A stretch of DNA of 39,272 nt from Candidatus Thorarchaeota archaeon (GCA_003662765.1 QMYR01000003.1:1-39272), one strand, 5' to 3'; counted from the stretch's first letter, positions 1-39,272 are shown. Notes: generated from the letters alone by a model not told the origin. Numbers and translations are program-made.

Positions 1-2
1 CG

Positions 3-374
3 ATGACGTCACTTGTTTCATCTATAGTTGTTGCAACCCTTCTGACTGCAGTGTTCTTGGGAACGGCATATTCCCTAACGGCGGCTGTGGTCGAAGTTCT
101 CGGATATCCCGAGGCGGGAGTAGTTTGGACCATTGTACTTGTTCAGGCGCTGGTCTGCATGGGACTGTGGTTGTTGGGCAAGACGAATCTGGATGCACTT
201 GCGCACGATATGCTCCGAGTCTACGGCCTTCTCTGCTTCCTCTACGGTCCATTCCCCGATCCGACATTTGCCGTCTTCAGTGCCCCGTGGCTGGACTGGG
301 CCACGATACTCTTCTTGCTGGGCACGGTAGCCCTTGCTGCTGGAAACATATACTACTATTTCACATTGGCATAG
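3..374 (+). CDS. Small hydrophobic membrane protein (multiple predicted TM segments); may be 5'-truncated by the window edge
   Basis: 123-aa ORF with several long hydrophobic stretches (VVATLLTAVFLGTAYSLTAAVV, TILFLLGTVALAAGNIYYYF); followed after 12 nt by another membrane-protein ORF on the same strand. Confidence 0.6.
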   Translation: MTSLVSSIVVATLLTAVFLGTAYSLTAAVVEVLGYPEAGVVWTIVLVQALVCMGLWLLGKTNLDALAHDMLRVYGLLCFLYGPFPDPTFAVFSAPWLDWATILFLLGTVALAAGNIYYYFTLA

Positions 375-386
375 GGGTGGTAATCT

Positions 387-1073
387 ATGCTTGTCATCTC
401 CTGTTCTCTCTTGGCACTCTTCGTTGCTCTCGCGGCCTCTCTCTTGTCTTTTGGTGTTGCTGAGTATGTCGAGGTGGTCATCACAGATTCTTGTCGAGAG
501 TTGCCAACAATCCTTCAATCCCGTACCCGTCGGCCATCAATGTTGGGATCTCTTCGCCTGCAGCGTCTGCGCGCATCGATTCTTCGCTGTTACACCTCAA
601 GGCCTCTTGCGCTTGAAGTACTACTCAACGTCTTGCGCGTCATGGCCTGCGCCATGATGATTCTCGTATGGTACTTTGTGGGCGAGTTTGCGGGGTTGCT
701 GTTGCCCACCCGCATTGTGCTGGGGGTCTTATTCAGCCTGAAGTTCTTCTCAGACTACAGAGGAGCATTGCGGCTGCACAGACGAGTTGAGAGAAACCTT
801 AAGAGGGACCAGAGAAGAATCCGCCAGATTCAGGAATTAGAACCAGATCTTCAACAGCGCTATCACGCAAGATACATTGACGCCATGCTCCGTCAGTCAA
901 AGAGCCCCGCAGCAGATTTCAAGAGGTATGTCGCCTTTCTCCTTGGTCCTGACGGCCCCCCTGCTGCCGTGACGAAGAGCGTCCTACAAACGTACGCCAA
1001 CGGGACAACGGAGATTGCAGAGGTTGCAAAGGAGCTCCTAGCGCGCTACTTTGGAGCAGAAACGGCATCGTAG
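387..1073 (+). CDS. Membrane protein with a cytoplasmic, charged C-terminal half; unknown family
   Basis: 228-aa ORF; N-terminal TM segment, central hydrophobic pair, then basic helical region RLHRRVERNLKRDQRRIRQIQELEPDLQQRY. Confidence 0.65.
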   Translation: MLVISCSLLALFVALAASLLSFGVAEYVEVVITDSCRELPTILQSRTRRPSMLGSLRLQRLRASILRCYTSRPLALEVLLNVLRVMACAMMILVWYFVGEFAGLLLPTRIVLGVLFSLKFFSDYRGALRLHRRVERNLKRDQRRIRQIQELEPDLQQRYHARYIDAMLRQSKSPAADFKRYVAFLLGPDGPPAAVTKSVLQTYANGTTEIAEVAKELLARYFGAETAS

Positions 1074-1635
1074 GAAGGCCCTCGGCATTCGCTTGTGGTA
1101 TGCTTGTTCAGCATGAAGACTGAGCTGGTCACCAGATGAATGTGTAGGTCAGACACGGAAGACTCAATTGGAAACACGCGATGGAGCTCCACTCGCTGAG
1201 TGCGACAATGCCTCAAGGGTGATTAAGTACGTGGCGGTTCTGGGGTACTGCTACTCGTCCTATGACGTTGTGGAGATGCGCGTCCACGATATCAATGTGG
1301 TCGCGGACTTCAACAGGCACGACCCGACGCTGTCCGATTCGGACGCACCGGTGGTTGATAATGGAGTTGTTGTGACTCTCGGCTGTCTTTGCGATGGCTG
1401 GGTTTCTTCTGACATTTGATATCAATACGCGTCACCTGACTGCGGAAATCTCCAGGTGTGGTCTAGTTATCGCTTCGTGAGTGTGTGGCCCAGCCAATCT
1501 GGTCCCAGCACTCTGTACTACCTCCGCTGGCTTTTCACACAGCGCCCCCTTCGCGACAATGCTTAAGTGCTTTGGATACATCCCACAGGATGACCCAATA
1601 ACAATAGCAATGTGAGGTGAAAAACGAAATGGGTA

Positions 1636-2046
1636 GTGACATGTCCCCTGCCCATCAGTGTCGGGTCCCGCACCAGGGTGATTGCCAAATTCGCCCCGGA
1701 GGCGGACGTCTTCTTCAGTGAGACTGAGGTTTCACAGTGCGAGAGCTGTCCAGCTTTCAGGTCTTTGATGCGTTCGTTTCTGTTGCTGGCCGAGATGCGC
1801 CTGACAAAAACGCAGAAGACTGTATTGAGAGCCAGTGCAGAGGTTCTCAGGTTTCATGAGCTCACCATGACGGCTCTTGCGGACGTAGTCTCTCGGCGAA
1901 CGGGCATCCCATATTCCACTGTAAAGTGGAACCTACGATCCTTGGCTGAGCTCGGTTTCATAAACGGTGGAACTCTCAAGTCGAGGGGCCGAAGGGCCGA
2001 GTTGACGGGACCAGCGACGATGCTGGTGAGGCATTTGACGGACTGA
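1636..2046 (+). CDS. Winged-helix DNA-binding protein
   Basis: 136-aa ORF (GTG start); LTKTQKTVLRASAEVLRFHELTMTALADVVSRRTGIPYSTVKWNLRSLAELGFINGG reads as a wHTH; N-terminal CESC motif. Confidence 0.6.
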   Translation: MTCPLPISVGSRTRVIAKFAPEADVFFSETEVSQCESCPAFRSLMRSFLLLAEMRLTKTQKTVLRASAEVLRFHELTMTALADVVSRRTGIPYSTVKWNLRSLAELGFINGGTLKSRGRRAELTGPATMLVRHLTD

Positions 2047-2161
2047 GGTTCCTCGGCGCCCTCAGGTGCCAATCCTCTGCCAAACACTTGGAAATGACGC
2101 AGCGAAGGTTCGGGGTGCTTGCCCGTCCTCCGCAGGCACTGCAGGGCTTTACGTGCCAGCA

Positions 2162-2887
2162 TCATCGGATCTTCTCTGCGAATATCTCCCATGCCCTGGC
2201 CGTTTCCTTTCTCACGTGGTCTTCTGTTTCTCCAGCTGCCATGACCAAGTCTATCGACACGGTCTGTCCCGGAGCCAGTGTGCCGAGGTTCCACTGGAGA
2301 GCTGCGGCCACGTCCTGTGGGCCACAGGCACTGTTCTGTTGGAGGTCGCGTCGGCTTCTACCCAGCCTCAGTCTTGTGGGAGCGGTGATGTCCCAGCCGT
2401 CGGGTTTCGGCCGGGACGCGAGTGTGACCCACAACGGAGTCGCGTCACACAGAGTCGCAACTCTTGTTTCTGGATCGACGAAGCCGCTGTCGTCCTTGTA
2501 GCTATGTGGGCCACCGAGATCAAAGTCCATCAGACCGTATACCCTTAGGTCTTCAATCTCGGTGTTCGTCAGATTCGTGGAGGTATGCTGCATGAGCAGC
2601 ACGGGGCTGTCGAGGCTCCAGAGCGATATGCGCAGCGACATGACTGGTGCCTCTGCATCACGGGGCGTGTGATTGAACTCAACAGTAGCCCCCCCTCTGG
2701 TGTTGACTACCCTCGGTTGAGAGTACGTTTCTCCCTCGATGGCCCTTGCAAACTGCACCTTCCCGTTGTGGATGTATGACAGCCAGAATCCCCCTTGGCT
2801 GTTGTGAGGGTTCTTCAACAGCAGACGCTCCATTCCGCTCGAGTCGATCAGACTGAGGCGACGGAGGTAGAATCCTTGGCGACCCAA
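2162..2887 (-). CDS. Probable beta-sandwich carbohydrate-related protein (glucodextranase/GH15 N-domain-like), tentative
   Basis: 241-aa ORF; alternating beta-rich pattern (RLSLIDSSGMERLLLKNPHNSQGGFWLSYIHNGKVQFARAIEGET, NLGTLAPGQTVSIDLVMAAGET) of the type seen in N-terminal domains of GH15-like proteins; start codon uncertain. Confidence 0.45.
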   Translation of the reverse strand: MGRQGFYLRRLSLIDSSGMERLLLKNPHNSQGGFWLSYIHNGKVQFARAIEGETYSQPRVVNTRGGATVEFNHTPRDAEAPVMSLRISLWSLDSPVLLMQHTSTNLTNTEIEDLRVYGLMDFDLGGPHSYKDDSGFVDPETRVATLCDATPLWVTLASRPKPDGWDITAPTRLRLGRSRRDLQQNSACGPQDVAAALQWNLGTLAPGQTVSIDLVMAAGETEDHVRKETARAWEIFAEKIR

Positions 2888-3113
2888 TCCTCAAGATATG
2901 CACTCCACGGAGAATGCCACATCCAACCGTGGGTGTCGCCGTCCTGTGTTCATTACCTCTGCCATGACAGTCACCGATTCTTGGTGTCCTATCGGCAGCA
3001 GCCATAATAAACATAGTCGGCTGGCCGAAACAGTCCACCGTACATTGCTTCCTAGCTCGCAAACTTGATATGTGGTGCTAAGGCCGGAATCGTGACTCAG
3101 GTGGACACCAGTC

Positions 3114-4349
3114 ATGACCACACTCACAATCCCACAGCTTGAAAAGTGGTTTAGGAAACGCCTCCGGGCGAAGTCTAAGGACTTTATCAAGAAGGCTGAG
3201 AAGACGTACAAGGTCGTTGATCGCGCCCTGAAGGATGTGCAGTCCGTAGCTCGCGATCTCAGGAATGCAAGTTCTGACGATGACGCCGAGGTTGAGGGTA
3301 TTGCGACCCGTTTTGCAATGAAGATTGATGAGATTGTTGCTGAGTTCGACCTACGCAAGGAGATAACCTATGAGGGCACAGAAGCCATGCAGGCCGAGAT
3401 TCAGAGGTTTATCCAAGAGCTGTGGGGCGCCGGTGCAAGGTGGATTAAGCGGATGGATAAGCGTCACAAGGGCGCAATCAAGCAGCTGGACGCTTACATG
3501 AAGGACCTCATCAATGCCATGAAGACCATCGGAAAGCTCCTCTATGAGTACAGCTGGTTGAAGGACATTGAACGGATTGGCGCGAGAATCGAGACCCTGC
3601 GCGACCTCACGTATGGGAGAGAACTATACGAGGAGAGCATCCGCCAGGTACTGAGCAGGATTGAGCAGGCTCAGAGGGAATATGAAGAAGCAAAGAAGGC
3701 TCTTGAGGAGTTCAGGACCACTTCAAATGTGTCGGAGATATTGAGCCTAGATGAGCAAGCCGACCACCTCTCGGGTCTTCTCAGGATGAAGCTCAACACG
3801 CTGAAGAAGCCGGTCAAGAAATTTCTTCAGCACGACACAGGCGTCAGGGTAAGTCCTGCTGGTTCAAGAGCGCTCAATGACTATTTCGAGAATCCGTATC
3901 ATGCCATAGCAGAGGAGCCCGACGGTTATCCGGGGCTTATTGAGGGGCTTGAGGCGTTGAAACAGGCGATTGAGGAGGGAAAGCTGCCCCTCAAGGATAG
4001 GCTCGCGCGGCGAGCAATAGAAGAGATTGAGCGGATCAAGAAGGGCGGTCTTGCGGACCTCCAAGCACAGGCGAAGGATGTGGAGTCGAAGCGACGCGCA
4101 TATGCTGGTTCCGATGTGTACAAGAAGGCCGCAGAGCTTGAGGAGCGCTTTGAAGAGGCCAGGAAGAACCTCGAGTATCACAAGAACGATCTGTTGAGAA
4201 TACGAGATGAGATTCAGCGCCAACTAGAGAAAGTCACTGAGTTTAGAGAACGCATCGAGAAGGAGATTGAGGATGCCTTCGGAGAGACGGTCACAATCGA
4301 TGTCGGTGAAACCTTGGAGCCTCTTCTTGTCAAGTGTGCAATAGACTGA
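3114..4349 (+). CDS. Long coiled-coil protein, unknown function
   Basis: 411-aa ORF rich in E/K/R/L/A heptad-like segments (LEERFEEARKNLEYHKNDLLRIRDEIQRQLEKVTEFRERIEKEIEDAF). Confidence 0.75.
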   Translation: MTTLTIPQLEKWFRKRLRAKSKDFIKKAEKTYKVVDRALKDVQSVARDLRNASSDDDAEVEGIATRFAMKIDEIVAEFDLRKEITYEGTEAMQAEIQRFIQELWGAGARWIKRMDKRHKGAIKQLDAYMKDLINAMKTIGKLLYEYSWLKDIERIGARIETLRDLTYGRELYEESIRQVLSRIEQAQREYEEAKKALEEFRTTSNVSEILSLDEQADHLSGLLRMKLNTLKKPVKKFLQHDTGVRVSPAGSRALNDYFENPYHAIAEEPDGYPGLIEGLEALKQAIEEGKLPLKDRLARRAIEEIERIKKGGLADLQAQAKDVESKRRAYAGSDVYKKAAELEERFEEARKNLEYHKNDLLRIRDEIQRQLEKVTEFRERIEKEIEDAFGETVTIDVGETLEPLLVKCAID

Positions 4350-4365
4350 ACTTGGGGGGTCCTCG

Positions 4366-5181
4366 TTGAGAGTCCTCGTCACGTCCGAGAGGGACATCGC
4401 TAGCCAGACGATTTGGAGAATCCTAGTAGAAGAACACGGATTTCGTGACACTGGAGATACTTTTGAGGGCAATCCAATCTTCGCCCTCGGTGACTCGACC
4501 TTATTGATTACCAGTAGTCGCGACCTGATCGATTGCGGACACCTGGAGCAGACCTTTGATGCGGAAGTCTTTATCTTTTGTTCGCGTCACAAAGCAAAGT
4601 CAGGTCGCCCCGGTCTCTTGGTGCACAGCACGGGTAACTTCGGTGATGAAGCTGCCTTTGGCGGGGAGCCACGAAGCCTCTCGGTTTCTACGGCAAGCTT
4701 GGTCGCATGTGCGTTGCGGGCACTGTTCCGTGAACGCGAGGAGCGGGGTCTCGAAGAGTTTGATGTCACCATGGAGGTCACTCATCATGGCCCCACGAGA
4801 ATGCGTACGCCACTAGTCTTCGTGGAGTTGGGAAGCGATGAGGAGCACTGGACGCACGAGGAGGGGGCGCGGGCTGTTGCTGCAGCAGCACTGGAGTGTG
4901 CGCGCGCGCCGTTTGGAGATCGCGCTGCTATCGGTTTCGGTGGGACACATTATGCAAACAAGTTCAACAGGGTTGTGCTCGCCGAGGAGTACATAGTGGG
5001 TCACATGGCACCTAAGTACGCACTAGACACAATCACTCCTGCGATGATTCGCCAGATGGTGTTACGCTCAAGGGAGCGTGTTGTGATGGCCCTAATTGAC
5101 TGGAAGGGTACGAATGCGAGTCAGCGGGCTGCTGTGTTACCAGTACTTGAAGAGCTGGGCTTGGAGATGGTCCGCCTTTGA
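4366..5181 (+). CDS. dtdA: D-aminoacyl-tRNA deacylase, archaeal/DTD2 type
   Basis: 271-aa ORF (TTG start) with family-typical segments: VTHHGPTRMRTPLVFVELGS, GFGGTHYANKFNRVVL, YIVGHMAPKYAL. Confidence 0.85.
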   Translation: MRVLVTSERDIASQTIWRILVEEHGFRDTGDTFEGNPIFALGDSTLLITSSRDLIDCGHLEQTFDAEVFIFCSRHKAKSGRPGLLVHSTGNFGDEAAFGGEPRSLSVSTASLVACALRALFREREERGLEEFDVTMEVTHHGPTRMRTPLVFVELGSDEEHWTHEEGARAVAAAALECARAPFGDRAAIGFGGTHYANKFNRVVLAEEYIVGHMAPKYALDTITPAMIRQMVLRSRERVVMALIDWKGTNASQRAAVLPVLEELGLEMVRL

Positions 5182-5272
5182 CAGCTGGCACGGCTGCAGA
5201 TATCGCCGAAAGGCTAAATACCCATAAGTGACAACCCGCCCCATATCGCGCCTAGATGCAAGAGGGGAAATC

Positions 5273-6208
5273 ATGGCGGCTGACGAACAAGTGCGAATTG
5301 ATAGTCTTGAAAAGACGGTCGAGAAACTTGTTTCTGAGATCTCAGACCTACGAGAGGTCGTCAAGGCATTGTCTGAAGACTCTGGCGTTTCTGACTCCGT
5401 GAAGGAGCTGGGCCAGTCCGTTGCTGAGATGAAGAGCCAACTGGACGGAATTGCAAAGATTGATGATGTTCTCTCGACAATTGGGGGACTTCGCGACGAA
5501 ATCTCCGCCATGAAGGAGTCATCGGAATCAGACGAGATGAACAAGAAACTCGACGACATTCTCAGCTCAATCTCGGGCCTTGGGAAGAGTATCCAGCAGG
5601 TCCACGACAGACAGGACATGTCAGACATCACGAGCAGGCTTGATGACCTCCATAAGCGACTTGAGGTCCTGACGGGTCTTGGCGAGAGAGTGGACGAGCT
5701 TCACAGCACATTCGAAGAAACGAAAGAGATAGTCAGCATAATCGTCCGCCAGCTAGACGACATTGAGCGGAAGTACAACAAGGCACTCAGCGAGGTATCA
5801 GAGGCACTTGCTCTCGTCCGGAAAGTCGCGGAGTCTGGTCCTCCTCCCGTGACTGCACCTACCGAACCGACACCTCCGCCAGAGAGAGCACCCCCGAAAA
5901 AGAAGCCCCGCAAGGTGTCAGGCAAGGCCCTTCCGTCGACGATTGACGCAATCATGGAGCAGCTCCTCGAACTGGTGACTCCTCATACCGAGGCTGTCGA
6001 GATGGCAAGGGCATTGGAGGAAACTAGGGATCGTCTCACCGACCTGATAAAGGAGCACACTCCTGTGATATTCCAGTTCGGGAAGATGGCCCGCGAGCTC
6101 AAGTCCTATCCCCCCACGGCGACTCTTAACGAGAACGACATCGCACGTCTCAACAAGGAGATTCGGTCGTGGACTGCCAAGCTAAAGGAAGTTGCGAAAG
6201 GACAATAG
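5273..6208 (+). CDS. Coiled-coil protein with Pro-rich linker and helical C-terminal domain
   Basis: ATG at 5273 (MAADEQVRIDSLEKTVEKLVSEISDLREVVKAL...); heptad-like N-terminal part, linker PPPVTAPTEPTPPPERAPPKKKPRK, helical C-terminus. Confidence 0.75.
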   Translation: MAADEQVRIDSLEKTVEKLVSEISDLREVVKALSEDSGVSDSVKELGQSVAEMKSQLDGIAKIDDVLSTIGGLRDEISAMKESSESDEMNKKLDDILSSISGLGKSIQQVHDRQDMSDITSRLDDLHKRLEVLTGLGERVDELHSTFEETKEIVSIIVRQLDDIERKYNKALSEVSEALALVRKVAESGPPPVTAPTEPTPPPERAPPKKKPRKVSGKALPSTIDAIMEQLLELVTPHTEAVEMARALEETRDRLTDLIKEHTPVIFQFGKMARELKSYPPTATLNENDIARLNKEIRSWTAKLKEVAKGQ

Positions 6209-6350
6209 ACCACGGATTTGTCCGCTAGGCCGACAGACATCTCGAATATGTCCATAGATTTATCTCTCCGCACTGGGAAATGCTGCTCGACTCCGTCTTC
6301 GGAGCGCCTTGCTAGCGTCCTGACCCGGCAATCTATACCTTAACGGCAGG

Positions 6351-7175
6351 GTGATCCTAACAATGCACTTGCAGGAGAACGCAGACCTACTTGCAAAGAG
6401 GATTAGACTCTTGAATCCTGACGCGGATCGTTATCTTGCACGCGAATTCATGGAACTTCACGAGGACAAGTGTACTCGATGTCAGGAGGACCGTCTCGGG
6501 TGCACAGTGAGGCCGGCGTGCAAGGACCGCAACTTTCTCAACATGCTAGTTGAAATTGGCGTACCTCCGCGCGACCTACCAAGATTCTGCTATTCTCAGT
6601 ACTTAGTTCAGATAAGACGTTACATCTTGGAGAAAAAGGGTCGTGGGATGACTGACCGCCGAATACCAATCAACGATCTCCTCTCTGCACTAAAGATGAG
6701 TTCAATCCGCCAGTTCACGACACGCTTCAACAAGCTCTGGAGTCGCCGGGCGCGCATCCGTGAGGGTGACACACTCATTGTGGCTGGTGACAACTTGCTG
6801 TTTCACTTTGATTTTGCCCGTGGGATAGTTGAACTGAACCCATGGCACAAGGAGATACAGTCGTTCGAGGTGTTTGATTGCTATGTACGCCTTTTGTCCC
6901 AGTATCATGGGGTCGAGGCGGAAACATTCGACGCGACATTGAACTGGTGGGTGTTGATGGTCAGCGTGGGATCAGTCAATCGCGGCAAAGTTGAGAAGGG
7001 CCTCTCCGAGCTTCGGGATAGATTCGAGGCCCTTCATCTCGTGGAGCTCGATGCTGGGACTGCGATACAGGCCGAGGTAGTCGCAGGTGGCAGCGAGCCT
7101 TCAATCAATGTGGGGGCCCTCAGAATGCTGTTCTCGTTGGCTTCTGAGGGGAGCACGGGCGAAACGTGGGCGTGA
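6351..7175 (+). CDS. Unknown protein with N-terminal Cys cluster (possible metal site)
   Basis: 274-aa ORF; CTRCQEDRLGCTVRPAC (CX2CX6CX5C); likely co-transcribed with the downstream coiled-coil gene (35-nt gap). An in-frame ATG at 6363 is an alternative start. Confidence 0.65.
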   Translation: MILTMHLQENADLLAKRIRLLNPDADRYLAREFMELHEDKCTRCQEDRLGCTVRPACKDRNFLNMLVEIGVPPRDLPRFCYSQYLVQIRRYILEKKGRGMTDRRIPINDLLSALKMSSIRQFTTRFNKLWSRRARIREGDTLIVAGDNLLFHFDFARGIVELNPWHKEIQSFEVFDCYVRLLSQYHGVEAETFDATLNWWVLMVSVGSVNRGKVEKGLSELRDRFEALHLVELDAGTAIQAEVVAGGSEPSINVGALRMLFSLASEGSTGETWA

Positions 7176-7209
7176 CAAACGGAGCAATCCGTCAAGAGGT
7201 GGGAATGAC

Positions 7210-10200
7210 ATGAGCGGATCTGAAGCTGTGGAGAAGGCGATACCAGTACTGACCAAACATCTGGGTCTTACACCGACCGAGTCGAAAGTCCTCCTACCCA
7301 TCTATGTGGGCGGGAACATGACGCTGGGCGCGATAGCGCTCCTGTCCGGCCTATCGAAGGCGCGGGCCGAAAAGGCTCTTCGGAGTCTACTAGACAAGGG
7401 CCTCATAGTCAGGATTGAGGGCGTCGTACCAATCTATCGTGCCCTTCCTCCGAGTCTCGCACTGGCAGACGTCTTGGCCAACGTGGTCGAGGACATGAAA
7501 GCCTTCTCGGACAGAATACAGTCATCTGTTGATGAGGGGATTGCAAAGGCGGAAGACACGGTCAAGAAAGTCACTGATGAGCGTCATGTACGAATGGAGC
7601 GGCTTCGCAACGAGTTCGAGTCGTATGAGGCAGGCGTGCTGGACACGGTGCGCGAGCAGACCGAACAAATGGTCCGAACAACGAGTGAGGCGCTAGCCGA
7701 ATTCTTCTCCACTGTGGAATCCACCATGAATAGTCTGGCCGCCCACCTCGAAGACAGCATCGGTGATGAGCTCTCGTCCTTTCAACGTGATCTTGACGAG
7801 ATTCAAGAGTCACTTGATTCCCGTCTATCTGCTCTCTCCACAGAACTGGATGCCGCCGTGTCGTCCGAAAAGGCATCGACGATGAAGACGGTCGAAGAGC
7901 TCACTCATCATGCGGAATCACTGATTGACGAGGCTCACAACGCTGTCAAGTCGACCATAGCAGATGCGGAGTCGCGGCTGCGTGCCATTGTTGTCGACAC
8001 TGCTGAAACGCTTCGCCGCAGGGGGGACTCGTTGTCCTCCGAGGCACTTGAGGTCCTAGCGTCAGCATCAGACGAGCTGGAGGCCACGGTAGAACACTTG
8101 AAGGCTGAGCTGAGCAGCACCTACGTTCAGGCTCGCGAGCTCGTTGCTGGACTGATGACGCGAACCAAGAAGATCAATGAGGAATATGCTGCGCTTGTTT
8201 CTGGGATGATTGAGGACGCCATTGGCGTAACTAGTTCGATGCGGGGTGACATTGAAGACTGGAAGCATGAGGTCACCACCCTCGTCGAGAGTACCTCACA
8301 GACGGTCACTAACCATCTGAACCAGATCTCGGCTATTGATGCGTCGTATTTGGATGGTGTCGAGAATGTTCTCAGCTCACACATGGAGCAGTCATCATCT
8401 CTCCTGAGCAACGAGTATGCGGAGCTGCGCAAACTTGTGTCGTCGGTCCGGGACGACTTTGAGTCACTCCTCTCTTCAGGGCGCTCAGTCGTGGTTGACA
8501 TGCTTCAAGCTCAGAATGCCGAGGAGCTGGAGCGGCTCAAGCAGGCTCAGGAGGACCTCTTTTCGAAGCTCGGTAGCGGGACGCGGAAGACACAGACTGC
8601 GCTTAAGAAACAGGTTCAGGAAACTATCGAGAGCATCAACAGCATCTTCGAGACTGAGGTGAACGAACTCTCGACGCTCGTGAAGAACATGGACAGCAGA
8701 CTAAGATCCGCATTCTCATCCGTCATCTCGTCGTTGTCCACACGGAATGAAACCGTGTTGAGCGGAGCAGAGAAGTTTGTCGAGGACTTCGAGGGGACCT
8801 TCGGGGTTCAGCTTACTGAGATACTCAACCGTTTCTCCACCCAAATAGCCGAACAGGCCAATGCCACAAAGGAACTGTACGAGAGCATAAACGCACGGCT
8901 AGATGAGAGGCTTGCCGAGAGCGTATCAACAATTCGGTCGCATGCAGAGGGAGTAGAAACTGAGATTGAGTCAGCGATTGCCGACCAGGTGGAACGAATT
9001 GATCGGCATGCAGAGGGGATTAGACAAGAATTCCATGTGCACATGGAAGACATCACTCAACAGTTCATCTCACTGGTGCAGGGTCTTGAGGTCGCTTTCA
9101 ACGGTCTATTGACGAACCAGACCATGGAGGCCCGCGACCTTGTCAGATCCAACCATGTGGCCTTCAGAGAGGCCATTCGCCGCGAGATTGCCAACCTGAA
9201 AGAGGACTCACTGCGGCTCCAGCAGGAGTACGCCTCTGAGATAGGCGCTCGAATTGACGAAGTCATCGAGTCTGCTGCTGAGGCGAGGAGAGCCCTTGAG
9301 GAACTGACGAGTGCCAAGCGTGCGCAGGTTTCTCAGGGGCTGCACGAAACTCTCGATGGCATCGAAAAGGTCTTGGAGGGAATTGAGAACAGCCTCCGGG
9401 ACATTGAACGGGGATCCATCAGGCAGATGGGTGAGACCCTCGTTCAGCTCACGCGCGAGTTCGAGTCATCAATGGTCGGTGCTCGGGAAACAATTGCTGA
9501 GCGCTTGGAGAACGCGCAGGAGATGGTCGCATCGAGCTTGCGGAAGAGTATTACCAATGCACGAAATGCGGCAGAGTCGTTTGTCACCGAGGAAACCGAC
9601 CATCGTCAGCGTTTTGTTGCTGATACGAGCAAGAAGCTGGATAGTGTTGCCACCGAGATTGGGAACGAGGTTTCTGCGAAGTTTGATGTGTATAGTACAC
9701 GGCTAAAAGAGCGGGAGTCCGAGAGCGTCAGGCTCCGTGCTCAGATGCGTGATGAGGTCATTTCCGTTATGAAGCAGCGTCGTGCGCAGGCTGTCGAGTC
9801 GCTGGAGGGTGCGTCAGCGTGGGTTGACTCGACGATGGGGAACATCACAGCATCACTAGAGACTCTCGCAGAGAAGCTCAACAACGACATAACAGTCGTT
9901 CAGCAGGGGCTTGCGAAGGCTTCAAGTAATGCCTCTGAAACGGTCCTCAACAAGGGTACCCAATCCATTGCCAAGATTGAAACATCCACACTGGACCTCA
10001 TCAAGCAAGTCGAGTCTATGTTGAGTCAGCACGTGACAGATCTGACTGAGAGTGCCTCCGCACAGATAGACAGGTCCCGCGACAGCATAACCAGCTTTCG
10101 GGAAGGCATCAAGGAGCTGGCCGACTCGGTTTCTGAGACTACAAGTATGTCGGTCGATGAGGCTCAGGCAGAAATACACCGGCTACTTGGTGGCCGTGTC

Positions 10201-11106
10201 GAAGACCTGCGCGCCCAAGTTGCAAACGTGGCCAAGAGCTACAAGGCTACGACTAATCGCCTAGAGGCACGCCATTCCGAGCTTCGTAACGAGATCTTTG
10301 AGGCTGTGAAAGAAGCGCTTGTTTCCGCGAATGTACGGGCCTCCAGAAGGTTTGAGTCCGCAGGAGTGTCTCTGAAGGCCCGATTGAGCAGCGACATCTA
10401 TGGCCTGGCTGAAACCATTCGCAACAAGCTGGCGGCCCAGAGTGAGTCACTCGATCTGTCAGCCGCCGCGGCAAGCAACGTTCTAAGTGAGAGGACATCT
10501 CAGTTGCGACGGACCCGGGATGAGGTCGTAGGGCAGCTCGAAGCACAGTTTGACAAGTCTCTCAGGGGATGGTCCCGGTCAGTGAAGAAGAACCTCAACG
10601 AGCTGAAGGCGTCGCTTGCAGGAACCGTGGAGATGCTGAGTGTGGCTTCGACAAAGTCGGTAGAAACTGTTGAGGCCATCAGGACTGCGAGCGGAGTCCT
10701 GACGGAGTCATCGGCGAAGACCACATGGTATCTGACTGGCGCAGAAGAAACCTGTGCTCACATGTTCGACATGGCGGGCCGTGCTGAGAAGTCCATTGTC
10801 ATCTCTGTGCCGAATCCGGAGTGCTTGAACCTCAGGAAATTGTCGAAGGTCAAGAAGCCGGTGCGCCGTGTTCTCATCTTGCCCCCAACAGAAGAAGCCG
10901 AGCAGAGCCCAAGGGTTCCCGATGGGTGGCGAGTCTGGACAGTCGATTCTCCACCCTATCTGGCCGTTCGAGACGACGAGGAGATCATAGTTGGCGGAAT
11001 GGCCGGAGAGGGCCTACCGTTTGCCGTTGTATCGCGGGATGAGTCCTACCTGCGACTATACCATGATATCGTGGGGCCGCGCCTAGTACGTAGTAGGAAT
11101 GTCTAG
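7210..11106 (+). CDS. Giant TrmB-like protein: N-terminal winged HTH, ~1,070-aa coiled coil, C-terminal TrmB/PLD-like domain
   Basis: ATG at 7210 inside ORF 7087..11106; LGLTPTESKVLLPIYVGGNMTLGAIALLSGLSKARAEKALRSLLDKGLIVRIEGVVPIYRALPP matches the TrmB wHTH pattern; C-terminus WYLTGAEETCAHMFDMAGRAEKSIVISVPNPECLNL...RVLILPP...VDSPPYLAVRDDEEIIVGG resembles the TrmB C-terminal domain. Confidence 0.8.
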   Translation: MSGSEAVEKAIPVLTKHLGLTPTESKVLLPIYVGGNMTLGAIALLSGLSKARAEKALRSLLDKGLIVRIEGVVPIYRALPPSLALADVLANVVEDMKAFSDRIQSSVDEGIAKAEDTVKKVTDERHVRMERLRNEFESYEAGVLDTVREQTEQMVRTTSEALAEFFSTVESTMNSLAAHLEDSIGDELSSFQRDLDEIQESLDSRLSALSTELDAAVSSEKASTMKTVEELTHHAESLIDEAHNAVKSTIADAESRLRAIVVDTAETLRRRGDSLSSEALEVLASASDELEATVEHLKAELSSTYVQARELVAGLMTRTKKINEEYAALVSGMIEDAIGVTSSMRGDIEDWKHEVTTLVESTSQTVTNHLNQISAIDASYLDGVENVLSSHMEQSSSLLSNEYAELRKLVSSVRDDFESLLSSGRSVVVDMLQAQNAEELERLKQAQEDLFSKLGSGTRKTQTALKKQVQETIESINSIFETEVNELSTLVKNMDSRLRSAFSSVISSLSTRNETVLSGAEKFVEDFEGTFGVQLTEILNRFSTQIAEQANATKELYESINARLDERLAESVSTIRSHAEGVETEIESAIADQVERIDRHAEGIRQEFHVHMEDITQQFISLVQGLEVAFNGLLTNQTMEARDLVRSNHVAFREAIRREIANLKEDSLRLQQEYASEIGARIDEVIESAAEARRALEELTSAKRAQVSQGLHETLDGIEKVLEGIENSLRDIERGSIRQMGETLVQLTREFESSMVGARETIAERLENAQEMVASSLRKSITNARNAAESFVTEETDHRQRFVADTSKKLDSVATEIGNEVSAKFDVYSTRLKERESESVRLRAQMRDEVISVMKQRRAQAVESLEGASAWVDSTMGNITASLETLAEKLNNDITVVQQGLAKASSNASETVLNKGTQSIAKIETSTLDLIKQVESMLSQHVTDLTESASAQIDRSRDSITSFREGIKELADSVSETTSMSVDEAQAEIHRLLGGRVEDLRAQVANVAKSYKATTNRLEARHSELRNEIFEAVKEALVSANVRASRRFESAGVSLKARLSSDIYGLAETIRNKLAAQSESLDLSAAAASNVLSERTSQLRRTRDEVVGQLEAQFDKSLRGWSRSVKKNLNELKASLAGTVEMLSVASTKSVETVEAIRTASGVLTESSAKTTWYLTGAEETCAHMFDMAGRAEKSIVISVPNPECLNLRKLSKVKKPVRRVLILPPTEEAEQSPRVPDGWRVWTVDSPPYLAVRDDEEIIVGGMAGEGLPFAVVSRDESYLRLYHDIVGPRLVRSRNV

Positions 11107-11570
11107 AGTTCTATTCGATACACCACGGCATCCTCGTTGTGGTAGTATCTTGCGAGGCGCCCCACCTCTATCATTCCGAGGTGAGAGTAGAGACCTCTTG
11201 CTGCGGTGTTGCTCTCCCTAGCCTCCAGTTCCACTTGGATGAGCCCGGCTCTCCTCATTGCCTCGAACGCGTGCTGAATCAACGTTCTCCCTATGCCTCG
11301 CCTCCTGTAGCCTTCCCTAACAGCGATGTTCAGTATTCGTCCAGTTCTGTGTCCTCTGTCAGTTTCCCACACGATATAGCCCAGTACCACGCCTTGGTGC
11401 ACCGCCACATTCGCATACGTAGTTCTCTCTTCATCCAGTGGAACTACGCCACGCCACGCAGCATAGAGCCTGAAGATTCCTATGCTCCACGGCTCGGCGA
11501 AAGACGTCTTTTCGATCTCGTAGACCGAGACCACATCCTCCCGCCGAATTGGGCGTATCTCAGTCTGCAT
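11103..11570 (-). CDS. GNAT N-acetyltransferase (RimI-like)
   Basis: 155-aa ORF; RRGIGRTLIQHAFEAMRRAGLIQVELEARESNTAARGLYSHLGMIEVGRLARYYHNEDAVVYRIEL is a canonical GNAT/RimI pattern. Confidence 0.9.
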   Translation of the reverse strand: MQTEIRPIRREDVVSVYEIEKTSFAEPWSIGIFRLYAAWRGVVPLDEERTTYANVAVHQGVVLGYIVWETDRGHRTGRILNIAVREGYRRRGIGRTLIQHAFEAMRRAGLIQVELEARESNTAARGLYSHLGMIEVGRLARYYHNEDAVVYRIEL

Positions 11571-11638
11571 TGTGCCGACTATTGTGTTAGGCCTACTTCA
11601 GTTCATTGGTGATTGGCCATGACCTTCCTTCGACTGGC

Positions 11639-12019
11639 TTACATTTGGAACGAGTCGTCAACGTGATCTCCATGGATTTCAAGTCCGCAGTATGCGCAGA
11701 AACGGGCATCGGGTGGGAGTGGCTGGCCGCACACCGGGCAGGTGGTGAAAGATGTGGACAATACGGCGTGCTTGGCAATGGCTCTCGGTATCATGAACAT
11801 TGCTACCAATACCGTGATGAACAATACAATTGCCCACAGAGCAAAGAGCGGTGGCACATCCGATCCTATGATGACGAAAGGAAATATGAATACGAATGAT
11901 TGTGTTTCTCCGACTTGGGCAAGTGCCAGCAAGGTCAGGCCCACGGTGATAAGTACAGTCCCAAACATGAGAAGCACACACGACATGTCAGCATGTGCCT
12001 GTCCCTGAGATGCCATCAC
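11639..12019 (-). CDS. Membrane protein with C-terminal zinc ribbon
   Basis: 126-aa ORF; three hydrophobic segments, then CPVCGQPLPPDARFCAYCG (CX2C...CX2C). Confidence 0.75.
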   Translation of the reverse strand: MMASQGQAHADMSCVLLMFGTVLITVGLTLLALAQVGETQSFVFIFPFVIIGSDVPPLFALWAIVLFITVLVAMFMIPRAIAKHAVLSTSFTTCPVCGQPLPPDARFCAYCGLEIHGDHVDDSFQM

Positions 12020-12022
12020 TCA

Positions 12023-12370
12023 TCACATCATACCACGTTGTTTCATCTGCTCTACGATACTGCGGTACCTCTCATTGTTGCTAATCATCTCATTGACTGC
12101 CTGTTCCTGACTGTGCGTACCTGGTACTACTCTAACTCGTATCGTGTAGTCGGGGTACAACTCCTCAAGTCGATGTCTGATGAGGATGCCAATCAGTCCA
12201 CCCATTGGGCAATACGGCGCTGTTGGTTTGAACAGCACCGTGATGAGTCCATCATCGACTCGGATATACTCCTGCTTAACTATCCCAACTCGGGGGTCAG
12301 TGATTGACACAGGAATCTCTGGATCCTTGACGGGTTTGAGAGCCTCAAACACTTCCTCGACCGTTGTCAC
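12023..12370 (-). CDS. MIP18/DUF59-family protein (Fe-S cluster assembly type)
   Basis: VFEALKPVKDPEIPVSITDPRVGIVKQEYIRVDDGLITVLFKPTAPYCPMGGLI; GTG start at 12370 chosen because TTATTAAG box lies ~27-35 nt upstream. Confidence 0.8.
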   Translation of the reverse strand: MTTVEEVFEALKPVKDPEIPVSITDPRVGIVKQEYIRVDDGLITVLFKPTAPYCPMGGLIGILIRHRLEELYPDYTIRVRVVPGTHSQEQAVNEMISNNERYRSIVEQMKQRGMM

Positions 12371-12531
12371 ATCAATCCCTTGGAACCCGTCTGGTAAAGG
12401 TCTTAATAATCTATGGCTGTTGTTTCTTGAATCTCTTGTCTTGCGCAACACAGCCACGCAAGAAATATCTTGTAGTTGACCGATGCACAGTCATTCGAAC
12501 AGAGTGCCCATAGTTGACGGGGGATTGTGTT

Positions 12532-12972
12532 ATGTCTTCGGAGAGAAAATCGCGATGGCTCTTCAAAATCACAATTGTCGGGCCTGACGACATGTTGCTG
12601 CGGGAAGTGATGGACGCCATCAATAGCAACACGGTTGCTGTAGATGGGATACGGATAGGCTCGAGAGATCTTGAGGCGGGCAGCTCTGAGGTGCGCGCAG
12701 TGATGATGTCACCCACCAAGCGTGCTATGGACATATTGTTCTCATTCAGCTATCGCGGCGCGTCGGCAGTAATCATAGTTCTTAGAAGACCTGACCCCGA
12801 GATTGAAACAAAGTATCGAAACGAGATTCGCGAGAATATCGGGTCCGGATGCCCGACCAGAGTGTTTTACGTAGGCGACGAGCTAAACGAAGAGAAGCGC
12901 AAAGAACTGGCGGGTCTGTTTACGAGTCTGATTGAAGAGATGATTGAGGCGCGAGAGACATCAGACAAATGA
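12532..12972 (+). CDS. Ras/Rab-like fold protein lacking a canonical P-loop (candidate pseudo-GTPase)
   Basis: 146-aa reading from ATG 12532; FKITIVGPDDMLLREVMDAI in the beta1/P-loop position (no GxxxxGK[ST]), FSYRGASAVIIVLRRPDPEIETKYRNEI resembling the Ras beta4/alpha3 region, FYVGDELN in place of NKxD. Confidence 0.55.
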   Translation: MSSERKSRWLFKITIVGPDDMLLREVMDAINSNTVAVDGIRIGSRDLEAGSSEVRAVMMSPTKRAMDILFSFSYRGASAVIIVLRRPDPEIETKYRNEIRENIGSGCPTRVFYVGDELNEEKRKELAGLFTSLIEEMIEARETSDK

Positions 12973-13052
12973 GAGATACTCTCAGCGCCACTCGATGGCC
13001 ATCGGCACAAGCCTTTTCTCCACAGTATGGTGAACTCGTGTAGGTGTTCCTA

Positions 13053-14435
13053 GTGACCTCCGAACAGGACGAGAAGTATTGGTTGGGAGTACGCGACGCT
13101 CTGAGAATGGTTGACAGCTTCATAGAGTGGGCGAAGAGAAACCCGGACAGGGCAAAGCCCCTTGACCAGTTCATCAATGATGCACTCATCGCCGCAGCTA
13201 GGCGATGCCAGTCGTGTCTCAGTCATGCCTTGGGTATTTCGTTTGCAGCTACTGAATCAGATGAGAAGAAGAGGTTAGAAACCGAGAGGCCCCATGTCGA
13301 CTTCTTTGAGCCCACAGAAACTATGGTTGAGAGATCTCCCTTAGCGCGGACACTCCGCGACCCTGACGACCTGTATATGGAACGCACTCCACCTGCGACC
13401 GAGGGGAGTGAGTTCGGCACCCCTCCAGCTCCGCCCGTTGCAACGCGTGAGGAGGGCCCACAGGAGGTCACATCGTCACTCGAGGAGAGCGCACCCTCTC
13501 CTGCTGAATTCCACGAGGCTGTTCAGCCATCTGGCGAGCCGTCCTCCCCCCTCGATTCGCTCGAACCAACAGGATCTCTGTCAGAGGAGGATGTGACATC
13601 AACAGGACCACCTCGAGACTTCGAATCTGAGTTTCACTTGGAAGAACCCGAGCCGCTCTCTGTTGAACCGGAAACCCCTCCTGACACATCCGACAGCACT
13701 GTGACTTTTGAACGCGTATCGTCCGACTCCCTCGGCAAGACGGCAGAAACCGAGCCAGCACCATCGTCCGGGCAGACCTTCGCGTCGCCGCAATCCCGGG
13801 AGGAGCAACCCCCCGTGACGGACAGTGCGACTGAGAGGCCCCCGCTTGCTGCGGAAATGGATGCACTTGCCGAGCTGGAACGTGTGCTGGACGAACACGG
13901 ATTCGGCATGCCATCTGACACCGACGGAACCTTCGAACCAAGTTTGGAGTCTGGGCCATCCGCAAGCGAGGAGATATCTGACCAAGAATCGAGACCACAC
14001 GGGCCATCGGAGTCTTCTGAACCACTGCTTGAGAGTCAGCCATCCGACATGACGGAGGAGACGCAAGAGTCCACACCCTCTGAGCCGCTGGTCACTCCGC
14101 CACCCACGGAAGAGTCACCGCCTCCTGAGCCTGAGGAGGTGCCGTTGGTCACCCCCCCACCTCTGGAGCACCAGGCTGAGACCACCACCGAAACGGAAAC
14201 AACCCCGGCCACCCGGCACAGCGAGGTACGGAGTCTGTGGAGCCCCTACGATGAGCCATCTGCACCAGAGTCCTCGGTCGAGCCTTCGACGGAGCGGGAA
14301 GAAACTCCCTCTGACACCGGACGACCTGACGACGAGCGTATGTCGGTCCCACCGCCTCCTCCTCCTCCGCCCGATACTGACGAAACTGAAGAGGAGCGAC
14401 AGAAACGCACACGGCGTCTGTTCTTCGGCGCATAA
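13053..14435 (+). CDS. Small N-terminal helical domain followed by long acidic Pro/Ser/Thr/Glu-rich disordered region and basic C-terminal tag
   Basis: ORF with N-terminal EKYWLGVRDALRMVDSFIEWAKRNPDRAKPLDQFINDALIAAARRCQSCLSHALGI, ~350 aa low-complexity PEST-like sequence, C-terminus ERQKRTRRLFFGA; GTG start at 13044 or 13053. Confidence 0.7.
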   Translation: MTSEQDEKYWLGVRDALRMVDSFIEWAKRNPDRAKPLDQFINDALIAAARRCQSCLSHALGISFAATESDEKKRLETERPHVDFFEPTETMVERSPLARTLRDPDDLYMERTPPATEGSEFGTPPAPPVATREEGPQEVTSSLEESAPSPAEFHEAVQPSGEPSSPLDSLEPTGSLSEEDVTSTGPPRDFESEFHLEEPEPLSVEPETPPDTSDSTVTFERVSSDSLGKTAETEPAPSSGQTFASPQSREEQPPVTDSATERPPLAAEMDALAELERVLDEHGFGMPSDTDGTFEPSLESGPSASEEISDQESRPHGPSESSEPLLESQPSDMTEETQESTPSEPLVTPPPTEESPPPEPEEVPLVTPPPLEHQAETTTETETTPATRHSEVRSLWSPYDEPSAPESSVEPSTEREETPSDTGRPDDERMSVPPPPPPPPDTDETEEERQKRTRRLFFGA

Positions 14436-14510
14436 GTCAGTCAAGCACGTAGCCTGGTCAGATGCAGATTGATGGCATCCCACAGATAGATGGAGCGTGG
14501 ATAGTATCTA

Positions 14511-15365
14511 ATGGACTATACGTCAGAAGTGGCAGTCGGACTGGCACGGAATCCGCGCGAGGCGCTGGCAAAGGCTCTCAAGAAGCTCAGCTCCCCTCTG
14601 CCTCTCTCGGGCACCGTGAAACACATCGTCATTAAACCGTCAATCTATGACCCGGCCTCCCTTGGGAACACTACTTGGGAGCTGACGAAGGCGCTCGTGC
14701 GGACGTTCAGGAGCGCGGCAGATGTCTTGGTCGTCGAGAGTGACAACCCTGTCCGCACAGCTGAGGAGGCGTTTCAGCGTCTCGGGTATCCGGAGCATCT
14801 TGAAGATCTGCAGGTTCAGCTGGTCAACCTGAGCGCTCTTCCAAGGAAGACCATTTCTGCCCCCGGCCATGCGTTCAGCGAGTACAGTCTACCAGCCATC
14901 CTGTTCGATGACGCTATCCTGATTAACGCCCCGACGCTCAAGCCCGATCCTCGTGTGGTTGTGGGCGGTGCCGTGAAGAATCTCTTCGGTCTACTGCCTG
15001 AAGCAAACAAGACCGTATACCACGAACGCCTCACAGATGTTCTCCTTGACCTTCTCTCAATAGTTCGACCACACCTGACAGTCATGGATCTGACCGATGT
15101 AGTCGTGGATGCACAGGGTCGTATGGTTGCGCATCGCGTCGGTGGCCTGCTTGTGAGCACAGACCCCGTGGCTGTAGACTCGATAGCTGCTGCCCTTCTG
15201 GACATTGATCCCCTCAATATTGATCTATTCAGGCGTGCTCACAATCTCGGCTTGGGCGAAGCCCTACCGGACAGAATCAGAATTGTTGGGACCGAGCATC
15301 AGCGTCATAGAATTCAGTCCGGAATGGCCACAGTAGCGGCCGAGTTCCACTTGGGACTCGACTGA
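14511..15365 (+). CDS. DUF362 domain protein
   Basis: 284-aa ORF; VIKPSIYDP..., DDAILINAPTLKPDPRVVVGGAVKNLFGLLPEANKTVYHE, DLTDVVVDAQGRMVAHRVGGLLVSTDPVAVDSIAAALL. Confidence 0.85.
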   Translation: MDYTSEVAVGLARNPREALAKALKKLSSPLPLSGTVKHIVIKPSIYDPASLGNTTWELTKALVRTFRSAADVLVVESDNPVRTAEEAFQRLGYPEHLEDLQVQLVNLSALPRKTISAPGHAFSEYSLPAILFDDAILINAPTLKPDPRVVVGGAVKNLFGLLPEANKTVYHERLTDVLLDLLSIVRPHLTVMDLTDVVVDAQGRMVAHRVGGLLVSTDPVAVDSIAAALLDIDPLNIDLFRRAHNLGLGEALPDRIRIVGTEHQRHRIQSGMATVAAEFHLGLD

Positions 15366-15422
15366 ATTCACCTCTTCCTATGAGGCGCAACGTATAGACA
15401 TGTTCTGCTACACAATCAAAAG

Positions 15423-15431
15423 TAATATAAT
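15423..15431 (+). promoter_or_regulatory. TATA-like box upstream of aminotransferase
   Basis: caaaagtaatataatg; ~70 nt before ATG 15501. Confidence 0.4.
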
Positions 15432-15500
15432 GTGTCGCGTTCGGGCCGGTGTGCTGGCGAGCGTGTCCTAGACGAGACCAGCGTGCGCGGTGACCGTCAT

Positions 15501-16715
15501 ATGGACTGGACTTCACTCCACATGCAACGCATCCCTGCGTCGGGTACGTTGAGAATGTTTGACATTGCGGCCAAACTCGAGGCTCAAGGCCGAAAGGTCT
15601 ACCACTTCGAGGTTGGGCAACCTGACTTTCCTACTCCTCAGAATATCGTCAATGCGGCAATCGAGGCCCTCAAGCAGGGTTTTACCCGCTATGTTCCGGC
15701 CCGCGGTATTCCACCGTTATTGGAGGCTATCGCTGACAGGTACAGGAAAAAGGGGATTGAGATAGACCCAGCCACCAATGTCATTGTCACACCGGGAGCG
15801 AAGATGGCACTGTTCATGGGCGCTCTTGCTGTAATTGATATTGGTGACGATGTGATGATGTTATCCCCATCTTGGCCAAGCTATCGCGTCATGATAAGGA
15901 ATGCTGGTGGCTCACCGATTGATGTCCCAACTGGTCCAGACTTCACACTCGACGAAGAAGTCCTAAAACAGAGTGTCACGAGCGACACGCGATGCATAAT
16001 CATTAACAGTCCGAACAATCCGTCTGGCGGAGTTCTCACCAAGGATGACCTCAAGCTGATCTATGATCTCGCATGCGATTACGACTTTGTCATCTTCAGC
16101 GACGAGATTTACGAGACCTTGGTCTACGACGGATTCAAGCAGACATCGATGCTTGAGGTCGACCCTGAGATGGAGCGAACCCTAGTGATCAACGGGTTCT
16201 CTAAGGCCTATGCCATGACTGGGTGGCGACTGGGTTATGCAATCGGCAACGAAGAGACCGTCGACAATATGGTTCGAATTCAGCAGAACACAACCTCTTG
16301 TGCAACGTCATTTGTTCAAGTCGCTGGCGTGGAGGCCCTGACAGGCGATCAGAGCTCAATTGAGCGCATGCGACGAGAGTACGAGCGGCGCAGGAACATA
16401 ATGCGAAACATGTTCTGTTCGATGGACGACGTTTCATGCAGTACGCCTAAAGGTGCCTTCTATGTGTTCCCCGACTTCTCCGCATACGGCATGCGCAGTA
16501 CTGAGTTGGCCGAACAGATCCTAAAGGACACGGGGGTTGTCTGCACACCAGGAGTTGTCTTCGGACGGGACTATGACACCCATCTACGTTTCACATACGC
16601 TGCTGCCACGGATGTGATTGAGGAGGGTCTCGCAGTGCTGGGTGATTATCTTGCGTCATTCCCTAGGAGCAAGGCCGGCCATGCCAAGCGACTACCGCCT
16701 ACGCCCGCGAGATGA
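15501..16715 (+). CDS. PLP-dependent aminotransferase, class I/II
   Basis: ATG 15501 in ORF 15432..16715; VGQPDFPTPQNIVNAAIEAL, NSPNNPSGGVL, SDEIYETLVYDG, NGFSKAYAMTGWRLGYAIG (catalytic Lys). Confidence 0.95.
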   Translation: MDWTSLHMQRIPASGTLRMFDIAAKLEAQGRKVYHFEVGQPDFPTPQNIVNAAIEALKQGFTRYVPARGIPPLLEAIADRYRKKGIEIDPATNVIVTPGAKMALFMGALAVIDIGDDVMMLSPSWPSYRVMIRNAGGSPIDVPTGPDFTLDEEVLKQSVTSDTRCIIINSPNNPSGGVLTKDDLKLIYDLACDYDFVIFSDEIYETLVYDGFKQTSMLEVDPEMERTLVINGFSKAYAMTGWRLGYAIGNEETVDNMVRIQQNTTSCATSFVQVAGVEALTGDQSSIERMRREYERRRNIMRNMFCSMDDVSCSTPKGAFYVFPDFSAYGMRSTELAEQILKDTGVVCTPGVVFGRDYDTHLRFTYAAATDVIEEGLAVLGDYLASFPRSKAGHAKRLPPTPAR

Positions 16716-17283
16716 TGGCGCGGGAATTAGGTTCCAATGCATGAAGTGTGGGACTTGCTGTTCTGAGAGGTCGCTTATTGTCACACTTACTGGTCATGAC
16801 ATTGTTCGTCTGTCGAAAGGGCTAGGACTGACTGCCCGCCAACTGTTGCGGGCCCTAGACTTCTATCTTCTCTCGGATGACGAGAGCCCGCCGGAAGGCC
16901 TAAGGCGCTTTCCCGCCGTGCGGACTGATCGTGGGATGGTCTACATTGCGCTCAAGAAATCCAATGATGGCCGTTGCGTATTCTTGGACAACGACCTATG
17001 CATGATACACCCGATTCGTCCCGGTGCGTGCGCCGCCTTTCCGTTCGTGTTCACACGGGATGGAACAAATATCCGTTGGGGCCTAAGTGCAATGCGCGAC
17101 ATCTGTCCCGGCATTGGAGAGGGGAACGAAGTTTCAGAGGCGGAACTGTTGCAGCTTGCGGGACCTGTTCTGGAAGAACTGGATGAGTATCACAAGTTTG
17201 CAGAGGCCTGGAACAGACAGTGGTCAGGAGAGGGTGTCATCGATCTTATTGCGGCCATGCTCCAAGATTCACGATTCCGGTAG
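16681..17283 (+). CDS. YkgJ-family cysteine cluster protein
   Basis: FQCMKCGTCCSERSLIVTLTGHDIVRLSKGLGLTARQLL...DGRCVFLDNDLCMIHPIRPGACAAFPF; the first motif Cys precedes the internal ATG, so the start must be upstream and overlap the aminotransferase 3' end. Confidence 0.85.
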   Translation: MPSDYRLRPRDDGAGIRFQCMKCGTCCSERSLIVTLTGHDIVRLSKGLGLTARQLLRALDFYLLSDDESPPEGLRRFPAVRTDRGMVYIALKKSNDGRCVFLDNDLCMIHPIRPGACAAFPFVFTRDGTNIRWGLSAMRDICPGIGEGNEVSEAELLQLAGPVLEELDEYHKFAEAWNRQWSGEGVIDLIAAMLQDSRFR

Positions 17284-17322
17284 GTGTATGGTTTAAGTGG
17301 GCTCCAGCACCGGGATTCAACC

Positions 17323-18276
17323 ATGGAACGAGTACTCGTCACTGGTGGTGCCGGCTTCATCGGCAGTCACCTCGTTGACGCCTTGGTCGAGGACCATGAG
17401 GTCGTCGTACTTGATGATCTCTCTGGCGGTCGAATCGAGAACATTGAGGCCCATATGACAAGAAGCAATTTCACGTTCGTTCAGGGTTCCATCACGTCTG
17501 AGGAGGACATCGCGAAGGCTCTTGATGGAGTGTCAACCGTCTTTCATTTCGCAGCGCAACCGGATGTGCGTCTCTCGGTGATGAAACCCCTCTGGGACTT
17601 CACGATAAACGTCCACGGCAGCATGCTACTTCTTGACAACATGCGAAGACGTGATATACGTCGGATGGTGTTCGCATCTTCAGGCGGCACGGTCTATGGG
17701 GACGCCGACGTATTTCCGACTCCCGAGTCAATACCATTCCGACCTATCAGCAACTATGGCGCCGCCAAGGGCGCTTTTGAGATGTATCTGTCGTCATACG
17801 CTGAACTCTACGGAATCAACTCGGTGAGCATGCGTTTCGCGAACATCATTGGTCCTCGCTCCACGCATGGTGTGATATATGATTTCTATATGAAGTTGAA
17901 GCGCGATCCTACAAGACTTGAGGTTCTAGGTGACGGGAGTCAGGAGAAGGCATACGTGTACGTGAGCGATGCTGTCGATGCGGCCGTCATGCTAGCAGAG
18001 AAGATGTGGCCAGGGTATCAGCCAGTGAATGTTGGTTCAGGCCAGAGGCTGAAGGTTTCACAGATTGCAGAGATTGTGCGGAGCGAGCTCGGAGTTCCAG
18101 ATGCGAGAATAGAATATACGGGAACCAGACGCGGATGGGCTGGAGATGTTATAGTTACTGATATTGATGTCAGCCGCCTGCGTTCGTTCGGATGGTTTCC
18201 GAAGGTGGACATCGAGGACGGCGTGCGCCTGTATATACGTTGGCTGGTAGAAACATTCGGGCCAGTAGGTGTCTGA
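17323..18276 (+). CDS. NAD-dependent nucleotide-sugar epimerase/dehydratase (extended SDR)
   Basis: MERVLVTGGAGFIGSHLVDAL (Rossmann), ASSGGTVYG, YGAAK (YxxxK), RFANIIGPR, VYVSDAVDA. Confidence 0.95.
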   Translation: MERVLVTGGAGFIGSHLVDALVEDHEVVVLDDLSGGRIENIEAHMTRSNFTFVQGSITSEEDIAKALDGVSTVFHFAAQPDVRLSVMKPLWDFTINVHGSMLLLDNMRRRDIRRMVFASSGGTVYGDADVFPTPESIPFRPISNYGAAKGAFEMYLSSYAELYGINSVSMRFANIIGPRSTHGVIYDFYMKLKRDPTRLEVLGDGSQEKAYVYVSDAVDAAVMLAEKMWPGYQPVNVGSGQRLKVSQIAEIVRSELGVPDARIEYTGTRRGWAGDVIVTDIDVSRLRSFGWFPKVDIEDGVRLYIRWLVETFGPVGV

Positions 18277-18290
18277 CACCCTCCATGAGC

Positions 18291-19235
18291 TCATATCTTG
18301 GTAAGTATCTGGAGGATGTTCCCAAAGTTGTGTTCTACTATGCGACTCTTTGTCGCGTAGGCTGCGAGGGTTTCCAGTCGCGGGTCTCTCTTGGCGACTT
18401 CCGCAAATCTCTCTGAACGTATCTCGTCATGAATCTCTTGATTCACGCGTAGAATCTGATCGGCTGTTCGGAGAATGAACGACAGCATCTTGATCATCAG
18501 GTTGAAGTCGTCAATCTCACGGAGCTGAAGGGTCTGGCTGTAGAACTGAAACTCGAAGCGTGCCAGCATCTCTCTGTTCTGGACGAGTTTGATGAGCCAG
18601 GGCTCTGCACCTTCCTTATTCAACTCTTGTTCGAGATCCATCCAGTACTGCTGCTGTTCGAGCAGCTGAACAAGATACTCACGTATCAGTGCGAAGTGGT
18701 TTACTCCTTCCTCTATATCGTCCTCCGTTCCAATGGGTTTCATAAGATTGTCAACTTGACTGTGCTTCACGGCAATCATGAGCGAGAACTTGTCAACATA
18801 CTTCTTCACTTCAGCGGTCTTCTCTTGCTTGGTCATGGTGTCAGCAAACGTGTCCGCAAGCGTGAGCAGGAACTTGTAGAGACACTCGCTGCAGACCTCG
18901 GCGCTTGCAGACAGGTCCTTTGTGGACAGAAACTGGAGGGCATCCTCAAGATCAGTGGCTGGCACGTCACGTCCGTGGATCCTGAGTACCCAGCCCTGAG
19001 ATATGCAGTACACCCGGTTGTCAGGATAGTTGATGTAGATCGCCGCGTAACAGACGTTGTCTTCCTCAGCACGTTCCTTTTCAATGCTCTCCTTGTCTGT
19101 GTGGAAAGAGAATATGGATGGGTCTATCTCTATGACATTGACTTCCAAGACCTCATCATTGTTGACGCACAGGGTTTCGTCTCCGAATACCTTGAGGCAG
19201 GGGCAGCCTCTGACGAGCCTTATTGAACTTTTCAT
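18291..19235 (-). CDS. Cys-rich protein of unknown family (paralog A)
   Basis: MKSSIRLVRGCPCLKVFGDETLCVNND...VCYAAIY...VYCISQG...IHGRDVPATDLEDAL...CSECLYKFL; homologous to the next ORF upstream. Confidence 0.8.
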   Translation of the reverse strand: MKSSIRLVRGCPCLKVFGDETLCVNNDEVLEVNVIEIDPSIFSFHTDKESIEKERAEEDNVCYAAIYINYPDNRVYCISQGWVLRIHGRDVPATDLEDALQFLSTKDLSASAEVCSECLYKFLLTLADTFADTMTKQEKTAEVKKYVDKFSLMIAVKHSQVDNLMKPIGTEDDIEEGVNHFALIREYLVQLLEQQQYWMDLEQELNKEGAEPWLIKLVQNREMLARFEFQFYSQTLQLREIDDFNLMIKMLSFILRTADQILRVNQEIHDEIRSERFAEVAKRDPRLETLAAYATKSRIVEHNFGNILQILTKI

Positions 19236-19269
19236 TGTTCCCTCCATCCCTGATATCGCTGTCCGTTCT

Positions 19270-20247
19270 CTATTCGCTGGTCGCCTCTGTAGTGGAGTGT
19301 GTTCCACCTGAGGATGCAGAACCCCCCGGCGCCAGCAGCTCCTCAAGAGTCGTCAGTAGGCTCTTGACGGCAGCCTCAATACGTTGCCGGTTGGTCTTGT
19401 GCTCTATGATTGCCCTGTACACCTCAGTGGAAACTGCCTCATTTAGTAGCTTGTCACCAATCTCATGAATCTTTTCACAGAGGTATACGATGTTCTTTGC
19501 AGTCCTGCGAATCACAGACGGACGAACCTCATCACTATTCCGTTCAGTCAGTGACAATAGCTGGCCGTGCAAGACAGCCTCCATTCTCGATACGTTCTGA
19601 TATAGTTTCAGGAGGGTTTCAACATCTTCCAGATTGCTCTTGCCACCCATCGTGTTTATTGCCCTAGTCCATTCCCGCTTTTCTCTAAGCAGTTCGCGCA
19701 GGTGAGATCTGAGTATCTTCTGGTAGATCTCGGCAGGCTCTTCGGTCCCCATGTCTGGCTTGTCTGTGAGGTGCTTGACGTACGCCTCTAGGGTTCGCCT
19801 AGCCTCTACGGGTTCAAGCTCAGGCTCGAAGATGCTTCCCATGGTCGTGAGATACTTGTAGATACATGGGGCGCAGGACTCCTCGCTCTTGTCGCGCGAG
19901 AACTCCACAACCTCGATGGCCTCTTCGAGGTCGGACGCCGGAATTCGTCGACCGTTTATTACGATTGGCTCGTCATACAGTGCGCAGTAGGCCCAACCAT
20001 CTGGTCTACCGACATCCACAAACCCGTAACAGGGGCGTGTTTCCCCAACATGATGCTTGGAGGGGGCTGTGCGTGTTTCCCCAAGTGCGGCCTGAGCGCT
20101 CCTGACATCGATGTTGATAACACGCACTGGGATGATGTTGTCATTATTGACACAGATTCTCTCTGTTCCAAAGTCCATGAGGCAAGGGCAGCCCTTCAGG
20201 AGCCTGTAGACCTTGGCCTCTCCCAGACTCGTTCCCAGCCTTTCCAT
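19270..20247 (-). CDS. Cys-rich protein of unknown family (paralog B)
   Basis: VYRLLKGCPCLMDFGTERICVNND...PCYGFVD...AYCALYDE...INGRRIPASDLEEAI...CAPCIYKYL; same Cys arrangement as paralog A. Confidence 0.8.
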   Translation of the reverse strand: MERLGTSLGEAKVYRLLKGCPCLMDFGTERICVNNDNIIPVRVINIDVRSAQAALGETRTAPSKHHVGETRPCYGFVDVGRPDGWAYCALYDEPIVINGRRIPASDLEEAIEVVEFSRDKSEESCAPCIYKYLTTMGSIFEPELEPVEARRTLEAYVKHLTDKPDMGTEEPAEIYQKILRSHLRELLREKREWTRAINTMGGKSNLEDVETLLKLYQNVSRMEAVLHGQLLSLTERNSDEVRPSVIRRTAKNIVYLCEKIHEIGDKLLNEAVSTEVYRAIIEHKTNRQRIEAAVKSLLTTLEELLAPGGSASSGGTHSTTEATSE

Positions 20248-20311
20248 CTAAGATCGCTTTCCGGGTATGTTGCGGCGTTTCGCATGTGGCCTCCGCACAT
20301 ATTCAGGGCTC

Positions 20312-20335
20312 ATATATATTGATATTAACGTTGTT
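20312..20335 (-). promoter_or_regulatory. AT-rich TATA-like region upstream of paralog B
   Basis: tatatattgatattaacg between the two minus-strand genes; minus-strand reading cgttaatatcaatatata. Confidence 0.35.
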
Positions 20336-20360
20336 GGGGCGGCTGGGATTGTGCGAACTC

Positions 20361-20501
20361 TCAACCCCAGAGTTCGCGTTTCAGTAGATCACGAATCGCG
20401 ATTCTAATGGCCTCTGACCTGTTGGGATACAGATTATTCTCAACGAGCTTCTCGAGACCGTCAATGTATGTTTCGGGAACATGTAGCGTCACAAGCTTCA
20501 T
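20361..20501 (-). CDS. Ribbon-helix-helix (CopG/MetJ-Arc type) small regulator, 46 aa
   Basis: Read by hand (below ORF-track cutoff): MKLVTLHVPETYIDGLEKLVENNLYPNRSEAIRIAIRDLLKRELWG*; classic RHH beta strand plus YPNRSEAIRIAIRDLL. Confidence 0.8.
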   Translation of the reverse strand: MKLVTLHVPETYIDGLEKLVENNLYPNRSEAIRIAIRDLLKRELWG

Positions 20502-20880
20502 CTTCTCTCACCTGACTCTCCTCAACCGGAACAGTTTGACGACCATTCCGGTATTCACCTGAGGCTAATCTCAGTCATACTCCAATATGGTTGTGAGTAA
20601 TACCAGCGCCATGTCTAAGCCTGTTTCAAGGGAATGAGATGAGGTGAGGAGGAGCGAATCTCGCTCCCACTCAGAAGTAGTGACGCGCATTACAATGCCG
20701 GGAGGAGAGTGGTGAACCGCGCGTCTGGGTTCCTCGGTCACTGGTGACTTATGTCAGCTTGTGTGTTCGGGCCAATATCCGGCCAATACTCACGATATTT
20801 CATGCGTGTTCTTCAGAATCTCGGAATACATTTTAGGCGGTAATATCAGTTCAGCACTATTCATCACAATACGAGGTGAA

Positions 20881-21654
20881 ATGATGTCTGGAGGCGCTAC
20901 TGAAAGCAAGAGCGACTCGGTGGGCGCTGCACAGGATGCTCCCCAGGTGACTGAGGAGCTACAGTCTCTGAAGCTCATCAGGGCAAGGCGGTCAATCCGT
21001 GAGTTCACGGGCGAACGTATCCCTGACGAGCACATCGAGATGATTCTGGAGGCAGCAAGACATGCCCCGAGTCCAGAGAACATGCTGATGATTAGGTTCA
21101 TTGTGATTAGGGACGATCAAGAAACAAAGGAGTTTCTTGCCGACATAGCACAGGAGATGGCACAGACGGCGTTCGGTGGTGCTCCCTTTGAGTTGACCAG
21201 TGGGAGAAACTGGTTCATCACGGATCCCTATCGGGCTGCAGTCTATGCCCGGCTGCGTGATGGTGAGTTGTTCCGTTATCCGGAAAAGAGCGACGCTGTG
21301 ATTGTTGTCTGCGCAAGTGAGGCGTGGCACGATGCAGGCTACCTGTACCCACTGGACTTGTTCGGTTCGGTCGTGGCCGGGATGGCTGTGCAGAACATGT
21401 GGCTTGTCGCGACCGAGCTGGGCTACGGTTGTGGCTATGAGGCATTGGTGACCTCGGATCCGAGGCACGCGGAGTTATTGCGCGACCGACTCGGTATTCC
21501 GCCGCTCTGGAAGCCGCTGACCGCGTTCTGTATTGGCAAGCGTGCCAAGCCGCGGGAGCTGGGGCCGAGTAGACCCCCGCTTGAGGGCCTGATGTACGAG
21601 GAGCGCTGGGGCGTTCCATACAGACGCCTGGCGTTCAGGAAGAAGGAGGAGTGA
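20881..21654 (+). CDS. Nitroreductase-family flavoprotein
   Basis: RARRSIREFTGERIPDEHIEMILEAARHAPSPENMLMIRFIVIRD...GSVVAGMAVQNMWLVATELGYGCGYEAL...IGKRAKPRE. Confidence 0.9.
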   Translation: MMSGGATESKSDSVGAAQDAPQVTEELQSLKLIRARRSIREFTGERIPDEHIEMILEAARHAPSPENMLMIRFIVIRDDQETKEFLADIAQEMAQTAFGGAPFELTSGRNWFITDPYRAAVYARLRDGELFRYPEKSDAVIVVCASEAWHDAGYLYPLDLFGSVVAGMAVQNMWLVATELGYGCGYEALVTSDPRHAELLRDRLGIPPLWKPLTAFCIGKRAKPRELGPSRPPLEGLMYEERWGVPYRRLAFRKKEE

Positions 21655-21656
21655 CG

Positions 21657-21914
21657 ATGGAGGTCAACTTCGAAGGCGAGATAATGAGCAAGATTCAGGA
21701 GCTGGCTGACGAGGCTGGTGTGAAGCCTGAGGGCCTCATCGAGATAGTGGTGCGTGAGTTCGCCAGAAACACTGGCGGCCGCGTGTACGTCGGTCGTTGG
21801 TCAAAGGGCGAGGTCGACGGTGTGAAGGGAATGCGTTACGTTGTTCAGTGGCCGTTCCGGCCCGGATTCATTGAGGCTCCAGGGGACCTTGTGAAGAGAT
21901 GGAGGAAGGAGTGA
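21657..21914 (+). CDS. Small protein of unknown function in nitroreductase/SCP2 operon
   Basis: 85-aa reading MEVNFEGEIMSKIQELADEAGVKPEGLIEIVVREFARNTGG...; start a few nt after nitroreductase stop. Confidence 0.65.
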   Translation: MEVNFEGEIMSKIQELADEAGVKPEGLIEIVVREFARNTGGRVYVGRWSKGEVDGVKGMRYVVQWPFRPGFIEAPGDLVKRWRKE

Positions 21915-22186
21915 TGGCGAAGTACAGGAAACATCCCACTGGTGAATGGCCTTTCTACCCAAGGCTGAAGGAGGGCGATATCCAGCACGAGTACTGGACA
22001 TCGAAGAAGATGTACCACAAGGCCTTCATTGACGACCGGAAAGGACGCATCGTCATTCTCATGGATGGCGACGAGTACGACGCATTCTTGGACAAGGTAC
22101 GAGAGAGAAAGGGCAACATCTGGGCGAGTTCAGTGGATGCGGCAGTCAAGGAGGCCATAGCCGGATGGATGGCGAAGGAGGACTGA
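21914..22186 (+). CDS. Small protein of unknown function
   Basis: ATG 21914 overlaps preceding TGA; MAKYRKHPTGEWPFYPRLKEGDIQHEYWTSKKMYHKAFIDDRKGRIVILMDGDEYDAFLDKV... Confidence 0.65.
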   Translation: MAKYRKHPTGEWPFYPRLKEGDIQHEYWTSKKMYHKAFIDDRKGRIVILMDGDEYDAFLDKVRERKGNIWASSVDAAVKEAIAGWMAKED

Positions 22187-22192
22187 GATGAG

Positions 22193-22549
22193 ATGTCACA
22201 ACTACAAGAGTTCTTTCGGTTCCTGATCGCAAAGGTCAGGGAGAAGGAGGACCTCAAGAAGCAGCTTGCTAAATGGGTCGGCCCCTATCACGGGAAAGTA
22301 CTGCAGGTGTACACCGAGGACGGACCGCAGTATATAGTGGTGACGAAGGAGGGAATGTCGCTCCATGACGGAGTCTATCCCAGCCCCGATGTGATCTACA
22401 AAGCATCAACCCAGACATTGCTTGCCATCTTCACGGGTGAGGTTCCCTTCAAGCAGACCATGAAGGACGGTTCTCTCGAAGTCATCGGTAATGCCCACGA
22501 GAGCAACCCCTTGGCGAATCTGATACTTGCGGCCATGATGTCGATGTAG
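22193..22549 (+). CDS. SCP2 sterol-carrier-like domain protein
   Basis: 118-aa ORF; YIVVTKEGMSLHDGVYPSPDVIYKASTQTLLAIFTGEVPFKQTMKDGSLEVIGN is the SCP2-type pattern. Confidence 0.75.
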   Translation: MSQLQEFFRFLIAKVREKEDLKKQLAKWVGPYHGKVLQVYTEDGPQYIVVTKEGMSLHDGVYPSPDVIYKASTQTLLAIFTGEVPFKQTMKDGSLEVIGNAHESNPLANLILAAMMSM

Positions 22550-22560
22550 GCGGTGATGCC

Positions 22561-23685
22561 ATGGACGTAAAGAGGATAGCCGTGATAGGCTCCGGCCTTA
22601 TGGGCTCAGGCATCGCCTATGTATCCGCATGGAATGGCTTCGAGGTGACAATGGTCGACATCAAACAAGAGGCCATTGACGCTGGCATGGAGCGAATTCG
22701 AAATGATGTCATGACCGGTATCGAGAAGGGCAAGATGTCTTTGGCCGACGCAGAGGGTCTCATGGGTCGCCTCAAGGCCACGACTGACCAAGCGGAAGCC
22801 GTCAAGGACGCAGATCTCGTCATTGAGGCAATCTTTGAGAACATGGAGATCAAGAAGAAGGTCTTTGCTGCTCTTGACGAGCAGGCACCAGCCCATACCA
22901 TTCTCGCCTCGAATACGTCCTCGCTGAGCATCGACGAGCTTGCGAGTGCAACGAAGCGTCCTGAGAAGTTTATCGGGATGCACTACTTCTCGCCAGTCGC
23001 GGCCATGAAGCTCGTGGAGATAGTCATAGGCGAGAAGACATCCGAGGACACGATTGACACGGCCGTGGCGGTGGCCAAGAAGCAGGGAAAGATACCGGTC
23101 AAGGCCAAGAATAGCCCCGGCTTCATAGTGAATCGGGTTCTCATGCCTGTTCTCCGGGAGGCAATCCTTCTCTATGAGCAGGGTGTCGCCTCCAAAGAGG
23201 AGATTGATACGGCCCTGACGGTTCACGGCAAGTTTCCTGCCGGCCCGTTCACTCTTGGCGACTTCGTTGGTCTAGATGTGGCCTATCATACAATGGAAAC
23301 GCTGTATCAGGAGATTGGTGAGTGCTTCAAGCCTCCTGAGACTCTGAAGAAGCTTGTCGACAGCGGTGCACTTGGTACCAAGACCAAGAAGGGTTTCTAC
23401 GAGTACGGAGGCGCTTCAGCCGAACCCGAGCCGCCCAAGGGCGCTGACCCTCAGTGGCTGCTCACGAGAATCTCGGTTCCCGTCATTCGAGAAGCAATGA
23501 TTCTCGTCGACGAGGGCATCGCCACGAAAGATGACATCGACAAGGCTATGAAGCTTGGCGCCAACTTCCCCATGGGCCCGTTTGAGATGGCCGAATCTCT
23601 CGGGCTTGACAAGGTCAAGGTCGAGCTTAAGAAGCTCCACCAAGAACTTGGTGAGTGCTATAGCATTCCGAAGATGTTGCAGTAG
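22561..23685 (+). CDS. 3-hydroxyacyl-CoA dehydrogenase with two C-terminal 3HCDH domains
   Basis: IAVIGSGLMGSGIAYVSAWNGFEVTMVDI, LASNTSSLSIDELA, GMHYFSPVAAMKLVEIV, KNSPGFIVNRVLMP; C-terminal domain repeated (FPAGPFTLGDFVGLD / FPMGPFEMAESLGLD). Confidence 0.95.
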   Translation: MDVKRIAVIGSGLMGSGIAYVSAWNGFEVTMVDIKQEAIDAGMERIRNDVMTGIEKGKMSLADAEGLMGRLKATTDQAEAVKDADLVIEAIFENMEIKKKVFAALDEQAPAHTILASNTSSLSIDELASATKRPEKFIGMHYFSPVAAMKLVEIVIGEKTSEDTIDTAVAVAKKQGKIPVKAKNSPGFIVNRVLMPVLREAILLYEQGVASKEEIDTALTVHGKFPAGPFTLGDFVGLDVAYHTMETLYQEIGECFKPPETLKKLVDSGALGTKTKKGFYEYGGASAEPEPPKGADPQWLLTRISVPVIREAMILVDEGIATKDDIDKAMKLGANFPMGPFEMAESLGLDKVKVELKKLHQELGECYSIPKMLQ

Positions 23686-23699
23686 TGTGCCACGACGTG

Positions 23700-23721
23700 G
23701 GGCAGGTGACCACCCCTGCCC
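23700..23721 (+). terminator. Hairpin at 3' end of 3-hydroxyacyl-CoA dehydrogenase gene
   Basis: GGGCAGG-TGACCACC-CCTGCCC followed by pyrimidine-rich tccatctctactcttctct. Confidence 0.45.
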
Positions 23722-23830
23722 TCCATCTCTACTCTTCTCTGTGCATCGCTACAGCCTGAACCTGTCATTACGGAGGTTTATTAGTAAGCTTACCAGTTGT
23801 TCCCTGCAAAGTCTCTATGAGGTGCGAAAA

Positions 23831-24643
23831 ATGCCTGAGTTTGAAACTATGCTCTATGAGAAGGCGGGTTCGTTCCTGTCGCCCGTCAAGAATGTCGCCC
23901 TCATCAAGTTCAATCGACTTGATGCACTCAACGCGATAAACGACCAGTTCATCAAGGACCTGATTGCTGCACTGGACGAGGCGGAAAAGGACCCCGACAT
24001 CCGGTCCGTTGTCCTAGCAACCAATCACGACAAGGTGTACTGTACTGGTGCGGACCTGAAAATGGCCCAGGGGCTTCTTGGCAAGTCCGACGAGGTTCGT
24101 GAGCTTGTGGCTCTTGGTCAACAGGCCATAGACAAGATCGCAACCTTCAGCAAGCCCGTCATCGCGGCGATTCACGGGCTGTGCTTGGGCGGAGGCACCG
24201 AGATTGCTCTAGCATGTGATGTCCGCATTGCTGATGAGGAGGCAAAGATTGGCGCCCCTGAAGTTAGCCTCGGCCTTATTCCAGCCTGGGGCGGCTGCGT
24301 GCGTCTGCCTCGCATTGTGGGGCTAGGAAAGGCCATGGAGCTCATCCTGACGGGCGGTCAGATAACAGCTCAGGAGGCTCTTCAGATCGGCCTTGTCAGC
24401 AAAGTCACTAAGCCTGACGAGCTCCTGAGCCAAGCCATGTGGTACGGCGCCAAGTTCGGAGGCAATGCCCCAATCGCGATGAAGCTGGCCAAGAAGGCCA
24501 CTCATATGGCATTTGAGGCCTCGTACGAGGAGAACCTGAAGTTCGAGGTTGACGCTGCGGTGGAGTGCTTCGGCACCAAGGATCTTGCCGAGGGCATCAC
24601 AGCCGTATTTGAGAAGCGCCGCGGAAAGTTCACTGGAGAGTAG
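23831..24643 (+). CDS. Enoyl-CoA hydratase/isomerase family protein
   Basis: ATG 23831 in ORF 23555..24643; IHGLCLGGGTEIALACDVRIADEEAKIGAPEVSLGLIPAWGGCVRLPRIVG; both catalytic Glu positions present. Confidence 0.93.
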   Translation: MPEFETMLYEKAGSFLSPVKNVALIKFNRLDALNAINDQFIKDLIAALDEAEKDPDIRSVVLATNHDKVYCTGADLKMAQGLLGKSDEVRELVALGQQAIDKIATFSKPVIAAIHGLCLGGGTEIALACDVRIADEEAKIGAPEVSLGLIPAWGGCVRLPRIVGLGKAMELILTGGQITAQEALQIGLVSKVTKPDELLSQAMWYGAKFGGNAPIAMKLAKKATHMAFEASYEENLKFEVDAAVECFGTKDLAEGITAVFEKRRGKFTGE

Positions 24644-24651
24644 TCTGTGGT

Positions 24652-24688
24652 GGTCCCCGGGGCTGTTCCCGGGGCCGCGCCTGTTTTT
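24652..24688 (+). terminator. Strong GC hairpin followed by T5
   Basis: GG(T)CCCCGGG-GCTGTT-CCCGGGGCC then gcgcctgTTTTT, just after the enoyl-CoA hydratase stop. Confidence 0.6.
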
Positions 24689-24734
24689 CGTCGTGTATTG
24701 AGAGTCATCTGAACATAGGCTGACAATCTGTGGG

Positions 24735-24774
24735 CCTGCCCGCGGCAGGACGGTCCCAAGCCGTTCGGCTTGGG
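24735..24774. other. Two adjacent perfect hairpins in intergenic region (possible structured RNA)
   Basis: CCTGCC-CGC-GGCAGG (24735-24749) and CCCAAGCC-GTTC-GGCTTGGG (24755-24774). Confidence 0.5.
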
Positions 24775-25013
24775 CGGATTTAACCTTGTAGTCTTCTATG
24801 CTGCTTCCTGTACTCCAAACTGCTCGTCTTGGATGGCACACCGTGTGCTTATGGTCCGAAGATGGAACGGGGTGGCGAATGCTATGTGCTGCAACTTGAT
24901 TCGTGGTGAAATCCAATGTCCAAGGCGTTCAACATCCCGACAATTCCGGAGCCAGACACTCCCTGGTAGGAAAAACAGGCTCTGAGTCTGTATCCCCTGA
25001 CACAAACCAACAA

Positions 25014-25038
25014 GGGGGCGGCAATGTTCGCCGTCTCC
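25014..25038. other. Intergenic inverted repeat
   Basis: GGGGGCGGC-AATGTTC-GCCGTCTCC, 9-bp stem with GU pairs. Confidence 0.4.
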
Positions 25039-25052
25039 CTTCACCTCTTTCT

Positions 25053-25071
25053 AGGATCCCTCGTGGATCCT
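25053..25071. other. Intergenic inverted repeat
   Basis: AGGATCC-CTCGT-GGATCCT. Confidence 0.5.
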
Positions 25072-25223
25072 CCTGACAGTAAGGGGTGTATCGAGCGTTG
25101 CGGACGTCCCGCCAAGCGTCAACCTTAAGACCTCGTTCTCAAATCACGCACAAATCCATTCAAGATTGATGGGACCTGCACATACCAACCCGCAACGCAG
25201 GAGCGTCCCAGGAGGAAACAGAA

Positions 25224-26390
25224 TTGGCCAGAAGGGTAGCAGTAGTGGCTGGTGGCCACAGCAAGTTTGGCAAGCGCTATGATGCAACAATGCGCGAGCT
25301 ATGTGCTGAGGCCTTCAAGCCGATCTTGGACGAGGGAATCACTCAGGACATGATTGATGCGAGTGTCCTGTCGTATGCAGCAAGTCAATTCACAGGTCAA
25401 GGGGCGGGCTCTGCGCTCATTGCAGACTATCTTGGTCTGCACGAGAAGCCGCACCTCCGAGTGGAGTCTGCATGTACGACGGGGACAGCATCACTCAGAG
25501 CGGCATGGGGCATGGTTGCATCTGGGCTGTATGACATAATGTTGGTGCTCGGCGTCGAACAGATGAACCGGGTCACCTCCGCTCAAGCCACAGAGTTGAT
25601 GGCACGGGCTGGCGACATGCGGTGGGAGTATCCCTTCGGCATATCATTCCCCGCATTCTATGCATTGATGGCCTCCAGATACATGCATGAGTACAATCTG
25701 CCCCACGAGGTGCTCTCCATGATTGCAGTGAAGTCTCACCACTATGGAGCACAGAATCCGAAGGCCCACCTACCTCGTGAGGTGACGCTTGAGGCGGCCC
25801 ACAACTCAGTGCCCATATGCAGACCATTGAACCTGTACGATTGCAGTCTGATCACCGACGGTGCTGCGGCTGTGGTGATTGCAGCTGAAGACCGTGTCAA
25901 GGAGTTCACCGACGAGCCAATGTGGATAAGGGGGATTGGTGCAGGCGCGTCTGAGATGATGGTCCAAGACAGACCTTCACTCACATCTATTCCTGGTGCG
26001 AAGCGCGCCGCCAAGGCAGCCTACAAGATGGCCGGTCTTGAGCCGAAGGACATGGACATGGCAGAGGTTCACGACTGTTTTACGATTGCTGAGCTCATCG
26101 CCTACGAGGATCTCGGCTTTGCAGAGCCGGGCAAGGGTCGGGAGATTGTCGAGAACAAGGAGAACTACCATGATGGAAAGATTCCTGTGAACGTGGACGG
26201 GGGCCTGAAGAGCAAGGGACATCCTCTCGGTGCAACGGGTCTCTCAATGACTTACGAGATTCTGATGCAGATGAGAGGCGAGGCACAGAAACCGTCCAGG
26301 CAGATTGATGATGTCCAGTTCGGCCTTGCCCACAACGTGGGGCAATCAGGTCAGTTCGTCAACATATTCATCTTTGAGCGAGGTTGGTGA
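25224..26390 (+). CDS. Thiolase (SCPx/archaeal type)
   Basis: VESACTTGTASLRAAWGMVASGLYDIMLVLGVEQM (nucleophilic Cys), MAEVHDCFTIAELIAYEDLG, VDGGLKSKGHPLGATGLSM; TTG start. Confidence 0.93.
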   Translation: MARRVAVVAGGHSKFGKRYDATMRELCAEAFKPILDEGITQDMIDASVLSYAASQFTGQGAGSALIADYLGLHEKPHLRVESACTTGTASLRAAWGMVASGLYDIMLVLGVEQMNRVTSAQATELMARAGDMRWEYPFGISFPAFYALMASRYMHEYNLPHEVLSMIAVKSHHYGAQNPKAHLPREVTLEAAHNSVPICRPLNLYDCSLITDGAAAVVIAAEDRVKEFTDEPMWIRGIGAGASEMMVQDRPSLTSIPGAKRAAKAAYKMAGLEPKDMDMAEVHDCFTIAELIAYEDLGFAEPGKGREIVENKENYHDGKIPVNVDGGLKSKGHPLGATGLSMTYEILMQMRGEAQKPSRQIDDVQFGLAHNVGQSGQFVNIFIFERGW

Positions 26391-26395
26391 TAGGA

Positions 26396-26815
26396 ATGTC
26401 TGGAGAGAAGAAGGAACTCTATCTGGGATATACCACGGACAAGGCAGTGACGCCTTTCTTCCAAAAGTTTCTCGAGGCACTTGAGCAGGAGAAGTTGATG
26501 ATGAGTCGATGCCCCAAGTGTGGGACCGAATACTTGCCCCCTCGGCAACATTGCCAGAAGGACTTGGAGGAGTGCGAGCTTGTCGAGTTCACGGAGCGTG
26601 AGGCGAAGTTGCATTCCTATGTGATTGTGGACTTTGCTCCGGAGAGTCTCACGTCACGTGCGCCCTACGTTGTGGCGATTGGCGAGTTTCCATCGGGCAA
26701 GAAGTTGACCGCACATATCACCAACCTGATGTCAATGCCTGAGATTGGCATGACGCTCAAGCTGGCATTCGATCGCATTGACGAGAAGAAGATCACCTAC
26801 AAGTGGCTCGTCTAG
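26396..26815 (+). CDS. DUF35 Zn-ribbon/OB-fold protein (thiolase/HMGCS partner type)
   Basis: MMSRCPKCGTEYLPPRQHC...CELVEFTEREAKLHSYVIVDFAPESLTSRAPYVVAIGEFPSGKKLTAHIT; immediately downstream of thiolase. Confidence 0.9.
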   Translation: MSGEKKELYLGYTTDKAVTPFFQKFLEALEQEKLMMSRCPKCGTEYLPPRQHCQKDLEECELVEFTEREAKLHSYVIVDFAPESLTSRAPYVVAIGEFPSGKKLTAHITNLMSMPEIGMTLKLAFDRIDEKKITYKWLV

Positions 26816-26822
26816 TACGCTT

Positions 26823-26852
26823 GAGGGCTCTGCCCTCTTTCCCCTTTCTTTT
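26823..26852 (+). terminator. Hairpin plus T-rich tract
   Basis: GAGGGC-TCT-GCCCTC then tttcccctttcttttg, between convergent genes. Confidence 0.6.
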
Positions 26853-26853
26853 G

Positions 26854-27213
26854 TCATGTTCTGCCGAATGACTCGCGAGTGTCCTCTATCAGTCTTGCAA
26901 GCCTTGAGAATCGGGCCACCTGTTTCATTGTCTGCAGGAATATCCTAGACGCCTCGCGAGTGTCGCATCTGTCGAGTCTTTCGAGTGCATCGTCTATGAC
27001 TTCCATCACATCTTGGATTCTGCGTCGCCCCTCGTTCCTTCTGTAGTCCGAGAAGACCAGGTAATCCGGACCGTCTGGATTCCAGCACCTGAGAAACTTC
27101 TCTTGCTCGTACACGGTGGTCGTCAGTTCATACGTGCCAAGAAGGGAGTTCTTCATGGCGAGGAGCGAGTCCCTCCAGATCTGCTTCTTCTCCGAGGCGT
27201 CCAAAGACCTCAC
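26854..27213 (-). CDS. Small all-helical protein of unknown function
   Basis: 119-aa ORF, helical composition; LLAMKNSLLGTYELTTTVYEQEKFLRCWNPDGPDYLVFSDYRRNEGRRRIQDVMEVIDDALERLD. Confidence 0.6.
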   Translation of the reverse strand: MRSLDASEKKQIWRDSLLAMKNSLLGTYELTTTVYEQEKFLRCWNPDGPDYLVFSDYRRNEGRRRIQDVMEVIDDALERLDRCDTREASRIFLQTMKQVARFSRLARLIEDTRESFGRT

Positions 27214-27340
27214 ACCTACAGTCCCGATGATATAGTTCCGGCCCTATGCAAAAGGTCCAGATAAACCTGTGGAGTCGCTGCCCCCGAACGCTTATTACGT
27301 ACGAAACGCTGTGCGCGTTATCGTCACGGAGAGGAGCACG

Positions 27341-28126
27341 ATGTCCGAGCAAGATGTTCTCTATGAGGTCACCGATGGAATCGCGACCATCACTATCAAC
27401 AGACCGAAGAAGTACAACGCACTCAACATCGCGGTCGTGAAAAGACTGCGTGAACTCTTCGAGCAGGCTGAGAAGGACGAGTCGGTACGTGTTGTGGTTC
27501 TGACCGGGACAGGGGAGAAGGCCTTTGCTGCCGGCGCAGACATCACAGAGTTTCAGGGCAAGGACTCCAAGTCTGTGCGCGCCTTGGCTGAGAATGGACA
27601 GGCGCTGTGCACGTACATCGAATCGATGAGCAAGCCTGTTATTGCTGCGGTCAACGGATTCGCTTTGGGCGGCGGATGCGAGGTGGCTATGGCCTGCGAT
27701 ATCAGGTATGCCTCAGCAAACGCTCGATTCGGTCAGCCGGAGATCAACCTCGGCATCATTCCCGGGTTCGGTGGCACTGTGAGACTTCCCCGTCTAGTCG
27801 GCCTAGGTATTGCCAAGGAGCTCGTCTATACGGGCGACCAGATCAAGGCCGAGGAGGCTCTACGGATTGGCCTGGTCAACCGCGTCTTCGACTCGGTCGA
27901 GGCATTGCGCGCAGGTGTCGATGAGCTGGCCAAGAAGCTGTCGAAGAAACCGGGAGTGGCAATCAGACTTGCGAAGCAGTCACTCAACAATGCGTGGGCC
28001 CTGCCAATAAGAGAGTCTCTCGACTTCGAGGTCAATGTGTTCTGTGAGGTCTTCGACACGGAGGATATGGTTGAGGGCGTTGACGCGTTTCTCAATAAGC
28101 GCGAGCCCCACTTCAAGCACAAGTAG
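27341..28126 (+). CDS. Enoyl-CoA hydratase/isomerase family protein
   Basis: ATG 27341 in ORF 27269..28126; VNGFALGGGCEVAMACDIRYASANARFGQPEINLGIIPGFGGTVRLPRLVG. Confidence 0.95.
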   Translation: MSEQDVLYEVTDGIATITINRPKKYNALNIAVVKRLRELFEQAEKDESVRVVVLTGTGEKAFAAGADITEFQGKDSKSVRALAENGQALCTYIESMSKPVIAAVNGFALGGGCEVAMACDIRYASANARFGQPEINLGIIPGFGGTVRLPRLVGLGIAKELVYTGDQIKAEEALRIGLVNRVFDSVEALRAGVDELAKKLSKKPGVAIRLAKQSLNNAWALPIRESLDFEVNVFCEVFDTEDMVEGVDAFLNKREPHFKHK

Positions 28127-28140
28127 CTTCAACATCTACA

Positions 28141-28162
28141 CGGCGGCGACACGGTGCCGCCG
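28141..28162. terminator. GC-rich hairpin between convergent genes
   Basis: CGGCGGC-GACACGGT-GCCGCCG. Confidence 0.45.
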
Positions 28163-28167
28163 CCCCA

Positions 28168-29106
28168 CTATCTCTTGTCTACCAGGATTTTTTCTCCATC
28201 CCGCCGCAGCACTCCGCGCTCGCACAGAAGTCTCACATGTTTCTCCAGCATGATCTCTTCAAAGACGAGATATACCTCGTGTGGGATTCGGGGATAGATG
28301 GTGGGAACGGCTGCGAGTTTCTCGATGGTGTCGTGGCCTTCCTCGACGTTGTGTACTATTCGCTGGTCTCGCTCATCGAAGACAGCAAGGTATGCCTCAA
28401 GTCTGTCCTCGAGTCCGTTCGAAATGGGTTCCATGAGATGGCTGCTTATGCCCATCGCGGGTCGCATGTCCATTATCCTCTTGATGGACTCCTTGAACTG
28501 AACTATGTCACTCACCGCGTTGCCGTACCATGGGCCGAAACGAGTCAGGTCAATGTCAACTAGGTAGATTACTTTCCGGCCGTTGATTCCAATGCATGTG
28601 TGATCCTGCGTGTGACCCGGTGTGTGTATCGGAATGAGTTTCACGTTGCCGCAGTCTATGTCCTCCCCATCCTGGAACGTACCCGTGACCTCATAGTTCT
28701 CCGTGACATGTGGAAGCCACTTCTTGATGAAGCTCTCCCAAGCGTAATAGTGCGCTCGCCCCCTGGTGCCATAGCAGTCCACAAGACCCTCAAAACTCTT
28801 TGTGCCCTCGACTCCCAATTCATGACACACAATGTCACAATGGGCGACTTTCCTTATTCTCTCCGCGTAGCCCTTGTGGTCCACATGAAAGTGCGTCAAC
28901 ACTATCTGGTCCACATCTGAGATCTCGTGACCGAGGTCCTTCAGTGTTCTCTCTATGTGAGGGAGAGAGGCGCCCGCGTCCACCAATGTGAGGATCTCGT
29001 CGTCTATGAGCAGACAGTTAGCCTCTGGGAACCTCGCACGGTTTGCTCCGCGAATCAGATGCACTTGGGGAGCGATCTCGATGTGAACAGAGTACTCTTG
29101 TGTCAA
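28168..29106 (-). CDS. Metallo-beta-lactamase-fold hydrolase
   Basis: LTHFHVDHKGYAE (HxHxDH), PIHTPGHTQDHTCIGINGRKVIYLVDIDL, C-terminal LCERGVLRRDG winged-helix-like end. Confidence 0.92.
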   Translation of the reverse strand: MTQEYSVHIEIAPQVHLIRGANRARFPEANCLLIDDEILTLVDAGASLPHIERTLKDLGHEISDVDQIVLTHFHVDHKGYAERIRKVAHCDIVCHELGVEGTKSFEGLVDCYGTRGRAHYYAWESFIKKWLPHVTENYEVTGTFQDGEDIDCGNVKLIPIHTPGHTQDHTCIGINGRKVIYLVDIDLTRFGPWYGNAVSDIVQFKESIKRIMDMRPAMGISSHLMEPISNGLEDRLEAYLAVFDERDQRIVHNVEEGHDTIEKLAAVPTIYPRIPHEVYLVFEEIMLEKHVRLLCERGVLRRDGEKILVDKR

Positions 29107-29236
29107 TGCAACCCGGTACTACTTGGCCAAACCACAAGAAAAAGTGCTTGATTGGGCTTCAGGCACATGTTGGCCTCCGCCAGTATGATTCATATTGAAG
29201 TCATTGAATATGCAGCTCCCTGCTGTGGTGAGCTAC

Positions 29237-30694
29237 ATGAGTCAAAGGGTGTTCGCAGTATTCGATATCGGGACGACCGGTGCGCGTGCCTGTCTTGTCG
29301 ACGAGGAGGGTCGTGAGATATGTCGCGAGTATGAGGAGTACCCGCGCCCGCCACGCGAGCTGGGAACGCATGAGCAGCTAGCGGATACATTTTGGCGGAC
29401 CGCATGTAACACGATGCAGAGAGCCCTCTCCGGGTGCGAGCCGGGCAGCGAGGCAGTCATTGCCTGTGTTGTTTCCACAACGCGGGATTGCATCACGCCA
29501 GTGGACAAGGACGGGAACACACTTGCGCCTACCGTGACATGGGTAGACAACCGATCCACTGAACGCGCCAAGGAACTGGCCGAGGACATTGGGCCGAGAA
29601 AGAGCGTCAACAAGATGATGTGGTTTGCCGAGAATAGGCCCGACCTGTTCAAGAAGGCATACAAGTTCCTGACTCTTGATGCGCTCATCAATCATCGCCT
29701 CTGTGGGCGAATGGTGACCGAGCCGGCGAATGCCCGCTACGGCCCGATTGACCATGAAACCCTGAGATGGTCAGACAAGCTATGCGATTTGACGGGAATC
29801 CCGATGGACAAGCTTGCAGAGATCGCAACACCTGGGGAGGTCATTGGTCATGTCCATAGAGAGGCCGCAAGACTGGCAGGTCTTCGAGAGGGAACCCCTG
29901 TAGTTATGGGCTGCGGGGATCAGCAGTGCTCTGCGCTGGGGACTGGAACCATTAGGCCCGGCGTCATCAAGGCCACCACAGGTACCGGTACGTTCGTTAT
30001 CACCCATGTAGAGGAGTTCATTGAAGACCCCTATGTGCTGTTCTGCAATCCCTCTGCGATTCCTGGCGAATGGATTCTTGAGGGCGTCATACCCGGTACG
30101 GGTCTTGCGTACAAGTGGTTCAGAGATCAGTATTGCGAGCGGGAAGTTGCTCTGGCGGCCGAGACACAACAGGATGCCTACGAGATAATTGAGAGGTCCG
30201 CTAGTTCAGTCCCCGCTGGCAGCGATGGTCTAGTGGTCTTTCCGTTCATGGCATACAACAAAGGCATATTCTACAACCTTGGTTTTGGCCACACGAAGGC
30301 TCATGTGGCCCGCGCCATTATGGAGGCCAACGGCTATGGGATTCAGATGTACGTGCAGATGATGGAAGGCATGCTTGATACCGAGTTCTCCGAGTTGAGA
30401 ATCGACGGGGGTGGCTCGAATTCTCCCCTGTGGAGACAGATCATTGCTGACTGTACAAACAAACCCGTGCTTCTACCACGCTCGCGTGACTCCACAGTCA
30501 TAGGTGCCGCAATCTTGGCTGCCGTTGGTATGGGTGTCTATGGTGACCACAAGGAGGCTGTGGAGAACATGTTCCACGTCGAGGAACGGCGCCAGCCGAT
30601 TCCAGAGAATGTCGCAATCTACGAACAGCAGTATGCGGTGTTCAACAAGCTGATGCTCGCAGAGATGTCCGAGATAATTGAACTCACATCGTGA
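29237..30694 (+). CDS. FGGY-family carbohydrate kinase (glycerol-kinase/xylulokinase-like)
   Basis: VFAVFDIGTTGARACLVDEEGREI, TVTWVDNRSTERAKEL, GCGDQQCSALGTG, KATTGTGTFV, LRIDGGGSNSPLWRQIIADCTNKPVLLPRSRDSTVIGAAILAAVG. Confidence 0.92.
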   Translation: MSQRVFAVFDIGTTGARACLVDEEGREICREYEEYPRPPRELGTHEQLADTFWRTACNTMQRALSGCEPGSEAVIACVVSTTRDCITPVDKDGNTLAPTVTWVDNRSTERAKELAEDIGPRKSVNKMMWFAENRPDLFKKAYKFLTLDALINHRLCGRMVTEPANARYGPIDHETLRWSDKLCDLTGIPMDKLAEIATPGEVIGHVHREAARLAGLREGTPVVMGCGDQQCSALGTGTIRPGVIKATTGTGTFVITHVEEFIEDPYVLFCNPSAIPGEWILEGVIPGTGLAYKWFRDQYCEREVALAAETQQDAYEIIERSASSVPAGSDGLVVFPFMAYNKGIFYNLGFGHTKAHVARAIMEANGYGIQMYVQMMEGMLDTEFSELRIDGGGSNSPLWRQIIADCTNKPVLLPRSRDSTVIGAAILAAVGMGVYGDHKEAVENMFHVEERRQPIPENVAIYEQQYAVFNKLMLAEMSEIIELTS

Positions 30695-30701
30695 TTGAGA
30701 A

Positions 30702-30725
30702 GGACGGGAGGCTCCCCTCCCGTCC
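30702..30725. terminator. Perfect 10-bp hairpin between convergent genes
   Basis: GGACGGGAGG-CTCC-CCTCCCGTCC. Confidence 0.5.
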
Positions 30726-30734
30726 AAGACAGTT

Positions 30735-30983
30735 TCAGTCTGAACCCCGCTCGCTCTCTTCCCAGAACCTCCCAAGTAGCACCATGGCAAGAATCAGTTC
30801 GGAACCCGTCACGCGCTGAGCGATAAACTCGATGCTCTCACTCACGGTTGTTCCGTGTTCCCACCCTTGTCTTGCGATGTCAACCAAGTCCTCGAAACGG
30901 TGTTCGGGGATTCCAAGTGCGTCAGTGATCTTCGACTCATCATGTCCTACAATCGTAAGTACACCCAGACTATACGTTGGCAC
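30735..30983 (-). CDS. Small protein of unknown function
   Basis: 82-aa ORF MPTYSLGVLTIVGHDESKITDALGIPEHRFEDLVDIARQGWEHGTTVSESIEFIAQRV... Confidence 0.55.
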   Translation of the reverse strand: MPTYSLGVLTIVGHDESKITDALGIPEHRFEDLVDIARQGWEHGTTVSESIEFIAQRVTGSELILAMVLLGRFWEESERGSD

Positions 30984-31171
30984 TATTCTATCACCAATTT
31001 CGACAAGAGGGCTTGTCGTTATATCATGCTCTCACATAGCTAGTCCTTTTAATCTATCTGGGACTGAATCGTGGTTGCTGTCTGCACTGCGTTGGTGTAT
31101 GCCGAAATGCTTCTATTGATGGGACGGCCTGTTCATTTGGCATCCCTGCTCATAGATGGAGACCGAACGTG

Positions 31172-32821
31172 ATGAGTGACTATGATGTCGTTGTGATTGG
31201 AGGAGGCAGCACAGGAACGGCTGTCGCACGTGATTGTCAGATCCGAGGGCTCAAGACACTCCTACTGGAACGGGATGATATTGCCTCTGGGACCGTTGGC
31301 ACCTGTGCCGGCATGATCTCTTCAGGTCTCAAGTACATGAACGAGCCCGAGATCGTGGACATGTGCTCATCGGAGGTAGTTCACCTCAAGCGTATCGCCC
31401 GCCATATAATCATGAAGAACCCCATCCTCACTCCAATGCTTGAGATGAGTGACCTCTCCTCTGGTGGCAATTTCGCTGAGGAGTACTCCAAGCGCGCAGC
31501 CGAACGCGAGGTCCCACCTGTCATGTTTCTGACTCCCGAGGACTCCCTGAAGATTGAGCCCATGCTCAACCCAGACATTATTGCGTCACTCTACTTTGAG
31601 GAGTACTTCATCGACCCGTTCAGGCTCTGTCTGCTCCAAGCAATCGATGCCAAGCGCCGTGGGGCTGACATTCGCACCTACTGTGAGGTCACGAACATCA
31701 TAGTTCAAGATGGCAGAGTGACAGGAGTTGAGTTCTTCGATCGCCTGACCGGCAGACTCGAGTCGGTTTCCACACGTATCGTGGTGAATGCAACGGGACC
31801 ATGGGCCGAGAAGGTCGCAGCGTTGGCTGGGATGCCACTTGAACTTCGACTGAACAAGGGTGCTCACGTCATTCTTGACCGCAGAGTTGTCAACGTGGGC
31901 GTCATCGCCAAGGCAGTCGATGGGCGGATGATCTACCTCTTTCCCCACGAGAACACGGTTGTTCTAGGGACGACGGCGTTGGACACGTGGGAGGATCCCG
32001 ATTCTGTTAGAGCATCGCACGACGAAATAGAATACCTCCTCAAGAGCATGGAATGGGTGGTCCCATCGATTCGGGAAGCGCGCGTGGTTCGGGCGATGGA
32101 GGGCATTCGGCCACTGGTGGCCGACTGGAAGATTCCTGAAGGGGATGTAACACGAGGCTATCGGATTATGGACCATGCCGGTGATGGCGGGGAGGGAATG
32201 ATTAGCTTCACTGGTGGAAAATTGGTGATGTGCCGTCACATGGCCGAGTCGGTCACAGATATCATCTGCGAGAAACTGGGTGTGGAGCGGGAATGTCGTA
32301 CGCACCTCGAACCACTACCGGGCAATGAGGACGATGTCGACGTTCTTGCACTCGCATCGGAATACGGAATGTCTGCTCATGTCGTAGAGCGGATGAGAGC
32401 ACGTCGCGGCACTGAAGTTCGGGCAGTGCTCGAACTGACGCGTGACAGGCCAAACTGGAAAACAAAGATCTGTACATGTGAACCTGTTATTGAGGCCGAG
32501 ATTCGGTACTCCATCCGACATGAATTCCCGCAGACGGTCGACGACCTTCGTAGGAGGCTCCGGATAGGTACTGGACCATGTCAGGGGACGTTCTGCACCT
32601 ACAAGGCTGCGGCGATACTCGCCGAAGAGCTCGGCCTGACAGGGCAGCAATACCTCCATGAGGTGCTGAGCTATCTGGCTGAACGATGGAAGGGAAAGAG
32701 ACCACCAATGCGTGGAGGTCAGCTTCCACTTGAGGAGATGGCCCAGGGGATGTACGCGTGTGTTGCCAATCTTGATCACACGGGGCCGCCACGGGAACGT
32801 CAGCCATGGGAGGAGGTGTGA
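31172..32821 (+). CDS. glpA: Anaerobic glycerol-3-phosphate dehydrogenase subunit A-like FAD protein with BFD-like [2Fe-2S] domain
   Basis: DVVVIGGGSTGTAVARDCQIRGLKTLLLERDDIASGT...; NATGPWAEKVA; C-terminal CTCEPVIEAEIRYSI...GTGPCQGTFCTYKA. Confidence 0.9.
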   Translation: MSDYDVVVIGGGSTGTAVARDCQIRGLKTLLLERDDIASGTVGTCAGMISSGLKYMNEPEIVDMCSSEVVHLKRIARHIIMKNPILTPMLEMSDLSSGGNFAEEYSKRAAEREVPPVMFLTPEDSLKIEPMLNPDIIASLYFEEYFIDPFRLCLLQAIDAKRRGADIRTYCEVTNIIVQDGRVTGVEFFDRLTGRLESVSTRIVVNATGPWAEKVAALAGMPLELRLNKGAHVILDRRVVNVGVIAKAVDGRMIYLFPHENTVVLGTTALDTWEDPDSVRASHDEIEYLLKSMEWVVPSIREARVVRAMEGIRPLVADWKIPEGDVTRGYRIMDHAGDGGEGMISFTGGKLVMCRHMAESVTDIICEKLGVERECRTHLEPLPGNEDDVDVLALASEYGMSAHVVERMRARRGTEVRAVLELTRDRPNWKTKICTCEPVIEAEIRYSIRHEFPQTVDDLRRRLRIGTGPCQGTFCTYKAAAILAEELGLTGQQYLHEVLSYLAERWKGKRPPMRGGQLPLEEMAQGMYACVANLDHTGPPRERQPWEEV

Positions 32822-32824
32822 ACT

Positions 32825-34195
32825 GTGGAGATTGCAGCCGATGTTGCAGTGATTGGTGGAGGAATGGCTGGCCTCGTTGCGGGAACAGTGGCCTCGCAAG
32901 CTGGTCTTTCCGTCGTCGTTTTGTCGCGAGGGCACGGTGCCACAGCGGACTGCTCTGGGGCCATTGATGTGATAGGTTACCTACCACTTGCGACAACGCC
33001 AACGGTTTCTGCGATAGAAGGCCTACATCTTCTTGCTGCTCTACATGTTCTGCACCCGTATTCTATCCTTGGACTTGAGCGTGAATCACTTGTTGTCGAC
33101 GGGGATGTCGTAGTGAAGAGAGTACAAGAGACGATTGAGTGGTTTCTCTCCACGGTCGCTGAGTCTGAGCTACGTCATGTCGGGAGCCTCGACAGCACGA
33201 TAATGGCATGTTCCCCACTCGGAACACTGAAGCCAACTGCTCTACTGCAACAGACGATGTGGTCAGACTCGCTCATGGATGAGGACAACGTTGTGATGTT
33301 TGCTGGAATTCGCGGGTATCCCGACTTTCACTCTGGCATGGCTGCAAAGACGTTTCTTGAGGAGCGTCAGGCCTTGCGAGAGGGACCGCGTAGAGTGATC
33401 AACTGCACAGTTGATCTATCGAATCTTCTCCCGGTGTCTAACCTCTCCGCTATCGAGCTGGCGCGTCTGTTCGACACCGAGGAGGGTCTCAGGCATCTTG
33501 CAGAATCTCTCCAATCCCACGTTGAGGGGACGGGGGCCTCCCATGTGGTCTTGCCTCCGGTCTTGGGCCTTGAGCATGCAGCCACAGCTAGGTCTGAGCT
33601 CGAGTCGAGGCTCGGAGCTGAGGTAATCGAAACGATTTCGTTTCCCCCGTCAATACCAGGGACACGTCTTCAGGCTGCTCTAGAGGCCGCTCTGGAACGA
33701 GCCGGCGGTCGTCTTCTCAAGGGCCATGAGGTCGTGGGGACTGAGACCTCGAAGGATCGAGTCACGGGCATTAAGGCAAGAGGTCCACGCAGGAGCGTGT
33801 CTGTCACTGCAAAGAGCTATGTTCTGGCCACAGGGAAGTTTGTTGGCGGGGGTCTGGCGGGCGACGAGCGAGGCCTGCGGGAAACCGTGTTTGGACTGCA
33901 GGTCTTTGATGGCGACAGGATGTCTGTCACCGAGACTCGCCCTCAGAAACTGACCGACTTGACCTGGGTCACGGAGAGAGGGCACAGGCTCTACACTTGC
34001 GGTATTGGTGTGGATGAACATCTGAGACCTGTGGGTCTCGACGGCCGCGTGTATGCTGCAAACCTGTTTGGTGCGGGCGCCGTGCTGGCCGGATACAACT
34101 ACATCACAGAGAAGAGCGGCCTTGGTGTGGCGATTGCAACAGGCCATGCTGCAGCCATCGAGGCCGTGAACTTTGCCACGGAGGCCAAATCATGA
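32825..34195 (+). CDS. glpB: Anaerobic glycerol-3-phosphate dehydrogenase subunit B-like
   Basis: ADVAVIGGGMAGLVAGTVASQAGLSVVVLSRGHGATADCSGAIDVIGYLP; FVGGGLAGDERGLRETVFGLQVF; GTG start, 3 nt after glpA stop. Confidence 0.85.
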   Translation: MEIAADVAVIGGGMAGLVAGTVASQAGLSVVVLSRGHGATADCSGAIDVIGYLPLATTPTVSAIEGLHLLAALHVLHPYSILGLERESLVVDGDVVVKRVQETIEWFLSTVAESELRHVGSLDSTIMACSPLGTLKPTALLQQTMWSDSLMDEDNVVMFAGIRGYPDFHSGMAAKTFLEERQALREGPRRVINCTVDLSNLLPVSNLSAIELARLFDTEEGLRHLAESLQSHVEGTGASHVVLPPVLGLEHAATARSELESRLGAEVIETISFPPSIPGTRLQAALEAALERAGGRLLKGHEVVGTETSKDRVTGIKARGPRRSVSVTAKSYVLATGKFVGGGLAGDERGLRETVFGLQVFDGDRMSVTETRPQKLTDLTWVTERGHRLYTCGIGVDEHLRPVGLDGRVYAANLFGAGAVLAGYNYITEKSGLGVAIATGHAAAIEAVNFATEAKS

Positions 34196-35430
34196 GCGAA
34201 GAAGAGGCGTACGAGTTCGTAAAGAACACACTAAGGGACGAGGGCATTGTACCATATCACGGTCAAGAACTCGAGGTAGTGAAATCGGTCGAGCAGTGTA
34301 TGAATTGCGGACTGTGCCTCAATCACTGTCCCGTCGTGCGAGCGGTGGGTGTAGACCGATTCAGTGGTCCTCGCGGGATTGCGGTGGAGTTGAGTCGCTC
34401 GCCTCCCGAATACTGGAGCACGGCCGACACAATCTATCTCTGCACAGGGTGCGGTACGTGTCGTGAGGTGTGTCCCAAGAACGTCGACATCCCGTCAGTC
34501 GTCATTCTCATGCGTGCGAGGATTTTCAAACGCCGAAGCGATCTTGTGCCAAAGAGCCTGCTGCAGCTCTCTGCGACCTTGACCAAGTATGGGTTGGCCT
34601 TCACACCTTGGGAGGACGAGGAGGACAAGGCGGAGAGCCGCGATGCACGCTTGGAGCGCCACGGCCTACCCCATATCGAGGACAGAATCAAACCCGGAGC
34701 AGAGGTGCTCTACTATCCGGGATGCCAAGCTGAGGAGCGTTCCCAAGAAATCAGGGAGGCCGCAAAGCTCATTCTCGACTACTTCGGTATTGACTTCACC
34801 CTTCCCACCGAGATGAGCTGTTGCGGTCTGCCAGCAAAGCTGATTGGTGACGAGGAAACCGCGAGGTCGTTGGCGTCAAGGCTGACCGAACAGGTCCGCT
34901 CTCTGAAGGTGAGAGCGGTCATCACAACTTGTGCGGGTTGCACCTCCCGTATTCTTGAGATTGCCGAAGAGGAGAACTGGGGTGTTCCTGTCTACCACAT
35001 GGTCGAATTCCTTGCGGAGCGTGTTGGTATCGATCGTCTTGGGGCCGAGTTCTCCAAGGGCGCATCAGAGGGTGGGATCACTGTGACGGTGCATGACCCA
35101 TGCCATCTCATTCGCCATGTGTCGCGGCTTGTGATGGACAGTGCTCTTGAGATACTAGGGGCCATCCCTGACGTTGAGCTGGCGGACTCGGGGGTTGCGG
35201 ACTCGTGTTGCGGTGGCGGTGGGTTGGTGGGATATCACGCTGCTGACGTGTCAAGTTTGGTCACAGCACGAAATATCGAAGCGATTACTCGGCGTGATCC
35301 GGACCGCGTTGTGGCACCGTGTCCGTTATGCACATCCCAAATCGAGAACGAATTATACAGACACGGCAGCGGTATAGAGGTCGACGATCTCACCGTGTAC
35401 ATAGCCAAACATCTTCCCTTGCGGAGGTGA
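34192..35430 (+). CDS. glpC: Anaerobic glycerol-3-phosphate dehydrogenase subunit C-like Fe-S protein (2x[4Fe-4S] plus two CCG domains)
   Basis: CMNCGLCLNHCPVV, CTGCGTCREVCPKNVDIP, YYPGCQAEERSQ...SCCGLPAKLI, HDPCHLIRH...DSCCGGGG; start overlaps glpB stop (ATGA). Confidence 0.88.
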   Translation: MSEEEAYEFVKNTLRDEGIVPYHGQELEVVKSVEQCMNCGLCLNHCPVVRAVGVDRFSGPRGIAVELSRSPPEYWSTADTIYLCTGCGTCREVCPKNVDIPSVVILMRARIFKRRSDLVPKSLLQLSATLTKYGLAFTPWEDEEDKAESRDARLERHGLPHIEDRIKPGAEVLYYPGCQAEERSQEIREAAKLILDYFGIDFTLPTEMSCCGLPAKLIGDEETARSLASRLTEQVRSLKVRAVITTCAGCTSRILEIAEEENWGVPVYHMVEFLAERVGIDRLGAEFSKGASEGGITVTVHDPCHLIRHVSRLVMDSALEILGAIPDVELADSGVADSCCGGGGLVGYHAADVSSLVTARNIEAITRRDPDRVVAPCPLCTSQIENELYRHGSGIEVDDLTVYIAKHLPLRR

Positions 35431-35437
35431 CCTCTTC

Positions 35438-36865
35438 ATGCTAGATGAGAAGACCAAGGCTGAGGCTGTTCGTCGCATCTCGGAAGTTGTCGGTCCCGAA
35501 CATGTGACCGTTCACGAAACCGACAGGGTGTTGAACGCCCACGATGCATGGCCGCTGAGTGAGGCCAAGATTCGTGCCGGTGAGATACTACCTCTTGCAG
35601 ACATGGTGGTCTTTCCAAATAGCACGGAGGAAGTGTCGGAAGTACTCAAGATTGCAAACGACCTGCGAATCCCAGTAGTACCCGTTGGAGGAGGGGCCGG
35701 GACGTGCGGGGGAACTCTCCCAATCTATGGTGGGATTCAGCTCGACCTGAAGCGCATGAATCGGATTATCTACATCGACGACGACTCCATGACCGTACGA
35801 GTTCAAGCCGGGGTGGTGGGCATTGACCTCGAAGAAGCTGTGAACAAGCGCGGCTACACGACGGGTCATACACCCACATCACTGCGCGCCTCCAACGTTG
35901 GAGGATTCATTGCGACACGGTCTGGGGGCTCCATGTCCTCGCTCTACGGCAAGATCGAGGACATGACCTTGGGTCTGCAGGTGGTTCTTGCGGACGGCTC
36001 CATTGTGGAGTGCAAGGCAGTCCCACGCCACTCGGTTGGTCCCGACCTCAAACAGCTGTTCATCGGCTCTGAGGGCACGCTCTGTGTAATCACGGAGGCC
36101 ACGCTGAAACTGTTTCCACTTCCAGAAGAGAGACGTTTCAGAACGATAGCATTCCGCGATGTTCACACTGGTCTTGAGGCGATACGACATATATTCCATC
36201 GTGGTGTCTTTCCATCGGTCGTCCGACTCTATGACCCCGAAGACGCGGCAATGAGTTTCAGTACGCGGTTTCCTATTGACGAGGGCAACTGTGTGCTATT
36301 GCTGGCATTTGATGGCACCGTCGAACAGGTGAGGCTCGACGAGCAGATGACTGTAGAGATATGCATGGGGCTGGACGGAAAAGATCTTGGTCAGGACCCA
36401 GCGAGATATTGGTGGGAGCACAGATACGACATGTACTACCCAACGAAGTTCACAACAGCAGGATACTCTATCGGTGACACCATCGATATCGTGGCTACCT
36501 ACGACAGGCTTGAGCGGGTCTACTACGCAATGAAGGAGGCGATGGAGGCTGAGGGTGCTTTCGTTCTCTCGCACTTTTCGCACATGTATCCGAACGGAGG
36601 CTCAATCTACATGATCTTCTTCACATCCCAACCGGACGCAGAATCTGCGTGGACCACATACAGGAGAATCTGGGACGCCGGTATCAAGGCGTGTCTACGG
36701 GAGGGCGGCACGATGAGTCATCAGCATGGCATTGGCCTGACCCGCAGTACATACACAGCAGACGAACTGGGCTCAAGCTTTGAGGTTCTCAGACGAATCA
36801 AGGAGGTCTTGGACCCGAACGGGATTCTTAATCCCGGAAAGATGGGACTGGGGGTACGCGAGTGA
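35438..36865 (+). CDS. FAD-binding oxidase, VAO/GlcD superfamily, alkylglycerone-phosphate-synthase-like C-terminal half
   Basis: PVVPVGGGAGTCGGTLPIYGGIQLDLKRMNRI; TPTSLRASNVGGFIATRSGGSMSSLYGKIEDM; LSHFSHMYPNGGSIYMIF...GGTMSHQHGIGLTR; LDPNGILNPGKMG. Confidence 0.88.
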   Translation: MLDEKTKAEAVRRISEVVGPEHVTVHETDRVLNAHDAWPLSEAKIRAGEILPLADMVVFPNSTEEVSEVLKIANDLRIPVVPVGGGAGTCGGTLPIYGGIQLDLKRMNRIIYIDDDSMTVRVQAGVVGIDLEEAVNKRGYTTGHTPTSLRASNVGGFIATRSGGSMSSLYGKIEDMTLGLQVVLADGSIVECKAVPRHSVGPDLKQLFIGSEGTLCVITEATLKLFPLPEERRFRTIAFRDVHTGLEAIRHIFHRGVFPSVVRLYDPEDAAMSFSTRFPIDEGNCVLLLAFDGTVEQVRLDEQMTVEICMGLDGKDLGQDPARYWWEHRYDMYYPTKFTTAGYSIGDTIDIVATYDRLERVYYAMKEAMEAEGAFVLSHFSHMYPNGGSIYMIFFTSQPDAESAWTTYRRIWDAGIKACLREGGTMSHQHGIGLTRSTYTADELGSSFEVLRRIKEVLDPNGILNPGKMGLGVRE

Positions 36866-37989
36866 ACGCTGATGAAATGGCAGAACAGGTGCGGATGTGT
36901 GCCGCGTGCCCGAAGATGTGTCGTCATATATGCCCCACGTTCTTCGCTTGGCGGTCTGACTCGCCGACGCCTCACGGACGGGCCCTGCTTGTCCACTACG
37001 ACAATCTCGGCGTGAGGCCGCTAGACGAACGTGCTGTCGAGGTTCTTTATCAGTGCCTTGAGTGTAGTCACTGTCTGACATGGTGCGTGCCTGGCATCGA
37101 CATCGCAAGCATAGTGGAGGCTGTACGAGAACGAATTGTGGCTGAAGAGCGGGCGCCGCCTGCTATCATCAAGATGGCTGAAACAATAGAATCATGTCAC
37201 AACCCGTATGGTGAAGATCACACGCACCGAAATGACTGGGTCACGATCGAGGAAACAGACGGCCAAGGTATTGTGTACTTCACAGGATGCACGGCGGCCT
37301 ACCGCGAAACCAGCATCCTCACGAGCACAACGAAGACTCTGACGGGCTTGGGCTACAATGTCATCGTGACACCTGACGAGTGGTGTTGCGGTTCACCGCT
37401 GTTCAGAACCGGATTCAAGGAACTGGCTCTCTCTCAGGCGCGTCATAACGTGAATGTGTTGAACTCGATTGAGGCCGAGGCGATAGTGGTAACCTGTCCG
37501 GGCTGCTATCGCGTGCTCACGCAGGACTACCCGGAGAACGGTCTTCAGCTCAACAAGCCGGTTCTTCATCTGAGTCAGCTCCTTGCGGACAGATTGGACG
37601 ACCTACCAAAAGGGGTACTTCATGCTCGTTTCACATATCACGATCCTTGCCACCTCGGCCGACACAGCGGTGTCTACGAGCCTCCACGACAGGTGATAAC
37701 GCGGCTGTCCGCAGATGGTCTGGTCGAGATGCAGCGCAACAGGGACAACGCAATGTGTTGTGGTAATGGTGCGGGCCTCAGGACGCTCTTTCCTGAGAAA
37801 TCGCGGGAGATTGGCGCCGAACGTGTCAGGCAGGCGGTAGAAACTGGTGCAGACTATCTGGTCACAGCCTGCCCCTTCTGTAAGAACATGCTTGCCTCCC
37901 AAAGTGACAACTCCCTGAACGTGATTGATTTACCGGAGCTCGTACAGATGGCGACATCTGGGAAGAGCCCCAATGGCAGCACAGATTAG
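36862..37989 (+). CDS. (Fe-S)-binding protein with two CCG domains (GlcF/HdrB-like)
   Basis: CAACPKMCRHICP, CLECSHCLTWCVPGIDI, FTGCTAAYRETSI...EWCCGSPLFRTG, YHDPCHLGRHSGVYEPPRQ...NAMCCGNGAG; GTG start overlaps upstream stop (GTGA). Confidence 0.88.
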   Translation: MNADEMAEQVRMCAACPKMCRHICPTFFAWRSDSPTPHGRALLVHYDNLGVRPLDERAVEVLYQCLECSHCLTWCVPGIDIASIVEAVRERIVAEERAPPAIIKMAETIESCHNPYGEDHTHRNDWVTIEETDGQGIVYFTGCTAAYRETSILTSTTKTLTGLGYNVIVTPDEWCCGSPLFRTGFKELALSQARHNVNVLNSIEAEAIVVTCPGCYRVLTQDYPENGLQLNKPVLHLSQLLADRLDDLPKGVLHARFTYHDPCHLGRHSGVYEPPRQVITRLSADGLVEMQRNRDNAMCCGNGAGLRTLFPEKSREIGAERVRQAVETGADYLVTACPFCKNMLASQSDNSLNVIDLPELVQMATSGKSPNGSTD

Positions 37990-38017
37990 GCATGACGAGG
38001 GGCGAGGAACGAGTAAC

Positions 38018-39133
38018 ATGAATGCTGAAGAGCTATTGCGCCTCAAGATTCGTCTCTTGACAGAGGGCGTGATGGTAGATGAGGGTGAGTGGGCGGCCCG
38101 AAGAGGTGGGGCAGGACCGGTTGGGGCGAAGTACTTCATAATCCCCAACGGCCGGCCCGTGGGCGTACCGCTTCGGCGAGGAGAGCAGGCACAGCTCTTT
38201 GGCGCGGCGCCTCTGGAGCCCACCGACAATCCCGACCTGTGGCTATACGAGCAGTCAATACCACTACGGGTCATACCGCGGCCCCGCTTCTACGATCTTA
38301 CTACGAAGGACGGTGTCCCGTATAGGAAAATAGCACTGCTCCATGGTAGCGAGACCCTGGCCACGACAGCGTACCAAGCGTGTAGATACTGGTCCAACGG
38401 TTTACAGTGCAGGTTCTGTACGATACCCTTCTCACTCTACTCTGGTGATACCGTGCTTGAGAAACATCCTGAGCAGTTGGCGGAGGTAGTACAGGCGGCT
38501 GAGGCTGAGGGCGTCATCAAGAATATTCTGATAACTACGGGGACGCCTGACTCGCCAGATGCCGGAGCGAAGAGGCTTGCTGGTCTGGTGCGTGCGATTC
38601 GTGATGTGTCCCGACTTCCAATCGGTGTGCAGTTTGAGCCCCCCACTGAACTGAGGTTTATCGAGGAGGTGGCAGCTGCAGGGGCCAACGCGGTCGGCAT
38701 GCATATTGAGAGCGGCGATGAGAGGATTCGACAGAGGATGTGTCCAGGAAAGTACAGATACGGTTCTCTTGAGATGTACCGCAGAGCGTGGGACTTTGCT
38801 CTCGACTTCTTTGGCCGTGGCAATGTCAGTACGTTCGTGCTCTATGGTCTCGGAGAAGACATCGACCGAACGCTGAGTTTTGTGGCCGACTTGGCCGAAA
38901 CTGGTGTATTGCCTGTCGTCACGCCTCTCAGGCCTGCCCCCAAGAGCCTGCTGGCTGACTTTGTCCCATCCTATGTTGGATCAATCGACACCTCTATGGC
39001 ATTCTACAAGCGTGTTGGGGAGATTCTGTTTGACAACCGGCTGAACCCCGACGAAACTGCTGCAGGATGCCACAAGTGCGGCGGATGCACCCCCATTCAA
39101 GAGGCATACGACTGGGCCGCATCACGTGGCTGA
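38018..39133 (+). CDS. Radical SAM protein, MSMEG_0568-like
   Basis: RRGGAGPVGAKYFII..., PRPRFYDLTTKDGVPYRKIALLHGSETLATTAYQACRYWSNGLQCRFCTI...ILITTGTPDSPDAGAKRLAGLVRAIRDVSRLPIGVQFEPP; ends CHKCGGC. Confidence 0.8.
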   Translation: MNAEELLRLKIRLLTEGVMVDEGEWAARRGGAGPVGAKYFIIPNGRPVGVPLRRGEQAQLFGAAPLEPTDNPDLWLYEQSIPLRVIPRPRFYDLTTKDGVPYRKIALLHGSETLATTAYQACRYWSNGLQCRFCTIPFSLYSGDTVLEKHPEQLAEVVQAAEAEGVIKNILITTGTPDSPDAGAKRLAGLVRAIRDVSRLPIGVQFEPPTELRFIEEVAAAGANAVGMHIESGDERIRQRMCPGKYRYGSLEMYRRAWDFALDFFGRGNVSTFVLYGLGEDIDRTLSFVADLAETGVLPVVTPLRPAPKSLLADFVPSYVGSIDTSMAFYKRVGEILFDNRLNPDETAAGCHKCGGCTPIQEAYDWAASRG

Positions 39134-39210
39134 GGTCGTGGCTGGCCCAAATGATTTCGTTTATGTGTGTCGTTGCATGGAACATGCAAGTCGAACCGCT
39201 GGGATGTGAC

Positions 39211-39272
39211 ATGGCTGAGCTTCCCGCTGAAGAGATTAAGATTGTCGAGTTCACCGAGGAGGACGCCGAGGA
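39211..39272 (+). CDS. Start of an ORF truncated by the window end
   Basis: ATG then MAELPAEEIKIVEFTEEDAE, open to the edge; upstream ttcgtttatgtgtg could be a TATA-like element. Confidence 0.35.
   Translation, partial: MAELPAEEIKIVEFTEEDAE

Follow-up and report, generated by a model that had tools for sequence, protein, structure and literature searches.

The closest described relative of the protein analyzed here is TrmBL2 (PDB 5BPD, 5BQT and 5BOX), the Thermococcales chromatin protein that coats DNA, forms stiff DNA filaments and is found as tetramers in crystals (PMC4877046). TrmBL2 is 264 residues long and contains a winged helix, a short dimerization helix and a carboxy-terminal PLD-like domain without the sugar-binding subdomain. 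TrmB of P. furiosus (PDB 3QPH), in comparison, has 338 residues, a two-subdomain sugar-binding effector domain and a CC helix of only a few turns, through which it dimerizes by the pairs Phe81/Ile91' and Phe84/Leu88'; the arrangement of its DNA-binding domains has been called a domain swap (PMC4158304). These pairs are antiparallel. The Sso10a proteins of Sulfolobus (about 10 kDa) carry winged helices at opposite ends of a short antiparallel coiled-coil dimer and have no carboxy-terminal domain; one of them, Sso10a1, bridges DNA (PMC4941522). Very long antiparallel coiled coils with constrained, quantized arm lengths are known from SMC/Rad50-type proteins (PMC5344682), with an arm of 49 nm (PMC5526789), and in these the amino- and carboxy-terminal domains are brought together.

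The window analyzed here is a stretch of 39,272 nucleotides from a Candidatus Thorarchaeota archaeon (GCA_003662765.1, QMYR01000003.1:1-39272). Its plus strand contains a giant TrmB-rod open reading frame (7210..11106) of 1,298 residues, uninterrupted by a stop codon and supported by orthologs, whose amino termini (M/L/V-S-x..) favor the ATG at 7210 over the GTG at 7087 as the start. The encoded protein shares the domain order of TrmBL2, its best match at both ends, but has a helix of about 1,070 residues in place of the short dimerization helix and has lost the recognition Tyr. With P. furiosus TrmB it shares the winged helix and, probably, an antiparallel helical dimer; since the canonical CC helix is antiparallel and domain-swapped, the giant protein may be viewed as that topology enlarged about the dyad. 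Sso10a is a works-like analog of this hugely elongated protein, with no claim of homology. The rod protein resembles the SMC proteins in having an antiparallel coil of constrained length, but it lacks an ATPase head and a hinge domain, no kleisin partner was found, its repeat is a hendecad and not a heptad, and its ends are of the TrmB type.

The amino-terminal winged helix (residues 17-81; 7258..7452, plus strand) matches the Pfam TrmB family (PF01978) with an E-value of 2.2e-10 and 40.7 bits (cut-off 25.6), and the best PDB match for the family HTH profile is TrmBL2 (E = 1.2e-10), in agreement with the winged helix claimed in a sequence-only reading of this DNA. The TrmB/PLD-like domain that the same reading placed at the carboxy terminus (residues 1166-1298; 10705..11103, plus strand) is also borne out. 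AlphaFold models residues 1130-1298 with a pLDDT of 84.6, the last 133 residues forming a confident alpha/beta model, and a Foldseek search with this model returns TrmBL2 first (E = 2.6e-8) and then PLD-family proteins, with TrmB (2F5T) also among the matches. Of 17 family members, 10 match PF11495 (Regulator_TrmB), at best with 2.3e-6; the window protein falls below threshold. The matches in long relatives extend over only the first half of the 233-position model (positions 3-122 in one of them), so the domain, which in the window protein has only about 130 residues, seems to lack the second, sugar-binding subdomain. The full single protein, used as a query, gave no PDB match and no genome-contig match, and homologs were retrieved with the family alignment instead.

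Between these two domains lies an unbroken coiled coil of about 1,070 residues (residues 96-1165; 7495..10704, plus strand), as had been proposed. In the window protein this segment contains no proline and no cysteine, and the proline content of the rod averaged over 25 orthologs is 0.14%. The hydrophobicity averaged over the same 25 orthologs has a single sharp period of 3.665 residues (11/3), and the 3.5 component is weak in every 120-residue window of the rod. A heptad coil was rejected for this reason, there being little or no 3.5 power in any member examined. Pfam matches inside the rod are to generic helical families such as Apolipoprotein, a match that is best explained by the 11-residue periodicity. 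Near residues 290-385, in the region of the invariant W351, the phase steps once by about one residue. Conservation in the rod is highest in residues 557-667 (8878..9210, plus strand), which surround its center and include the invariant H609, F619 and F630, among others.

Genome searches with the family alignment yielded 43 named loci, of which 39 carry the label Candidatus Thorarchaeota, 2 Lokiarchaeota and 2 only 'archaeon'. The sequences come from metagenome assemblies or other genome records, and the architecture searches covered Asgard genomes, in which relatives of the carboxy-terminal domain, mostly in long open reading frames, occur in 221 of the 228 searched. The same HTH-rod-CTD architecture recurs across the Asgard phylum, its rods being 0.5-1.9 thousand residues long, and a hendecad peak at 3.645-3.685 is seen in more than 100 proteins in which both domains could be delimited. 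The HTH-to-CTD spacers are tight within lineages: 522 (n = 17), 868 (7), 1082 (35), 1544 (3) and 1691 (3) residues, among others. Because full-length orthologs are spread across Thorarchaeota and the architecture recurs phylum-wide, the open reading frame is not an assembly artifact; Pfam and genome searches exclude both a lack of TrmB matches and a lack of homologs with this architecture, and the many homologs agree with the view that a short TrmB dimerization helix was expanded into a giant rod in an Asgard lineage. No description of giant TrmB rods was found in the open literature, subscription journals being largely outside the scope of that search. A 2023 survey of hendecad families by Martinez-Goikoetxea and Lupas may already list some of the rod proteins.

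Within the family, the length of the rod is locked. Among 36 full-length orthologs (minimum identity 24%, median 34%), whose rod tree is 17 substitutions per site long, there is not one indel in residues 10-1169. The 133-residue carboxy-terminal domain of the same proteins has about six indels, a rate that would predict about 61 for the rod. The only full-length Thorarchaeal ortholog with another rod length is L113 (1,531 residues), in which a segment of 232 residues (505-736), centered on 620.5, is present as a diverged tandem duplication. In addition, a shortening of 22 residues in L037 fits two 11-residue deletions near, though not exactly on, the dyad. A gap count of the roughly 1,085-residue rods of other families against those of the window subfamily was dropped, as sequences at 14-17% identity are too diverged for it. 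The absence of indels is explained by an antiparallel register, because inserting or deleting residues in one arm would shift it along the other; the rod length does not change because the rod is ANTIPARALLEL. Under such a register, only length changes centered on the dyad are harmless.

A scan of all possible mirror-pairing centers along the rod places the center of antiparallel symmetry at residues 619-620 (9064..9069, plus strand) by four measures. In the window subfamily (group I), conservation is mirror-symmetric about residue 620.5; mutual information is highest along the antidiagonal through 618.5; the compensatory charge covariation has its peak on the antidiagonal at 619-619.5 (5.3 SD in band), the covariation resting on only about 35 non-redundant sequences; and charge complementarity, measured as the charge product, is centered at 620.0 (5.0 SD). 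The duplication in L113 has moved the charge dyad of that protein to 736.0, which is 620 plus 116, or half the insert. The pattern suggests that the rod is very probably antiparallel about residue 620 or so, with residue i facing approximately residue 1240-i, and this register is the best-supported new conclusion of our analysis.

The geometry of group I gives a rule for the center (half the spacer counted from the end of the HTH, adjusted by a fixed offset) that can be applied to other rods. For the Thorarchaeal paralog group II (spacer about 870), the dyad was predicted at 510.5 ahead of the test, and the best charge antidiagonal is at 511.0 (z 5.0-5.2); mutual information from the nine group II sequences is uninformative. 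In subfamily f2 (about 760 residues, 21 sequences) the dyad was predicted in advance at 345, and the sole indels in the rod occur at 345. Mutual information in f2 is greatest at 347-347.5 and the mirror center of conservation is 349.5 (r = 0.93), although the charge product has no peak at the dyad. Leaving groups I and II aside, 28 other rod lengths, many of them represented by one sequence each, were compared with the rule; in 7 the global charge optimum lies at, or only a few residues from, the predicted dyad, against 0.47 expected. None of 200 rotated controls placed more than 2 optima at the dyad, and the combined z is 5.0 as against 3.2.

Sequence pairing alone cannot separate two antiparallel chains, about 155 nm long, from one chain folded on itself, about 79 nm long. 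The span of about 160 nm given in the sequence-only reading holds if each chain is one straight rod, and does not otherwise. The register data fit equally well an SMC-like hairpin, in which the chain would turn at about residue 620 and return to form an antiparallel arm of about 79 nm, the winged helix and the PLD-like domain would form one head, and the conserved tip would dimerize or bind a partner. Such a hairpin, which we regard as possible but somewhat doubtful for the window protein, agrees with the center being the most conserved part of the rod and, in particular, with what is seen in other subfamilies: of 21 independent subfamilies, 7 have a helix-breaking segment at the predicted center, compared with 1-2 at sham positions, and the loops are rich in Pro and Gly, with Lys and aromatic residues (for instance GDPPSESEDDPPS, SLFPPLAAP and KKGFFWMGKKKK). 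In about seven independent subfamilies with a clear central loop, hairpins are likely. In an AlphaFold model of residues 470-770 the chain also forms two helices, separated at 617-619 by a low-confidence break, a result of little weight because the segment was cut symmetrically about 620, which favors folding in half. In the window subfamily, however, no helix-breaking signature is found at the center in any of 37 members and the hydrophobic phase runs on across it (11 degrees), and L113 carries the old center sequence twice inside its arms. Because of the missing break signature, the continuous stripe and the invariant F619, a straight, domain-swapped dimer is favored for the window subfamily, and with modest confidence we consider it the probable form.

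Directly upstream of the rod gene lies a second gene (6351..7175, plus strand) encoding a protein of 274 residues with five invariant cysteines (41, 44, 51, 57 and 80), and a counterpart occupies the same position in all 28 Thorarchaeal loci checked. The five-Cys family is present in 151 of 224 Asgard genomes, nearly always in a single copy. In nine Asgard families (f1, f3, f4, f6, f11, f12, f16, f24 and f25) its gene immediately precedes one for a TrmB rod, even when the rods are too diverged to be aligned; the genomes sampled from f2, f9, f13, f20, f27 and f28 also have it, but next to other genes. The protein has no PDB match and no convincing Pfam match, and weak matches to AraC-type HTH domains were obtained with 5 of 15 members only. 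It is likely to have a metal or Fe-S site. The wider neighborhood, which is conserved in Thorarchaeota, includes a D-aminoacyl-tRNA deacylase, coiled-coil open reading frames, a RimI-like acetyltransferase, a DUF362 protein and an aminotransferase.

What the rod protein does may be approached from its ends. The recognition helix has a net charge of +3.7 in the window subfamily (TrmBL2: +2) and is basic (+2 to +4) in group I and the longest rods, and because of this basic helix a DNA-tethering role is plausible for the window subfamily. Most economically, the protein would work as a bipolar strut or bridge linking DNA segments. In this mechanism, a non-sugar-sensing member of the TrmB superfamily of the TrmBL2 type would have had its dimerization helix expanded symmetrically about the dyad into a hendecad coil of about 1,070 residues; two chains would form a straight, domain-swapped antiparallel dimer of about 155 nm; at each end of the dimer the winged helix from one chain would lie next to the PLD-like domain from its partner, making the molecule bipolar; each end would bind DNA through the basic recognition helix; the rod would then bridge or space two DNA segments at a set distance, as a chromosome-organizing strut; and the upstream five-Cys protein might act as its regulator or adaptor. 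Taken as a whole, we hold this mechanism to be evenly balanced between right and wrong.

The winged helix and the PLD-like domain could instead be protein-protein modules, with the rod serving as a cytoplasmic or membrane-associated scaffold that has no role on DNA. Tyr50, the recognition residue of TrmB, is found at the aligned position in none of the rod proteins examined (Asp51 of the recognition helix is aligned with Asp in two of them), many sister subfamilies, including group II and f2, have acidic winged helices, and the tips in f2 are basic-aromatic. Those sister subfamilies whose winged helix is acidic probably differ in function from the window subfamily. As an account of the window protein, however, a scaffold seems unlikely, given the basic recognition helix of group I and the longest rods, TrmBL2 as the nearest relative at both ends, and a chain in which no hydrophobic membrane segment is seen.

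A parallel, in-register dimer, which would place both winged helices together, is a common topology among long coiled coils, yet it is very improbable here, as it leaves unexplained the antidiagonal signals in charge, mutual information and conservation, which other subfamilies confirm, and the centered duplication in L113, and no diagonal corresponding to parallel staggered packing is prominent beyond short separations. An ordinary TrmB repressor that responds to sugars and has a long, passive linker, suggested by the TrmB winged helix and the PF11495-related domain, is scarcely tenable and already largely refuted, with the sugar-binding subdomain seemingly missing, a linker that is indel-free and held in register, and a short canonical TrmB (262 residues, spacer 32) elsewhere in the same genome.

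The TrmB-type regulator with an expanded helix put forward in the sequence-only reading is thus retained. Its suggestion of a role other than sugar sensing is upheld in direction only, because the carboxy-terminal domain corresponds to that of TrmBL2 and the sugar subdomain seems to be missing; its cytoskeletal role finds no positive support. The hendecad rod, the length lock, the antiparallel register and the single-copy five-Cys partner upstream, which that reading missed, are new here.

Among natural long antiparallel hendecad coils the rod family is an unusually clean case, its topology being legible from sequence alone, and the pairing rule (i with about 1240-i), together with the fixed length, makes sharp predictions for crosslinking and electron microscopy. 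No ATPase family was found in the open reading frame. We tentatively propose that the rod proteins may form a phylum-wide Asgard class of ATPase-free chromosome struts, SMC-like or bipolar and derived from TrmBL2, in which the rods, up to roughly 140 nm long if folded back or 280 nm if straight, would act as rulers between DNA segments, with a five-Cys partner and with some subfamilies diverged to other cargo. Asgard archaea are the closest known relatives of eukaryotes. If their DNA is organized by TrmB rods, these proteins would constitute a lineage-wide system of chromosome architecture in the archaea closest to eukaryotes.

The rod gene (7210-11106, + strand), which encodes a TrmB winged helix, a long coiled-coil rod and a TrmBL2/PLD-like carboxy-terminal domain, lies in a conserved gene order that includes the gene for a helical protein of 411 residues (3114-4349, +). 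This protein, whose family is unassigned, is conserved throughout the Thorarchaeota at 58-79% identity, and is more strongly conserved than the rod protein itself. Also conserved in the neighbourhood is a coiled-coil protein of 326 residues with a proline-rich linker (5228-6208, +), whose aligned length differs between orthologues, whereas that of the rod protein does not. Downstream, two open reading frames (12514-12972 and 13044-14435, both +) gave no family match in the family search, and both are conserved at this place in Thorarchaeota. Ordinary metabolic genes occupy 20761-32821: a nitroreductase, 3-hydroxyacyl-CoA dehydrogenase, enoyl-CoA hydratases, a thiolase, an FGGY kinase and a glycerol-3-phosphate-type FAD oxidoreductase.

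Within the rod, the only position at which proline recurs among the orthologues is residue 964 (window numbering); most of them keep it, but the protein encoded in the window lacks it, as do the closest relatives of that protein. In the longer Thorarchaeal orthologue L113, rod residues 505-736 are present twice, as a diverged tandem duplication of 232 residues centred on the dyad of the antiparallel rod. This lengthens the rod in one lineage and preserves the pairing register.

The same Thorarchaeal genomes carry a second TrmB-rod paralogue (groups II and III, L031-L042), with rods of about 870 or 753 residues that are almost without indels; pieces of such paralogues occur on contigs C9 and C179 of the window's genome. 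Because their winged helix is acidic, these proteins probably do not bind DNA. The shorter rods of the Asgard f2 subfamilies (L144-L166 and L174-L178) have a basic-aromatic loop at their centre, KKGFFWMGKKKKYKAR, and its composition and net charge of about +6 suggest a hairpin tip that may bind nucleic acid or membrane.
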